From assembly GCF_004803915.1 (NCBI RefSeq), contig NZ_CP039396.1:2666001-2730000 (forward strand): 64,000 nt of DNA. Direction: 5' to 3'. This DNA comes from Duncaniella dubosii. GTDB taxonomy: Bacteria; Bacteroidota; Bacteroidia; Bacteroidales; Muribaculaceae. Positions 1-64,000 of this stretch are shown piece by piece; position 1 is the first letter of the stretch, and every line of letters begins with the position of its first letter. Position numbers and translations under genes: made by a program. The notes beneath the pieces are model-generated. The model saw nothing but the letters and a program-made list of their open reading frames with translations. It ran no database searches and was not told the DNA's origin.

Positions 1-208
1 CTATCTTCTGCGGGGAGCGCGTCTGACATTTCTGCTGATTCCTCATTCAGCGTTTCAATCTGTTGAAAAAAAAACGATTGCCAGCGAAGAATAGAGAGGC
101 TGAACATCCGCCCGAATTATTTATATTCGCATAAATAGAACTGCAATCTCACCACGTCGGTTATTATAATTGATATCATAAATCTCCAACCCTAAATAAA
201 AAATTGAC
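1..208. other. Left edge, no confident gene
   Basis: No recognisable gene. One plus-strand frame is open from base 2 to a stop near base 110 and could be the tail of an upstream gene, but its roughly 35 residues resemble nothing I can name. A minus-strand frame could begin near base 35 and leave the window. The A/T-rich stretch before base 209 is the leader of aroE. Confidence 0.3.
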
Positions 209-967
209 ATGACATCACCTCGCAGCAAAGTTTACGGTCTGATTGGGTTTCCGCTCACCCATTCATTCTCGATGAGCTATTTTAACAATATGTTCGAATC
301 TGAGAATATTGATGCTGAATACGTTAATTTTGAAATCCCTGATATCGGAGATCTCATGGAGGTCGTTTCCGAAAATCATAATCTTGCAGGACTGAATGTG
401 ACCATTCCTTACAAGGAACAGGTGATTCCCTACATGGATGAAATGGATTCTGAGGCCGCGCTTATCGGAGCGGTCAATGTCATCAAGATTATTCGCGGCA
501 AGAATGGCGATATACGGTTGAAAGGTTACAACAGCGATGCAATGGGATTTCAGAATTCGATAGCTCCGTTGATTAATAATAAACGAAACCGTGCTCTTAT
601 TCTCGGCACCGGCGGCGCTTCAAAGGCGGTCTATCGTGCATTGGTCAATCTTGGTGTCGAACCGGTATTCGTGTCACGCAATCCTGAGGCCGGCGAACTT
701 GCATACTCCGATTTGACTCCGGAGGTGATGGAGAGCCATAAGGTAATTGTCAATTGCACTCCTTTAGGGATGTATCCCAATGTCGATCGCTGTCCTGATA
801 TCCCGTATGATTTATTGACATCCGAACATCTCTGTTATGATTTGATCTATAATCCTGATGTGACCACCTTTATGAAGAAATCACGTGCAAACGGAGCTGA
901 GGTGAAGAATGGTCTTGAAATGCTCTTGCTACAGGCGTTTGAATCGTGGAATATCTGGAATCTATGA
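209..967 (+). CDS. aroE: Shikimate dehydrogenase
   Basis: Cytosolic NADPH-dependent enzyme that reduces 3-dehydroshikimate to shikimate in the chorismate pathway. The N-terminal substrate domain has NVTIPYK with the catalytic lysine at residue 69 and GYNSDAMGF with the partner aspartate at residue 110. The Rossmann half carries GTGGASKA at residues 133-140, followed by NCTPLGM. At 252 residues it is slightly shorter than the usual 270 or so but complete at both ends. The first ATG of the frame is used. It is followed by comEC after about 120 bp. Confidence 0.96.
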   Translation: MTSPRSKVYGLIGFPLTHSFSMSYFNNMFESENIDAEYVNFEIPDIGDLMEVVSENHNLAGLNVTIPYKEQVIPYMDEMDSEAALIGAVNVIKIIRGKNGDIRLKGYNSDAMGFQNSIAPLINNKRNRALILGTGGASKAVYRALVNLGVEPVFVSRNPEAGELAYSDLTPEVMESHKVIVNCTPLGMYPNVDRCPDIPYDLLTSEHLCYDLIYNPDVTTFMKKSRANGAEVKNGLEMLLLQAFESWNIWNL

Positions 968-1087
968 TCGTTTCAACTTAAAAGTCATTATCGGGAACTA
1001 TGAGGGGTGGATGCCAGACAACAGTGTCTGCTTCCATAGATTCCCGAAGTTTGTATGTCAGTCAGCTGATAAATACCTCTCTTCATA

Positions 1088-3082
1088 ATGCGCCTTTCAC
1101 TGATGCCGCTTCTTCCGTTTACCATAGTTTTTATACTTGGTATTCTGTTGGAAGGGTGGGGTGTGGGCGCTTGGTTTATGGTCGTGCCATTGATTGGCGC
1201 GATTATATTGTGGCTGTTCAGACAGCCATATGGAGTGCTGATGTGTTGTGGGCTGATGTCGGGATTCGCTGTTGGTTTTGTTAGTCGTCCCGCATCATTC
1301 CCGATGGCCCTTTCAGGCATTTCGAAATATTATTCGGCCGTTGCTTTAGAAGTGAAATCATATGAGCCGACACAGATTATAATAGCCAGAATAGATAGCT
1401 GTGAAGGAGTCGCTGTCATGCCGTTCATGGCAAAACTGACGGTGCCGTCTTCGCTTCCTGCTGTCGATGAATGTGAGCGTCTGCGGTTTTCGTCATCACT
1501 TCAGCCTTCGGTTGCCGGACTGGATTTGCCTGACGAGATTGACTATGATGAGCCGTTGAGGCGTATGGGAGTCGTAGGGCAGGGCTTTGTACGCCCCGAC
1601 AGTCTTGAGGTCGTTGGCGGTGAACCGGGGCTGATTAATGACATACGTCGTTTTCGTTCTGACCTGATACTTGCCATTGTCAGATTGCCTGTTTCTGACC
1701 CGGTCAGGGAATTTCTATGTGCCACTATTGCAGGTGACCGTTCGATGTTGACGGCCGACCTGCGCGAGCTCTTTTCGTCGACAGGCCTTTCACACATCCT
1801 TGCGCTAAGCGGGCTGCATACAGGCATTCTGGCATGGATAATATCCGTGGCTCTTTTACCGCTCTATATTGCCGGTCTGCGATGGCTTCGCATCATGATT
1901 CTTCTGATTGCTCTTTGGGGATTTGCAGTGATGACAGGCTTGCCTCCGTCGGTTGTACGTTCGGTTGTAATGGCGACTGTTTTTCTTCTGGCCTATTCAT
2001 TTCAGCGTACACGCACACCGTTTAATTCGCTTTGTGTGGCTGCTCTGGTCATACTTGTATTTTCTCCTCGCTCTATTTATACGGTCAGCTTTCAGATGTC
2101 ATTTCTGGCAGTGGCCTCGATACTTGTTTTTGCCGAGAAATTCAACCCGTTTCCGCGTCGCAGTCGTTTTTTGCACGGTATTGCCGCTTATCCGGCGGTT
2201 ACGTTGGCCGCAATGGTCGGTACGGCTGTTGTAAGTGCGGCATATTTCAATATTGTTCCGCTTATGTTTCTTCCGGCTAACATTATAGGAGCATTGTTGC
2301 TACCGCCGGTGATTATATGTGGAATAGTAATGTTGGTAGCCGGAGTTTTCGGCCTGACGCTTATGCCGGTCGCATGGCTGACAGATAAGATGTTCGGAGT
2401 GATTACCGATACAGCCGAATTCCTGTCCGGGCTGTCCGGGGCGGTGGTCAGAGATGTATATGTCGGGCCATCTGTCATCATTGTGTGGTTTTTTGCGCTG
2501 ATACCTTTGGGATTGTGGCTTTATCGCAGACGCATGGTCTATGCAGTAGCTACCGCGTTGTGTTTTTGTTTCTTGGCAGTAACATTTGTCTATGCCGGAC
2601 CGCAGGACGATAGCGGTGTTGAGGCTTATATACCACGTTCGCTACACCACACCTCACTTATAGTGCGAGATGGTAGGACGATGAAGGTTTTTACGACTCT
2701 CCCGCCTCACAGACATTCAGAAATCCATGATGACTATTCACGCCGATATCGAAAATATATGCTGAAGCGCAATGTCGATTCGCTTCTTATAAGGACAGTT
2801 TCTTCATCGGTCGCTGAAGTGGTTGATGTTGCCGGAAAACGTTTTATGCTGCTGTGTGGCAACAATTCATTTACTCTTGGTGAGTCGGTAAGCCGGATCC
2901 ACTATCTTGTCGTTTGTGCGGGGTTCAGAGGTGATATTGTCAAGGCTGTAGCTTCCATGTCTCCAGACTCCGTATTGCTTTCTTCTGACCTTAACAACCG
3001 TCGTCATAACCGATATATGGATGAATTGGCAAGAGCCGGTATCCCTGTAAGATCAATAAAAAACTCTCCGTTCGGATTATGA
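1088..3082 (+). CDS. comEC: ComEC/Rec2 family DNA uptake channel
   Basis: Polytopic inner-membrane protein of the ComEC/Rec2 family, which moves single-stranded DNA into the cytosol in competent bacteria. Two hydrophobic segments at residues 1-55 precede a soluble region; the competence core then contains the signature HILALSGLHTG near residue 235 and a series of membrane helices up to about residue 510. The C-terminal 150 residues sit where other ComEC proteins have a metallo-beta-lactamase fold, but I see no HxHxDH metal motif. At 664 residues it is shorter than Gram-positive homologues. Natural transformation is not established for this group, so the role is by family. Confidence 0.88.
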   Translation: MRLSLMPLLPFTIVFILGILLEGWGVGAWFMVVPLIGAIILWLFRQPYGVLMCCGLMSGFAVGFVSRPASFPMALSGISKYYSAVALEVKSYEPTQIIIARIDSCEGVAVMPFMAKLTVPSSLPAVDECERLRFSSSLQPSVAGLDLPDEIDYDEPLRRMGVVGQGFVRPDSLEVVGGEPGLINDIRRFRSDLILAIVRLPVSDPVREFLCATIAGDRSMLTADLRELFSSTGLSHILALSGLHTGILAWIISVALLPLYIAGLRWLRIMILLIALWGFAVMTGLPPSVVRSVVMATVFLLAYSFQRTRTPFNSLCVAALVILVFSPRSIYTVSFQMSFLAVASILVFAEKFNPFPRRSRFLHGIAAYPAVTLAAMVGTAVVSAAYFNIVPLMFLPANIIGALLLPPVIICGIVMLVAGVFGLTLMPVAWLTDKMFGVITDTAEFLSGLSGAVVRDVYVGPSVIIVWFFALIPLGLWLYRRRMVYAVATALCFCFLAVTFVYAGPQDDSGVEAYIPRSLHHTSLIVRDGRTMKVFTTLPPHRHSEIHDDYSRRYRKYMLKRNVDSLLIRTVSSSVAEVVDVAGKRFMLLCGNNSFTLGESVSRIHYLVVCAGFRGDIVKAVASMSPDSVLLSSDLNNRRHNRYMDELARAGIPVRSIKNSPFGL

Positions 3083-3090
3083 ACGGAGAG
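3058..3090 (-). terminator. Intrinsic terminator of the tex-folK operon, inside the comEC 3' end
   Basis: Perfect 10-bp arms, CTCTCCGTTC at 3064-3073 and GAACGGAGAG at 3081-3090, enclose a 7-nt loop. Read on the minus strand, the hairpin is followed by six T (A-run 3058-3063), so it terminates folK. It overlaps the comEC stop codon at 3080-3082. Confidence 0.8.
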
Positions 3091-3103
3091 CAGGGTGTAT
3101 GTG

Positions 3104-3505
3104 TCACATTGTTTCGTATGCGCCTTTAGCAAGGAGTTCACGGTATCCGAGATTGAAATAGTGCCGCTCGAAATCTTTTGGACGTTTGATATGTTCATCC
3201 CAGATGACAAGGTCAAGGTCGATCGGTATGATTCCTTCGAGAGTGTCAACCTGTGTGCGTCCGCATTCGGCCTCCCAATCCTTAAGAAATTTTACGACCG
3301 TATCGTAGTCATGTGTGGTCGAGCCATGAATCACAGCGTTGAGATACGGTTTGTCTTTCCCATTGCAAGCTTCCGATTCATATACGGAAGAAATCGAACA
3401 TTTTTGCAGATATGCACAGATATGTTCGATGGCCTTGGTAATCTGATATTCGCGGTCAGGGGTATTGCTGCCAAGCCCGATTGTGCAGGAGATTGATTTG
3501 TCCAT
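3104..3505 (-). CDS. folK: 6-hydroxymethyl-7,8-dihydropterin pyrophosphokinase
   Basis: Transfers pyrophosphate from ATP to 6-hydroxymethyl-7,8-dihydropterin in folate synthesis. Visible family marks are GLGSN near the N-terminus, YLNAVI in the middle, and IDLDLVIWD, the counterpart of the RTLDLDI metal/substrate motif. At 133 residues it is a compact HPPK (usual 140-160) not fused to FolP or FolB. It lies 14 nt after tex and shares its transcript; a terminator lies directly downstream. Confidence 0.92.
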   Translation of the reverse strand: MDKSISCTIGLGSNTPDREYQITKAIEHICAYLQKCSISSVYESEACNGKDKPYLNAVIHGSTTHDYDTVVKFLKDWEAECGRTQVDTLEGIIPIDLDLVIWDEHIKRPKDFERHYFNLGYRELLAKGAYETM

Positions 3506-3519
3506 TGTATGTCTCTCTG

Positions 3520-5658
3520 TTATTGTGCGACTCCTTTTATCGTGAGGGCGATGCGCCCTCGGGCAGTGTCGATGTCAATGACTTTCACGCGGATATTCTG
3601 TCCGATGCTTACCACGTCGGCCGGTGAGGATATGAAACGGTCGCTTAACTGTGATATGTGTATAAGGCCGTTTTCTTTCATACCGAGGTCAACAAACACA
3701 CCGAAAGCTGTAATGTTGTTGACTTTTCCGGTAAGTTCCTGGCCGATGTGCAGGTCGTCGATCTTTCTTACCGAGTCATCAAATGGAATTTCTTCGGCTG
3801 TCTCGCGCGGATCGCGTCCGGGCTTTTCAAGCTCAAGTATTATATCCGTAAGAGTGGGCAATCCGACCTCTTTAGTGATATATTTGTCAAGTTCGATGCT
3901 ATGAAGCAGGTTTCTGTCTTTTGACAGACGGGCAATGTCGGCTTTTGCGTCTGCTGCGATTTGCTCGACGAGTGCATAGCGCTCGGGATGGACGGCCGTG
4001 TTGTCAAGCGGATTTTTTCCGCCGGGAATACGCAGGAAGCCTGCGCACTGCTGGAATGCTTTTTCTCCCATGCGCGGTACATCGAGAAGTTGCTGACGGG
4101 TGGTGAAATCGCCGTTCTCCGCACGATATTTGACAATGTTGGCGGCGAGCGCCGGACCGATACCTGACACATAAGAGAGCAATTGTTTAGAAGCCGTGTT
4201 GATGTTGACTCCGACAGTGTTCACACAGCTCTCAACCACATAATCGAGTGCCTCTTTTAGCTTTGTCTGGTTTACATCGTGCTGGTATTGGCCGACACCG
4301 ATTGACTTCGGATCAATTTTTACAAGTTCGGCCAGCGGGTCAAGAAGCCGGCGTCCGATTGAGACTGCTCCGCGCACCGTCACATCCTCGTTGGGAAATT
4401 CTTCGCGCGCGACTTCAGATGCGGAGTATATTGATGCGCCATTTTCATTCACCATAAAAATCTGGACTTTACGCGGGAGCATGACGTCACGAATGAAACG
4501 TTCGGTCTCGCGTCCCGCTGTCCCGTTTCCGATGGCTATTGCATCGATCCGGTATCTGTCGACATAGAAGCATAGAGCGTCAGCCGAACCGACAAAATCG
4601 TTTGCAGGAGGAGTGGGATAGATCACATCATGCTGGAGGAGATTTCCCTGTTCGTCGAGAACTGCTAACTTGCAGCCTGTGCGGAATCCGGGGTCTATGG
4701 CAAGCACTCTTTTGCGTCCGAGCGGGGCTGACATCAGAAGCTGACGCACGTTGTCGGCAAACATCTGTATAGCGCCTTCGTCGCTTTTTTCCTTTGTCGC
4801 TGATGCAATCTCATTTTCGATTGACGGACGCATGAGCCGCTTATAACCGTCTTTCACGGCGTTTTTTACAAGCGTGGCTGTTTCAGGTGTCGCTGTCGAC
4901 TTGACAAACATGCGGCTGAGGCGGTCGACCATCTCGTCGTCTTCTATCGTTATTCCGACTTTCAGGATTCCTTCTTCTTCGCCTCGGCGTATGGCAAGAT
5001 AGCGGTGTGAGTTGCACATGCGAAGCGGTTCGGAAAAATCGAAGTAGTTCTGATAGTTTTTGCCTTCCTCTTCCTTTCCGGCGACAACCTTTGACCGGAT
5101 TGTGGCCGAACGCTGGAAACGAGAACGCACAAGGTTGCGTGCTTTTTCGCTTTCGCTTACCCATTCGGATATGATGTCTGAAGCTCCGGCGATTGCTGAG
5201 TCAATGCTACCGGCTTCTTTAGCAAATTTCTTGGCTTGCTTTTCGATATCGGACGATGTCTGCGACATGATGATCTTGGCGAGTGGTTCAAGACCAAGAG
5301 CGCGTGCGGCCTGTGCGCGTGTATTGCGTTTTGGCTTATAAGGAAGATAGATGTCTTCAAGCACAACCGGATCGAGCGTTTCCGTTATCCTTTCCTGAAG
5401 TTCAGGTGTCAGCATGTCGCGCTCGCGTATTACATCGAGGATATACTCTTTACGCTTGTCGAGTTCTGTCAGTTCCTGATGGCGCATCTGGATTGTATGG
5501 ACTGTCACTTCGTCCATCCCGCCGGTTGCTTCTTTGCGGTAGCGGGAGATGAATGGAACTGTCGCCCCTTCGTCAAGCAGACGGAGGCATGCGGCTACAT
5601 GTTTGCGTAGATACGTGCCGAGTTCGGCGGTGATTACGTTGGCGTGTACGTTTGCCAT
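3520..5658 (-). CDS. tex: Tex-family S1 RNA-binding protein
   Basis: Bacterial relative of eukaryotic Spt6, a nucleic-acid-binding protein acting at transcription. The 712 residues show the family order: helical N-terminus with FISRYRKEATGGMDE, a YqgF/RNase H-like domain starting at VLAIDPGFRTGCKLAV (about residue 318), helix-hairpin-helix repeats with VNINTASKQLL, and a C-terminal S1 domain with ITAFGVFVDLG (about residues 640-705). Length and ends match full-length Tex. It starts 12 nt after the phosphoesterase stop. Confidence 0.96.
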   Translation of the reverse strand: MANVHANVITAELGTYLRKHVAACLRLLDEGATVPFISRYRKEATGGMDEVTVHTIQMRHQELTELDKRKEYILDVIRERDMLTPELQERITETLDPVVLEDIYLPYKPKRNTRAQAARALGLEPLAKIIMSQTSSDIEKQAKKFAKEAGSIDSAIAGASDIISEWVSESEKARNLVRSRFQRSATIRSKVVAGKEEEGKNYQNYFDFSEPLRMCNSHRYLAIRRGEEEGILKVGITIEDDEMVDRLSRMFVKSTATPETATLVKNAVKDGYKRLMRPSIENEIASATKEKSDEGAIQMFADNVRQLLMSAPLGRKRVLAIDPGFRTGCKLAVLDEQGNLLQHDVIYPTPPANDFVGSADALCFYVDRYRIDAIAIGNGTAGRETERFIRDVMLPRKVQIFMVNENGASIYSASEVAREEFPNEDVTVRGAVSIGRRLLDPLAELVKIDPKSIGVGQYQHDVNQTKLKEALDYVVESCVNTVGVNINTASKQLLSYVSGIGPALAANIVKYRAENGDFTTRQQLLDVPRMGEKAFQQCAGFLRIPGGKNPLDNTAVHPERYALVEQIAADAKADIARLSKDRNLLHSIELDKYITKEVGLPTLTDIILELEKPGRDPRETAEEIPFDDSVRKIDDLHIGQELTGKVNNITAFGVFVDLGMKENGLIHISQLSDRFISSPADVVSIGQNIRVKVIDIDTARGRIALTIKGVAQ

Positions 5659-5670
5659 TTAGAGCGTGTT

Positions 5671-6861
5671 TTATTTTAGCTTTTTGAGTGTTATGAGTGT
5701 GATTTCGGGTGTGGCGCCTACGCGAGCCGGGAAGCCTACTGTGCCACCTCCGATGTTGACATATAACTGATGTTGTTTGTCTGAGTCGTTGTAAAGCCCA
5801 CCCCAAGTAGGATAGCGGTATTTTGCAGGTGACCATCCGAGCATTTCAATCTGCATTGCATGCGTATGGCCTGACAGAGACAGAGGCACTCTCATGTCCG
5901 GACGGTCGGATATAGAGTCTACCCAATGGGCTGGATTGTGAGTGAGAAGTATCTTGCTCACACTGTCCGACAGCTGTGGATAGGCTTTGTTAAGTGAACC
6001 ATACACTTTGAAAGGAGGGTCACCTATGTTTTCGACACCGATGAGGGCAAGTGAATCGCCATCCTGACGCAGCATGACAGTTTCGTTGAGCAGGAGATGC
6101 CAGCCCATGTCGGCCTGAAGCTTTTTCATCAGCTCCATATTATCCTTTTTGGCCTCAGATGAGGGCCATTCAGAATAGTCGCCGTAGTCATGATTGCCAA
6201 GAATCGAATACACTCCGTCTTGGGCGTTAAGACGGGAGAATGGTGCGACGAAAGGCGTAAGTTCGGTTGTCTTTGAATTGACAATGTCGCCGGTAAAGAC
6301 TATGAGATCCGGGTGTAGGGCGTTTATCCGGTCAACGAATGTAGAGACAAACGAGGTGTCGTTGCCAAATGTCCCTACGTGCATGTCAGAAAATTGAACA
6401 ATACGGTAGCCGTCGAAAGCTTCCGGGAGACCGGGAATCTTGATGTCAACGAAGTTGACATCAATGTTGAAGCGATTGACCAATGCTCCCCACCATAGAG
6501 CAACGAAAGTAACCACGCTCAATACAGCACCTGTTATCGACATCCATTTCAGACGGTGGCGTTTAAACAGGCACGGTATCTTAGCAATAAGGTCGATTAT
6601 GACAAAAAGATATTTGGGTATATAGAATGCGATGTAAGTGTAGAGCATCCACATGACCGACATCAGCATTCCGTTGGTACAATTGCGTTTTGGAAAACAG
6701 AAGACAGCCAAAATGAGCGCAAACAAAACAACTGCTGACCATAGCTGTATCCTTGACGGCAAGAGACTCCTGCATCTGTGTTTCAAAGCTCGGTATATAT
6801 ATACGTCGACAAATATATTTAAGAGCAGACAGACAAATAGTGGAATTAAAGGGAGCCTCAT
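5671..6861 (-). CDS. Membrane-anchored metallophosphoesterase
   Basis: Calcineurin-like phosphoesterase of unknown substrate. The first 150 residues contain about four hydrophobic segments. The catalytic domain follows with the metal motifs in order: SDMHVG, FTGDIVN, LGNHDYGD, THNPAH and SGHTHAMQ. The layout matches the YkuE/YaeI branch of membrane-linked phosphoesterases, some of which act on lipids. It sits between a putative acyltransferase and tex in one leftward operon, which loosely suggests a lipid role; that is inference. Confidence 0.87.
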   Translation of the reverse strand: MRLPLIPLFVCLLLNIFVDVYIYRALKHRCRSLLPSRIQLWSAVVLFALILAVFCFPKRNCTNGMLMSVMWMLYTYIAFYIPKYLFVIIDLIAKIPCLFKRHRLKWMSITGAVLSVVTFVALWWGALVNRFNIDVNFVDIKIPGLPEAFDGYRIVQFSDMHVGTFGNDTSFVSTFVDRINALHPDLIVFTGDIVNSKTTELTPFVAPFSRLNAQDGVYSILGNHDYGDYSEWPSSEAKKDNMELMKKLQADMGWHLLLNETVMLRQDGDSLALIGVENIGDPPFKVYGSLNKAYPQLSDSVSKILLTHNPAHWVDSISDRPDMRVPLSLSGHTHAMQIEMLGWSPAKYRYPTWGGLYNDSDKQHQLYVNIGGGTVGFPARVGATPEITLITLKKLK

Positions 6862-6933
6862 AGTTGTCAGGGATATTTTTGCAGCCGGAGATATTAATTA
6901 TAATCAGACCTTGTTTAATCTGTGTTATTACTA

Positions 6934-8103
6934 TCAACAACTTCCGGAGGCAAGTAGTTTATTGCGTAGTGGATTTGCATACATCATATACATGTATGTA
7001 CGCATGAAACTGCGCTCCTGCGAGCTTATATCGGGTATATCAACCTTGTCGAGCTGACCTTCGATATACTCTGTCACATTACGGAACTCTTCGTCGGTGT
7101 AGCGGTCGCGATACATGTCTGAATCAAAAGCAAGGTCGTAGGCTACATAATTGATTGGATAAATCTTATATCGGTTATGTATTCCACAGTCGATATTATG
7201 ACAGATCCTGTGAATGGCATCCTGCTTGTCTATTGTCGCGGGGAGGGCTTCAATCATCGGTGTTATGCAATTGGCGAATGATATGTGGACTCGTCCCTTG
7301 TATTGCATGAGACCTGTTTCCATCGAGAAAAGGTCGTCGTGCTGCGACTTTTTGAATTCCGGGTCACGGTGACGCAACAGATATTCCCGTGCTTTCAGAT
7401 AGTCGTTGGGGTCAAATTCATATGAAATGGCTACCGGGAATATGTTGATTGCGGCAAGATTCTGGGTTGTTGTACCGCCGCCTGCCAGTCCGAGCATTTT
7501 CAATACGCTTTCCTGAGTATGGTCACTTGAATCTTTCGCTCTTCCTTGTCGCTGGGCAATCCAGATACTTTCATTCTTATTGCATATGGCGTGATGGATG
7601 TAGCCTGAAAGTTCACGTGCGGCATCAAGTGCCTGTCGTGTGGGCAGATTGCGTTTTACGATGAAACTGCCGTTGAGCTTTACGAGATGGGTAATCCAAT
7701 CGTAAATAAGTAGATTGTCACCGATGGCTACTTCCGATGTTTTCATGTCGTGGCGCAGGAATATCAGATTGATAAATGATGCGTCAAGCACGATATCTCG
7801 GTGGTTGGTTATAAATGTATAGGATTTGTCGGGGTTGACGTTTTCCACGCCCGAAGCTGTCACGCCGGCAGTAGTTTTACGTTCGAGTTCATTAAGGAAG
7901 TTCTGCATGACTCGTGTCTGAAACTCTTGTTTTGTGTTGCAGCTGGTGAGCAGGGCTATGAATTCCTTATAATTTATATCAGGCAGAATCCAGCGGATTG
8001 CATGTTCGAATCCGGGTTCTGAAACCATTTTATTAATCGCTTCCTTGAACTGACTGTCGCCATAAGGAGCTATATCACTGAAATCTAAATTATTTGCGTC
8101 CAT
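6934..8103 (-). CDS. PlsC-like glycerophospholipid acyltransferase
   Basis: Resembles the 1-acyl-glycerol-3-phosphate acyltransferase superfamily. The marker is TNHRDIVLDASF (about residues 98-109), a variant of the NHx4D acyl-transfer motif common in Bacteroidota homologues, and the downstream SFIVKRNLP fits the glycerol-phosphate-binding block. At 389 residues it is longer than housekeeping PlsC (about 240), so it may be a dedicated lipid or outer-membrane acyltransferase. It heads the four-gene leftward operon and has its own promoter. Confidence 0.75.
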   Translation of the reverse strand: MDANNLDFSDIAPYGDSQFKEAINKMVSEPGFEHAIRWILPDINYKEFIALLTSCNTKQEFQTRVMQNFLNELERKTTAGVTASGVENVNPDKSYTFITNHRDIVLDASFINLIFLRHDMKTSEVAIGDNLLIYDWITHLVKLNGSFIVKRNLPTRQALDAARELSGYIHHAICNKNESIWIAQRQGRAKDSSDHTQESVLKMLGLAGGGTTTQNLAAINIFPVAISYEFDPNDYLKAREYLLRHRDPEFKKSQHDDLFSMETGLMQYKGRVHISFANCITPMIEALPATIDKQDAIHRICHNIDCGIHNRYKIYPINYVAYDLAFDSDMYRDRYTDEEFRNVTEYIEGQLDKVDIPDISSQERSFMRTYMYMMYANPLRNKLLASGSC

Positions 8104-8156
8104 TACGCTTAGCGGGTTTATTTAGATAAACCAAATAGATGAAACAATAGTTGGCT

Positions 8157-8187
8157 CAAAGGTAGAAGATTTTGAAATATTTTGCAA
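8157..8187 (-). promoter_or_regulatory. Promoter of the leftward acyltransferase-tex-folK operon
   Basis: On the minus strand, -7 box TACCTTTG (8157-8164), a 20-bp spacer and a TTG -33 box (8185-8187) match the Bacteroidota sigma consensus. Predicted start near 8150 gives a leader of about 47 nt. Confidence 0.65.
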
Positions 8188-8371
8188 GAGATTTAAGGTT
8201 TTATTGTAGATATGGCTCCGTAATTAAGGAATTTTTAAGACACAAGAGCGCTATAAGGGATATAAACTATGTGTCCGGTTTCTGTTCGCGATTGATTTAA
8301 CATAGAGATTCAGATGAAATTGTGGAAAAATGCTATTGTTGTATGCTTTTTAAAAGAAAAATGATGAATAA

Positions 8372-8403
8372 TTTGCATATAATTGAACAAAATTCTACAT
8401 TTG
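8372..8403 (+). promoter_or_regulatory. Promoter of amt
   Basis: TTTG at 8372-8375, a 20-bp spacer and TACATTTG at 8396-8403 match the Bacteroidota consensus. The leader to the amt ATG is about 60 nt. It lies in the 367-bp divergent region 8104-8470, whose other end holds the leftward operon promoter; nothing else was seen there. Confidence 0.7.
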
Positions 8404-8470
8404 CGGTGTCTTTAAAAGAAATTTTAAGATTGTTTTCAGTTCGTTTTGTTTTAATGATAAATTTTCAGGT

Positions 8471-9895
8471 ATGACTTTTAACGGTAAAAAGATCAGTTTG
8501 GGATGGCTGTTGGTGCTTGTTGCGCTGATGGTGTTCAGTGTGCTTGGATTGCATACGGAGGTTTCCGAATCTCTGTTTGATTTGCCCGGCGATCATCTAT
8601 GGGCAAATGTGGCATGGATGATTACTGCGACAATCTTTGTGTTGATGATGACCCCCGGTCTGTCGTTTTTCTATGGAGGCATGGTAAGGCCGAAGAATGT
8701 GATATCAACCATGCTCCAGAGTTTTATCGTAATGGGATTTGTAAGCGTTATCTGGGTCATATTCGGTTTCGGACTTGCTTTTGGCGACGATATTGCTCAC
8801 GTCATAGGTAATCCGGCTGATTTTTTCATGATGAAGAATGTGGGTGTCAATAATGTGACAGATAAAAGTGACCTTTCCCAGATAGGTATAGTCACCACGA
8901 CAATTCCTTTGGCGCTTTTCGCTCTTTTTCAGATGAAGTTTGCCATAATCACCCCGTCTCTTATAACCGGCGCTTTTGCCGAGAGGGTACACTTTTCAGG
9001 TTATCTTCTGTTCATGGTTCTTTGGACAGTGGTTGTCTATTGTCCGCTCGCCCATTGCACATGGCATCCCGATGGACTTTTCGGTATGATGCACGTCCAT
9101 GACTATGCCGGTGGTATCGTTGTTCATGCCGCGTCTGGAATTGCAGCTCTTGCAGGGGCTATGTTTCTCGGTCGCCGTCGTACGGTCAAAGGAGAGAACA
9201 ACAAACCGGCCAATGTCCCTTTTGTGCTGCTCGGCGCAGCATTGCTCTGGCTCGGATGGTTCGGATTTAACGGCGGAAGTTCTCTGGCTGCCGACGGGAT
9301 AGCTGTTTCTGCCTTCCTGAACACAAACACGGCCGCTGCTACCGCTATGGTGGCTTGGATCGCACTGGATGCGATACGTGGACACAAGCCGTCGGCTATG
9401 GGTGCTGCAATAGGTGCGGTAGTCGGACTTGTGGCGATTACGCCATGTGCAGGCTGGGTGTCGGCAGGTGAAAGTATCTTTATCGCTCTCTTCATTACTG
9501 TGTGCTGCAACATGGCTGTTGCTTGGAAAGGTTACAGCAATCTGCTCGACGATGCACTCGACGTATTTCCAACTCATGGTCTCGGCGGTATAATAGGAAC
9601 GGTTCTGACAGGTATTTTCGCCTACGACTTTTTTGCCCGCAACAATCCTGATATGATTTCACGCGGTGAATTTTTCTGGAACCACATACTTGTGCTTGCT
9701 ATGGTCTTTGTATACACTTTCGTCATGAGCTATGGACTATATTGGCTGACCGACAAGATTATCCCGATGCGCGTGTCGGGTTGGAACGAGCGTGTCGGTC
9801 TTGATTCATCGCAGCATGGAGAGGAATATGGCAATGAAACGTCTCTCGAGCTTCCGTCGGAAAGTGACTGGTTCAAAGGTGTCGAAGAAAATTAA
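8471..9895 (+). CDS. amt: Ammonium transporter
   Basis: Inner-membrane Amt/Rh-family channel for ammonium uptake. The 474 residues form about 12 hydrophobic segments, with an N-terminal helix ahead of the usual eleven. Family marks are PGLSFFYGGMVR, HCTWHPDGLFG with the first pore histidine, YAGGIVVHAASGIAAL, and DVFPTHGLGGIIG with the second pore histidine. No GlnK gene is adjacent, unlike the common glnK-amtB pair. The genes for the ammonium-fixing enzyme GOGAT follow directly, so the cluster couples uptake to glutamate synthesis. Confidence 0.95.
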   Translation: MTFNGKKISLGWLLVLVALMVFSVLGLHTEVSESLFDLPGDHLWANVAWMITATIFVLMMTPGLSFFYGGMVRPKNVISTMLQSFIVMGFVSVIWVIFGFGLAFGDDIAHVIGNPADFFMMKNVGVNNVTDKSDLSQIGIVTTTIPLALFALFQMKFAIITPSLITGAFAERVHFSGYLLFMVLWTVVVYCPLAHCTWHPDGLFGMMHVHDYAGGIVVHAASGIAALAGAMFLGRRRTVKGENNKPANVPFVLLGAALLWLGWFGFNGGSSLAADGIAVSAFLNTNTAAATAMVAWIALDAIRGHKPSAMGAAIGAVVGLVAITPCAGWVSAGESIFIALFITVCCNMAVAWKGYSNLLDDALDVFPTHGLGGIIGTVLTGIFAYDFFARNNPDMISRGEFFWNHILVLAMVFVYTFVMSYGLYWLTDKIIPMRVSGWNERVGLDSSQHGEEYGNETSLELPSESDWFKGVEEN

Positions 9896-9963
9896 ATCAG
9901 CACCTGAATACAGATACAATATATCATAATATAGTTTGGATTTATTTGAATTAAAGTTTTTAT

Positions 9964-12900
9964 ATGCAAATGTCAACACCTAAACAACAAGGACTCTATG
10001 ATCCGCGCTTCGAACATGATGCCTGTGGAGTCGGGCTTCTCGTTAATGTGCGTGGAATCAAGTCTCATCATCTTGTGGAAAAAGGATTGCAGGTTCTTGA
10101 GCACATGGTTCACCGTGGAGCTGAAGGCGCTGATCCGAAAACCGGCGACGGTGCGGGAATCATGGTTCAGATACCTCATGAGTTCATCCTGCTTCAAGGT
10201 ATTCCTGTCCCCGAAAAGGGACGCTACGGCACGGGTCTCGTTTTCTTTCCACGCAATGAGGACACTGTCCAGATTATTCTCGGGATTATAGAGCGTGAGG
10301 CTATAGAACTTGGTCTGAAACTTATTGCCGTACGCGATGTGCCTACAAACAACGAGCAGCTCGGTTCGGTGGCCCGGGAGGCAGAACCTGTCATAAAACA
10401 GATTTTTGTCTCTGACGAAGAGAGCGATGAGCCGGTTGAAATCCGCTTGTATCTTCTGCGCAAGGCTGTGGAGAAGAAAGTGCGTTCGCTTTCACTTGAT
10501 GGCAAAGATGATTTTTATATCGTCTCATTGTCATCGCGCATCATAATTTATAAGGGAATGCTGTCGAGCCTTCAGCTGCGTTACTATTTCCCCGATCTTA
10601 TGAATCCGCGCTTTACCACCGCTATGGCTCTTGTCCATTCGCGGTTCAGCACAAATACGTTCCCTACATGGTCTCTTGCCCAGCCGTTCAGAATGCTCGG
10701 GCATAACGGTGAGATCAACACCATTCAGGGCAACCGTCTTTGGATGAAAGCGCGTGAATGTATGCTTAAACCTCTGGCATTCGGTGACCGCGACATGACT
10801 CCGATTGTACAACCCGGTATGAGTGATTCGGCATCGCTTGACAATGTGCTTGAATTTTTTGTCATGTCCGGCATGAGTCTTCCACGAGCTCTCTCGATGC
10901 TTATTCCCGAATCGTTCAATGACAAGAACCCGATTTCGCCTGAGTTGAAAGCTTTCTACGAGTATAATTCTATCCTGATGGAAGCATGGGACGGCCCTGC
11001 GGCTCTCCTTTTCAGTGACGGGCGCTATGCCGGAGGTATGCTTGACCGTAACGGTCTGCGTCCGGCTCGCTATCTCATCACAAATAACGACACGGTTGTG
11101 CTTGCTTCTGAAATGGGCGTGTTGCCGTTTGAGGCTTCGGAAGTCAAGGAGAAAGGCCGTCTGCGTCCCGGCAAGATGATGATGGTCGATATGGAGGAAG
11201 GTAAGATTTATCAGGATGCAGAACTGAAAGAAACTCTGGCCAATGAGTTCCCGTACCGCGACTGGCTATCACGTAACCGCATAAGCCTCGACAGCATCAG
11301 CAGCGGACGCAAGGTCGACAATACGGTTGGTGACTTCCGCCGTTTGCTGCATACATTTCTCTATAATCGCGAAGAGGTTGAGAAAATCATCACTCCGATG
11401 CTTACCGATGGAAAAGAACCTGTCAATTCTATGGGTAAGGACACTCCGATAGCAGTGCTGTCGGAAGAGCCGCAATTATTGTTCAATTATTTCCGACAGC
11501 ATTTCGCTCAGGTGACCAACCCGGCCATTGATCCGCTGCGCGAGGAACTGGTGATGAGTCTTGACAGCTACATCGGAGCTGTGAAACTCAATCTGCTTGA
11601 TCCGTCACCTGAACTTTGCAAAATGGTGTTGCTCAAACGGCCTATAATAACAAACCGCGAGCTCGATTTGCTTTGTAACCTGCGTTACAAGGGTTTCAAC
11701 ACGCGCAAGCTGTCGATGACATTCCCTGCGTCAGAAGGACATGAAGGACTGGTAAAGGCCGTCGGACGCCTGTGTCGAGAAGCTGAACAGGCTGTTGACG
11801 AAGGTTGCAACTACGTCGTGCTTTCAGACCGCGATGTAAATGCCGTGAACGCACCGATTCCGTCGCTGCTTGCCACTGCGGCTGTCCATCATCATCTCAT
11901 CGACTGCAAGAAGCGAACTCAGACGGCACTCATCATCGAGACTGCCGATGCGCGTGAGGTGATGCACTTTGCTCTGCTCAGCGGCTATGGCGCGAGTGCG
12001 ATAAATCCATATCTGGCTTTTGCGGTGATAGATGATCTGGTTAAACGTCATGACATACAGCTTGACTTCGACACTGCATCCAGAAACTATATAAAGGCAA
12101 TTGACAAAGGCTTGCTTAAAGTCATGTCAAAAATGGGTATTTCGACTATCACAAGCTACAAGGGAGCTCAGCTTTTCGAGGCCATCGGTCTTGCTGAATC
12201 CGTGTGCAGCGAATATTTCGGACATACGGTAAGTAAAATCGGAGGAGTGGATATCAGGCATCTTGCTGCAGATATAATCGGCCCTCATGCCGAAGCGTTT
12301 GACGAGGATTTTGACACGGAATCTCCGCTGCCGTTCATCGGCCAATATTCATTCCGCAAGGACGGAGAGTCGCATGCTTGGAATCCTGAGACAATAGCCA
12401 CTCTCCAGCTTGCCACTCGTCTTGGCAGCTATAAGAAATTCAAGGAATACACATCGCTTGTCGATAATAAGCCCAAACCTATATTTATCCGCGATTTTCT
12501 TGACTTCCGCAGGGGCGAACCGATTTCTGTTGATGAGGTTGAGCCGGAGGAAGCCATCATGAAGCGTTTCGTCACGGGAGCTATGTCGTTTGGCTCTATC
12601 AGCAGGGAGGCTCATGAAGCCCTTGGCATAGCCATGAACGCCATCGGCGCCCGAAGCAACACCGGCGAGGGTGGGGAAGATCCTGAACGCTTTGCCCCGC
12701 GCCCCGACGGTTCATCAGCCAGATCCGCGATCAAACAGGTGGCATCCGGGCGTTTCGGTGTGACGACAGAGTATCTTGTCAACGCTGACGAAATCCAGAT
12801 TAAGGTAGCGCAGGGAGCTAAGCCGGGCGAGGGCGGTCAGCTGCCAGGATTTAAAGTAGACAAGATTATAGCTAAAACGCGCCATTCCATTCCCGGAATC

Positions 12901-14472
12901 TCGCTTATCTCGCCTCCTCCACATCACGACATCTATTCAATCGAAGACCTTGCACAGCTTATATTCGATCTTAAAAATGTCAATCCATCGGCCAATGTCA
13001 GCGTAAAGCTTGTCTCGGAAAGCGGTGTCGGCACAATTGCCGCAGGTGTCGCAAAAGCAAAGAGCGATCTGATAACAATCAGTGGAAGTGACGGCGGTAC
13101 GGGTGCATCGCCGGCAAGTTCGATACGTTATGCCGGTGTGCCGGTGGAAATCGGGCTTGCGGAGACTCAGCAGACGCTTGTCATCAACAATCTTCGCGGT
13201 CAGGTGAAACTTCAGGCTGACGGTCAGCTCAAGAGTGCACGTGATGTGATTATCATGGCCATGCTTGGGGCGGAAGAATATGGATTTGCCACAAGCGCGT
13301 TGATTGTCCTCGGGTGTGTCATGATGCGAAAATGTCACAAGAACACCTGCCCGGTCGGTGTCGCAACTCAGAATGAAGAGTTACGCAGACGATTCACCGG
13401 ACGTTCGGAATATGTGGTGAATTTCTTCCGTTTCCTCGCCCGTGAAATCAGGGAGACACTTGCCGGAATGGGAGTGAAGCGGCTTGATGATATCATCGGA
13501 CGTGCCGATTTGCTCTTTGTGCGCGAGGAGCTTGAAGGACAAAAGACTTCGGGCCTTGATTTCTCACGTATGCTGCATGTCCCGGCTGAAGCGGCTACCA
13601 ACGCGATAATAAATGTCATCAGTCAGAAACATGACATCGACCATGTGCTTGACAGGGAGATTATCAGCCGTGCATATCCGGCCATAGAGTCATGTATGCC
13701 TGTCGAACTTGAATTTCCTATCTGTAACACAGACCGCTCGGTGGGTGCTATGCTCTCGGGTGTGATAGCGAAGAAATTCGGCGATGCCGGACTCCCTGAC
13801 AATACCATAAATTGTACCTTCAAGGGAGCTGCAGGTCAAAGTTTCGGCGCATTCCTTGCCCACGGAATCAGTTTCCGGCTTGAGGGAGATGCAAATGACT
13901 ATGTAGGCAAAGGTCTGTCTGGCGGTAAGATTGTGATTGTCCCGCCTGTCGGCTCTAAATTCGCTCCTGAATCGAATATCATAGCCGGCAACACTATTCT
14001 CTATGGAGCTACCGCAGGTGAGATTTATATCAATGGCCGTGTCGGCGAACGTTTCTGTGTCCGTAACTCCGGCGCTACAGCCGTGGTCGAAGGGGTCGGT
14101 GACCATTGCTGTGAATATATGACCGGCGGCCGTACGGTGGTGCTCGGCTCTACAGGACGTAACTTTGCTGCAGGTATGAGCGGTGGTATAGCTTATGTCT
14201 GGAATCCAGACGGAAATTTCGATTATTTCTGCAATATGGAGATGGTTGAACTTTCGCTGATTGAGGAAATGGCTGACAATCGCGAGCTTTACCGGCTTAT
14301 CGGAAATCATTTCAGATATACGCACAGTCCGCTCGCAGGCGCTATGCTTGATGATTGGGACAACTATGTGGGGCAGTTTATAAAGATTATACCGATTGAG
14401 TATAAAAAGGTGCTTCACGATGAGAAAGTCGCTAACCTCCAACGGCGAATTGCTTCGATGCAGGTTGACTGA
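9964..14472 (+). CDS. gltB: Glutamate synthase large (alpha) subunit
   Basis: Large subunit of glutamate synthase, which moves the glutamine amide nitrogen onto 2-oxoglutarate. The glutaminase cysteine is Cys21 in HDACGVGLL, so the first 20 residues are a processed propeptide. The synthase domain carries GGTGASPASSIRYAG and the iron-sulfur motif CVMMRKCHKNTCPVG. The C-terminal GXGXG helix is present (GKGLSGGKIVI). At 1502 residues it is full length. ATG at 9970 is an equally possible start. It lies 68 nt after amt and 41 nt before gltD. Confidence 0.97.
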   Translation: MQMSTPKQQGLYDPRFEHDACGVGLLVNVRGIKSHHLVEKGLQVLEHMVHRGAEGADPKTGDGAGIMVQIPHEFILLQGIPVPEKGRYGTGLVFFPRNEDTVQIILGIIEREAIELGLKLIAVRDVPTNNEQLGSVAREAEPVIKQIFVSDEESDEPVEIRLYLLRKAVEKKVRSLSLDGKDDFYIVSLSSRIIIYKGMLSSLQLRYYFPDLMNPRFTTAMALVHSRFSTNTFPTWSLAQPFRMLGHNGEINTIQGNRLWMKARECMLKPLAFGDRDMTPIVQPGMSDSASLDNVLEFFVMSGMSLPRALSMLIPESFNDKNPISPELKAFYEYNSILMEAWDGPAALLFSDGRYAGGMLDRNGLRPARYLITNNDTVVLASEMGVLPFEASEVKEKGRLRPGKMMMVDMEEGKIYQDAELKETLANEFPYRDWLSRNRISLDSISSGRKVDNTVGDFRRLLHTFLYNREEVEKIITPMLTDGKEPVNSMGKDTPIAVLSEEPQLLFNYFRQHFAQVTNPAIDPLREELVMSLDSYIGAVKLNLLDPSPELCKMVLLKRPIITNRELDLLCNLRYKGFNTRKLSMTFPASEGHEGLVKAVGRLCREAEQAVDEGCNYVVLSDRDVNAVNAPIPSLLATAAVHHHLIDCKKRTQTALIIETADAREVMHFALLSGYGASAINPYLAFAVIDDLVKRHDIQLDFDTASRNYIKAIDKGLLKVMSKMGISTITSYKGAQLFEAIGLAESVCSEYFGHTVSKIGGVDIRHLAADIIGPHAEAFDEDFDTESPLPFIGQYSFRKDGESHAWNPETIATLQLATRLGSYKKFKEYTSLVDNKPKPIFIRDFLDFRRGEPISVDEVEPEEAIMKRFVTGAMSFGSISREAHEALGIAMNAIGARSNTGEGGEDPERFAPRPDGSSARSAIKQVASGRFGVTTEYLVNADEIQIKVAQGAKPGEGGQLPGFKVDKIIAKTRHSIPGISLISPPPHHDIYSIEDLAQLIFDLKNVNPSANVSVKLVSESGVGTIAAGVAKAKSDLITISGSDGGTGASPASSIRYAGVPVEIGLAETQQTLVINNLRGQVKLQADGQLKSARDVIIMAMLGAEEYGFATSALIVLGCVMMRKCHKNTCPVGVATQNEELRRRFTGRSEYVVNFFRFLAREIRETLAGMGVKRLDDIIGRADLLFVREELEGQKTSGLDFSRMLHVPAEAATNAIINVISQKHDIDHVLDREIISRAYPAIESCMPVELEFPICNTDRSVGAMLSGVIAKKFGDAGLPDNTINCTFKGAAGQSFGAFLAHGISFRLEGDANDYVGKGLSGGKIVIVPPVGSKFAPESNIIAGNTILYGATAGEIYINGRVGERFCVRNSGATAVVEGVGDHCCEYMTGGRTVVLGSTGRNFAAGMSGGIAYVWNPDGNFDYFCNMEMVELSLIEEMADNRELYRLIGNHFRYTHSPLAGAMLDDWDNYVGQFIKIIPIEYKKVLHDEKVANLQRRIASMQVD

Positions 14473-14513
14473 TAAGTCCTATTAAATTAGTAATTACGCT
14501 TAAAATTTATGAT

Positions 14514-15755
14514 ATGGGAAATCCCACAGCATTTTTAAATATACCGCGTAAGGAAGCCGGCTATCGTCCGATTCATGACCGTGTAAATGACTATGGAGAG
14601 GTCGAGCAGACCCTCAACACCGAAGATCGCCGGTTGCAGGCTTCGCGCTGCATGGAATGCGGTGTACCTTTTTGCCACTGGAGCTGCCCGCTCGGCAACC
14701 GTCAGCCTGAATGGCAGGATTATCTTTACAGGAACGATATCAAGGGGGCATATCAGCTTCTTACCATGACTGATGACTTCCCCGAATTCACCGGGCGTGT
14801 CTGTCCCGCTCTATGCGAGAAAGGCTGTGTGCTCAACAAACAGCATGAGCCGGTGACCATACGTGAAAATGAGGCGGCAATAGTCGAGCGTGCGTTCAGC
14901 GAGGGTTATGTCATCGCCCGCCCTCCGAAAAAACGCACAAAATACCGTGTCGCGGTTGTCGGCTCAGGTCCTGCCGGCCTCGCATGTGCCAATCAGCTTA
15001 ACCGTCGTGGCCATAATGTGACCGTGTTCGAGAAAAATGAAGCTCCCGGTGGATTGTTGCGTTTCGGCATTCCCGATTTCAAGCTTAATAAGAGTGTGAT
15101 TGACCGTCGTCTTGATTTGCTGAAAGAAGAAGGCATCGAGTTCAAGTGCGGCATCTGTGTCGGGACTGATATAAGTATTGATGAGCTGCTTAAAGATTTC
15201 GATGCGGTGTGTCTGGCTATGGGTGCGGAAGTGCCACGCGATCTTAAAGTCGATGGCCGCGATCTCAAAGGTGTGCATTTTGCTCTCGAACTGCTTCAGC
15301 AACAGAACCGTGTGAATGCCGGAGCGGAAATCAGCCGCGAACAGCGTATTTCGGCCAAGAAAAAAAATGTGCTTGTGATCGGTGGCGGTGACACCGGCAG
15401 TGACTGTGTCGGTACTGCTCACCGTCAAGGCGCTCTGTCTGTAACCCAGATTGAGATTATGCCAAAACCGCCGGTAGGGGAGAACCCCGATACTCCGTGG
15501 CCCTACTGGCCGGTCGTACTCAAGACTTCGAGCAGTCATCTTGAGGGTTGTGACCGTCGGTGGCTTCTTGACACACGCCGTTTCATTCCTGATGCCGACG
15601 GACGAGTCAGGGAAGTGGAAGTCGAAACGGTCGAGTGGAAGAAGGATCCGGAAACCGGCCGGATGAATCTTGTGCATACAGGAAAGACTGAAACAATCAA
15701 AGCCGATCTCGTTCTCCTTGCAATGGGTTCACAAATCCTATCCCGGAGGGTGTGA
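14514..15755 (+). pseudogene. gltD: Glutamate synthase small (beta) subunit, frameshifted: main part
   Basis: NADPH-oxidising partner of GltB. The N-terminal iron-sulfur domain shows CMECGVPFCHWSCP and CPALCEKGC, then the FAD motif GSGPAGLACA and the NADPH motif GGGDTGSD. The protein is normal until LLAMG, after which the frame reads nonsense and stops. Adding one T to the TT at 15728-15729 restores FTNPIPEGVIDALGLE and joins the next fragment, giving about 479 residues, the usual GltD length. Either one base was lost or it is an assembly error; the second is quite likely in such a conserved metabolic gene. Confidence 0.9.
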
Positions 15756-15952
15756 TTGATGCTCTCGGACTTGAAAAAGATCCGCGGGGAAATGTCAAGG
15801 TCAATGAAAAAGGGCAGTCGAGCAATCCTAAAGTGTTTGCTGCAGGTGACGTGTCGACCGGTGCATCACTCGTTGTAAGATGTATAGCTTCCGGCCGTAA
15901 GGCTGCGCAGGGAATTCATGATTTTCTGGTGAACGATAAGAAAAACGGATAA
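15752..15952 (+). pseudogene. gltD: GltD C-terminal fragment
   Basis: Out-of-frame remainder of gltD. The true frame resumes at about 15730; the fragment contains VFAAGDVSTGASLVV, the C-terminal FAD-binding motif of the family. Alone it has no function. A start at its internal ATG is not supported by a ribosome-binding site. Confidence 0.88.
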
Positions 15953-15977
15953 CCACAATTTGCATATAAAAACGATG

Positions 15978-16018
15978 AAACCTCGCCGGGCATGTAACTT
16001 TTATGCCTGACGAGGTTT
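15978..16018. terminator. Bidirectional terminator between gltD and ispF
   Basis: Arms of about 16 bp (15978-15993 and 16003-16018, two mismatches) starting AAACCTCG and ending CGAGGTTT form a strong hairpin between convergent genes. The minus-strand exit is T-rich, the plus-strand exit less so. Confidence 0.75.
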
Positions 16019-16074
16019 CTGATTTATTCCGATTGCTGACGGTTGTATATTTCTCCGTAGCATGATTTATTTTT

Positions 16075-16557
16075 CTAAAGTCGAGAGTCGGAAAGCGTTG
16101 CAACGGCCATTGCGGAGATACCTTCGCCACGACCTTCGAATCCAAGGCGCTCGGTGGTTGTGGCCTTGACTGATACACAGTCGGCTGGAATGGCGAGATC
16201 ATCAGCAACGTTCTGAACCATCACAGGGATGAAATCAAGAAGTTTCGGACGTTGGGCTATGATAGTTATATCAACATTATTTATAGAGAAGCCTTGCTCT
16301 TTGATGAGTTCGACAACCCGGCGGAGGAGCACACGCGAGTCTGCGCCTTTGTATTCAGCCACTGTATCTGGAAAGTGGTAACCGATGTCGCGCATGGCTG
16401 CCGCGCCAAGCAGAGCATCGGAAAGTGCATGAAGAGCGACATCGGCATCGCTGTGTCCGAGAAGCCCTTTTTCATAAGGAATATCGACTCCGCAGAGTAT
16501 CAGTCGGCGGTCTTCGACGAGGCGATGGACATCGTATCCCAGTCCGGTTCGTATCAT
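16075..16557 (-). CDS. ispF: 2-C-methyl-D-erythritol 2,4-cyclodiphosphate synthase
   Basis: Cytosolic trimeric enzyme of the non-mevalonate isoprenoid route; cyclises CDP-methylerythritol 2-phosphate with release of CMP. The N-terminal GLGYDVHR supplies the zinc-binding Asp and His, [18 protein letters not shown] follows with the third metal ligand, and IIAQRPKL and [16 protein letters not shown] form the nucleotide pocket. At 160 residues it is full length and not fused to IspD. Confidence 0.97.
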
Positions 16558-16589
16558 ATTTCTTGAGTTAAGAATGTATTGGAAATGAA

Positions 16590-17783
16590 TTATCGTTTGC
16601 CGAAAATCTCTTTCAGTCCGTCCATGTCGAACGTCAGTGTGAAACGAAGAGTCTGGTCGAGAGGCGAGTTTTGTGCAGTGGCTACCATATAGCTCGCATC
16701 AAGTCGCAGGACGTTAAGAGCGAATCCCGCTCCGAGTGCGAAATACTGTAGGTTCCCTTTTGTCGGATTCTGATAGAAATAGCCGCCACGTAGGAAGAAC
16801 TGGTCATTATAGTTGTATTCCGCACCGAGTGACCATGAGATTTCGCGCAGCTCTTCCTTCATGCCTCCGGGTGCATCGGAAAATGATTTGAAAATTCCTG
16901 TTATCGGCGACATATTTTGCCAGTCTTCTTCGGCTTTTACAAAATCAATCTCTCCCTCTGTGTCATCGGCATAGTCTTCTCTGCGCGGTTTGGCAGGGAC
17001 AAGGAGTTTGTTAAGGTCGAGGTTGAGCGAAAGGTTATGGTAGTCGGCGAGAGGGTATGTGAACGATGTGCCGAGACGGAAATTAGTGGGTAGGAATGCC
17101 GGATTGTCACCGTGGTTATAGTTGACTTTAGAACCGATGTTTGAAATATCAAAGCCCCATGACCACTGGCACTCATTGCGTCCGATGATGGGATAAGTGG
17201 TGTAGTATCCTGAAATGTCAGCTGAAAATGCAGATGCGCCTGTCGAGGAATCGTCGGCATAGCTCTCGCTGAAACTTAGGTCGGAGTATATGTAACGGAA
17301 GACTATGCCCATTGAAAATTTATCGGATAGCTTGCGTGAGTAGCCTATGTCGAAACTCATTTCATAGGGGTTTACGGATTGTATGCCCATCCCGCCATTT
17401 TCATCTGTCACCTCGCCGAGTGAGAAATAGCGAAGCGAAGCTGAAACAGCCTGGTTGTCTTCAGTCCCGATTTTCCAGTATCCTGCAACGTTGGCGAGAA
17501 AAATGTCGTTGACAAGTTTTCGAAGCCAAGGTGTATAGCTGAGCGAAACAGCACCGCGTGAATAGGCAAAGGCATATTTCGACGGATTCCAGTACTGGCT
17601 GTTTGCATCGGGGTCGGTAGCGGCACCGAGGTCACCCATTGATGCTCCGCGTGCGTCGGGAGCGATGCCGAGCGAATTGACACCGGTCTGCACCGGATTA
17701 AATTCATTTTTCTGGGAGTAGGCGGCAAACGACCCGAAAATCGCGATGCCTGACGCCGCTACTATATGTCTGAGTGAAATCAT
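16590..17783 (-). CDS. porV: Type IX secretion outer-membrane protein PorV
   Basis: Outer-membrane beta-barrel of the FadL-like family that works with the type IX secretion translocon and hands C-terminal-signal cargo to the attachment complex. The start at 17783 is chosen because it begins a clear signal peptide ([19 protein letters not shown], then AYSQ); the frame is open further upstream to 17900 but that part is not protein-like. Mature sequence shows family blocks [15 protein letters not shown] and [12 protein letters not shown], and the barrel closes with RFTLTFDMD. Length 397 fits PorV. No other type IX gene is nearby. Confidence 0.85.
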
Positions 17784-17935
17784 GGACAAAATTGAGTTGA
17801 ATAGGTATGATCGTTCATTCTTATAACTTGAATTTTCAATGTTTATTGCGCCGTTGATGCAGAAATTCCCGCCATGCAGACTTCTGCCACAAAAAATCAT
17901 TATTTTTAGGTATTTCCTATGATATAAATAATATG

Positions 17936-17943
17936 TAAGTTTG
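17936..17943 (+). promoter_or_regulatory. Probable -7 box for feoAB
   Basis: TAAGTTTG matches TAnnTTTG 28 bp before the feoAB ATG. No good TTG is seen at the -33 position, so the promoter may need an activator. No Fur-type palindrome was recognised. Confidence 0.4.
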
Positions 17944-17971
17944 TAGCCGAATTACGCATATCGGTATAATT

Positions 17972-20404
17972 ATGCTCACAAGACTTTCAGATTTAAAACC
18001 GGGTCAGGATGCCACGGTTGTCAAAATATTGGGCCACGGAGCCTTCAGGAAACGAATGTTGGAAATGGGATTTGTGACAGGACGCAAGGTCAGGGTTCTG
18101 CTTGACGCGCCTCTCCGCGACCCGGTGAAATATGAAATCATGGACTACGAAGTGTCGCTTCGTCGCTCGGAAGCAGAACTGGTTGAAGTGTCGACCGATG
18201 AGGTTGGATCGACACATTCGTCTCTGTCCAGTCACACTGATGAATCGCCTGTTCTGGAAGAACATGGAGAAGTTCACCATGCTGCCGCTCATGAACATGA
18301 CGGTCACAGCAGTGCGATGCGTACCATCAATGTAGCTCTTATAGGCAATCCTAACTGTGGAAAGACCTCGCTGTTTAATATAGTCTCCGGCGCACGCGAA
18401 CATGTCGGAAACTATAGCGGTGTCACTGTCGATGCCAAGGCCGGAAGTGTGAGATATAAAAATTACCGTATCAATATCGTCGATCTCCCCGGCACTTATT
18501 CCCTTGCATCCTATTCTCCCGAAGAGCTGTATGTGCGTCAGTATCTTCGCGACGAGACTCCGGATGTAATAATTAATGTGGTCGACGGCTCAAATCTTGA
18601 GCGTAACCTCTATCTGACAACCGAGCTGATCGATATGGACCGGAGCATGGTCATTGCCCTTAACATGGTCGACGAACTCGAACGAGCCGGGGTGAAACTC
18701 GACTGCAAGATGCTTGGAGAAATGATCGGAGTGCCGATTGTTCCGATTGCTGCGCGTACGGGACGTGGCATCAATGAGCTACTCGATACTGTGATCCGCG
18801 TATATGAGGGTACTGATCCCGCTGTACGCCATATACATGTCAATCTCGGCACGGACATAGAACACGCTGTGACTGTGCTAAAAGATACTATCAAGGCGAA
18901 CCCGCATGTCGGCCTGCATTTTTCGCCCCGTTATCTTGCCATAAAGCTGCTTGAAAAGGATGCAGAGGTTGAAAAAGCCATCAAGGCTCTCCCGTCCGGA
19001 AAAGAGATTATCGATTTGCGGGACTCATTGCTGGCGGGGCTGCCGACTGCTGCCGACGACATCAATATGTCGATTGCAAACGCCAAGTATGGTTTCATTG
19101 CAGGTGCGCTTGCCGAGACTATGGAGACAACGAAGAAAGAGGAGATAAACTCAACTCGCATCATCGACACAATAGTCACCAACCGATTGTTTGGTTTCCC
19201 GATATTTCTCGGAATAATGTTTTTCATTTTCTGGGCCACATTTGAGCTTGGTTCCTATCCTATGGAATGGATTGAGGGGATTGTGGGATGGCTCGGTGAC
19301 CTTACCCGCGAATATCTGCCGGACGGAGCGGTGAAAGACCTGATAGCCGATGGAATCATCGGTGGTGTCGGTGGAGTGATTGTGTTCCTGCCCAACATCC
19401 TGATTCTGTATCTTTGTATTTCCTTTATGGAGGATTCAGGTTACATGGCACGTGCCGCCTTCATTATGGATAAGGTGATGCACCGGCTCGGACTTCATGG
19501 CAAGTCTTTCATACCATTGGTTATGGGGTTCGGATGTACGGTGCCGTCCATAATGGCATCGCGCTCGATTGAAAGCCGTTCAAGCAGGATTATAACCATA
19601 CTGATCAATCCTTTTATCAGCTGTTCGGCCCGACTGCCGATCTATGTACTGCTTATCGGGACGTTCTTTCCGAATCATGCGACGCTTGTGTTTATGTGCA
19701 TATATCTGCTCGGGATACTCATGGCTGGTGTGACCGCACGTCTGCTTCGACGTTTTTACTTCGGTGAGGATGTGACACCGTTTGTCATGGAGCTGCCGCC
19801 TTACCGCGTGCCGACACTGAAGGCGACATTACGCCATATGTGGGGTAAAGGAGAGCAATATCTCAAAAAAATGGGAGGCATCATCCTTGTGGCAAGTATT
19901 GTTGTCTGGGCACTCAACTATTTTCCTCTACACGATGGCGAATCTGCGCAGGAGGTATCAGCCGAGACTGTGGCTGACGACTCTGCGATTGACCCGTCGC
20001 GTGACAGCTATCTTGAAATGGCAGGCAAGGCAATCAATCCTATACTTGAGCCGATAGGTTTTCATTGGCGTGCTTCAGTGGCCGCTCTTGCCGGTGTCCC
20101 TGCAAAAGAAATCGTGGTGTCGACACTCGGTGTGCTCTATACCGGCGATGAGGAAGCGAGCGACCAGACACTTTCGACCCGTCTGATCACTCCGAATGAG
20201 GTTACCGGGCACCCGGATTTCACTGCGGCTGCCGCATTGAGTTTTATGGTGTTCGTGTTGTTGTATTGTCCGTGCATAGCGACTGTCACAGCTATAATCA
20301 AGGAGACAGGCAATCCGCGCTACGGGCTGTTTTCAGTTGTCTACAACACGCTTCTGGCATGGATGGTGGCATTTATTGTCTACAGGGTAGCATTGTTGTT
20401 TTAA
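17972..20404 (+). CDS. feoB: Ferrous iron transporter, FeoA-FeoB fusion
   Basis: Inner-membrane Fe(II) uptake protein. Residues 1-75 are a FeoA SH3-like domain (LSDLKPGQDATV...RKRMLEMGF). A histidine-rich linker follows (about 98-112, HGEVHHAAAHEHDGH). The G domain has the P-loop GNPNCGKTS at 125-133, DLPGTYSL and LNMVDE. The membrane part contains the two Gate-type blocks with FGCTVPSIMASRS and VAALAGVPAKEIVVST. At 810 residues it is complete. FeoA-FeoB fusions are usual in Bacteroidota; the His-rich linker could bind metal, which is inference. Confidence 0.96.
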   Translation: MLTRLSDLKPGQDATVVKILGHGAFRKRMLEMGFVTGRKVRVLLDAPLRDPVKYEIMDYEVSLRRSEAELVEVSTDEVGSTHSSLSSHTDESPVLEEHGEVHHAAAHEHDGHSSAMRTINVALIGNPNCGKTSLFNIVSGAREHVGNYSGVTVDAKAGSVRYKNYRINIVDLPGTYSLASYSPEELYVRQYLRDETPDVIINVVDGSNLERNLYLTTELIDMDRSMVIALNMVDELERAGVKLDCKMLGEMIGVPIVPIAARTGRGINELLDTVIRVYEGTDPAVRHIHVNLGTDIEHAVTVLKDTIKANPHVGLHFSPRYLAIKLLEKDAEVEKAIKALPSGKEIIDLRDSLLAGLPTAADDINMSIANAKYGFIAGALAETMETTKKEEINSTRIIDTIVTNRLFGFPIFLGIMFFIFWATFELGSYPMEWIEGIVGWLGDLTREYLPDGAVKDLIADGIIGGVGGVIVFLPNILILYLCISFMEDSGYMARAAFIMDKVMHRLGLHGKSFIPLVMGFGCTVPSIMASRSIESRSSRIITILINPFISCSARLPIYVLLIGTFFPNHATLVFMCIYLLGILMAGVTARLLRRFYFGEDVTPFVMELPPYRVPTLKATLRHMWGKGEQYLKKMGGIILVASIVVWALNYFPLHDGESAQEVSAETVADDSAIDPSRDSYLEMAGKAINPILEPIGFHWRASVAALAGVPAKEIVVSTLGVLYTGDEEASDQTLSTRLITPNEVTGHPDFTAAAALSFMVFVLLYCPCIATVTAIIKETGNPRYGLFSVVYNTLLAWMVAFIVYRVALLF

Positions 20405-20457
20405 ACAGTCGTTCTGACGGCATAATGGTCCCGGGGTGCTTAGAGGAGATTGAAAAA

Positions 20458-20490
20458 TTGAGGAAAAGTCGATAAATTTTTCTAACTTTG
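20458..20490 (+). promoter_or_regulatory. Promoter of the LolC/E-like permease gene
   Basis: TTG at 20458-20460, a 22-bp spacer and TAACTTTG at 20483-20490 fit the consensus. Transcription would start near 20497, only a few bases before the ATG at 20500. This rules out the upstream TTG at 20488 as start codon because it lies inside the -7 box. Confidence 0.6.
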
Positions 20491-20499
20491 TCCCTCGTC

Positions 20500-21744
20500 A
20501 TGTCACTTGCCATATTCATAGCCAATCGTCTCTCGCTGCGTTCTCCTTCAGGGAAAATGCAGTCGGGCATAGTAATTGCCGTCTCGGGTATAGCTCTCTC
20601 GGTGGTGGTGATGCTTATATCCATTGCTGTCATGATGGGTTTCAAAGAAGAGATCCGTCAGAAAATAATGGGATTCGACGCTCAATTGTCGATTTCGGTC
20701 TATAGTCCTGATGACAGCAAAGTGCCGCTCGTCGACATCAACGATGTCAGGCCAGTGCTTGAAATGTTGCCTGAAAAAGCGACGACGGTGCTTGCCATAC
20801 GGCAGCCTGTGATATTGAAGACTCCGGCAGACTTTACCGGGGCGATAGTCAAGGGCATCAGTCGTGATTATGACTGGGAATTCATCCGGCAGAATCTCAT
20901 CGAAGGGGAAATCCCGGATTTCAAGGCCGATTCGACGCTCTACCATGTTATCATATCACGGAATCTCGCGCGGGATTTATCAGTTGGACTTGGCGAGAAA
21001 ATAGACGCTTTTTTTCTTGGCGGCGACAGCTACAGGACGCGAAGACTGAAAGTCGCGGCTATATATGACACGCATTTCAGCGAGTATGACGACAATTATA
21101 TTTTCTCCACGCTGCCTATGCTCTCCGCGCTTGCAGGTGTAGGGGAGAATCTTGGAACACAAATCGAAATCTACGGGCTTGGAAGCGACAAGGAGATAGC
21201 CGAGTGTGCCGAGCAACTTTCCGCCGGTCTGCTTGAGAAGCTGTATACAGGACGTACGCCTACGTTCTATACGGTGACAGATGTCCATACTTCGGCTGCA
21301 TTATATTTCAACTGGCTTGCATTGCTTGACACTAATGTGATAGTGATATTGACACTGATGTCACTGCTGACGTGTCTGACGCTTGTGTCGTCTCTCTACA
21401 TATTAATATTGCGGCGTGTAAACATGATAGGTATACTGAAGGCTTTAGGAGCGCCAGACTCTCTTATACGGCGGTCGTTTGTCTATCTGACCATGCGTAT
21501 TCTTGTCGCGGGGCTTGTAATCGGTAATCTTATTGGCGTATGCGTGATTCTTGTTCAGGATGCAACCGGCGTGATACCTCTGAATCCGGAGGCTTATTAT
21601 CTTGACCATGTGCCTATGCTGTTGTCTGTTCCGGCATTGATTGTACTCAACCTGTCGGTCATTGTCGTTGCGGCTCTCGTGCTGATACTTCCGTCGGCCA
21701 TAATAACGACCATACCTCCGTCAAAAGTCATAAAATATGATTAA
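20500..21744 (+). CDS. LolC/LolE-like ABC transporter permease
   Basis: Membrane subunit of the FtsX/LolC family. One helix near residues 25-48 precedes a large periplasmic domain, followed by three C-terminal helices; the block LYILILRRVNMIGILKALGA is typical of LolC/LolE lipoprotein-release permeases, which deliver lipoproteins to the outer membrane with the LolD ATPase. No lolD gene is adjacent. ATG at 20500 is preferred over TTG at 20488 on promoter grounds. The product is about 414 residues, the usual length. Confidence 0.85.
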   Translation: MSLAIFIANRLSLRSPSGKMQSGIVIAVSGIALSVVVMLISIAVMMGFKEEIRQKIMGFDAQLSISVYSPDDSKVPLVDINDVRPVLEMLPEKATTVLAIRQPVILKTPADFTGAIVKGISRDYDWEFIRQNLIEGEIPDFKADSTLYHVIISRNLARDLSVGLGEKIDAFFLGGDSYRTRRLKVAAIYDTHFSEYDDNYIFSTLPMLSALAGVGENLGTQIEIYGLGSDKEIAECAEQLSAGLLEKLYTGRTPTFYTVTDVHTSAALYFNWLALLDTNVIVILTLMSLLTCLTLVSSLYILILRRVNMIGILKALGAPDSLIRRSFVYLTMRILVAGLVIGNLIGVCVILVQDATGVIPLNPEAYYLDHVPMLLSVPALIVLNLSVIVVAALVLILPSAIITTIPPSKVIKYD

Positions 21745-21810
21745 ACTGACTGTAGGTCGACTTTTCCAGCGCAAAACAAGCATAATTTTGCTAAAAGAAG
21801 GACAAAAAGG

Positions 21811-21841
21811 TTGGCATTGGATAAAAATTTTTATATCTTTG
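21811..21841 (+). promoter_or_regulatory. Promoter of ppdK
   Basis: TTGG at 21811-21814 and TATCTTTG at 21834-21841, with 20 bp between TTG and the -7 box, are near-perfect consensus. The predicted leader is about 140 nt, long enough for regulation, but no known riboswitch was recognised in it. Confidence 0.75.
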
Positions 21842-21990
21842 CATAAAGTTGCAGCCTTAACCATGCCCCCATCTGTGCGCGCTTTTTGCACGAATAGGGC
21901 GGCAGACTCTCATCCTCTAACAAACCTCCTTGACAGGAACTATGATTTAATCTTAAAACGTAATTCAAATTATCAATATCTAATTACAGA

Positions 21991-24705
21991 ATGAAAAGAG
22001 TTTATACTTTCGGAGATGGCAAAGCAGAAGGCAATGCCTCAATGCGTAATCTCCTCGGTGGCAAGGGCGCTAACCTCGCTGAAATGAACCTTCTCGGCAT
22101 GCCTGTGCCTCCCGGTTTCACAATCACTACAGAGGTCTGCACCGAGTACACCCAGTATGGTCGTGACAGAGTAGTCGAAGACCTAAAGAAAGAAGTGCAG
22201 GATGCAATTGCCCATGTTGAAGAACTTACAGGCAAGAAATTCAACGATCCCGAAAATCCCCTTCTCGTATCTGTGCGCTCTGGTGCACGCGCATCAATGC
22301 CCGGTATGATGGACACTGTCCTCAACCTCGGTATGAACGACGCGACAGTTGAATCGCTCGCAACCAAGAGCGGCAATCCCCGTTTCGCATGGGACAGCTA
22401 CCGTCGTTTTGTACAGATGTATGGTGATGTCGTGCTCGGCATGAAGCCCAAGAGCAAGACTGACATTGATCCGTTCGAGGAAATTATGGATAAGGTCAAG
22501 GAAGAAAAAGGTGTCAAACTTGACACAGAACTTTCTGTAGAAGACCTCCAGAATCTTGTCAAGCTTTTCAAGGCTGCTGTAAAGGAATACACCGGTAAAG
22601 ACTTCCCCAACGACGCTTGGGAACAGCTTTGGGGTGGCATCTGCGCTGTGTTTGACAGCTGGATGAACGAACGTGCTATCATCTACCGCCGCATGAACCA
22701 GATTCCTGAAGAATGGGGTACTGCAGTCAACGTTCAGGCTATGGTTTACGGTAACATGGGTGAGAATTCAGCTACCGGTGTCGCTTTCAGCCGTGACGCA
22801 GCGACTGGCGAAAACATCTTCAACGGCGAATATCTAATCAACGCTCAGGGTGAGGATGTGGTTGCCGGTATCCGTACACCTCAGCAGATTACTATCGAAG
22901 GTTCGCGTCGCTGGGCCGCTCTTCAGGGCATCAGTGAGGACGTGCGTGCCGAGAAATATCCCTCACTTGAAGAGTCTATGCCTACCTGCGCCGCTGAGCT
23001 TATCGCTATCGCAGGCCGTCTCGAAGACTACTACAAGGATATGCAGGACATGGAATTCACCATTCAGGACGGCAAGCTCTGGATGCTCCAGACTCGTAAC
23101 GGCAAGCGCACAGGTGCTGCTATGGTGAAAATCGCTATGGATCTTCTCCGCGCCGGTGAAATTGATGAAAAGACCACCCTTATGCGCATGGAGCCGCAGA
23201 AGCTCGACGAACTTCTCCACCCCGTGTTTGACAAGGCAGCTCTCAAGCGTGCTAAAGTCGTAGCCAAGGGCCTTCCCGCATCTCCCGGTGCTGCTGCCGG
23301 CCAGATTGTATTTTCTGCTGACGAAGCTGAGGCTTGGAGTGAAAAGAAGCGTAAAGTTGTCCTTGTACGCATCGAGACCTCACCTGAGGACCTCCGCGGT
23401 ATGGCCGTTGCTCAGGGTATCCTTACCATGCGTGGCGGTATGACCTCTCACGCAGCCGTCGTTGCTCGTGGCATGGGTAAATGCTGTGTGTCAGGCGCAG
23501 GTGAAATCCGTGTCGACTACAAGGAAAAGACCGTTGAAATGGGTGGAAAAGTCTACAAGGAAGGTGACTGGATTTCACTTAACGGCTCGACAGGCGAAGT
23601 TTACGACGGTCAGGTTCCCACAACCGAGCCCGAACTTGGTGGAGACTTCGGTGCAATCATGAATCTTGCATCCAAATACACCAAGACACTCGTCCGTACA
23701 AATGCCGACTCACCTCGCGATGCAAAGCAGGCACGCCACTTCGGAGCTCAGGGTATCGGCCTTTGCCGTACAGAACACATGTTCTTCGAAGGCGACCGTA
23801 TCAAGGCTGTACGCGAAATGATTCTTGCCGCTGACGAAGAAGGTCGTCGTCACGCTCTCGCCAAACTCCTCCCCATGCAGCGTGGTGACTTCGAAGGCAT
23901 CTTCGAGGCTATGGACGGCTACGGTGTGACTATCCGTCTCCTTGATCCCCCTCTGCACGAATTTGTACCCCATCAGACTGCGACCCAGAAGGTAATGGCC
24001 GAAGAAATGGGCATCACCCTTGAAGACGTAAAGGCAAAGGTTGACTCACTCGAAGAATTCAACCCGATGCTCGGTCACCGTGGTTGCCGTCTCGGTATCA
24101 CATATCCGGAAATCACCGAAATGCAGACCCGTGCTATTATTGAAGCTGCTCTTGCAGTGAAAGCTCGTGGTATCGACGTTCATCCTGAAATCATGATTCC
24201 TCTCGTTGGATCACTCAAGGAAATCCAGAATCAGGCTGACGTAATCAATATTACCGCTGCCAAGGTATTTGAGGAAGCTGGATGCAGCGTTCCTTACAAG
24301 GTAGGAACCATGATTGAAGTACCTCGTGCAGCCCTCGTTGCAAATCAGATTGCAGAGGTTGCCGACTTCTTCTCGTTCGGAACAAACGACCTTACTCAGA
24401 TGACCTTCGGATTCTCACGCGACGACGCTCCCAAGTTCCTCAAGTTCTACAAGGAACACGGCATCATCAAGACCGATCCGTTCGAAGTGCTCGATCAGGA
24501 AGGTGTTGGCCAGCTCGTCAAGATGGGTGTTGAAAAAGGCCGTGCGACCAAGCCCGAGCTCAAGGTCGGCATCTGCGGTGAGCATGGTGGCGAACCCTCA
24601 TCTGTCAAGTTCTGCGCACGCCTCGGCATGAACTATGTATCATGTTCACCCTATCGCGTGCCCATCGCCCGCGTAGCAGCGGCCCAGGCAGCTATCGAAG
24701 ACTAA
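21991..24705 (+). CDS. ppdK: Pyruvate, phosphate dikinase
   Basis: Interconverts pyruvate, ATP and phosphate with phosphoenolpyruvate, AMP and pyrophosphate; central to carbon flow at the PEP node in Bacteroidota. The N-terminal ATP-grasp domain starts with GGKGANLAEM and contains VRSGARASMPGMMDT. The phosphohistidine swivel domain has GGMTSHAAVVARGMGK, and the C-terminal TIM barrel has CRTEHMFF, GTMIEVPRAALVA and GICGEHGGEP. At 904 residues it is full length. Its codon choice looks strongly biased, fitting high expression from a consensus promoter. Confidence 0.98.
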   Translation: MKRVYTFGDGKAEGNASMRNLLGGKGANLAEMNLLGMPVPPGFTITTEVCTEYTQYGRDRVVEDLKKEVQDAIAHVEELTGKKFNDPENPLLVSVRSGARASMPGMMDTVLNLGMNDATVESLATKSGNPRFAWDSYRRFVQMYGDVVLGMKPKSKTDIDPFEEIMDKVKEEKGVKLDTELSVEDLQNLVKLFKAAVKEYTGKDFPNDAWEQLWGGICAVFDSWMNERAIIYRRMNQIPEEWGTAVNVQAMVYGNMGENSATGVAFSRDAATGENIFNGEYLINAQGEDVVAGIRTPQQITIEGSRRWAALQGISEDVRAEKYPSLEESMPTCAAELIAIAGRLEDYYKDMQDMEFTIQDGKLWMLQTRNGKRTGAAMVKIAMDLLRAGEIDEKTTLMRMEPQKLDELLHPVFDKAALKRAKVVAKGLPASPGAAAGQIVFSADEAEAWSEKKRKVVLVRIETSPEDLRGMAVAQGILTMRGGMTSHAAVVARGMGKCCVSGAGEIRVDYKEKTVEMGGKVYKEGDWISLNGSTGEVYDGQVPTTEPELGGDFGAIMNLASKYTKTLVRTNADSPRDAKQARHFGAQGIGLCRTEHMFFEGDRIKAVREMILAADEEGRRHALAKLLPMQRGDFEGIFEAMDGYGVTIRLLDPPLHEFVPHQTATQKVMAEEMGITLEDVKAKVDSLEEFNPMLGHRGCRLGITYPEITEMQTRAIIEAALAVKARGIDVHPEIMIPLVGSLKEIQNQADVINITAAKVFEEAGCSVPYKVGTMIEVPRAALVANQIAEVADFFSFGTNDLTQMTFGFSRDDAPKFLKFYKEHGIIKTDPFEVLDQEGVGQLVKMGVEKGRATKPELKVGICGEHGGEPSSVKFCARLGMNYVSCSPYRVPIARVAAAQAAIED

Positions 24706-24729
24706 GGTTAAGATACTGACAATCGCTAA

Positions 24730-24780
24730 GATAGGCGATAACTCACTGTAAAAACGTGGGTTATCGCCTATCGTATTTTT
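24730..24780 (+). terminator. Terminator of ppdK
   Basis: Arms at 24730-24745 and 24756-24772 (GATAGGCGATAACTCAC against GTGGGTTATCGCCTATC, one G-T pair) are followed by GTATTTTT. This marks the end of the core block; mobile-element sequence begins after it. Confidence 0.88.
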
Positions 24781-24796
24781 AAGACGCTTTCAAGGT

Positions 24797-24894
24797 CTGC
24801 ACGATAATCGTGCAGAATGTGGAGGAAATGCTTACAAAATCCGATGCAAATTTCAGTAGGTGCGCTTACAAAGAGTTTACAAAATGTTTACAAA
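24797..24894. repeat. Palindrome and phased direct repeats upstream of the first recombinase
   Basis: A 19-bp perfect palindrome CTGCACGATAATCGTGCAG lies at 24797-24815. It is followed by four copies of TTACAAA starting at 24832, 24866, 24877 and 24888; the last three are 11 bp apart, one helical turn. The position, next to an integrase gene and after a core-gene terminator, suits an attachment site with arm-type sites or an operator. The function is inferred from position. Confidence 0.4.
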
Positions 24895-24920
24895 GATTTC
24901 TTTATAATATTCAAATATTT

Positions 24921-26261
24921 ATGGCAATATTCAAAGCAATCGTAAGAACCAAACGTAAGGATGGATTCTATCAGGTGTATATCCGGTGTGTACATAACCG
25001 GAAACCGGGATATATCAAAACCGACAAACTTGTTACCGATAAGCAGCTTGATAGGAATGGCGACATCGATGACCCTTTCGTGAATGAGTATTGCGCACGG
25101 CGCATATTGGAGTTTACCCAACGTCTAAACCGGAAGGAGATCGGGAAGTGGACGGTAAAGCAGGTTGTTGACTTCCTCGCCATGGAGGACGAGGACTTAT
25201 GTTTTTCGGATTATGCACGACTCCACATTGACCGCATGAGAGACCGGGGGCAGGTCAGGAATGCTCGTAACTATGAGTTGGCACTACAACATCTGGAACG
25301 ATATGCAGGTACGACAAGGGTCATGTTTGCTCAACTGATCTCCACATGGGTCAACAACTGGATCAAGGATCTTGAAATGACAGCAAGGGCAAAGGAAATG
25401 TATCCGGTCTGTATGCGTCAGGTTTTCCGTGAGGCGGTGAAAGAACACAACGATTATGACAACAACGTCGTCAGGATAAAGACCAATCCGTGGCCGAAGG
25501 TCAAGATACCACAGGCAGACCGAGCAGAAAAGAGAGCCATAAGCGCGGAAGAGTGCCGACGGTTCTTTAGTGTGGCTCTTCCTGAATCTTTGTCGTCGCG
25601 TCCGAAGGGTGAACTCGGCAGAGACGTTGCCATGTTGGTGTTGTGTCTCGCCGGTATCAACACGGTTGATCTCTTCAACCTGAAGAAATCGGATTACCGG
25701 CATGGGGTCATAGCGTATAAGCGTGCCAAGACGAAGAAAAGCAGAGCGGACGAAGCCTACATCGAAATGAAAGTCGAGCCTATCCTTCTACCGCTGTTCG
25801 AGAAGTACAGGGCAGACGACAAAGACCCCTATCTCTTCAACTGGCATAAACGTTATGCGGACAGTGACAGCTTTGGAGCCAACGCCAATGCCGGAATAAA
25901 GGACGTATGCAAAGCTCTGGAAATTCCGGAAGACAGACGATACTGCGTGTACACCTTCCGTCATACATGGGGAACGATTGCCCAGAATGACTGCGGCGCG
26001 TCAATATCGGAGGTTGGCTTCGCGATGAACCACAGCGGAGGCCATAACATCACGCGAGGATATATCAAGCCGGACTTCTCACCGGCATGGGAACTCAACG
26101 CAAAGGTTGTTGAGTTTATCTTCTTCTCCAACGCTCCAAGCAAACAGGGAGCGGCGCAAGACCTCAACCACCCAAGAACGAGGACAGACAGTTCAGGTTG
26201 TCGCCGAAGAAACTTGTTTATGCTCGTGCCTATTTCCGTGGTGAGATTCTGGCCGAGGTAA
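24921..26261 (+). pseudogene. Tyrosine recombinase (integrase), frameshifted: main part
   Basis: Site-specific recombinase of the Bacteroidota integrase type with an N-terminal Arm/SAM-like domain. ATG at 24921 is chosen because MAIFKAIVRTKRKDG matches the family start; upstream codons are unrelated. In the catalytic half, FRHTWGT supplies the box II arginine and NHSGGHNITRGYI the late histidine and nucleophile tyrosine. The box I arginine position reads LAGINTVDLF, with no arginine. After QDLNHP the frame runs into unrelated residues. Adding one C to the run at 26171-26173 restores the frame into the next fragment, about 499 residues in all. It is probably the integrase of the surrounding island. 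Confidence 0.8.
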
Positions 26262-26419
26262 CCGATATAGGATTTTCAAATGTCGATGAGGTCATGGCGA
26301 GACTGGCAACAAAATTTCCTGACACTATTCCACCGGGGTGTTCAGTCTATTTCCGCATCAAGGACGTTGACGCAGATATTGAGGTTGTGTATGAACGCAC
26401 GAAGGGCAAAGGCTTTTAA
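26198..26419 (+). pseudogene. Integrase C-terminal fragment
   Basis: Continuation of the upstream recombinase in the next frame; the true frame resumes near 26174 as KNEDRQFRLSPKKLVYARAY. The fragment runs to VVYERTKGKGF. It is a C-terminal extension beyond the catalytic tyrosine. A single C restored at 26171-26173 links it to the main part. Confidence 0.7.
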
Positions 26420-26447
26420 TTTCCATTTTTCATCTAAGAATTTCCAG

Positions 26448-26485
26448 AACCGGCTTAGAAATTTCTCTGAGTCGGTTATTATTTT
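26448..26485 (+). terminator. Terminator after the first integrase
   Basis: Ten-pair stem with wobble pairs, AACCGGCTTA at 26448-26457 against TGAGTCGGTT at 26468-26477, followed by ATTATTTT. Confidence 0.55.
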
Positions 26486-26612
26486 CCTGTTTCTTTCCTG
26501 ATATCCATTAAAAATTTCCCAAATCAACATAAAAATTTCCTTTCCCGAAGTTTTTATTGCCGCCGATATCGGAGCGCGGAGCGCGATAATCTTTATCTAC
26601 ATCCATAGAAAA

Positions 26613-26661
26613 TATCTTTGAATAGATATTTTCTTCCTAATCCTTATCCTAATCCTAATCC
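26613..26661 (+). promoter_or_regulatory. -7 box and hexamer tandem repeat in the leader of the multi-HTH gene
   Basis: TATCTTTG at 26613-26620 is a consensus -7 box; the -33 site is weak. The leader then contains four and a half tandem hexamers (TCCTAA, one unit TCCTTA) at 26635-26661, just before a strong ribosome-binding site (AAAGGAGG) for the ATG at 26681. Confidence 0.55.
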
Positions 26662-26680
26662 ATATAGAAAGGAGGAAAAT

Positions 26681-27559
26681 ATGGAAGTAAGAAAGATTTG
26701 TCAATGGTGCGGAAAGCCATTCATAGCTCAAAAGACAACGACTTGTTATTGTAGCCACCAGTGTTCCAATCTTGGCTACAAGAAGCGCATCCGGGAACGT
26801 AAGCGACAATTGAAACGGTCGCAAGAATTATTGCAACCTCGACAAGCTGCCGAGGGACAGGATTTCTTCTCTTTTGCCCAAGCTGCAAAGTTGATGGGCG
26901 TAACCCGGCAATACATATATAAACTGGTAAAGGAATCCAAACTTCGGGCTTCACGCATCAGTGGCAAGAAGTCGCTCATCCGCCGTGCGGACATCGAACT
27001 GATGATGAAAACCAAACCTTATGAGCGCATCATGCCCAAAGAGGATTTCGACATCACCGAGTATTACACCGCCGAAGAGATTGCCGAGAAATATAAGGTC
27101 AACGCCAAATGGGTGTGGACTTATACACGGCAGCACAAAGTCCCGAAAGTGCGCATCCGCCAGTTCAACTATTATAGCAAGAAACATATCGATGCTGCCT
27201 TTGCCAAATACGAGGTGGATTCCGACCTGACCGAGTGGTACACGCCCGAACAGATTCAGGAGAAGTACGGAATGACACGTGTCGCCATCCGTTCACAGGT
27301 CTATCGCAACAACATACCATCCAAGAAGGAGCATGGACAGATATTCTACTCCAAACTCCACTTCGACCTCTCGAAAAGTTCCGAGCAGGAGAGCAAGACG
27401 GAATACTACACCGTCAAGGAGGCGATGGAGAAATTCAAACTCTCTCGCGATTCGGTTTACGGTATTCTGCAATTCCATCAGATCAACCGTGAGAAGAACG
27501 GACGCTTTGTCAGATTCCTGAAAGTGGAATTTGACCGAGTGATGGGTGTCCAAAAATGA
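26681..27559 (+). CDS. Zinc-ribbon, multi-HTH DNA-binding protein
   Basis: A 292-residue protein of the type often encoded beside Bacteroides integrases. It begins with a possible zinc site, CQWCGKPF then CYCSHQC. It then carries about four excisionase/MerR-like helix-turn-helix units, recognisable as repeats of the kind FAQAAKLMGVTRQYIYKLV, YTAEEIAEKYKVNAKWVWTY, YTPEQIQEKYGMTRVAIRSQ and YTVKEAMEKFKLSRDSVYGI. The start at 26681 is fixed by the AAAGGAGG site and by the zinc motif. It may bind several repeats near the attachment site as an excision or regulatory factor; that is inference from architecture. Confidence 0.78.
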   Translation: MEVRKICQWCGKPFIAQKTTTCYCSHQCSNLGYKKRIRERKRQLKRSQELLQPRQAAEGQDFFSFAQAAKLMGVTRQYIYKLVKESKLRASRISGKKSLIRRADIELMMKTKPYERIMPKEDFDITEYYTAEEIAEKYKVNAKWVWTYTRQHKVPKVRIRQFNYYSKKHIDAAFAKYEVDSDLTEWYTPEQIQEKYGMTRVAIRSQVYRNNIPSKKEHGQIFYSKLHFDLSKSSEQESKTEYYTVKEAMEKFKLSRDSVYGILQFHQINREKNGRFVRFLKVEFDRVMGVQK

Positions 27560-27726
27560 ATTGGCGTATTATAACGGTACATTTTATCCGTTCGTGCCCA
27601 CCTTTTTACCCGATATTGGTGTCAGCCGTAAATTATTCCAAAATTAATCTCCGCTGAAGGTTGTCTGCATGGTTACATTACAGAGATTTGCCAGCGAATT
27701 AATAACAACCATAAAAATATAACAAC

Positions 27727-28842
27727 ATGAATGACTGTAAAACAGTAACATTAAGAACACGTCCTTTGAAGAACAGGATGCTGTCGTTCTATCTGGATTA
27801 TTATCTGGGGTATCGAGACAAGGAAACGATGAAAGTTATCCGCCATGAGTCGCTTGGTATTTATGTCTATGCCAATCCGAGAAACAAGCGAGAGTTGAAC
27901 TTCAACGAGGTAATGACCGAGAAAGCCGAAGCCATCCGTTGCCGCAGATTCGAGTCGGTTGTGAATGAACGGTATGATTTTTTCGACAAGTACAAACTCA
28001 AAGCCGATTTCTTGGAGTATTACCGCAAGCAGCTCCACAAACATGACCAGAAATGGGAGTTCGTCTATCTCCATTTCAGCAACTTCGTACATGGCAAGTG
28101 TACCTTTGAGGAGATTGACATCGACCTCTGCAACAAGTTCCGGGAGTATCTGCTCACTGCCAAGAAGCTGAGACGTAACAGTCCTATCACACGGAACTCG
28201 GCATCGGGGTATTGGTCTACTTTCAGGGGATTCCTGAAAATCCTCTACCGCAATGGGATGATAAAGACCAACGTCAATGATTTCTTGGATAAGATTGAAA
28301 CGGAGGATGTGGTCAAGGAGTATCTGTCTGTAGAAGAACTGTATAAACTGGCTGAAACACCGTGCAAGAAACCTATATTGAAAGTAGCATCGCTATTTTC
28401 GTGCATGACCAGTTTACGAATCAGTGATATTCTCGCCTTATGTTGGGAAGACATCGTGGATTACTCTGCCGGAGGGAAATGCGTACACATCGTTACGCAG
28501 AAGAACAAGGCGGAAGACATCATCCCCATCAGCGAGGAAGCCTTGGAACTAATAGGCTACAGTTCCGAAAAGAAAGGTCTGGTATTCAAGGGGCTGATGC
28601 GCAGTTGGACGCAGATACCAATGAAAGAGTGGATTCGTTCTGCCGGAATTACCAAGAATATCACATTTCACTCATACCGGAGAACATTCGCCACGTTGCA
28701 AGCTGCCGCAGGAACAGATATCCGTACCATTCAGAGCATTATGGCACACAAGAGCATTACCACCACCCAGCGGTATATCAAAGTAGTGGATGCGAACAAA
28801 CGGGAAGCCAGCAAGAAAATCACCCTGACACGGAAAGGCTGA
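27727..28842 (+). CDS. Tyrosine recombinase (site-specific integrase)
   Basis: A 371-residue tyrosine recombinase with a SAM-like core-binding domain (about residues 90-200) and an intact catalytic domain: SLRISDILAL with the box I arginine, FHSYRRTFAT with box II His/Arg, and AHKSITTTQRYIKV with the final histidine and nucleophile tyrosine. Since the upstream recombinase is frameshifted and lacks the box I arginine, this is the only apparently active one here. It is likely the integrase of the mobilizable element whose mob genes follow. Confidence 0.9.
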   Translation: MNDCKTVTLRTRPLKNRMLSFYLDYYLGYRDKETMKVIRHESLGIYVYANPRNKRELNFNEVMTEKAEAIRCRRFESVVNERYDFFDKYKLKADFLEYYRKQLHKHDQKWEFVYLHFSNFVHGKCTFEEIDIDLCNKFREYLLTAKKLRRNSPITRNSASGYWSTFRGFLKILYRNGMIKTNVNDFLDKIETEDVVKEYLSVEELYKLAETPCKKPILKVASLFSCMTSLRISDILALCWEDIVDYSAGGKCVHIVTQKNKAEDIIPISEEALELIGYSSEKKGLVFKGLMRSWTQIPMKEWIRSAGITKNITFHSYRRTFATLQAAAGTDIRTIQSIMAHKSITTTQRYIKVVDANKREASKKITLTRKG

Positions 28843-28867
28843 TAGGCGTTTTGTCCCCCGATTTTAG

Positions 28868-28909
28868 CGGTCAGAATATGATTTTTTACCTGAAATCATA
28901 TTCTGACCG
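28868..28909. repeat. Perfect 17-bp inverted repeat after the second integrase
   Basis: CGGTCAGAATATGATTT at 28868-28884 and its exact complement at 28893-28909 enclose an 8-nt loop, 25 bp after the integrase stop. It could be a terminator, though the plus-strand exit has no good T-run, or a recombinase or replication site. Confidence 0.65.
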
Positions 28910-29012
28910 TGATATTTAGTATGATACGTGGTAACTATCAATCTTTTTATTGCAACTATCTGGAATATCAATTATAAATTTAGCGTAAAATAATTCCAAA
29001 TAGTTGTAGAAC

Positions 29013-29852
29013 ATGACGAATAAAAGACTGATTAAGAAGATAAGTTTTATACTTGCACTATCCGTTATCGTTTTTGCGGCGATAGATACTTATCTGTTCC
29101 TATGCCATGACATCAATATCATGCACATAACAACTCCTGTCATCCTCGGACTGGTAGTAGCCATCATCTTGTGCGGACTCCTGCACAATTTTTTTTATAA
29201 ATGGCTGACAGAAAATCTCATCAATTTCTCTTTTGGTGAGCAAGACTCCCCTGTTGAAGAAACAGAGAAAATAACAGAATCCATTTGTATTGTCGAAACA
29301 CCGCCCATCGAGCAGCCGATTGATTTGCCTGAACAGGAGTGCACACCGGCTCTACAGTCGAATCAAGACATAGTAGATTCCGATTGCCCCAAAGATTCTC
29401 ATTTGAATAAGTATGATTCCATATTAGTGGAACTCAAAAAGAGAGAGATTGAAAGACAAGTGGAAATCATGGATGCAATTCGGGAATATGTAACCGTCAA
29501 GACCGCCCCTTATCTCTCCAAAGAGAATATTGCCACCCTCATTTCAAATATAGAGTTTATGGCTTACGATCAACCTGATTCATATAAACCGATTCGCTCC
29601 AATATAGACAATCCGCTGAGGTCGCCGGGACTTCGCCATCTGGCATGGAATGTAGGTGAACGTTTGGGAATACCATTGGCAAAAAGAGCAGCTTTTATCA
29701 AGGCATCATTTCCATACGAACTCGTAAACGCTACACATGAATATCTCAGGCTCAATTTGAGAGACCATGTTACAAGCCAGATTCCCATTGATGTACCCGA
29801 TAAAGGCGACTACCGCTTCCATTTGGATGCAGATAATGATGACTCGCAATAA
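29013..29852 (+). CDS. Membrane-anchored protein of the mobilizable element, unknown function
   Basis: I do not recognise the family. Residues 1-70 hold two hydrophobic segments (LALSVIVFAAIDTYLFL and ITTPVILGLVVAIILCGLL), then an acidic spacer of about 60 residues, then a soluble domain of about 140 residues with predicted helices. The soluble part would face the cytosol. It sits between the integrase and the excisionase-like gene of a mobilizable element, in the same direction. Confidence 0.6.
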   Translation: MTNKRLIKKISFILALSVIVFAAIDTYLFLCHDINIMHITTPVILGLVVAIILCGLLHNFFYKWLTENLINFSFGEQDSPVEETEKITESICIVETPPIEQPIDLPEQECTPALQSNQDIVDSDCPKDSHLNKYDSILVELKKREIERQVEIMDAIREYVTVKTAPYLSKENIATLISNIEFMAYDQPDSYKPIRSNIDNPLRSPGLRHLAWNVGERLGIPLAKRAAFIKASFPYELVNATHEYLRLNLRDHVTSQIPIDVPDKGDYRFHLDADNDDSQ

Positions 29853-29951
29853 AAAACGTATGCAGATGAAATAATTAATCCGGTCTGTATTGTTCTGCAA
29901 GGTTTCATTGAGTTGGTTCGCAGCATGTTAAACGATTAAAACTCTTTTAAA

Positions 29952-30323
29952 ATGAAACAAGAAGAACTGACATTCAATGACCTGCCGGCAGTGGTAGGCG
30001 AATTGTGCAACCGGATTGCAAGTATGGAAAATCTGCTGACGGAAAGACTTTCCAAGCAGCACGAAGTCAAAGAGAACACGCACGTACCCATGACCGTGCA
30101 GGAGGCTTGCGCCTATCTCAAAATGCCGTTATCGACCTTCTATTACAAAGTCAAAAAGGACGATATTCCGGTTATCAAACAAGGGAAGCATCTCTACATC
30201 TATCGGGACGAATTAGACAAATGGCTGGAATCCTCCCGAAAGAATCCGGCTCCGCAAAGTTTCGAGGAAGAGAATGAGGCTATGCTCGCTTCCCATCGCC
30301 GTAAACCGAACGCTAAAAACTAG
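29952..30323 (+). CDS. Excisionase-like helix-turn-helix protein
   Basis: A 123-residue protein with an N-terminal coiled segment (residues 1-45) and an excisionase-family winged HTH at about 50-95: MTVQEACAYLKMPLSTFYYK, then VIKQGKHLYIYRDELDKWL. Such proteins stand just before the ATPase and mob genes in Bacteroides mobilizable transposons and help regulation or excision. The next gene begins 2 nt after its stop but is cut by IS66. Confidence 0.83.
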   Translation: MKQEELTFNDLPAVVGELCNRIASMENLLTERLSKQHEVKENTHVPMTVQEACAYLKMPLSTFYYKVKKDDIPVIKQGKHLYIYRDELDKWLESSRKNPAPQSFEEENEAMLASHRRKPNAKN

Positions 30324-30325
30324 GA

Positions 30326-30348
30326 ATGATGGAGAAGGCGGACAATAC
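30326..30348 (+). pseudogene. Start of ATPase gene, cut by IS66 copy 1
   Basis: Only MMEKADN and part of the next codon remain of an ORF starting directly after the HTH gene. The rest resumes beyond the IS at 32919 but not at the matching codon: IS66 copy 1 lacks a target duplication, and the 3' fragment begins after the expected P-loop region. A stretch encoding the N-terminus including Walker A was therefore lost at the insertion. Confidence 0.6.
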
Positions 30349-30373
30349 GTACAACCATCCGCGATAGCATATT

Positions 30374-30405
30374 GACGAACTCCGAAAGAGAGTTGTATCT
30401 TTGTC
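30374..30405 (+). promoter_or_regulatory. IS66 tnpABC promoter (copy 1)
   Basis: TTG at 30374-30376, a 21-bp spacer and TATCTTTG at 30398-30405. Because the promoter overlaps the TTG at 30401, the start codon of tnpA is the ATG at 30419. The same promoter is in copy 2 at 36814-36845. Confidence 0.6.
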
Positions 30406-30418
30406 GACAAAAAGAATC

Positions 30419-30835
30419 ATGGGTTATAACAAGTCTTTGTCCGATGTCTATTCAGAGACATGGACGCGTTACAAGAATCAATGCGAGACAGACGGCTATA
30501 TCGCATTGAACCGTTTCTGTGCCGGTACCGGCGTCAACGTCCAGCGGCTTTATGAGTGGCTTCGGCGCCGCAAAATCAGCATAAGCGATTATCAACGCAG
30601 TCTGCCGGAGAGACCGGATTCGTCGCGGGAAGGTGGCGGGCCGTTATTCCGGGAGGTTAAGGTTCCCGGTATTCAGGTTGCGGATGAGAGCCGGGATGTC
30701 GGTGCCACCAGTGTCGTGCGTGACGTGCACATCGAACTCGGTTGGGGCCGAGGCGTGAGTCTGGGAGAGATAAGCGCGGAGGGGCTGGCGCTTCTGGTGG
30801 ATGTCATGACACGCAGGAGTGATGTGGAGTCTTGA
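30419..30835 (+). CDS. tnpA: IS66 accessory protein TnpA (copy 1)
   Basis: Small first protein of three-gene IS66 elements, required for transposition though its exact role is unclear. It contains an HTH-like region (ALNRFCAGTGVNVQRLYEWL) and a basic patch. The start at ATG 30419 follows the promoter position. Its end overlaps tnpB by 17 nt, consistent with translational coupling. Confidence 0.83.
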   Translation: MGYNKSLSDVYSETWTRYKNQCETDGYIALNRFCAGTGVNVQRLYEWLRRRKISISDYQRSLPERPDSSREGGGPLFREVKVPGIQVADESRDVGATSVVRDVHIELGWGRGVSLGEISAEGLALLVDVMTRRSDVES

Positions 30836-31178
30836 GGCGGATATGCGGCTCTGGGTATGCCGGCAGCCGGTATCGATGCGCTACGGCATCCGGGGTCTGG
30901 CCCAGATGGTGTGGTCGTGGAAGGGGCATTCTCCGGCATCGGGCGATGTGTATGTGTTTTTCTCAAAGGACCGCAAGACCATGAAGGCGTTGAAATGGGA
31001 TGGCGACGGATTTTTGATGTACACAAAAAGACTGTCGCGAGGCCGTTTCCGGGAGGTGCTCAAAAAGGGCGATGACGGCGTGCGCAGGCTCCAATGGGAC
31101 GATTTCTATATGCTGATGAGGGGCCTCACGCCTGTGAAGGTGATGGTCGAAAATCGCTTCAGAATGGCCGTAAAATAA
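30819..31178 (+). CDS. tnpB: IS66 accessory protein TnpB (copy 1)
   Basis: A 119-residue TnpB (IS66 Orf2) protein. Family blocks visible are GIRGLAQMVW, DVYVFFSKDRKTMKALKWDGDGF and RLSRGRF, followed by WDDFYMLMRGL. Known to be essential for IS66 transposition together with TnpA; it is not related to the TnpB nuclease of IS200/IS605. Overlaps tnpA by 17 nt. Confidence 0.92.
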   Translation: MMWSLEADMRLWVCRQPVSMRYGIRGLAQMVWSWKGHSPASGDVYVFFSKDRKTMKALKWDGDGFLMYTKRLSRGRFREVLKKGDDGVRRLQWDDFYMLMRGLTPVKVMVENRFRMAVK

Positions 31179-31256
31179 GGCTTAATAATTTGTTAATCAA
31201 ATAAATAAATGGCGTGGAAAGTTGCAAATGTCAGATATTTTTTGTAACTTTACACC

Positions 31257-32858
31257 ATGAAAAAGAACGAGTTGATAGAGTTTCTGCAACGTCAGATCGA
31301 GTTCCTTCAAGGGCGGCTCGACGAGGCGTTGGCCTCTGTCAGCTCGCTTACTTTATCCAATGAAAAGCTGCAGTCGACCAACGAGAAGCTTGTGGCGACT
31401 GTAGATGAACTGCGCAAGCAAATGGCCTCAATGGAGGAGGCTATGAAAGGCAAAAGTGCGGAACTGAGCAAAGAGAAAGCCGCGCGTCAGGCAGTGCAGC
31501 GTCTGCAGGGCTCGCCGTCGGAGCGTCAGAAGAAACCGGTGACGACTCCTGCCACATCCGAAACTCGACAGCAGAAGCCAGAGAAGAAACGTACCAACAA
31601 CGGCGCCAAAAGGAAGACGCATCCGGAGTGTGAGGTGGAGACCATTATAGTGGAGCCTGACAGTCCGGACTTCAATCCCGAGGCGGCGACGTTTATCGGC
31701 GAGTGCGATGTCGTGCGCTACGTCATGGAGCCGATGCGCTTCAAAAAAATTATCTACAAGGTCAGAAAATACGTGCAGGACGAGAAAATATACAAAGGTT
31801 CCGCACCCGCCACACCGCTGCTTAACTCGCAGTATACATCTTCCTTCATAGCCGGACTCGCCGAGCTACGCTATCTCCACTGCATGCCACTTGAAAATGC
31901 TGTCGAATACTTCCGTGCCCACGGCTTCGACCTTGACAAAGGCACCGCACAGAAGCTCGTAAGTAAGGTAAGGGTACATCTGGAAAATCTATACAAGGCG
32001 CTGGGTCAGGCAATAGTCGCGGACAATTATATCTGCGGTGACGAGACCTATCAGAAAGTGCGGCTGCAGGTGGCAACTCCTTCGGGAAGAAAGATCAAGA
32101 AAGGCTACATATGGGTGTTCGTCGGCATGACAACCGGGCTTGTGTACTTCTTCTATGACGACGGCTCCCGCTCGGCCGAAGTCTTCGAGCAACACATAAA
32201 AGGCTTCAACGGAGCCTTCCAGTGCGACTATTACTCGGGATACCGGCATATCGGAATCGGTGGGATGAGCGGGATAAAACGCTTGCCATGCCTGCAGCAC
32301 ATCAAGCGAAAGTTTCTCGATCTGAAAGACAATCCAAAGGCGCAGGAAATAGCAAAGCTCTTCGGACTCCTTTACCACTTCGAGCATCAGCACCGCATAG
32401 GCAAAGACGGATGGACGGCGGGAAAGCACCTTGAGTGGAGACAACGATACTCCAAGGTGATGCTCGAGAAAATCCGCATGAGACTGACAGCAGTCAAAGA
32501 CCGCATCGGCGTGCCACCCGACGACCCGCTGCTCGCCGCCACCGAACATGCACTCAAACAATGGGACGAGATACCACGCATCTTTGCCTCACCCACCTAC
32601 AGACTCGACAACAACGAAGTCGAGCGAATCAACCGCTACATATCCCTGACCCGTCGCCGACTTACAATCGGCTCCCACTCCGGAGCCGAAGCCGCCGCCC
32701 TGTACCACTCTCTTGCGATCACCTGCCACCGCTGCGGAGTCAACGTCTTCGACTACTTCTGCGACATAATCGACCGATGTGCCGCATGGCCGCCAAACAC
32801 CCCGATCGAAAAATACCGCGACCTGCTTCCCGACCGCTGGAAACTCTCACAAAAATAG
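31257..32858 (+). CDS. tnpC: IS66 transposase TnpC (copy 1)
   Basis: DDE transposase of 533 residues. N-terminal coiled coil (1-85), a Lys-rich linker, then the DDE core with candidate acidic residues in CGDETYQKV, CDYYSGYRH and NNEVERINRY. The family zinc-finger position is replaced by a short linker. It looks complete; the reading frame is undamaged and identical in copy 2. Confidence 0.93.
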   Translation: MKKNELIEFLQRQIEFLQGRLDEALASVSSLTLSNEKLQSTNEKLVATVDELRKQMASMEEAMKGKSAELSKEKAARQAVQRLQGSPSERQKKPVTTPATSETRQQKPEKKRTNNGAKRKTHPECEVETIIVEPDSPDFNPEAATFIGECDVVRYVMEPMRFKKIIYKVRKYVQDEKIYKGSAPATPLLNSQYTSSFIAGLAELRYLHCMPLENAVEYFRAHGFDLDKGTAQKLVSKVRVHLENLYKALGQAIVADNYICGDETYQKVRLQVATPSGRKIKKGYIWVFVGMTTGLVYFFYDDGSRSAEVFEQHIKGFNGAFQCDYYSGYRHIGIGGMSGIKRLPCLQHIKRKFLDLKDNPKAQEIAKLFGLLYHFEHQHRIGKDGWTAGKHLEWRQRYSKVMLEKIRMRLTAVKDRIGVPPDDPLLAATEHALKQWDEIPRIFASPTYRLDNNEVERINRYISLTRRRLTIGSHSGAEAAALYHSLAITCHRCGVNVFDYFCDIIDRCAAWPPNTPIEKYRDLLPDRWKLSQK

Positions 32859-32887
32859 CCGCCCAAAACCTGGACGGCTATTTTTTT
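32857..32887 (+). terminator. Terminator of IS66 tnpC (copy 1)
   Basis: Stem AGCCGCCC (32857-32864) against GGACGGCT (32872-32879), one mismatch, then seven or more T. The same structure lies at 39297-39327 in copy 2. Confidence 0.75.
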
Positions 32888-32918
32888 AAGCTATACCTGC
32901 TGTCGCGGACGGTTGTAC

Positions 32919-33748
32919 GTTCTATGTTCCCTGAAAACAAGCGGAAGATTCTGTATATCGACACGGAACAGGGGCAGCATCATTGCCAGTTGGTATTGAA
33001 ACGTATCTTGCGTTTGGCGGGACTACCGGACGATGAGAAGCCGGATAATCTGCTCATGCTGTCTCTGCGCAAGTTCGCCCCAAAGATACGCATGTTGATA
33101 GTCGAAGAAGCCATCGGCACAATACCGAATTTGGGATTGGTCATTGTAGATGGCATCCGTGACTTCCTTTATGACATCAATTCGTCCAGTGAATCCACCG
33201 ACATCATCTCCAAATTCATGCAATGGACGGACGACAGGCAGATTCATATCCATACCGTCCTGCATCAGAACAAGAATGATGAACACGCACGTGGGCACAT
33301 CGGCACGGAGCTTAACAACAAGGCTGAAACCATCATGCAGGTCGAGGTGGATAAAGAGGACAAAAACATAAGTATGGTCGAAGCCGTACATATCCGTGAC
33401 CGGGAATTTGAGCCTTTCGCATTCCGCATAAACGAGGAGGTACTGCCCGAACCGGTAGAGTTTTATCTGCCCAAAGAGAAGAAGGTCGGGCGACCAATCA
33501 AAGAACCGTTCGATCCGTACAGGGAGATTCCGGAAAGCGTACATCGCGCAGCATTGGATGCCGCTTTTGCCAATGGCAATATCGGCAGTTACGATGAGTA
33601 TCTGGAACGTTTAAAAGAGGGTTACGGATTGCAGAATGTAAAGCTCGGTCACAACAAGGCGGTCAAAGTTGCCACCTTTGTCAGCAACAAGCGGATGGTG
33701 ATAAAAAAAGGGAAAGAGTATGCCTTCAATCCTGAATACCACTATTAG
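32919..33748 (+). pseudogene. AAA/RepA-like ATPase of the mobilizable element, 3' fragment
   Basis: The C-terminal 276 residues of a DNA-mobilization ATPase. KILYIDTEQGQHH resembles the strand after the P-loop in RecA/RepA-like ATPases, and LVIVDGIRDFL is a Walker B-type strand, followed by HTVLHQNKNDEHARGHIGTEL. The part with Walker A is absent, so the enzyme cannot bind ATP normally. A fusion frame from IS66 reads into it but has no credible start. In intact elements this gene directly follows the HTH gene, as the leftover MMEKADN at 30326 shows. Confidence 0.75.
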
Positions 33749-33783
33749 ATTAGCGGTGTGCAAGAATTGACACTCCCCATCTA

Positions 33784-33828
33784 ACTTTACTTTATTGCCG
33801 GGGGGTATATATAAGAATAAAGCAAAGT
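33784..33828. other. Candidate oriT inverted repeat before mobC
   Basis: ACTTTACTTTATT (33784-33796) and AATAAAGCAAAGT (33816-33828) form 13-bp arms with one mismatch around a loop with GCCGGGGGG and TATATATA. It lies in the 345-bp gap 33749-34093 between the ATPase remnant and mobC, where oriT is expected. A near-copy occurs at 60927-60971. Function is inferred from position and structure. Confidence 0.4.
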
Positions 33829-34093
33829 CAGCAGGAAGACATCGTGTGAGATATTCATGCTCTCCCCTCTTTTAGAGACTTATATCACCTTACGTTTCCT
33901 GTCTGATTGCCTGCTCGCTATACGCATCCGATAGGACGTGTCGGGAAGCATCAACAGGTAACTGTTGCGAGATATGCCAAGGTATAACCTCACTGCGTTA
34001 CGGTTTTACATTGGCGCTCTCGCCTGCTCAGTTCCTTTGCCGGTGCGGTACTCGCAAGCTCGCACCTATTCAACCATTATAAAAACGATTCAA

Positions 34094-34513
34094 ATGAAAG
34101 AAGATATTGAAAATACATCGGATTCCTCGAAAGAGACAAGAAATGTCTTCATCGGGGCGAAAGTTACTCCTACCCAGAAGGAGTATATAAAATCTCTGGC
34201 TGCAAAATGCGGTATGACTGTAAGCGATTACCTATTGTCGTGTGCGTATAACTTCAAACCCAAAGCAAGGCTCACGAAAGAAGAAGCTGCACTGTTGCAG
34301 AATCTGGACGATTGTCGGTCTGATCTCGTAAAATACACCTCCGCACTGCACGGAATGTCCACAAAGCAACGTGTGGCAATGTTCAATCAGATTCCGTTCA
34401 TGGTCGGCTGGCTCAAGGAACTTGGCAATGTAGCCGAAAGTGTCTGCCAGTTCCTGAATGCTATAAAAGAGAAAAACAAGATTCCGTCTAACCCTCAATC
34501 TGAAGAAGAATGA
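34094..34513 (+). CDS. mobC: MobC-like relaxosome accessory protein
   Basis: A 139-residue protein with a ribbon-helix-helix-like N-terminus (VFIGAKVTPTQKEYIKSLAA, then CGMTVSDYLLSCA) and a helical C-terminus, as in MobC proteins that bind oriT and help the relaxase melt it. ATG at 34094 is preferred; the frame upstream (from 33965) reads non-protein-like sequence. Its stop overlaps the relaxase start in ATGA (34510-34513), so the two are translationally coupled. Confidence 0.8.
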   Translation: MKEDIENTSDSSKETRNVFIGAKVTPTQKEYIKSLAAKCGMTVSDYLLSCAYNFKPKARLTKEEAALLQNLDDCRSDLVKYTSALHGMSTKQRVAMFNQIPFMVGWLKELGNVAESVCQFLNAIKEKNKIPSNPQSEEE

Positions 34514-35163
34514 TTTCAAAAGCCAAAGCCATATCGCACGGAATAAACGATATCCGTTACATTACCGGCGAATCACAGCACAAGAAACATCCGGAAAAAA
34601 TCTATCGGGTATTGGACAATCTGTTGCCCTCTGAACCGGATGCTATGGGGACATGGAACTCCATGCAGTTGACCCTATCACAACACCGTCCGATAAAGAA
34701 CTCCGTTATCAGAATCGAACTGAGTCCATCGCCCGAACATACCCGATTCTATGACATTGAGGACTGGCAAAAGCTCTGGCAAGAGTTCGCCGAGGAGTTC
34801 GACAAACAAATGATTACCGGCAAGGACGGAAAAGTCCGTTCCTGCCCGACCAATTTAGCAAACAGCAAATACACGGTTTGGTTGCATACGGAATCCAAAG
34901 GCGAAGTACCCCACCTCCATGCTGCGGTCTGTCGTTTGGATGAAGATGGCAATATCAATAACGACCATAACATTCATCTTCGGGCGCAACATGCCGCCGA
35001 GCGAGTGGCAAAGAAACGAGGATGGACGACTGCGGCGCAAATCCGAAATCGCAACATTCCACAGGTGAACCGGGACTGCATGAAGGCGTTGAAAGCAATG
35101 CCATTATGGTCATGGGATGAGTACAAAAAATGCCCTTGCCCTGAAAGGCTACGTCGTGCATGA
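34510..35163 (+). pseudogene. Relaxase (mobilization nuclease), frameshifted: N-terminal part
   Basis: N-terminal catalytic half of a Bacteroides-type relaxase that would nick oriT and pilot the strand. VPHLHAAVCR supplies an HxH pair typical of HUH nucleases; the candidate tyrosine lies in the N-terminal region. After WSWDEYK the frame enters CPCPERLRRA and stops. Removing one A from the A6 run at 35125-35130 restores EYKNALALKGYVVHE and joins the next fragment, for about 401 residues in all. As sequenced the protein loses its C-terminal half. Confidence 0.78.
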
Positions 35164-35716
35164 ACGAGAGGACAAGCAAGGTGTTCTCCGTGGATATGCG
35201 CTCGTGCATGGGAATACCAAATACAAGGCTTCCGAATTGGGAGTCGGCAGAAATTTTATGATCTCGAAACTTCCTACAACATGGAAGAAACTACACCACC
35301 AGTCAACGGCCACCATTAGGAGCAATACTCCGCAAGCCATCCAACAATCAGCAGAGCATAAGGCTGCTCCAATAGACTATACCCAATATCGCACAGACCT
35401 TCCGGACATGATTCCCTATACCCTTACCCATGAAGGCAAGGAACACCGATTCTATATTCCAGGAAAAGTGCTTGACTGTTTCAATGACGAGTTTGATTAC
35501 AGATTTGTTGCCAATAGTCAAGAGCTTACCGATATGGCGGTAGCTATTTTTGTCGGACTGCTTTATACGCCGAATGTAGCAACCGGTGGAGGTGGCGGAG
35601 GTTCGCAAAGCGACCTTCCGTGGAGAGACAAGGACGATTTGCAATGGGCTCGCAGATGCGCTCGTGCAGCCAGTCATTCGTTAGGAAAGAAAACAAAAAC
35701 AGGACTAAAACGATAA
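35117..35716 (+). pseudogene. Relaxase C-terminal part
   Basis: Continuation of the relaxase in the +1 frame. It contains KGYVVHEREDKQGVLRGYAL, then SKLPTTWKKLHH and a Gly-rich tail. The ATG at 35117 lies within the N-terminal part and lacks a ribosome-binding site, so independent translation is unlikely. The lesion is at an A-run. Confidence 0.75.
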
Positions 35717-35720
35717 GCCT

Positions 35721-36248
35721 ATGAAAAAGAAATTCGATTTTTCCGCTGAGATGAGTGAAGCGGAATCCATAAAATCCATTCCCAAGAATGAATATCTGGA
35801 GGAAGAGAAACGGCTACTCAAAGTGAACGTAAAGGAACTTGCCAGCCTGAATGACAACGTGCATTACATGATTACAAATCTGGTAAATCTGCTCGAATTT
35901 CTACGGGAGTACAAAGTAGCTATTGCACAGCAGACAAAAGAGGAAGCCGAGAAATTCGGGCAAATAGTCCTTGATAAGTTCCTTCATCAAATTCAAGACA
36001 AATGTAATGAAACTGAACGAAATATCCGTAAGGCTGATGGGTATATTTTCATACCATATACGACATTTTATATCTTGATTATCATACTGGTTGCCTTATC
36101 TTCTTTTTTCGCCAGCATCATGATAGCAAATGCAGAGATTTTGTATTCGGCATTGATTTGGAAAGCAGTTTTATGGACTGTCCTAATTGTCGTGGCTGGA
36201 ATTACTACAATGATACTTCTATCGAAGGTATTGAATAAGTCCAAATAG
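35721..36248 (+). CDS. Mobilization-operon membrane protein, unknown function
   Basis: A 175-residue protein starting 4 nt after the relaxase stop. Residues 20-105 form a long helical, probably coiled-coil region; two hydrophobic segments follow (YTTFYILIIILVALSSFFAS and ALIWKAVLWTVLIVVAGITTMIL) with a short charged tail. The layout is that of small membrane proteins found at the end of Bacteroides mob operons. I cannot assign a function. Confidence 0.62.
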   Translation: MKKKFDFSAEMSEAESIKSIPKNEYLEEEKRLLKVNVKELASLNDNVHYMITNLVNLLEFLREYKVAIAQQTKEEAEKFGQIVLDKFLHQIQDKCNETERNIRKADGYIFIPYTTFYILIIILVALSSFFASIMIANAEILYSALIWKAVLWTVLIVVAGITTMILLSKVLNKSK

Positions 36249-36260
36249 CAAATTATACAG

Positions 36261-36309
36261 AGCAACGAGTCTTAAACCTAGAAATCAGGATTGAAACTCG
36301 TTGCTTTTT
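36261..36309 (+). terminator. Terminator of the mob operon
   Basis: Perfect 10-bp arms AGCAACGAGT (36261-36270) and ACTCGTTGCT (36296-36305) followed by a T-run. The loop is long (25 nt). Confidence 0.7.
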
Positions 36310-36413
36310 ACTTCCATATCATTCTATACAACAGTTCGGTAATTTTTGAGCAGGCATAGCTGTATCGCACTGATACACAATAGTTTGCTTCGATATTGAA
36401 TTATTGTTGTATC

Positions 36414-36788
36414 TTATTGATATTCAATTGAATATGCAAATTTTACCGAACTATTGTCTATATCTAAAGGTAGCAGATTACCATCACTGAATCGGTCAAA
36501 GTCGGATTGGAACAGTCTGTCTTGAATAATCCTGTACTTTTCAAACTCCGTTTCCGCGAACTCTTTGGCAAATTCGGCTGACACGTTTCCGCTATCCTGT
36601 AATATCGGAAGTTCTGCCACATCAATGAATTTGTCAATACGTTTTGCCCAATCCTCCATTGTCATTGGAATGTGACGTTTGGCCATATTTTCTGCCATAT
36701 CAAGGGATGCATTGACTATTCTGCCCATCTCCTCCAATTCGTTTTCTCGCAAATAGTTTTTTGCAACAGATACATCTGTTTTGACAAT
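36414..36788 (-). pseudogene. rhuM: RhuM-family protein, 3' part, split by IS66 copy 2
   Basis: C-terminal part of a RhuM (virulence/Fic-neighbour) family protein: TDVSVAKNYLRENELEEM, then RHIPMTMEDWAKRIDKFID. It is read from the IS end at 36788 to the stop at 36414. Removing the IS and one target copy joins it in frame to the N-terminal part, giving KIVKTDVSVAKNYL and 353 residues. Confidence 0.87.
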
Positions 36789-36858
36789 GTACAACCATCC
36801 GCGATAGCATATTGACGAACTCCGAAAGAGAGTTGTATCTTTGTCGACAAAAAGAATC

Positions 36859-37275
36859 ATGGGTTATAACAAGTCTTTGTCCGATGTCTATTCAGAGACA
36901 TGGACGCGTTACAAGAATCAATGCGAGACAGACGGCTATATCGCATTGAACCGTTTCTGTGCCGGTACCGGCGTCAACGTCCAGCGGCTTTATGAGTGGC
37001 TTCGGCGCCGCAAAATCAGCATAAGCGATTATCAACGCAGTCTGCCGGAGAGACCGGATTCGTCGCGGGAAGGTGGCGGGCCGTTATTCCGGGAGGTTAA
37101 GGTTCCCGGTATTCAGGTTGCGGATGAGAGCCGGGATGTCGGTGCCACCAGTGTCGTGCGTGACGTGCACATCGAACTCGGTTGGGGCCGAGGCGTGAGT
37201 CTGGGAGAGATAAGCGCGGAGGGGCTGGCGCTTCTGGTGGATGTCATGACACGCAGGAGTGATGTGGAGTCTTGA
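36859..37275 (+). CDS. tnpA: IS66 accessory protein TnpA (copy 2)
   Basis: Identical to the copy 1 protein. The promoter (-7 box TATCTTTG at 36838-36845) and ATG at 36859 are the same relative to the element end. 17-nt overlap with tnpB. Confidence 0.83.
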   Translation: MGYNKSLSDVYSETWTRYKNQCETDGYIALNRFCAGTGVNVQRLYEWLRRRKISISDYQRSLPERPDSSREGGGPLFREVKVPGIQVADESRDVGATSVVRDVHIELGWGRGVSLGEISAEGLALLVDVMTRRSDVES

Positions 37276-37618
37276 GGCGGATATGCGGCTCTGGGTATGC
37301 CGGCAGCCGGTATCGATGCGCTACGGCATCCGGGGTCTGGCCCAGATGGTGTGGTCGTGGAAGGGGCATTCTCCGGCATCGGGCGATGTGTATGTGTTTT
37401 TCTCAAAGGACCGCAAGACCATGAAGGCGTTGAAATGGGATGGCGACGGATTTTTGATGTACACAAAAAGACTGTCGCGAGGCCGTTTCCGGGAGGTGCT
37501 CAAAAAGGGCGATGACGGCGTGCGCAGGCTCCAATGGGACGATTTCTATATGCTGATGAGGGGCCTCACGCCTGTGAAGGTGATGGTCGAAAATCGCTTC
37601 AGAATGGCCGTAAAATAA
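37259..37618 (+). CDS. tnpB: IS66 accessory protein TnpB (copy 2)
   Basis: Identical 119-residue IS66 Orf2 protein, coupled to tnpA by overlap and followed by a 78-bp gap before tnpC. The gap holds a second possible -7 box (TAACTTTA, just before tnpC), as in copy 1. Confidence 0.92.
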   Translation: MMWSLEADMRLWVCRQPVSMRYGIRGLAQMVWSWKGHSPASGDVYVFFSKDRKTMKALKWDGDGFLMYTKRLSRGRFREVLKKGDDGVRRLQWDDFYMLMRGLTPVKVMVENRFRMAVK

Positions 37619-37696
37619 GGCTTAATAATTTGTTAATCAAATAAATAAATGGCGTGGAAAGTTGCAAATGTCAGATATTTTTTGTAACTTTACACC

Positions 37697-39298
37697 ATGA
37701 AAAAGAACGAGTTGATAGAGTTTCTGCAACGTCAGATCGAGTTCCTTCAAGGGCGGCTCGACGAGGCGTTGGCCTCTGTCAGCTCGCTTACTTTATCCAA
37801 TGAAAAGCTGCAGTCGACCAACGAGAAGCTTGTGGCGACTGTAGATGAACTGCGCAAGCAAATGGCCTCAATGGAGGAGGCTATGAAAGGCAAAAGTGCG
37901 GAACTGAGCAAAGAGAAAGCCGCGCGTCAGGCAGTGCAGCGTCTGCAGGGCTCGCCGTCGGAGCGTCAGAAGAAACCGGTGACGACTCCTGCCACATCCG
38001 AAACTCGACAGCAGAAGCCAGAGAAGAAACGTACCAACAACGGCGCCAAAAGGAAGACGCATCCGGAGTGTGAGGTGGAGACCATTATAGTGGAGCCTGA
38101 CAGTCCGGACTTCAATCCCGAGGCGGCGACGTTTATCGGCGAGTGCGATGTCGTGCGCTACGTCATGGAGCCGATGCGCTTCAAAAAAATTATCTACAAG
38201 GTCAGAAAATACGTGCAGGACGAGAAAATATACAAAGGTTCCGCACCCGCCACACCGCTGCTTAACTCGCAGTATACATCTTCCTTCATAGCCGGACTCG
38301 CCGAGCTACGCTATCTCCACTGCATGCCACTTGAAAATGCTGTCGAATACTTCCGTGCCCACGGCTTCGACCTTGACAAAGGCACCGCACAGAAGCTCGT
38401 AAGTAAGGTAAGGGTACATCTGGAAAATCTATACAAGGCGCTGGGTCAGGCAATAGTCGCGGACAATTATATCTGCGGTGACGAGACCTATCAGAAAGTG
38501 CGGCTGCAGGTGGCAACTCCTTCGGGAAGAAAGATCAAGAAAGGCTACATATGGGTGTTCGTCGGCATGACAACCGGGCTTGTGTACTTCTTCTATGACG
38601 ACGGCTCCCGCTCGGCCGAAGTCTTCGAGCAACACATAAAAGGCTTCAACGGAGCCTTCCAGTGCGACTATTACTCGGGATACCGGCATATCGGAATCGG
38701 TGGGATGAGCGGGATAAAACGCTTGCCATGCCTGCAGCACATCAAGCGAAAGTTTCTCGATCTGAAAGACAATCCAAAGGCGCAGGAAATAGCAAAGCTC
38801 TTCGGACTCCTTTACCACTTCGAGCATCAGCACCGCATAGGCAAAGACGGATGGACGGCGGGAAAGCACCTTGAGTGGAGACAACGATACTCCAAGGTGA
38901 TGCTCGAGAAAATCCGCATGAGACTGACAGCAGTCAAAGACCGCATCGGCGTGCCACCCGACGACCCGCTGCTCGCCGCCACCGAACATGCACTCAAACA
39001 ATGGGACGAGATACCACGCATCTTTGCCTCACCCACCTACAGACTCGACAACAACGAAGTCGAGCGAATCAACCGCTACATATCCCTGACCCGTCGCCGA
39101 CTTACAATCGGCTCCCACTCCGGAGCCGAAGCCGCCGCCCTGTACCACTCTCTTGCGATCACCTGCCACCGCTGCGGAGTCAACGTCTTCGACTACTTCT
39201 GCGACATAATCGACCGATGTGCCGCATGGCCGCCAAACACCCCGATCGAAAAATACCGCGACCTGCTTCCCGACCGCTGGAAACTCTCACAAAAATAG
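37697..39298 (+). CDS. tnpC: IS66 transposase TnpC (copy 2)
   Basis: Identical to copy 1 TnpC: N-terminal coiled coil, Lys-rich linker and DDE core (DETYQKV, CDYYSGY, NNEVERINRY). With intact termini, tnpA and tnpB, this copy looks transposition-competent. Confidence 0.93.
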   Translation: MKKNELIEFLQRQIEFLQGRLDEALASVSSLTLSNEKLQSTNEKLVATVDELRKQMASMEEAMKGKSAELSKEKAARQAVQRLQGSPSERQKKPVTTPATSETRQQKPEKKRTNNGAKRKTHPECEVETIIVEPDSPDFNPEAATFIGECDVVRYVMEPMRFKKIIYKVRKYVQDEKIYKGSAPATPLLNSQYTSSFIAGLAELRYLHCMPLENAVEYFRAHGFDLDKGTAQKLVSKVRVHLENLYKALGQAIVADNYICGDETYQKVRLQVATPSGRKIKKGYIWVFVGMTTGLVYFFYDDGSRSAEVFEQHIKGFNGAFQCDYYSGYRHIGIGGMSGIKRLPCLQHIKRKFLDLKDNPKAQEIAKLFGLLYHFEHQHRIGKDGWTAGKHLEWRQRYSKVMLEKIRMRLTAVKDRIGVPPDDPLLAATEHALKQWDEIPRIFASPTYRLDNNEVERINRYISLTRRRLTIGSHSGAEAAALYHSLAITCHRCGVNVFDYFCDIIDRCAAWPPNTPIEKYRDLLPDRWKLSQK

Positions 39299-39358
39299 CC
39301 GCCCAAAACCTGGACGGCTATTTTTTTAAGCTATACCTGCTGTCGCGGACGGTTGTAC

Positions 39359-40053
39359 TTGACAATTTTTCCATTCGGAGCATTTTCCCAAGTAGTCAGC
39401 CCCATGTGCTCTTTATCTGCATTGGCTCGTTCCACAATCAGTTCCGCAGCAGTATGCCCGTGTATAGCATAATGCATTTTGTTCTGTACTTTCTTGAAAA
39501 ACAGACGAGTTGTCGGAGCATCCTTGTTATAGTCTATTGCCGTAGCATAAATGTCGGTCAGTTTCTGATAAAAACGACGCTCACTCAGCCTTATCTCCCT
39601 TATTTCGGCAAGCAAATGTTCAAAGTAGTCCTCACCGATGAAAGAGCCGTTTTCCATTCGCTTACGGTCAAGTACATATCCACGGATAGCAAACTGTCGG
39701 AGTACAAACGTACACCACTGCCGGAACTGAGTGGCACGAACAGAATTCACGCGATAACCTACACTGATGATGGCATCGAGATTATAGAATTGTGTATTAT
39801 AGGTTTTACCATCCTCAGCAGTATGTGCAAATTTTACACATACTGAATCTTGCAATAATTCAGATGACTCAAATATATTTTTAAGATGCTTTGACACAAC
39901 CGTTCTATCAATGTCAAAAAGCTGTGCTATAGCTTTCTGCGTTGCCCAAATGGTTTCATCTTTATACATTACTTGAATCCCATCCTCCTTGCCTTCAAGC
40001 ATAAAGATGAGGAATTCTGCTGTACTATTTCGTATTTCTATATTTTTTGTCAT
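39359..40053 (-). pseudogene. rhuM: RhuM-family protein, 5' part, split by IS66 copy 2
   Basis: N-terminal 231 residues of a RhuM-family protein. It shows an HTH-like region (ATQKAIAQLFDIDRTVVSKH), the block YNLDAIISVGYRVNS and RATQFRQW, and GHTAAELIVERANADKEHMG, all family-typical. Function of the family is not settled; members occur in pathogenicity and defence islands. It lies 74 bp after the last BREX-operon gene in the same direction, so it may once have been co-transcribed with it. Confidence 0.88.
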
Positions 40054-40127
40054 TATATAATTCCATTATCGATTTAATACCTCCATTAAATCTCACAAAT
40101 GCACCTTATATCATAATACTTAAACTA

Positions 40128-41177
40128 TTATACTAATTCAACCTTAATTCCCAGATTGAGTTTTTGTGAAATCTCGGTTATCTGGTTGAACTTGGTAATA
40201 GTGTCGGAACAAGTATTACATAACCAACCATTACCAATAGGTTTACACAGTTTTTTATAACGAGGTGCAGGATTTTTCAGTATTAAATTGTCGGCGCAAC
40301 AATTGATGCCCAATTCTCGCACTCTATCTACACCAGCATATTTTACAACCTCTACGAGGGCTTCCAATACCTTCATAGGACAGATAGTACGTCCATCTAG
40401 GAATGTAACTCGAATTCTATGACGCTCACTTTCCGATATTCCCATTATGGGTATTGCTTCCTCTGAATTATTTAAAGGGACAAGACTAATTTTTAATTCA
40501 AGCTCCAATTCATCGGATATTGTTTTAAGATCAAAACCCTTTGCTTTTGTTGAACTATTTGTCATTACGTACCACCCTCCACCTATAGGTTTTTGATATT
40601 TTGCATATTTAGAGTCAAGCGTTTGGGAGACGACAGCAACTCCGGCATGTGACAAACCAACCGAATCTACTTTTTCCGGATTAATCTCTTTTATGACAGC
40701 CACATATGTATCGCTGACGACGTTCCCCTGAAAAACTTTCCCATTAGGAAACTCAACTCTAAGTGTGTATGTCTTGCTACGCTTTGGAGTATCATGAGCA
40801 TCAGTCTGATTGCTTGTACTGGTAATAATTTCTAGATTATTAGAATCCATTTCCGATTCTTCAAGGATATCCTCGTTTGGGCAGTTACATTCATATTTAT
40901 CGCGAATAAATACTGTCGATCCTGATTTGCAAAATGAATAGTCAAGCTGTTTTTCACCATTGAATTGTAGGTTCATATCAACCGAGCATCTCAACCAAGA
41001 TATCTTACGGCTTAGAGTTTTCATCATTTCCGGAAACAGATTTTCTTTGAGATATTGCAATTCAATGTTGTTGATTTCTTTACGTATTTCTGCAACAACA
41101 TCCTCCCCGGACTCTTTCAGTCTGTCAAGGGATTCATATAGCTCTTTCAGCTTTGATATGTCGGTATTAGACGGCAT
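40128..41177 (-). CDS. BREX-linked protein with a tandem duplicated module, unknown function
   Basis: I cannot name the family. The 349 residues show an N-terminal coiled region (1-60) with a possible metal site CNCP near residue 98, then two related modules of about 97 residues, 136-233 and 253-349. Both share (L/I)RV-F-(N/D)GK/R near the start, a PEKVDSVGL / VDRVRELGI strand, a KPIG(G/N)GW(Y/L) core, and a closing helix-strand, L-LGIKVELV. Its start overlaps the brxL stop by one base (TAATG), so it is translated together with BrxL and likely belongs to the system. It may be a DNA- or modification-recognition part; that is speculation. Confidence 0.65.
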   Translation of the reverse strand: MPSNTDISKLKELYESLDRLKESGEDVVAEIRKEINNIELQYLKENLFPEMMKTLSRKISWLRCSVDMNLQFNGEKQLDYSFCKSGSTVFIRDKYECNCPNEDILEESEMDSNNLEIITSTSNQTDAHDTPKRSKTYTLRVEFPNGKVFQGNVVSDTYVAVIKEINPEKVDSVGLSHAGVAVVSQTLDSKYAKYQKPIGGGWYVMTNSSTKAKGFDLKTISDELELELKISLVPLNNSEEAIPIMGISESERHRIRVTFLDGRTICPMKVLEALVEVVKYAGVDRVRELGINCCADNLILKNPAPRYKKLCKPIGNGWLCNTCSDTITKFNQITEISQKLNLGIKVELV

Positions 41178-42607
41178 TACTTTAATTCAAATATTGGCAT
41201 GGGTTTGGAGAAAGAACTTTCACGGTCGATGTTAGCACATTGACGACGAATAATATCTCTACGATGAACAGCCGGTTTCAAACAATATGTATAAAACTCA
41301 GCAATATCCATATCCTCCTTGTTGAGAACGTGTGGAAACAGCAGCTTCAGATAGGCTGAGGCAATACGCTTTACGGCTTTCAGATGGCGCATATCTGCCC
41401 CCTCCGGAACTGCGATAGATTGATTTACAATTGTAGCATATTCCGTTGCAGTTCTGAGTTGGTGTAGGACCTCCGAGAAGAATTCTACGTTCAAAGTCCA
41501 GTCGCGTAGTGCCATGTCATTGGTAATGCGTGGAAGTAACCAACCTTCTATAAATCCGTGGAACCGGTCGAGAAGAGCAGACTCTTTAAAGGCTTCTGGA
41601 AGTTCTTCTACATAGTTATCGGACATTGGGAAACCATCTTCTGATAAGGGTATATTACCAAGAAGAATCAGGCCACACTCAGACATAAATTCGTAATTAT
41701 CAACGTTGGTCTTACCATATTCGAGATAGTTTTTAAGGATAGAACGCATCTCCATGGTATCAGTGAAAGTAATAGACTGAATCTCATCAAGTGCTACAAG
41801 GTCATGATGGAGCATAATTCCAGGTGTCTTGCGTGATTTGTCATAAAAGAGCTTGGCACGGGAAACTTTCCCCCCGCCAATGAGCCAAACGAACTTTGAC
41901 AAATTGCCGAAAACATAGGATTTACCAGTGCCCTTGGGTGCCAGTTCAATCAGGTTTAGACGAGGCTCGATGAACGGTAGTAAACGAGCCAGAAACTCCA
42001 GTTTTTGAGTTTTGCCCGAAAAGGCTGACGGGGTGTACTCCATAGCCGAAATAAGCACATCAATCCATTCATCGGTTGTAAATTTCTTACGGCACTCTCT
42101 GAACGAATTGAGATCGAGACGTTCGAGTGGACGGAAAGGCTTATATTTCGACATTTCAATATACCCCCTCTCCTTATCTTGCGGTGGAATATAAACAAGT
42201 TTGATAATTCCCCACTTTTCTCCGTCAATCAAATCATCGGGATTTTGGTCTACGATATGCTGTGGTATTTCCGTATCCGCCATCTTTATACCCATTTCCG
42301 GAATTTGGAACTGTGTCTTGTTTTTGGCGATGTTTGTGCTTATCTCAAAACGAGTAAGTAGAGTAATAACATCGCCTTGCATGAGGCGGCTGCGAATAGC
42401 ATTAGGATTAAGAGGTATGTGTTCATCGAGGAATCTAACAAGAGCATCACGACGTAGTTTGCCGTTCTGATCAATATGCGTGGCTATCAGATAGTCCTTG
42501 ACAAATGATGGCAGATTACGGCCAACGAATACTTCATTGTTGGCTGGATTCTTATAGACAGTAGATTCTCTGAAAACCAGCCTGATTTTATCACCAATTT
42601 CACTCAT
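41177..42607 (-). CDS. brxL: BREX protein BrxL, short form without Lon protease domain
   Basis: AAA+ ATPase of the BrxL family, a DNA-binding ring in BREX phage defence. The 476 residues show an N-terminal domain, Walker A APKGTGKS at 223-230, Walker B LVALDEIQ at 270-277 and LDRFHGFIEGW, an arginine-finger-like block. The well-studied type 1 BrxL is about 670 residues with a C-terminal Lon-like domain; that part is missing here, as in short homologues of other systems. It begins 2 nt after pglZ. ATG at 42607 is the only reasonable start. Confidence 0.87.
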   Translation of the reverse strand: MSEIGDKIRLVFRESTVYKNPANNEVFVGRNLPSFVKDYLIATHIDQNGKLRRDALVRFLDEHIPLNPNAIRSRLMQGDVITLLTRFEISTNIAKNKTQFQIPEMGIKMADTEIPQHIVDQNPDDLIDGEKWGIIKLVYIPPQDKERGYIEMSKYKPFRPLERLDLNSFRECRKKFTTDEWIDVLISAMEYTPSAFSGKTQKLEFLARLLPFIEPRLNLIELAPKGTGKSYVFGNLSKFVWLIGGGKVSRAKLFYDKSRKTPGIMLHHDLVALDEIQSITFTDTMEMRSILKNYLEYGKTNVDNYEFMSECGLILLGNIPLSEDGFPMSDNYVEELPEAFKESALLDRFHGFIEGWLLPRITNDMALRDWTLNVEFFSEVLHQLRTATEYATIVNQSIAVPEGADMRHLKAVKRIASAYLKLLFPHVLNKEDMDIAEFYTYCLKPAVHRRDIIRRQCANIDRESSFSKPMPIFELK

Positions 42608-42609
42608 AA

Positions 42610-45057
42610 TTAAAAGTCATCTAAATCAAGGCCTGAGCTAAAGCCCATACCAAAGAATTCAATTTCCAATTGTACAGGTTTCCCTCTGAAAGGAATAACC
42701 GTGATGTGATGTTTGCCCTCGGTTGCATTGGGGATGATACCCTCCCATTGCATACCATGGCGAATAAGAGTTATCTCTTGACCATTGAATATGGCCTTGG
42801 ATGACTGAGGCTCAGGAATAATCTTAAATACGACCTTCCTGTCAGAAATGGGCACCTTAGCCTCGACTGGTACAATCGTGTATTTGAGAGATTTCGAGGC
42901 ATCATCATTGGAAATAACAATGAATGGGACAAGCACTTCTTCAGGCGTGGCACCGCCATGTACCTCGTGTGTCGGTTTGACACCAAGCGACTGATGTCTG
43001 AGAGCGACTTTATATTTCTTATGGTCGCGTTCATTTTCGTGAACTACGAAATCAATGTCGCTGACCATCGTACAATCATCTGCAAGGGGGACATATCGGC
43101 CTTCATGCTTTGTTTTGGAATCAATCTTCAATGAGTCGCACTTGCGGGACATGGAGCTAAGTCCATGATCCGACACGATGGCGATTGTGTGTTTACCGAC
43201 TTTATTATCGTCAAGAATTTTGTAGATAACTGCTTTAACAGTTTCCAGCTCTGCAACTAGGGTCGTATATTTTTGATAGTGGCCTTCGTGTGCCAGTTCG
43301 TCAAGCGCATTGAGTTTAAAGATGAGATGGTTGCCAACATCAAATGAGTTAAGATGCGTGTTCGATGGAATAGTTGTGCGAGCGATTTGCGAAAGTATGG
43401 CTTCATAATTGCTCTGTGAGTTTTCAAGCAGGTAGTGAATGAATGGAATAAATTCTGCGCCGAGGCCGTCCACCCAATAGATTTTGTCTATGGGGTAAAC
43501 TTGACTATTCTGAATTTCATTCAGCAAATCGTGACTATTCTGGAACGAGTAGTACCAATTATAAAAAGATTCAGCACTCGCGTTGCGTTCCTCTACAATT
43601 TCCTTGAGTTCTTCGGTGTAATTATCAACTATCTTTGCCCTACGGAATCGTTCTAGATAATCAGCTGCCCACGAGGCTGTAACTTTGGTCGCAACAGATT
43701 CATACGCAGTAAGGTACCCGGCAAGGTCAGGATAAAATTCTTTAAGGTGTGAAAGACCGAAGTCTTTCTCTGCCATAAGAACATACCAGCCGAGGAACAA
43801 GATTTTCTCAAAGTCAAAGATGGAAGTACAAAGTCGTTTTGCTTGAGAAAGGCTATCGTCCTTTTGAGCTATTTCAATGATATGATTCTTGACCCATAAC
43901 TGATGTTCCTCAGGAACAAGTGTGCGGAACAATTCGCACTGAGACTGCATAATATATTTGCGGCTGTCGAAGTTTTGAAGACGTTCCGCATTAGTCATAT
44001 AGAATATCCGCTCGGTAAGATTGACAAACAATGTGTTAGCAATCTTAAAGTCGTCGATCTCATGAAGGACATCGCACATATAACCCGACAGTTCATCCCC
44101 TTTGTAAGCAAGTGCGTAAGCTTTAAGAAGCCAACGCTCATAAGCCAGTGTTTCATTTTTTGCCCAAAGCAAAAGAATATCGTTTGCAGTTATCGTTTTT
44201 CGATTAAATAGGTCTTCAACATAGCTCGGAAAGTCGAACAGCTGAGCGGCCTTCTTGCCGATGTTTTGAAGCATTGCGTCCCAATATTCCAATTCTGATT
44301 CCTTATATTCTATGGGTAATGATATTTCAAGGAAGTCGGTTATAAACTTATGCGAGTTATCTACAGACTGGAATGTGAATATTGAGTCCGGCTTAGCATT
44401 CGGCCAGCGGTTTAGAATTGGTGATGCACCACACAAGATTTTATCTTTAGGTGCCTGTTTCTTCCAGAAACTAAGCCAATCACGCATGGTAGGCAGTGAG
44501 CAAATATTAAGCTTGTCAGGAATAGTATAGTTTTTGAATTTTGAGACGTATACCATTACCTTATCGTCCTTAGGCGTATAATATTGCCAAATGGGGGCGC
44601 TCTCTTCAATGCGTCCAAAGGATTTGAGGAAGTCTGTAAACCGGTTATGCAGCCCGATGATGGGAATATAAATTCGCTTTTGAGGATGTGCAATATCTTC
44701 AGATAAGATAATATCATTAAAGAAACCCTTGAACTCGTCCTCTTTGAAAAATCGAGCAAGTTCAGAGAAGGGTGTTACGATGCTAGAGACCTTCAAGTTC
44801 CGTACGGCATCGCTCAGAGTGTCGATGTCAATGGTTTTGTCCGGGCCAAACGCAAGCTTTTCAAGATCGAACTTTTCCACACCAAGTTCCAAAACAAGAA
44901 ACTTGGTTAGTTCTCGAAAAGCATCAAAGTTATTCAACATAATGAAGCGTACACAATATCGTTGCGCTAGCACATCATATGACTTTACGTCAACGCTAAT
45001 GGCCTCCTTAAGGTCATCAAGCGAGTGAAATGCTATTACTTTGTCGGTTGCATCCAT
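42610..45057 (-). CDS. pglZ: BREX protein PglZ, alkaline-phosphatase superfamily
   Basis: Core BREX protein present in all BREX types. The 815 residues have a helical N-terminal half, then the phosphatase-like fold with metal-binding motifs WVDGLG at 528-533, IVSDHG at 627-632 and the HGGATPEEVLVPF block at 700-712, and a C-terminal beta domain. Metal ligands appear intact. It starts 2 nt downstream of the original brxC stop at 45060-45062, so translation was coupled to brxC; the IS in brxC may now reduce its expression. Confidence 0.9.
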   Translation of the reverse strand: MDATDKVIAFHSLDDLKEAISVDVKSYDVLAQRYCVRFIMLNNFDAFRELTKFLVLELGVEKFDLEKLAFGPDKTIDIDTLSDAVRNLKVSSIVTPFSELARFFKEDEFKGFFNDIILSEDIAHPQKRIYIPIIGLHNRFTDFLKSFGRIEESAPIWQYYTPKDDKVMVYVSKFKNYTIPDKLNICSLPTMRDWLSFWKKQAPKDKILCGASPILNRWPNAKPDSIFTFQSVDNSHKFITDFLEISLPIEYKESELEYWDAMLQNIGKKAAQLFDFPSYVEDLFNRKTITANDILLLWAKNETLAYERWLLKAYALAYKGDELSGYMCDVLHEIDDFKIANTLFVNLTERIFYMTNAERLQNFDSRKYIMQSQCELFRTLVPEEHQLWVKNHIIEIAQKDDSLSQAKRLCTSIFDFEKILFLGWYVLMAEKDFGLSHLKEFYPDLAGYLTAYESVATKVTASWAADYLERFRRAKIVDNYTEELKEIVEERNASAESFYNWYYSFQNSHDLLNEIQNSQVYPIDKIYWVDGLGAEFIPFIHYLLENSQSNYEAILSQIARTTIPSNTHLNSFDVGNHLIFKLNALDELAHEGHYQKYTTLVAELETVKAVIYKILDDNKVGKHTIAIVSDHGLSSMSRKCDSLKIDSKTKHEGRYVPLADDCTMVSDIDFVVHENERDHKKYKVALRHQSLGVKPTHEVHGGATPEEVLVPFIVISNDDASKSLKYTIVPVEAKVPISDRKVVFKIIPEPQSSKAIFNGQEITLIRHGMQWEGIIPNATEGKHHITVIPFRGKPVQLEIEFFGMGFSSGLDLDDF

Positions 45058-45059
45058 TT

Positions 45060-45317
45060 TTATAGTCGATTGAAAAAATCTGCGGTTTCAGGATACTGTT
45101 CGAGAAGATTAAGTATGGCCATTTGCCACATGGTGTTTGGCATATTTGTGGTCTTGATTTTCTCTTTAGCCTGCTTAACGATGTCCGTCTTAGAGGTCTT
45201 ATTTTCATTGTTAGAGTCTCCATCATTACCACTGTTGTTGCCGTCTTCACCATTGTCGCTGTCCCCATCGCCTTCTCCATTCTGTCCGCCGCTACCGGAG
45301 GTTTTACGGATATAGAA
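45060..45317 (-). pseudogene. brxC: BrxC C-terminal tail, separated by IS4-family insertion
   Basis: The last 80-odd codons of brxC, beyond the insertion. After removing the IS and one TATAGAA copy the frame runs from QFY into IRKTSGSGGQ, a Gly/Asn/Asp/Ser-rich linker of about 35 residues, and a helical end (MWQMAILNLLEQYPETADFF) to the stop at 45060. It has no start of its own. The insertion falls where the linker begins. Confidence 0.8.
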
Positions 45318-46755
45318 TTATTGCTGTCCGATAAAACTCAAATAGCGCAATAAAGTATGGCTCGAACGCTGATTTTACGGTGTTCGAGTCTTCTTTTTTA
45401 CCTTACAAGCCCCCTCAGTCAAACAATGACGGTTCGGGAGGCGCTCCGGAGGCCTCGGAAAGGATGATTTCCCACTCTTTTTCCGGGTTGTTAAACAGGC
45501 TGTTGAAGTCAACGTAGTACATCAGGGTAATTCTGACCATTGTTGCCAGCCCGGAGAAGCTCCACTGGCGTTTCAGCCCCTTCTGCATAACCATCAGCAG
45601 TAGATTGGCGATTAGTGTGATCCAGATCTGGATCTTGATGGCATTGGCGCTCTCGCCATAGAAGTATTTAAGTGGAAAGTTTTGTTTCATCTGCTTGAAC
45701 AGCAGCTCAATTTCCCATCTCTGTCGGTATATCGCGATGATTTCCTCCGGGTCGGACTCCATATCGTTGGTCAGCAGCGATATCAGTTTGCGCTTCTTGA
45801 CATCCACATAAGTGATTATGCGTGATTTATGTCGAATGACCTCTCCGCCTTTAACCTGCTTTACAAACTCCACTTGCTGTATCCTGACCTCCATCAGTCC
45901 GTCAGGAGTCTGATACATAGTGTCCGACAATATGCTGTATTTCAGGTTCTTCTTCATCTTGGTGACGTATGTTACGCCACGCTCCGTCAGTTGTTGGAAC
46001 TTCTCATAGTCGATGTATGCGCGGTCCATTGCCATTATGTCGCCTTTACTCAATGTTGTTGGCTTGAGCATGAATGAGTCGTTTGTAGCCGCTGATGTGA
46101 ACTTTATATCCGACGGCACACCTTCGTTGGCATGTATGACGGTATGAACCTTGATTCCGCCTTTCTTTTTTCCGGTCTTTGGATGGCGTCCGACTCCCTT
46201 GAACAGCAGGTTGGAGAACAGAGTAATAGTCGTGGAGTCGATAATCTGCAGCCGTTTCATCCATTTTGGAGTCTTGCGGCTGTGGCTGTCCGAGGAAAGA
46301 ACGTGGCGGTAAGTGGCATATAAATCGCGATATATAGCCTCAAATATAGCTTCGGGGCGCCTCTTGTTGGCATCCGCGAGTGTGCTGCGCCCGATTTTGA
46401 ATGTAATACCTATATGAGACAGTTTACGCGTCTCGGCAAGCAAACTGGCTGTTATCTCACGCAATGAGTCGAATCGCATTATCACCGCATAGAGCATTAC
46501 CACCAGATGAATCCAGCAGTTAAACCGTTTGGTATATCTCTCTCCTCCGTATTCGCGGCTAAACTGAAGAATTTTCGACTTGTCAAGCAGTTTTATTACC
46601 TGACCATAGAGCGGCTGTCCGCTAAAATGACTACTTTTGGGCATAGTTTAGAATATGTTTTGACCAACACAAACTAAACTAAAAGGACTGACTCCTGCAA
46701 TAGGTGCCAGTCCTAATTTTGTTTTGCCTCAAAAAGTTTTATCGGACAGCAATAA
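45318..46755 (-). mobile_element. IS4-family insertion sequence, copy A, in brxC
   Basis: 1438-bp element with perfect terminal inverted repeats of 21 bp (tips TTATTGCTGTCC), flanked by the 7-bp duplication TATAGAA at 45311-45317 and 46756-46762. It carries one transposase read in the direction of the BREX operon. Copy B at 62698 differs at several bases. Confidence 0.92.
45415..46644 (-). CDS. IS4-family transposase (copy A)
   Basis: 409-residue DDE transposase: an N-terminal DUF4372-like domain (residues 1-75), a DDE_Tnp_1 core with IIDSTTITLF, VIHANEGVPSD and AMDRAYIDYEKF, and the YREK-like block YRQRWEIELLFKQMKQN carrying the catalytic glutamate. It appears intact and complete. The family within IS4 was not resolved. 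Confidence 0.92.
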   Translation of the reverse strand: MPKSSHFSGQPLYGQVIKLLDKSKILQFSREYGGERYTKRFNCWIHLVVMLYAVIMRFDSLREITASLLAETRKLSHIGITFKIGRSTLADANKRRPEAIFEAIYRDLYATYRHVLSSDSHSRKTPKWMKRLQIIDSTTITLFSNLLFKGVGRHPKTGKKKGGIKVHTVIHANEGVPSDIKFTSAATNDSFMLKPTTLSKGDIMAMDRAYIDYEKFQQLTERGVTYVTKMKKNLKYSILSDTMYQTPDGLMEVRIQQVEFVKQVKGGEVIRHKSRIITYVDVKKRKLISLLTNDMESDPEEIIAIYRQRWEIELLFKQMKQNFPLKYFYGESANAIKIQIWITLIANLLLMVMQKGLKRQWSFSGLATMVRITLMYYVDFNSLFNNPEKEWEIILSEASGAPPEPSLFD

Positions 46756-47715
46756 TATAGAATTGGTAAATGGCTTTTTCAACATCGGACTCCTTACGAA
46801 ATGCGATTTCGCTGGGAAGTTGCGAGAGCTTTTCAAGCATCTCGTTCCACCATGCTTTCTCGATTTTGATACCTTCTATACTGTCAACGAAGTTTACAAA
46901 TCCTTTTTCGTAATTATCAACATTGGTGATAAGTATAAGAAGCTCCACATGATTGTTTTTGATGTTGCGATAAATCGCTTTAATTTTCTCGACAGGAGGA
47001 GCCTCCTGAGCAAAGATTGCAATAAGAGATTGTATCGCATTCTTCAAATCTTCCGATAAACTGGGAATATGGACAAGAGTCCATAGAGGTTGTTTTGCAT
47101 ATAGCTTGCAGAATTCCTGAATGTACCATTTAGCATTGTCGAGACTCTTGACATCATCTGGTTTGGCCTTAATTGTATGGCCGAGATCGAATGTATCATA
47201 AAGTAATTTGGTAAGGTCACTTTCCTCCTTCGAGCCAAAACGGAGAAGCATTTTGGAGTTTGAGTCAGACTTACCGTCTTTCCACATCTTGAATAAGTCG
47301 GTCACCATGGTGCAAAGTGCCTCGTCAGAGATGGGCTGGGATATAGTTGTTTGGAACAACTCAGACTTATATTTGCGGAGAGCGTATGCTATAGCTGCAC
47401 AATTCAGCATGGAAGTAAACATGCCATAGGGTGGCTTTATGAACGAAGCGAACACTACAGGCAAACTGAATTTATCAGCGTATTCCTTACGTGCTTTTTC
47501 CATGCATTTTTCCACATGATGGCAGATTTCTACCAGCCACGAATGCCCGTTAAGAGCATTTTCAGAAAGCACTCCATCAGATTTAACAAGAGTATTTCCG
47601 TTTTCCTCAAAGAGATATTTTAGCGGCGAAGCACTACTGCCGTGCGATATTAGCTGATCACGGTTTTGCGCCTGCAGTATTTGTTGGATAACTTTCGGAC
47701 AGTTACCGTCTTTGG
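46739..47715 (-). pseudogene. brxC: BrxC, third fragment (after frameshift, before IS)
   Basis: C-terminal region of BrxC in a frame shifted from the middle fragment. The frame is open from about 47715 (SKDGNCPKVIQQILQAQ) through SWLVEICHHVEKCMEKA to KAIYQFYI, then ends on a stop supplied by the IS. It is helical and has no recognised motif. Adding one A to the A4 run at 47716-47719 (plus strand) links it to the middle fragment. Confidence 0.82.
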
Positions 47716-49437
47716 AAAACGCATTGTCTCAAATCCCATGTTATAAATCTTAGCACAGAGCTTATTGTTAAGAAGGTCTGGAAGTTGATCAATAGTGCCT
47801 TCACGATAAGACTCACCATTGAAATATACATTATAGGTGTTGTGCCGAAGTTGTGTAATCCACTTAGAAACAAAAGCATGAGCCGCTTTCTCAAATTCCT
47901 TAGCCTCAGATTCATTGAAATGACTACGAGCAACTTTAGATGTGGCCACGGCATCAATGAATTTGTTATAAGCCTGTATAGAGAATGTTTCTTCAGCCAG
48001 TACAATAACCAGATTTTCAAATTCCTTTGAGAAATTGTTGAGCAGTGTCGATTTTATTTCACGGTTTTCTTCATCAAGAGCGAGGAAGAACGCAACGTGC
48101 ATATAGTTGGGCTTGTCAGATGTGAACTTATTCAACCTACTGCGAAGGAGTTGCTCGCTATCCTCGCATGAGAAGAACTGGACGGCAGTTTCTCGCTTAA
48201 CAGAAACGCCTATTTGGAACAACCCACCGAGGTCTTCTTTACTGACAGTGTCATAATCAAGAACAGAAATAGACGTCTTATAGGCCGACTGTTCGTCCTG
48301 CCGACGTTTGTTCATCTCATTCTGATTGTAGGAAGTGCCGCGGATTTTGAACTCGCCAAAGATGTCGCGGACTACAATTTTGTTCTCGTCGAGATAGTTC
48401 AAGATGTCGATAACTTTACTGTGAGCACGATCACCAGCAAACATACAACGGAGTACGTTGTCGTTTGGGGTCATCAGCTCGATTGACTTCTTGAACTTGG
48501 GTGATAATGCGTTGAGCAGCAAAATCGCTTTAAAGACTCGCAAATGGTCTTCACCTTGAGCACGCACTTTGTCTTCAAACGAATTGAATAGCCCAGTGAA
48601 CGTTACGCTAGCGGGGTCTGCATCAAATGTGGGATAAAAGAAATCCCACAGAGTGTCAGCTGTCATCAGCATATCCACATCATAGCAATTTTCGTTATTG
48701 AGGAATGCCTCGAAGCCAGAGTCGCCATCGTGCATGAACTTAATGACGCTTCGATTTGAAGAACCTATGAAGTTTGATACTTCCGAGCAAAGGAAAGCTG
48801 TATAAGGATGCATTGGGAGGAGCTCCTTGATATGGCCTACCTGTTCGGCATTGCCATGTGTCAGGAAGTCAAGTACTTCTCCGATTTTTGGGAGTACAAT
48901 ATTTTTGAACGCCTTAAACTGCTCATTCGATTCGATATCTGGAATAGTAAAGCTGTGACGCATAATCAAATATGTACTCAGACTATCCATCTTATAATCA
49001 ATTTCATCGAACCGATCACTCATCTTCGTGATGTCCTTCGCCTTGTTGTCGGTGCTTTGCGCCTCTACACGGTGCGAGATAAGGAACAGAAATATGTTGT
49101 GATGCTGTGATTTCTCAGCGATATTTTGGAGAAGGTTGATTCGATCGCTTTTCAATGTATCCATCACAGATGTGAATTCATCCCAGAAGATTATAAGTCC
49201 GTTAGCAATACTGCGCTTCTCTATTTCCTGTTCAACTTCAGCAAGCCATTCGGCAATCGCCGTTTGCTCAAAAACTGAGCCAATGGTTTCACGGATGGCA
49301 TTTTCAATGGTAATATACATTCCGGGATTGTAGTTCTTAAGGAATGTAATGGCTTCATCAGCGGTATTAATGCTGTCGGAAAGGTCTTTTGCATTGGGGA
49401 TGACTTCTTCCTCAAAAATGCGACGATGCCCCTCAAT
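47650..49437 (-). pseudogene. brxC: BrxC, middle fragment
   Basis: Continues the N-terminal frame after a single TGA codon, beginning IEGHRRIFEEEVIPNAKDL, so the gene was once continuous. It contains the Walker B strand LIIFWDEFTSV and the following SHR sensor-like LFLISHRVEAQ of the BrxC/PglY P-loop family. The frame fails at the T-run near 47716 and ends in unrelated residues. Reinitiation at the ATG of MYITIENA (49320) is possible but would lack Walker A. Confidence 0.85.
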
Positions 49438-49917
49438 TCAGTTTATGGCGGCTGTGAAATCAGAATTAACAACAAAGTCTGGCACAACTGCTTTGACAGC
49501 CTTCGACACCTCGCGCTGCAACGACAGCGTGAAGCGTGGAATGTCATATGCCTGTTGCACCCCCTTAAGTGTTACGGCGAAGTAACGTTTGTTTTGGCGA
49601 AGGTTCCTTACTTGGGATTTTAGCGCTGGATCATTGATGTTTTCTATATATGTTTTAATTGAATCAAAGTCATCACAAAGCAGGTGCTTGACCACTGCAC
49701 TTGCGTGACTTTTACCGGTACCGAAAGTACCGCGTACCCAGATGCTTCTTCTTTTACTTATCTCGCTGCTGGTAATTGCGGTGAGCGAGCGTTGGAGCAT
49801 CTCATTGAACTGAGCAGTTGGGATGAATGATTGCCACGAAGAAACTCCTTCTTCCAGTATGTCGTATACCGGAAGGAAGTTCTGTAAGTGAATGAAGTCT
49901 GAATATTTTGTTGCCAT
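49438..49917 (-). pseudogene. brxC: BrxC, N-terminal fragment with Walker A
   Basis: Start of the large BREX ATPase. VRGTFGTGKSH near residue 61-71 is the Walker A loop, followed by a helical region to VNSDFTAAIN and an in-frame TGA (49438-49440). The ATG at 49917 is preferred over the TTG at 49932. Joining all four parts and removing the lesions gives an open frame of exactly 1138 codons, the size of full BrxC (about 1100-1200). BrxC is essential in studied BREX systems, so loss would inactivate defence. Confidence 0.86.
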
Positions 49918-49932
49918 GAGTTTACAGGTCAA

Positions 49933-52470
49933 TTATTTCAACATTAGTTTGATGATGTCTTCTGAGGTGAGATCCTCACGAAGGATAATATTGTCAAGCC
50001 CCATTTTCAGTTCGGCGCGGAGCACTTGATTCTGCTCCTGCTCAAGAGAACGGAGAGTAGCCTCGAAATCTTCACGCTCAATACCGAACTGGCGAACGAT
50101 GCCTTCTGTCTGACCGGGATTGTAGAACTCTGAAACGGTCAGTAAGTAACGACCATTTTTCTCTGCATAGCGATATAGAGAGTACGCAGTGGCTACGAGC
50201 GAAAGATCATTGTGTGCCTTGCGAATAACCCCAGGTTTACGGTCAACCGTAGTAGGTATAGCAATAGCGGATCCTAGCGGACTCTCCTTAAATGTATTCA
50301 GCAGAGAGTTTAATGGATTTTTCAATGTACGGTCTTTCAAATCGGGATAAGAGTCTTGAATCATAATTTCAAGTTCCTGCTTTGTGATGTTACGATCGTA
50401 AGGAACTGTTGATGAGAACCATCTTGCGATTTCTGAGTTTTCTGTAAGGTTAACCCAGATAATATCCCATACAGTATTGGCATTGTCTGCAAAAGTGTCA
50501 GCCATTCTTTTGCCAATCGGAGAAATAAATTTGTCTGATTGGTTGAGAATCCCTGCTTCACGAATCCAGTTTGTGAAAGGAGGAATCTGATAACGTGGAT
50601 TTAGACCATGGTTATCGTTGTCAAAAAAAGTCTCATATGTGGCAAAATATTTTTTTAGCCATATTTCACGAAGGCCCATGCCATCGTTGTAGCGATTAAT
50701 ACCTGATTTAACGGATTGCATTTTATTTATTTTTTCTCCGCTCGAGATGCTGACCGAACTTGCGGAAAGGCAACCCTTGCCATCAAACTCGATACATTTC
50801 AAGCAATGTATACATTTGTTTTTGTCAATTTTAACTGTTGGAACAACAGAGAGAGCCCCAGTCGGGCACTCAACTTCGCAAACTTCGCAATGGATGCAAT
50901 AAGTTGCTTTATAGAGCACCCTTTTTATGTGACTCATAAATACAACATCGTTCTCCGTTCCATTCACTTCGATGATTGAAATATTTTGCGAACCATAGGT
51001 TATTTTGAAGTTAACCATTTTTTTTCTGTATTTGAGAGTCCCAGAAAAAAAATCATTTTCAAAGTTTCCTTGAATTTCACCCAATACTCCAAACCAAGTT
51101 AAAATATCTTCTCTGGGATTGGAAATAGTTGCTTTAAAGTCCTGTCCTTCTTCTATGAACGAAATATCAGAGTGGCATTCAACTGTACGACCGCCAGCTC
51201 TTTCTTTCCATTTACCCAGCTTGATATAGTTGTCAATGCCATGTACTTTAGACTTTTCTAATGACAAACGAATACTATTAATAAAGGGCTGAATAGAGTT
51301 CGGATATACTTTGGATGCTATATTCTCGCTCCATTTTGACGAATAAGGACAAATAACACAGCCAACTCTTGAAAACCCTAAACGATAAGCAGAGTTAAAC
51401 GGAAGTCCTTTAAGGAGTATATACAGATACGTTTCTGTGGCATTCCATGATATAATTGGGCTAACATTAATGATATTATTATGCTTTGCATTTTTGCCAA
51501 TTCTGCTTCTGTTAGCTCTGTTAACACTTTCTTCGTTACGAACCCCATCAAAAAGTATTGCAGAAGGCTGTTTATCTCCACCGCAAATTTCTTTCAGAAG
51601 GCGAGCTAATGGAGCAGACTTCATAATGCTACAACACCAGCGTAAAACACGGCTTGGTGCCCCCATCCTATCCCAATACAACATCAACTCTTGATGGTTC
51701 TTAGATACGTAGAAACGTAAATTGGGATACTTCTCATGATAAAAATCCTTCACCTCATCGTATAAATCAAGCGAAGGAGGTAATTCATAACCAGTGTCTG
51801 AATAGATAACGACCAAATCTTCACTGGGAATTACTCTTGTAACAAGGTCTAGAATTACTTGTGAATCTTTACCTCCAGAGAAGGAGCAAACGAAGATGTC
51901 TATTTTACTCTTTAGTAAGGCTGATTTTCCAAGTTTCTCTATGTCCTGAATAGGCATAACGTCAAAGCTATCGCAAGACTCTTTTACCACAGCGTATTCT
52001 GTTTTAGTTCTTTTAGATAACTTTGAAGCTAATTCCTGGAAATCAAAATCAGGATTTACTTCTTTTGCTTTCTCTGCAGCCTTATATTTACGATACTCCC
52101 CATCAATAAATTCCATCGCTTCATGTTCGATAAGGAAAAGGGGATCTTCATTGGCTTTATTCAAAGCCGACATATTGACAGGCTCTATATCAAGTTGAGT
52201 GTTGGCAACAAAAGTAAAAATATGTGATTCAAACAGGTCTCCTCCATTGGTTTCGAGAACCATTTCACCTTTATAGAAATAGCGACGATCACAAGCCCAT
52301 AAAAGAGGTTCTTCACAATGAGGATACCTCCAACCTATTTGGTCGAGTCCAAGAAAGTCAAGTTCTTCCCAAAACACGGGACGTGGACAAACATTTAGAG
52401 CCTCACCAGACGGTGGTGCCATCGTTAGACGAACTCCATTATTTTCTTTATCCCATATAACCTTAAACAT
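49933..52470 (-). CDS. brxP: BREX type 4 protein BrxP: PAPS-reductase/DndC-like protein with ferredoxin domain
   Basis: PP-loop ATP pyrophosphatase related to PAPS reductase and to DndC of DNA phosphorothioation. Numbering from ATG 52470: SFSGGKDS near residue 197 is the PP-loop; WCCSIMK (about 279) and GCVICPY (about 371) offer an iron-sulfur cysteine set. Residues 525-568 are a two-cluster ferredoxin (CIHCEVCEVECP, then CIHCLKCIEFDGKGC). The last 270 residues are a helical domain of DUF4007 type by appearance. 845 residues. By family it would use ATP, electrons and sulfur to modify DNA, probably the backbone; no direct proof for BrxP. It begins 6 nt after the HTH gene's stop. Confidence 0.87.
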   Translation of the reverse strand: MFKVIWDKENNGVRLTMAPPSGEALNVCPRPVFWEELDFLGLDQIGWRYPHCEEPLLWACDRRYFYKGEMVLETNGGDLFESHIFTFVANTQLDIEPVNMSALNKANEDPLFLIEHEAMEFIDGEYRKYKAAEKAKEVNPDFDFQELASKLSKRTKTEYAVVKESCDSFDVMPIQDIEKLGKSALLKSKIDIFVCSFSGGKDSQVILDLVTRVIPSEDLVVIYSDTGYELPPSLDLYDEVKDFYHEKYPNLRFYVSKNHQELMLYWDRMGAPSRVLRWCCSIMKSAPLARLLKEICGGDKQPSAILFDGVRNEESVNRANRSRIGKNAKHNNIINVSPIISWNATETYLYILLKGLPFNSAYRLGFSRVGCVICPYSSKWSENIASKVYPNSIQPFINSIRLSLEKSKVHGIDNYIKLGKWKERAGGRTVECHSDISFIEEGQDFKATISNPREDILTWFGVLGEIQGNFENDFFSGTLKYRKKMVNFKITYGSQNISIIEVNGTENDVVFMSHIKRVLYKATYCIHCEVCEVECPTGALSVVPTVKIDKNKCIHCLKCIEFDGKGCLSASSVSISSGEKINKMQSVKSGINRYNDGMGLREIWLKKYFATYETFFDNDNHGLNPRYQIPPFTNWIREAGILNQSDKFISPIGKRMADTFADNANTVWDIIWVNLTENSEIARWFSSTVPYDRNITKQELEIMIQDSYPDLKDRTLKNPLNSLLNTFKESPLGSAIAIPTTVDRKPGVIRKAHNDLSLVATAYSLYRYAEKNGRYLLTVSEFYNPGQTEGIVRQFGIEREDFEATLRSLEQEQNQVLRAELKMGLDNIILREDLTSEDIIKLMLK

Positions 52471-52476
52471 ACGCAA

Positions 52477-52695
52477 TTACTTAGTTGGACATAATAATTC
52501 TCTCACATCCACATCAAGGATGTGAGCTATTTCTTGAAGTTGTGTAACTGACGGCTGAATTTTATTATTACACCATCGCGATATTGTGGTTGCATTTTTA
52601 CCAACAGCGACACTAAGCTGTTTAGCTGAAATTTGTTTTTCTGCCAATACCGCTTTTATTCGGTTTACCGGAATAGGTCTATCTTCAGTTTTCAT
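52477..52695 (-). CDS. XRE-family HTH regulator of the BREX operon
   Basis: 72-residue Cro/CI-type protein: RIKAVLAEKQISAKQLSVAV, then GKNATTISRWCNNKIQPSV forms the HTH, and LQEIAHILDVDVRELL completes the fold. ATG at 52695 is used; earlier codons precede the predicted transcript. It is the first gene of the BREX operon, 6 nt before brxP, with a palindrome in its leader, so it most likely represses its own operon. It is much smaller than the BrxR/WYL regulators of type 1 systems. Confidence 0.85.
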   Translation of the reverse strand: MKTEDRPIPVNRIKAVLAEKQISAKQLSVAVGKNATTISRWCNNKIQPSVTQLQEIAHILDVDVRELLCPTK

Positions 52696-52699
52696 TTTA

Positions 52700-52730
52700 T
52701 TACAACTTCTTGTAAGAAACTGCAAAGATA
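52700..52730 (-). promoter_or_regulatory. BREX operon promoter and operator
   Basis: On the minus strand, -7 box TATCTTTG at 52723-52730 with a weak -33 site, followed at 52700-52715 by the 6-4-6 palindrome TTACAA-GAAG-TTGTAA, which covers the predicted start of transcription just before the regulator ATG. This layout suits autorepression by the HTH protein. Confidence 0.6.
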
Positions 52731-52766
52731 GCGAAAAACTCGAAAAGTCCACAGTGGTTATTGCTT

Positions 52767-53366
52767 TTATTCCTCATCTTCATCGAGATATGTCCAGTCT
52801 TTAACAGCATATTCCTTTTCAAACTCCGCCAAGTCTTCCTTGATGCGTTCCCGGAAGCTCTCCTCGCTATCATCGCCACTCATCATCCAATCTACGCGAA
52901 TTGCATATATTTCTGCTATGCGCATTTGCCGATACGCCTCCTTCATTGCATTTATCGTCTCATCTGACAGTTCCAATACATCAGCATCATCCGGATAACG
53001 GTCATAACAACAATGATAGATTGAGTATAATACTGGAATTTGTTCACCATCAGGAGTATCAGACATATTATGCGTTGTTGACTGGAATATTATGTCATCT
53101 GCGATAAAAAGGTCTGCATATTTTTGTTCTGCCTTGATGATAGTTTTATCTCTCAGGAGAAAAGATTCTGCATCTTCATAACTAGCAAACTTCATATAGC
53201 TGTTATAGTTATGGAATGAGCTAAAGCTGTCTTTCTCATAAATTACCCAATAATCCATATGCTCCTTCTCTGGCTTTGGCTGTAAAGCTCTCGCAATATC
53301 ACGCTCCATAGTATCTGCGATTTCACGCATTGCATATGTGCTCCTATCAAAATATCCTCCACTCAT
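52767..53366 (-). CDS. Unknown protein with SGGYFDR N-terminus
   Basis: A 199-residue acidic protein starting MSGGYFDRSTYAMREIADTM, an N-terminal signature also seen in many phage and mobile-element proteins of unknown role (usually MSGGHFDY). The C-terminus is Glu/Asp-rich. It starts 23 bp after hipA, so it is probably a third gene of the hipBA transcript; a role in that system is unproven. ATG at 53366 chosen by the signature. Confidence 0.6.
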   Translation of the reverse strand: MSGGYFDRSTYAMREIADTMERDIARALQPKPEKEHMDYWVIYEKDSFSSFHNYNSYMKFASYEDAESFLLRDKTIIKAEQKYADLFIADDIIFQSTTHNMSDTPDGEQIPVLYSIYHCCYDRYPDDADVLELSDETINAMKEAYRQMRIAEIYAIRVDWMMSGDDSEESFRERIKEDLAEFEKEYAVKDWTYLDEDEE

Positions 53367-53389
53367 AGTTATTTTTCTCCTTATCAAAT

Positions 53390-54652
53390 TTAAATACTAC
53401 CATATCGTTCATCCAATACTCCTGAAAACATATCCATCTCTCTTTTGGAAATACTCAATCGTGTTGCCAGTTCTCGCCATCCTTTCACGGCTTCAATCAC
53501 TTCTGAAATAATCTTTTCTGCCGTTTTTGGGTTAAGCATATAATCTTCGCTGGCATCCAGCAAAATACTCAGCTCTGCTTTATTAGAAGTTGATGAAACA
53601 AGCAAACTTTGATATTCATTCAAAGTTGGATTCATATCGTATGCAGGAGAAAGCGTCCAACCTTTTGCAGTCAAAAGAAAACCGTGATTACGGAAATGGT
53701 CATCGCTATTACCAATGCAGATATTGAAAGCCACACGGCGATAGAGTTCCTGCAGATTCCCTTCTACATTCGTACAGTTCTGGATTATGAAATCGATTAT
53801 ATCCAGATAACCGTGCCCTGTAGTTGCATTATCGCCGTCATTAAGACCCAATAAAGTCATGGCAGAAGCAAAATGAATCCGTTTCCCCTCTTGGGTTCTG
53901 TCGAAGCGTTGCGAAAGCAACGTATGATATTTCTCTCCTGTTGCCAGCACTTTGGTCTTTGCGGCATTTATACCGGATTTTGCAGCAAGAAGATGGCTGA
54001 AATGCTCCCAAAGTCCTGCATCGTAATCATCTTTGCGAGATGGGAACTTGGCTATACAAAGCGTTTTATCCGTGTCTATCACACTGGCTTTAGGTCTTGC
54101 GCCACCCAGTGAAGAACCGGGCTGCACGAGTTGGGCAACCCATTTCCTGTCAGGCAGGACATTCCCCTCTTCGCTTTTCTCGATTTCCGCACTGGCTGCA
54201 ATCAACTCCCTTATATCCGTCAGAGGTGGGATTTTCAACGACTCACTTACATTTATAAATCCTCCGTCTTTTGACTCCTTGAAACGGAAAGCACCCATTC
54301 GGGAAAAGTCATCGATACCAGTCAAAAAATCGAAAGAAGACAGTCTCCGTACCGGTCGCTTCTCTTCCATCGCAGCAATCTGCTCACGTCGCAACAATAG
54401 CGTTCGCCCCCAACGATCCGGCAGGGCATCCGAGAAACATCCGAATATATCTTTCTCCGGTTGCGTATATTGCTGTCCCGGATAATTATTCAGGTCATCA
54501 CTCAGGAACAAATCTCCATGTTTCTTCAGCCATTCATCGCTGAAGGTAAAGCAATAGCTGTCCGAGCCACGAAGAGATTCATAGCCTAACTCGCCAACGA
54601 GTTCTGTTTCCTTGAGCCAATCAAAATCGGCATAAACACATAGCGTCTTCAT
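53390..54652 (-). CDS. hipA: HipA-family toxin kinase
   Basis: Serine/threonine kinase toxin of type II toxin-antitoxin systems, by family phosphorylating translation factors such as glutamyl-tRNA synthetase. At 420 residues it has the usual layout: an N-terminal HipA_N domain, SSLGGARPKASV (the Gly-rich loop), SQRFDR, the catalytic NSDDHFRNHGFLL with Asp and His, and LSPAYDMNPT, the metal motif. All key residues appear present. It starts 3 nt after hipB. Confidence 0.92.
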   Translation of the reverse strand: MKTLCVYADFDWLKETELVGELGYESLRGSDSYCFTFSDEWLKKHGDLFLSDDLNNYPGQQYTQPEKDIFGCFSDALPDRWGRTLLLRREQIAAMEEKRPVRRLSSFDFLTGIDDFSRMGAFRFKESKDGGFINVSESLKIPPLTDIRELIAASAEIEKSEEGNVLPDRKWVAQLVQPGSSLGGARPKASVIDTDKTLCIAKFPSRKDDYDAGLWEHFSHLLAAKSGINAAKTKVLATGEKYHTLLSQRFDRTQEGKRIHFASAMTLLGLNDGDNATTGHGYLDIIDFIIQNCTNVEGNLQELYRRVAFNICIGNSDDHFRNHGFLLTAKGWTLSPAYDMNPTLNEYQSLLVSSTSNKAELSILLDASEDYMLNPKTAEKIISEVIEAVKGWRELATRLSISKREMDMFSGVLDERYGSI

Positions 54653-54655
54653 CGT

Positions 54656-54976
54656 TTACTCCTTTTTTGAAGCACGTTCCCTCGTCTTCAAACTCAAATC
54701 CTGCAAGGTTTTTCCCAATTTGTCTTCTTTGGCCAACCACAGAATATCATCATCAAGCTGTAAAGCATACAGCACACGCAAATAGATTCCGATTGCTACG
54801 GTCGGTGCACCTTTCTCTATTCGGGACACAGTCAATGGAGAGCAAGTGGCACGTTCCGCCACCTGAGCCACACTCAGATTCCTGCGCAAGCGAGCCAGTT
54901 TAATCTGCTCTCCCACAACTGACATTTTCTGCTCCAACTTTCGGGGCAACTTGGTTCCCATTGTATTTTTAGTCAT
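54656..54976 (-). CDS. hipB: HipB-family antitoxin, XRE HTH
   Basis: 106-residue DNA-binding antitoxin: IKLARLRRNLSVAQVAERAT, then CSPLTVSRIEKG forms the HTH, followed by a helical dimer region and a basic tail. ATG at 54976 is preferred over an upstream TTG. Together with hipA it forms an operon and would autorepress; an imperfect palindrome overlaps the promoter -7 box. Confidence 0.88.
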   Translation of the reverse strand: MTKNTMGTKLPRKLEQKMSVVGEQIKLARLRRNLSVAQVAERATCSPLTVSRIEKGAPTVAIGIYLRVLYALQLDDDILWLAKEDKLGKTLQDLSLKTRERASKKE

Positions 54977-54998
54977 AATCAACTTATCATATAATATG

Positions 54999-55006
54999 CA
55001 AAGATA
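54999..55006 (-). promoter_or_regulatory. -7 box of hipBA
   Basis: TATCTTTG on the minus strand, 23 bp before the hipB ATG, inside the imperfect palindrome AATATC-TTTG-CATATT. The -33 site is not clear. The region 55007-55174 upstream holds nothing else I recognise. Confidence 0.5.
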
Positions 55007-55174
55007 TTACTTTTTACCTATTTAATGATATATTGCGGACGCAAAAATCACAAATTCAAAAGATACGACTATTAAATACTGATTTTGCTACCAAAATAGA
55101 GATTTCAAAGAAGCAGACTTCTACCTTTATCTATGTTATAGTCAAGATAAAAGCCAGCTTCTTCAATTTAAGCA

Positions 55175-56488
55175 TCACTCGATGGGCTTCACCAATTCTT
55201 CATCCTGCCATTCCGCAAGAGAAACAATCGCATTGTATTGCTCCAAAGTCAAATCCGATTCACTATCGTCTGAGCATTCGTATTCCCACGGCAGTTCGTA
55301 AACAGTACCTTCTTCCTGATAACCCATATAGTTATGGTACGTATTAGGAATTAACCGCACATAATCTTCTTCGCGCAGAATCATCAAAAGTTTCTCGGCA
55401 TCACGAATCAATAATGGCACTCCGACCTTATATAGAGCAGTGGCAACCTCAATGGCCAGCTCGACATTTGCCGAGTAGCTATTAGAAACAACTATCATCC
55501 AACCCTGCTGTGGCACCTTCGATGCAATGATGTTCAAGCGCGAAAACCCCAACTCGCCATAGTGGTCTGTTGCAAACCGTATAAAATCCTCCGGGCTGTC
55601 AATGTCATAGAGTTTATCTACATCTACGAATTTCACTCGTTTGTAATAGACTACATCTCGCAGTTCTTCCGGGATATTCGGTTGTTCTTCGCAGAGACGG
55701 TTTCCAATACTTCGCTTCCGGTAGTATGCCTCATAAGCCTCGTTAGCGATACGATAATATGTGCAATATTGCCGAATGGTCATAGTCTTCAGATGAAGTG
55801 CGGAATGTTCCTTCGCAGAATCCTCCAAAGCCTTTATCGCTGTTTCCCGATCTTCCACATTAATCTTAAAGCTCGGAGCTATCCTATTGAGTTCCTTTCG
55901 TGCAATCCGCCCAATCCGTTGCTGGCACGGCAGATTGTGCGCCACATAGTCGTTGAACCCATCAGGATTTGCAACAATAACATCAACCAGCCTCTGCAAA
56001 TAGCAGAAAAGTCGGGCAAGGGAATCCTGATACCATCCGTCATCTGATTCTCCGTCGGCACAAGAGGAGCGATTTGTTATGACGAAATGCGCATGTTTTC
56101 GGTCTGTAATGCGAATCGACCGGAACTCTTCGTATTTATAAGAGGTAACATGAAACCACTGCGTTTCCGTTGGATTGAACGCAAGCCAGTCCGCAAGGAA
56201 GGCTTCTTTGCTTTGATACTCTCCCGAAGCAATCAGTTCCTCGACATCACCCCATTCCTCTGGAGTGGGTCGCGGTACCACAATGTAGAAGCCACGGTAT
56301 TCATCATCCCCCATTACGGTAAGTTGCTCGAACTGATGCTGAATTTCAACTAGACGTTCCAGCATATTGCCGCTAACTGTGATTTCACAATGACGCATTT
56401 CACCCATTGCTTCTATATGCGAAGCGTTCAAGCCAACCTCATTTGCCAAATCAATAAAGAGTTTTCTATCTATTATTCTTTCATCCAT
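55175..56488 (-). CDS. Unknown 437-residue protein
   Basis: No recognised family. The protein is soluble, acidic, rich in Tyr and Glu, with no P-loop or metal motif. Its C-terminal third (FSRLNIIASKVPQQGWMIVV) looks like an alternating alpha/beta domain. It ends a leftward cluster with two metallophosphoesterases, starting 13 bp after the first, so it is likely co-transcribed. Confidence 0.55.
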   Translation of the reverse strand: MDERIIDRKLFIDLANEVGLNASHIEAMGEMRHCEITVSGNMLERLVEIQHQFEQLTVMGDDEYRGFYIVVPRPTPEEWGDVEELIASGEYQSKEAFLADWLAFNPTETQWFHVTSYKYEEFRSIRITDRKHAHFVITNRSSCADGESDDGWYQDSLARLFCYLQRLVDVIVANPDGFNDYVAHNLPCQQRIGRIARKELNRIAPSFKINVEDRETAIKALEDSAKEHSALHLKTMTIRQYCTYYRIANEAYEAYYRKRSIGNRLCEEQPNIPEELRDVVYYKRVKFVDVDKLYDIDSPEDFIRFATDHYGELGFSRLNIIASKVPQQGWMIVVSNSYSANVELAIEVATALYKVGVPLLIRDAEKLLMILREEDYVRLIPNTYHNYMGYQEEGTVYELPWEYECSDDSESDLTLEQYNAIVSLAEWQDEELVKPIE

Positions 56489-56501
56489 TGCTTAATGATC
56501 A

Positions 56502-57269
56502 TTAAATTTCAACATGCTTTTTCGGATCAAACCCATTCACAATGTGCTCATTCGCAAAAATATATCCCATCTGATTACAGATTACTTTTGTACTACCAAT
56601 CTCTGTGTCTATATTGGTATGTGAATGTCCATAAATCCAAATATCTATCCGACTGTTGGCAATCCAATCACCATATTCGCTAGCAAATGCACTATTCAGT
56701 ACGGAGTTCTTGTGCTGTGGATCAATCACCTCCAAAGTAGGCAAATGATGAGTAACCACCACAATATGACCAGCCGTGCTCTCTTCGACACTTTTCCGGA
56801 TAAAATCAATACAGGTCTCATGCATCCGATTGAATTCCTCTACCTGTAACAATTTTCCGTCAAATTTGATTTGGCGAAAGTCATTCATACCTTTCCACAC
56901 GAAATACTCGTCATTCGGGTTAATCCGTGACCATAGCGTACTCAGGACAAAATCGGTATCATCGATACGGATTACCTGATTCTGATAGAACCCTACATTC
57001 TCACGGAACATCCACTTCCATTGTAGCCCTCGTTCCATCACGTCCGAATAATTATAGTATTCGTGATTGCTGGGAACAATCAGAACCTGCCTGTAATTAT
57101 CCGAAGCCCATTTCCAGAATTTCATCATAGGAGCTATCCTATCCCTAAGATAGAATATATCTCCAGCCAAAACCAGCACGTCACCGGTAACAGGCAATTC
57201 ATTATGCTTTAAATATCTGCTGTTCTCCCTTAACTCCAGATGTAAATCGCTCATGTATTGTATCTTCAT
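56502..57269 (-). CDS. Metallophosphoesterase (calcineurin-like)
   Basis: 255-residue cytosolic phosphoesterase with the full motif set: SDLHLE at the N-terminus, LAGDIFY, VPSNHEYY, VTHHLPT and YGHSHTN. Substrate unknown; relatives act on nucleotides, RNA or cyclic nucleotides. It overlaps the preceding phosphoesterase gene by 4 nt, so the two are coupled and may act together. Confidence 0.87.
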   Translation of the reverse strand: MKIQYMSDLHLELRENSRYLKHNELPVTGDVLVLAGDIFYLRDRIAPMMKFWKWASDNYRQVLIVPSNHEYYNYSDVMERGLQWKWMFRENVGFYQNQVIRIDDTDFVLSTLWSRINPNDEYFVWKGMNDFRQIKFDGKLLQVEEFNRMHETCIDFIRKSVEESTAGHIVVVTHHLPTLEVIDPQHKNSVLNSAFASEYGDWIANSRIDIWIYGHSHTNIDTEIGSTKVICNQMGYIFANEHIVNGFDPKKHVEI

Positions 57270-57844
57270 TGCTCTTTCATTTTTGATTCTTCAACTTGTT
57301 TTTCAATAATTGTCTTCACCTGTGCAAATGGAACCGGCATAAAGTTGTTGTTATCAACACCTACGTCATATTGTGTAGGATAGAGGTACTGAAGCCGTGT
57401 GGCATCAATCCCAGTGTTATCCTTCCTCGTATGTACATGACCGAACAGTTGCCATACATCTTTATAGCCGCCATCAAAGCACAGAAACGGATAGTGATTC
57501 AAATATATCTTCTGTTTATCCACTTCTATATGCATCTGCATGGTCACACCTATCAATATACCCTGCCTCAAGTTCTTTAAATCATGGTTGCCGAGAATCA
57601 GATATATCTTGCCATTCAATCTATCAAGAATTTTAGTCCATTCAGCTGAACCGCCCAGACAGAAATCACCCAAGTGAAAAACAGTATCATCCAAGCCAAC
57701 TGTATTATTCCAATTGGAGATAATCGTTTCATTCATCATTTCCACATTCTCAAAAGGTCTGTTGCAGAAACGAATGACATTTCCGTGATAAAAGTGGGTA
57801 TCAGATGTAAAAAATACTTTGCTGCCATCAAATTTATAATTCAT
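57266..57844 (-). CDS. Small phage-type metallophosphoesterase
   Basis: 192-residue member of the same superfamily but of the short type common in phages and mobile elements: TSDTHFYHGNVI, HLGDFCLGG, ILGNHDLKN, NHYPF and GHVHTR. Its stop overlaps the next gene by 4 nt. Substrate unknown; two phosphoesterases in tandem in an island with defence genes is suggestive but unproven. Confidence 0.85.
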   Translation of the reverse strand: MNYKFDGSKVFFTSDTHFYHGNVIRFCNRPFENVEMMNETIISNWNNTVGLDDTVFHLGDFCLGGSAEWTKILDRLNGKIYLILGNHDLKNLRQGILIGVTMQMHIEVDKQKIYLNHYPFLCFDGGYKDVWQLFGHVHTRKDNTGIDATRLQYLYPTQYDVGVDNNNFMPVPFAQVKTIIEKQVEESKMKEQ

Positions 57845-57951
57845 TTCTTCTCAATTTATGTGCATCACTGCACGTTAATAATCTGTTTGTCAATCACCCA
57901 TCAGACGGAAATGACAGAAAAGCATCGTAAGGTAACTGTCACAAATGGGTA

Positions 57952-57997
57952 TAAAAACAAAATAGTTGGAAAGTTCGGTAAAGACTCTCCAACTATT
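57952..57997 (-). terminator. Terminator in the 487-bp gap 57845-58331
   Basis: Perfect 10-bp arms AATAGTTGGA (57961-57970) and TCCAACTATT (57988-57997); the minus-strand exit is T-rich. It probably ends transcription from the gene at 58332. The rest of the gap holds a lone -7-like box (58202-58209, minus) and no gene. Confidence 0.6.
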
Positions 57998-58331
57998 CAG
58001 TTTATATTTTCAATCAGGGTAGAATAAACTACACCATGCTATGTTCTTCGTTGGAAAGTATTTATAATACAAGGTTCAATGCCAAAGACATGAACACACA
58101 ACACAGATTCAGGACGTTTGTTACCCCAAATTGTGACCTTAGATAATATGTTCATTCTATTTCTCTGCATTGCCAGTTTTTATATCGTTTCAAAAACAGC
58201 GCAAAATTAGCAAATAAATCCTATATCACACATTACTTTCCGAGAAAATCCACGTAACCTTTTGGTCTATATGCCACATAAAAACTGAACCTATGCAATT
58301 AATGCACAGATTCAGTTCCTTATCATTTAGC

Positions 58332-58607
58332 TCACTCCATTGATTCCCGAATAATCCGCCGAGTCTCTTTCTTATACTCCTTGCGGTCATATTCGAATCC
58401 CCTGCACATCCAACAGCTACACGGAGTACCTGTTGTTTTGTAAACTTGTGCCCATTTCTCTTTTGCCAATTCAAACCAACGGGGATGCTCATAATAGCTT
58501 CCATCCTCACGAATGATGCAATGACCATAAGCGGCATAAAGAATCATGCGAGCCTTAAACACACGAGCCATTTGTTGGCGTCTCCAAAATTTGTTTCTTT
58601 TGTCCAT
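58332..58607 (-). CDS. Small Cys-containing protein, unknown function
   Basis: 91 residues, basic, Trp/Tyr-rich, with a CSCWMC motif near residue 63 that may bind zinc, and a charged C-terminal helix. The N-terminus (MDKRNKFWRRQQMARVFKAR) is strongly basic. Proteins of this look occur in Bacteroidota accessory regions, but I cannot assign a role. It stands alone, with a terminator downstream. Confidence 0.6.
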   Translation of the reverse strand: MDKRNKFWRRQQMARVFKARMILYAAYGHCIIREDGSYYEHPRWFELAKEKWAQVYKTTGTPCSCWMCRGFEYDRKEYKKETRRIIRESME

Positions 58608-58733
58608 CGTCTCTTTCTATTAAAGTTAGGATGAACGATGATGTTACTTTGGTGAGACTTAATATATCCATAGAATTATACTTTTAATAATCAAATTATT
58701 GCAGCTGTATATCATTCTTAATCTTCCATCTGA

Positions 58734-59363
58734 TTAGAGAGAATCTTCATCATCCTCTTCCTCAAAACCTTCTGATGCATTTGCTATCAGTGCCTTCCCT
58801 ATTTCCAATTGTAGGTATTTCGGAAGACGAAGCAGTTTTGCCATAAGATGGCTATAAGTGAACTCTACTTTAGTGTCGAGTATTGGTTCTTCTTCAATGC
58901 TCGTATCAATTTTCTTAACAGCATCAGCATCTTTAATAAAGTCGGAAAAGTCTGGCTTCTCCATCCAATTTTCTATCATACCGTCATGTTTGATTCTTAA
59001 ACGGATATAATCCCCACAATCATCCGCCTCCGGAATTAAGCCATTAGGTACATAATCGGTAATTTTACATATTACCTTTTTATCTTTATCAAGCAAGAAA
59101 TAGGTTCCGCTATCACATACCTTAGCTTGAAGATATAAAGTTCCATATTCTGGTTTCCAATCAAGAAGTTTATGAACTTTCAAGTCAATTATGCCAGACC
59201 ACATCCCTTTAGAAACCAAAGGATACTTGTTTTCATATAGCTCACCAAGCCAATCATCTGTATAGCTACACATTTCCTCATTGTATGGGAAGTATATCAC
59301 CAGATAGTGAGCCACCTCATTCAAATTCTGTTCTTCAACTCCAACTAATATCTGTTTTGCCAT
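58734..59363 (-). CDS. Unknown 209-residue protein
   Basis: Soluble acidic protein with a very acidic C-terminus (EGFEEEDDEDSL). The central part is predicted beta-rich (GTLYLQAKVCDSGTYFLLD). No motif recognised. ATG at 59363 is taken. It lies 11 bp after the DUF4143 ATPase gene in the same direction, so it is likely expressed from that gene's repeat-bearing promoter. Confidence 0.55.
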   Translation of the reverse strand: MAKQILVGVEEQNLNEVAHYLVIYFPYNEEMCSYTDDWLGELYENKYPLVSKGMWSGIIDLKVHKLLDWKPEYGTLYLQAKVCDSGTYFLLDKDKKVICKITDYVPNGLIPEADDCGDYIRLRIKHDGMIENWMEKPDFSDFIKDADAVKKIDTSIEEEPILDTKVEFTYSHLMAKLLRLPKYLQLEIGKALIANASEGFEEEDDEDSL

Positions 59364-59374
59364 AATCAAAATTT

Positions 59375-60766
59375 TTAAATAGTAGTCAACAGACTCACAT
59401 CAACATCAGGAATGATAACGTCCGCAAGCCTGTCTTCGACAAGGAATCCCATATACAACGGAATGGTGAGTATATCTCCCTCACGTCCTACATTATATTG
59501 CCCCAACTTGATTGCATTCTTGACATGATACACATCCTTATTTTTAAGAATGGTAGCCATACTTTTTGCCTTACCGGTCTTAGCCTTGACTTCAAGGATG
59601 ACGCATTCGCCTTTGAACCTTACCAAGAAGTCCAGTTCAAGCCCACTGTCCTTATGGAAATAGTATAGCTTCTGTCCGGACTTACACAGGAAATCCGCCA
59701 TGAGGTTCTCAAAGATAGCTCCCTTATATCCAAGAAGATTCCCCTTCAATATATCAGCCTGAGTGCCATAGTCGAGCATTGCTACAAGGACACCTATGTC
59801 AGTAGTGTACACTTTGAAACAATCTTTGATGGAATTGCCCTCCAACGGCAGTTCCGTAATCTGCGTGTTATAGCACCTACGGACTATTCCGGCATCCTCC
59901 AACCATTGAATGCTACCGATGTATTGAGAAGACCTTCCTCCCTTTTTGACTATGGAATATTGGAATTTCTTATTCTCCTTGGCTAATTGCTTCGGAATGG
60001 ATTCAAAACATTCACGGATATTAGGTTTGTCCGCATCATCTGCATATTTAACCATATCCTCCTCGTATTCGGCAATAAGATTACGCTGCTTCTTATATAT
60101 GAGTTCGATATTCTTGGTTTCAAGGAAGCAATTCACCACTTCCGGCAGCCCTCCTACAATAACATATCTGTATAGCAGCTCCATCATTGCCTTGTGAATC
60201 CCATCGGGAACAGCCTTTTCGTTCTCAAAACATGATTTGACAGAATCGATAACAGCCTCACCGATTCCGTTTGCCCATAGAAATTCCTCAAAATCCAATG
60301 GGTACATATCAATTACGGTTTCATATCCGACAGGAACAGAATCTTGCCCGACATCCTCTTTCTTTTTCTTGCTTTGACCATAGCCTTTCACTCCTAAAAG
60401 AGAACCTGTGGCAATAACATCAAAACGTCCGTCTATATGAAATGACTTCAAGGCTGTCCTTGCTTCTTTACATTCCTGAATCTCATCAAGGATAATGCAG
60501 GTTTTCCCTTCAATGAACCGACTGCCTTGAATCAAAGCAGAGAGGTTGAGAATGATGGTATCGACATCTATATTGCCAGTAAAGGCAGACTTCTTGTCAG
60601 GTTCAAGAATGAAGTTCATATAGACCACACTTTCATAATTCTCCCTTGCGAATTTCTGGACAATATATGTTTTCCCACACTGGCGGATACCTTTTATCAC
60701 AAGGGGCTTTCTGCCCTCGGCCTCTTTCCAATTAGCTAAATATGTTTCTATTTTCCTTTTAAGCAT
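59375..60766 (-). CDS. AAA ATPase with C-terminal DUF4143 domain
   Basis: 463-residue ATPase of a family multiplied in Bacteroidota genomes. Walker A is KGIRQCGKTY near residue 28; Walker B is TCIILDEIQECKEA; TGSLLG is a sensor-like motif. The C-terminal domain holds LELDFLVRF and VILEVKAKTG, which looks like a PD-(D/E)xK nuclease-fold core. Function unknown. The promoter with four repeats starts about 25 bp upstream. Confidence 0.85.
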   Translation of the reverse strand: MLKRKIETYLANWKEAEGRKPLVIKGIRQCGKTYIVQKFARENYESVVYMNFILEPDKKSAFTGNIDVDTIILNLSALIQGSRFIEGKTCIILDEIQECKEARTALKSFHIDGRFDVIATGSLLGVKGYGQSKKKKEDVGQDSVPVGYETVIDMYPLDFEEFLWANGIGEAVIDSVKSCFENEKAVPDGIHKAMMELLYRYVIVGGLPEVVNCFLETKNIELIYKKQRNLIAEYEEDMVKYADDADKPNIRECFESIPKQLAKENKKFQYSIVKKGGRSSQYIGSIQWLEDAGIVRRCYNTQITELPLEGNSIKDCFKVYTTDIGVLVAMLDYGTQADILKGNLLGYKGAIFENLMADFLCKSGQKLYYFHKDSGLELDFLVRFKGECVILEVKAKTGKAKSMATILKNKDVYHVKNAIKLGQYNVGREGDILTIPLYMGFLVEDRLADVIIPDVDVSLLTTI

Positions 60767-60790
60767 AGCGCAATCTTATTCTTTCCGCTA

Positions 60791-60919
60791 CAAAATTACA
60801 CTTTTTCGAGCGAATAAACCAAGGTTAAATACACTTTTTCAAGCGAATAAATCGAATTTAGTCACACTTTTTCCAACGAATCATCCCTATTACACGACAT
60901 TTTTTCAAGCGAATCACAG
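60791..60919 (-). promoter_or_regulatory. Promoter with four repeats at 33-bp spacing
   Basis: -7 box TAATTTTG at 60791-60798 (minus) and TTGG with a 21-bp spacer. Four 22-bp copies of a unit like CACTTTTTCAAGCGAATAAA start at 60799, 60832, 60865 and 60898, exactly 33 bp (three helical turns) apart. The nearest copy fills the promoter spacer. Confidence 0.72.
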
Positions 60920-60926
60920 CATAAAC

Positions 60927-60971
60927 CTTTACTTTATCTCCGTATTCATATATACGTGCATTAAAGTAAAG
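60927..60971. repeat. oriT-like inverted repeat, second copy
   Basis: Perfect 10-bp arms CTTTACTTTA (60927-60936) and TAAAGTAAAG (60962-60971), a loop with TATATA. Arms, spacing and the sequence after the right arm resemble the candidate oriT at 33784-33828. No mob gene follows. Confidence 0.5.
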
Positions 60972-61313
60972 CTAACAGAGGGAGAAAAAGAGATGGCTTC
61001 TCCAAAGCCATACTGAACCATATCTGCCGACTTTCTCTTTTGGCTGCAAAAGAATTCGACACCCCAACCCAAAAACAAAGCAAGACTCCCCTTATCAAAC
61101 CACAAAATCCCACCCAAAAATCCGTAAATCCATCTCCGACTTTGCAGCCCGAATCGGCGAAATTATCCCCGATATGCCTTATCTTTGCGAAGCGGAGGTT
61201 TCGGGGCGAAAGAGAGCGATTTTCCCCATTTCCCCTCTGTTTTGAGATTGGTAACGAAGAAAAGTGTTAAATCTTCGATTTTTGACGAAAAAACAAGTAA
61301 ATTTTCGAGTGGT
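60972..61313. other. Non-coding remnant between the oriT-like repeat and IS110
   Basis: A 7-bp-arm hairpin (ATGGCTT/AAGCCAT, about 60993-61011) and a lone -7-like TATCTTTG on the plus strand near 61187. The 76-codon frame across it has no protein character. Together with the preceding repeat it looks like the left-over regulatory part of a second mobile element. Confidence 0.35.
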
Positions 61314-62237
61314 CTATCTTTTAAGTCGTAAACTACTGATAATCAACTGGTATAATATACTGCATCGGAAAGTCTTCTCACCGACGTATTCCTTGTCGCC
61401 GCTTGACGACATCATCGGCACGAGTCCGAGGAACGATGCGAACTGGCGCTGGTTACTGAAGCGACCGATGTCGTCAATCTCGGTAAGCAGGCTCATGGCA
61501 ATTGTCGAACCAATGCCTGGAACCGACATCAGGATGCCGTATTTCTCGGCATACCTGTCGCTGCGCGCCAGCGAGCGCAATCTGCGGTTCACATCAAGGA
61601 GGCGTTCCCTGTAATGGAGTACCTCGGCAATGAGCAGGTCAAGCGAGACCCGTGTGTCGGAGAGCAACCGCACGTCATTCTGCAACCACGTTATGAAACA
61701 TCTTGTCCAGTGGCGGTTGCTTCGGAAATATTCTTCGGGGTACTCCACGCCGTTGTTGTACAGCAGATGCTTGATTCTGGATTTTATGCCGCCGGAAAGC
61801 TTCACAATAGTGGCGCGGTGGCGTACCAGCGCACGGTCGTCGAGGCTGTCCTTCGAGTGAATGTACACACTGCCGAGCTCACCGCGCATAAGGGCTTTGG
61901 CCAGCTTTTTTGAATCCACCGGGTCTGACTTCGAGTCCTTTTCCTTCTGGGTGGTCGGAACGTCAGCCGCATGTACCATGGTGCATTTTATACCAAGCTC
62001 AGTCAGGGCATAATAGGTCGAGAAGCCCGAAAACCCCGTCTCGTAGGCTGCATGGTAGCTACCGTTAGGATAATGCTTGTTCAAATGTTCAAAGAGCTCT
62101 TTGGCCGAAGCCTTTTGAGTATGAGTGCGCATAAAACCAGAGGGGGTGAGCACCGTGACACTCCATGTTCTCAGATGGACGTCGATACCAATAGAGATAT
62201 TTTGTCCGCTGAAATCTTTTTTGTTACTTTGTACCAT
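61314..62237 (-). pseudogene. IS110-family transposase, truncated at the C-terminus
   Basis: DEDD-type transposase. IGIDVHLRTWSV supplies the first Asp, AAYETGFSGF the Glu, and KSDPVDSKKLAKAL the last Asp pair. The Transposase_20 domain begins at MSVPGIGSTIAMSLL, and SSSGDKEYVGEKTF holds the candidate catalytic serine region. After KTFR the protein changes to unrelated residues and stops, so the C-terminal part and the element's 3' end are lost near 61372. Probably inactive. Confidence 0.82.
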
Positions 62238-62410
62238 AGACGTATCGGTTTTGCTGTTAATGTATTTTGCTTTTACAAATTTACATGCAATTGCCCTTAC
62301 GTCTATCTTTTCTCCTCACTCCTCTCGGGGGAAGCCTTAGCGGCAAGGGGCAGACAGCCCCCGTTGAGCGCCCCGTCAGCTAATCTGATGCAAACATAGT
62401 GACTTTATAT
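62238..62410 (-). ncRNA. IS110 5' non-coding region, possible bridge RNA
   Basis: About 170 nt between the transposase ATG and A/T-rich flank. On the minus strand it contains a GC-rich fold around 62320-62380, including GGGGCTGTCTGCCCC. In studied IS110 elements a bridge RNA that pairs with donor and target is encoded in such an end region. The assignment is by position only. Confidence 0.35.
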
Positions 62411-62444
62411 TGGGGATAAATTCTCCTTATTTCTCCCGGATTTT

Positions 62445-62480
62445 GTCAACACATGTAAACCACTGTCAACACACGTCAAC
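62445..62480. repeat. Short direct repeats GTCAACACAtGT
   Basis: GTCAACACATGTAAAC at 62445 and GTCAACACACGTCAAC at 62465, 20 bp apart, with a third GTCAAC at 62475. Could be binding sites for a recombinase or replication protein; nothing next to it explains them. Confidence 0.4.
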
Positions 62481-62597
62481 TAATGCGTCACTGTGACATT
62501 CGGGCTAACCGTGAATTTCCGTCGCGGTAGAAATATGTAGGAAAAATATGGATAAAAGCCGTTACTTCCAAATGCGGATTGGAAAGTGTTAAAATAG

Positions 62598-62619
62598 AAA
62601 AATCGCTGATATACAGCGA
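62598..62619 (-). terminator. Hairpin terminator left of IS4 copy B
   Basis: TCGCTG (62603-62608) and CAGCGA (62614-62619), followed on the minus strand by TTTTT. It would end a leftward gene beyond IS4 copy B. Confidence 0.55.
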
Positions 62620-62697
62620 CTTTATTCTAAATAGTTATAGTTGGTTACGGCTGTTTACAAGCCATCACTTGCCGATGCAATTATAGCATATTCTTGA

Positions 62698-64000
62698 TTA
62701 TTGCTGTCCGATAAAACTCAAATAGCGCAATAAAGTATGGCTCGAACGCTGATTTTACGGTGTTCGAGTCTTCTTTTTTACCTTACAAGCCCCCTCAGTC
62801 AAACAATGACGGTTCGGGAGGCGCTCCGGAGGCCTCGGAAAGGATGATTTCCCACTCTTTTTCCGGGTTGTTAAACAGGCTGTTGAAGTCAACGTAGTAC
62901 ATCAGGGTAATTCTGACCATTGTTGCCAGCCCGGAGAAGCTCCACTGGCGTTTCAGCCCCTTCTGCATAACCATCAGCAGTAGATTGGCGATTAGTGTGA
63001 TCCAGATCTGGATCTTGATGGCATTGGCGCTCTCGCCATAGAAGTATTTAAGTGGAAAGTTTTGTTTCATCTGCTTGAACAGCAGCTCAATTTCCCATCT
63101 CTGTCGGTATATCGCGATGATTTCCTCCGGGTCGGACTCCATATCGTTGGTCAGCAGCGATATCAGTTTGCGCTTCTTGACATCCACATAAGTGATTATG
63201 CGTGATTTATGTCGAATGACCTCTCCGCCTTTAACCTGCTTTACAAACTCCACTTGCTGTATCCTGACCTCCATCAGTCCGTCAGGAGTCTGATACATAG
63301 TGTCCGACAATATGCTGTATTTCAGGTTCTTCTTCATCTTGGTGACGTATGTTACGCCACGCTCCGTCAGTTGTTGGAACTTCTCATAGTCGATGTATGC
63401 GCGGTCCATTGCCATTATGTCGCCTTTACTCAATGTTGTTGGCTTGAGCATGAATGAGTCGTTTGTAGCCGCTGATGTGAACTTTATATCCGACGGCACA
63501 CCTTCGTTGGCATGTATGACGGTATGAACCTTGATTCCGCCTTTCTTTTTTCCGGTCTTTGGATGGCGTCCGACTCCCTTGAACAGCAGGTTGGAGAACA
63601 GAGTAATAGTCGTGGAGTCGATAATCTGCAGTCGTTTCATCCATTTTGGAGTCTTGCGGCTGTGGCTGTCCGAGGAAAGAACGTGGCGGTAAGTGGCATA
63701 TAGATCACGATATATAGCCTCAAATATAGCTTCGGGGCGCCTCTTGTTGGCATCCGCAAGTGTGCTGCGCCCGATTTTGAAAGTAATACCTATATGAGAC
63801 AGTTTACGCGTCTCGGCAAGCAAACTGGCTGTTATCTCACGCAATGAGTCGAATCGCATTATCACGGCATAGAGCATTACCACCAGATGAATCCAGCAGT
63901 TAAACCGTTTGGTATATCTCTCTCCTCCGTATTCGCGGCTAAACTGAAGAATTTTCGACTTGTCAAGCAGTTTTATTACCTGACCATAGAGCGGCTGTCC
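62698..64000 (-). mobile_element. IS4-family insertion sequence, copy B (cut by window end)
   Basis: Begins with the same terminal repeat TTATTGCTGTCC as copy A and runs to the window end. It differs from copy A at several mostly silent bases, for example near 63631, 63703, 63757 and 63780, so the copies are not from one very recent duplication. Same direction as copy A; the two flank about 16 kb. Confidence 0.92.
62795..64000 (-). CDS. IS4-family transposase (copy B), partial
   Basis: Same protein as copy A over the visible part, with no stop or shift. By alignment with copy A the start codon would lie about 24 bases beyond the window, so roughly eight N-terminal residues are missing. Confidence 0.9.
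   Translation of the reverse strand, partial: GQPLYGQVIKLLDKSKILQFSREYGGERYTKRFNCWIHLVVMLYAVIMRFDSLREITASLLAETRKLSHIGITFKIGRSTLADANKRRPEAIFEAIYRDLYATYRHVLSSDSHSRKTPKWMKRLQIIDSTTITLFSNLLFKGVGRHPKTGKKKGGIKVHTVIHANEGVPSDIKFTSAATNDSFMLKPTTLSKGDIMAMDRAYIDYEKFQQLTERGVTYVTKMKKNLKYSILSDTMYQTPDGLMEVRIQQVEFVKQVKGGEVIRHKSRIITYVDVKKRKLISLLTNDMESDPEEIIAIYRQRWEIELLFKQMKQNFPLKYFYGESANAIKIQIWITLIANLLLMVMQKGLKRQWSFSGLATMVRITLMYYVDFNSLFNNPEKEWEIILSEASGAPPEPSLFD

Follow-up and report, generated by a model that had tools for sequence, protein, structure and literature searches.

The window, i.e. the whole stretch of 64,000 nucleotides analysed here, belongs to a bacterium from a gut-associated group. Based on profiles and sequence, its minus strand carries at positions 40128-52695 one leftward operon in the order HTH, BrxP, BrxC pieces, PglZ, BrxL and a 349-aa tail gene (Table 1), which confirms the single operon and the gene order given in a preliminary description of this DNA. 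The gaps or overlaps of a few bases reported there hold for most junctions (HTH/BrxP 6 bp, BrxC/PglZ 2 bp, PglZ/BrxL 2 bp and BrxL/tail -1, a one-base overlap reading TAATG), while BrxP and BrxC are 15 bp apart. An alternative HTH frame from GTG 52752 is likewise open, and the putative promoter element fits the Bacteroides -7 box consensus, TAnnTTTG. The G+C content is 0.417 in the operon versus 0.458 across the window.

Table 1. Features of the operon and their positions in the window.
Feature	Position	Strand	Likely start	Evidence
Putative promoter element TATCTTTG	52723..52730	-		ahead of HTH gene; fits Bacteroides -7 box
HTH (Cro/C1-type) regulator, first gene	52477..52695	-	52695	Pfam HTH_3 E 1e-10
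BrxP	49933..52470	-	52470	PADLOC BrxP (PDLC02510) 815 bits over 1-775 of 779; Pfam PAPS_reduct 2.8e-31; Fer4
brxC pseudogene	45060..49917	-	49917	in-frame TGA, frameshift, IS insertion; PADLOC BrxC on three pieces; G111 BrxC alignment
IS4-family element within brxC, 1436 bp	45319..46754	-		transposase 45415-46644; NCBIfam transpos_IS4_1 7.3e-62
PglZ, type 4 kind, open frame	42610..45057	-	45057	NCBIfam NF033445 BREX_PglZ_4 627 bits, cut-off 140
BrxL, open frame	41177..42607	-	42607	PADLOC PDLC02505 645 bits, 1.6e-194; TIGR02688 438 bits, cut-off 329
349-aa tail protein	40128..41177	-	41177	start overlaps BrxL stop; helical N-terminus and two SeqA-C-like domains
SeqA-C-like domain copy 1, residues 133-238	40464..40781	-		profile and model
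SeqA-C-like domain copy 2, residues 250-349	40131..40430	-		profile and model

Judged by profile scores, the identities of the operon genes are far beyond chance. In the listed ORF, BrxP has its PP-loop PAPS-reductase motif, SGGKDS, at residue 200; the protein also has CC/CxxC cysteines and 4Fe-4S ferredoxin motifs, and its C-terminal part matches a second BrxP model (PDLC02511, 55 bits). The earlier label "DndC-like" is loose for this protein, with 30-32 bits for two DndC models in PADLOC against 815 bits for the BrxP model. In the HMM search proposed at that time, PglZ (627 bits, cut-off 140) and the BrxC-homologous sequence, present as three pieces that each match BrxC models in PADLOC, were recovered by their profiles; with BrxP, the type 4 PglZ and BrxL scoring over their models, the assignment to BREX type 4 is borne out. 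The locus shares with known BREX type 4 (brxPCZL) the four core genes in order, the PAPS-reductase joined to ferredoxin motifs, the lack of PglX and an HTH gene at its head, which also precedes brxP in two further loci, L061 and L195. It differs in a brxC broken three ways, an added SeqA-like tail gene and the lack of an operon cysteine desulfurase. The expected absence of PglX was upheld, as profile scans of the operon proteins revealed no methyltransferase or PglX; the sole methyltransferase match, PADLOC MTase_II at a weak 18.4 bits, fell in BrxP, over its PAPS-reductase part. An absence of PglZ, which the silence of PF08665 in the window would imply, was rejected because NF033445 (BREX_PglZ_4) gives a strong match; within the genome, PF08665 matches only at another locus, in a 515-aa frame that may be a PorX-type protein. 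No match to the pglZ-brxL DNA was found in plasmids.

The preliminary description took BrxC for one open gene and overlooked an in-frame TGA, a frameshift and the insertion of an IS4-family element. The intact 1139-aa BrxC of genome G111 (locus L065), aligned piecewise, served as reference for these breaks. Its residues 1-744 align to 49917-47680, across the in-frame TGA at 49438-49440, residues 739-1067 to 47722-46742 in a different frame, placing the frameshift within about 47680-47722, and residues 1071-1132 to 45248-45075, past the IS4-family element. This element has perfect 20-bp terminal inverted repeats and is flanked by the 9-bp target duplication ATTCTATAT (45310-45318 and 46755-46763), which favours an insertion over a mis-assembly. 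Taken alone, the stop and the frameshift could be sequencing errors; the IS4 insertion by itself would still cost BrxC its C-terminus. Since the BrxP, PglZ, BrxL and tail frames are open, the loss of brxC looks recent. Lacking an intact BrxC, the window locus is, as far as its sequence tells, BREX type 4 by descent and not a working system, and neither marking nor defence is likely from this copy.

Sulfur rather than methyl marking had been put forward earlier as an open inference, although for type 4 it is already in print. PMC11931770, citing Yuan et al., names three gene families as known makers of phosphorothioates, brxPCZL being one. PMC12839542 treats type 4 as a form of BREX that relies on phosphorothioation and relates BrxC, PAPS-reductase and DUF4007 to SspC, SspD and SspB, and PMC12707154 mentions type IV BREX PT systems. 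Phosphorothioate marking by BREX type 4 is thus already known, and the proposal agrees with this published work; for the window copy, such marking is unlikely because brxC is broken. The resemblance to the Ssp and Dnd phosphorothioation systems lies in the PADLOC matches of BrxP to SspD (49.5 bits) and, as given above, DndC, and of a BrxC piece to SspC (48 bits); where those systems have their restriction genes, the operon has PglZ and BrxL. A cysteine desulfurase accompanies type 4 in 255/457 taxa according to PMC12839542. None was found in the window operon; elsewhere in the source genome (3.69 Mb searched, 5 contigs), six PF00266 members lie above the cut-off (best C1:583772, E 1.6e-145), and a housekeeping cysteine desulfurase is therefore a possible sulfur donor. 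In an intact type 4 locus, for which marking is published, sulfur would pass from the desulfurase via BrxP to the DNA backbone under BrxC, and PglZ and BrxL would act against unmarked DNA.

The last gene had been described as coding for a new protein. It indeed showed no family match at E 0.001 in PADLOC, Pfam and NCBIfam scans, and is newly found to belong to a SeqA-like family. Profile A6 matches the tail protein twice (6.7e-30 and 1.9e-22); the protein has a duplicated domain and is a member of this family. In the predicted model, the SeqA C-terminal domain is the best fold match of the tail C-terminal domain, and in the DNA-contact loop the hhalign comparison of the tail domain with SeqA yielded a pairwise E of 4.4e-6, with 0/500 shuffles scoring as high. 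A SeqA-C fold and descent are supported but not proven, and the family is probably DNA-binding. The GATC-contact residues Asn150 and Asn152 of SeqA are N in 6/45 and 18/45 tail domains, respectively, and we therefore filed the family as SeqA-like and not as SeqA. Besides the modelled fold, the window protein shares with SeqA, a negative modulator of replication initiation in Gammaproteobacteria, the T-N-T-N-T-x-x-K loop and a helical N-terminus before a linker. It is unlike SeqA in its two domain copies, its partly changed contact residues and the occurrence of its family in Bacteroidales beside defence genes; Pfam listed no SeqA match up to E 10 for ten tail proteins, and no convincing relative was found by sequence among solved structures (best E 0.71). 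In the literature searched, no SeqA-like protein is described from a defence operon, and in one paper that names both SeqA and BREX, SeqA serves as a microscopy reporter; the tail gene may be mentioned by Yuan et al. 2026 (Nat Commun 17:1717), which lay outside this search. Of 138 pairs of tail genes, 60 were drawn and 53 proved usable; these showed a median dN/dS of 0.041 (range 0.013-0.170), and the tail protein is under strong selection. Early-stopped or shortened tail genes were seen at L115 10001, L145 10001 and L100 169 (3, 120 and 181 aa).

Across 64 loci, the tail gene overlaps its upstream partner or lies within 15 bp of it in 37, and it takes the same position behind 25 other gene groups. 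Its partners comprise restriction enzymes, BREX4, AIPR, TIR, SIR2, Schlafen and AbiGi, the named ones being of effector type, as well as several without a known domain. At L050, HSDR_N is fused to a SeqA-like domain. At L051 (7468-8136), the protein encoded behind an AIPR gene has SeqA-like domains in tandem but lacks the usual N-terminus; its first domain groups with the second copy of the window protein (support 0.80). BREX4 was counted only from NF033445 matches above cut-off: in the order sample, 6 of the 85/393 matching genomes exceeded it, and in the family sample 2 of 21/149, one being G000 again, so that a type 4 PglZ above cut-off occurs in seven genomes overall (6/393 and one more of 149). 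Leaving out G016, whose sequence stops 284 bp beyond BrxL, and G363, which is without that side, the tail gene stands behind BrxL in 2/5 evaluable BREX4 loci, namely the window and G111, a metagenome bin of 86% completeness. The G111 domain shares 74% identity with the L086 domain and 27% with each of the two window copies, and the two BREX4 loci therefore appear to have taken up different members of the tail family. In G106, G098 and G879, tblastn of 75 tail proteins (E 0.01) detected no tail gene in the 2.4 to 6.3 kb past BrxL. G879 has an OLD/AbiEii-type ATPase gene (L195 529-2343) behind BrxL, where the tail gene would stand. A 144-148 aa gene between brxP and brxC at L061 (4891-5325) and L195 (9737-10183) is missing from the window.

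We read the locus as a phosphorothioate-based BREX type 4 operon that has lost brxC, is probably inactive and ends in a SeqA-like DNA-binding tail gene; the chance that this is right seems to us about even. The tail protein would dimerise through its helical N-terminus, its SeqA-C-like domain would, in the manner of SeqA, bind DNA of a given state (just replicated or half-modified), and the bound protein would direct or restrain the co-made effector. The close spacing to upstream partners would also fit the feedback product of an operon regulator that binds its own promoter and travels with toxic defence genes needing restraint. The effector-type partners and the modelled fold agree with such a regulator, but the window operon is already headed by an HTH regulator and the HSDR_N fusion fits an adaptor better, and we regard this as unlikely, if conceivable. 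Were the locus an ordinary type 4 BREX with the tail gene as an unrelated neighbour, the matches of the core genes to known models and the three of five evaluable loci without the tail gene would be accounted for. The TAATG overlap with BrxL, the occurrence of another tail gene at the same place in a second BREX4 locus and the equal placement behind so many other gene groups make such a neighbour quite improbable.

Finally, the tail gene might be a recombination anchor or hitchhiking cassette that swaps defence genes, with a product of little import to its partner. Among 190 pairs of 20 close, hand-picked tail copies, the DNA match ends ≤31 bp from the tail start codon in 175 and ≤20 bp past the tail stop in 176; it is confined to the tail gene at both ends in 164/190, as such a cassette would have it, and continues on at least one flank in the remaining pairs. 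Flank exchange across the tail gene is apparent in two trios, L075/L077/L078 and L084/L143/L085. We hold this exchange only loosely to be real rather than a bin mis-join because both trios are entirely metagenome bins, the 640-bp near-repeat is a typical site of assembler error at which contigs can be mis-joined, and the L075 sequence runs on for just 150 bases after the tail gene. Moreover, the match-end counts come from the tail gene alone, and a dN/dS of 0.04 demands a selected tail protein; a mere cassette is thus very unlikely.

Returning to the reading of a broken BREX type 4 operon with a SeqA-like tail gene, the type 4 system as such is not new; the novelty is the tail family behind unrelated defence genes, and the role of this family is inferred. 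That a single unnamed family stands behind two dozen unrelated gene groups, of which many are anti-phage, points to an input or control layer common to parts of bacterial immunity, and the SeqA-like fold offers a concrete candidate ligand, hemimethylated or phosphorothioated DNA. It is a tentative and rather doubtful extension that Bacteroidales defence operons share an interchangeable SeqA-like DNA-state reader that plugs unrelated effectors into a common cue (newly replicated or half-modified DNA), its gene being also a hinge for swapping defence genes. Type IV modification-dependent restriction likewise couples a reader domain to an effector, and the L050 fusion looks similar, whereas the tail is usually a separate gene common to many unrelated effectors and its reading of modified DNA is putative. 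Since several partners have no known domain, the tail gene would serve as a marker for unrecognised defence genes in Bacteroidales.

Directly upstream of the BREX operon lie a HipA-like kinase (HipA_C 2.4e-47) and its HTH partner (53390-54982, minus strand). On the other side, a 240-aa RhuM-family protein (39331-40053, minus strand) covers positions 1-234 of a 342-position model; its gene ends where a putative IS66-type set (36841-39298), which we assigned by eye, starts, and may be truncated by this element. Two operon neighbours at 55175-57844, a 437-aa protein and what we take to be a metallophosphoesterase, show 73% identity to genes that adjoin the G106 BREX4 operon (L061 2-1991), G106 being a genome from another family of the same order; going by this identity, G106 and the window have their BREX4 neighbourhood in common.
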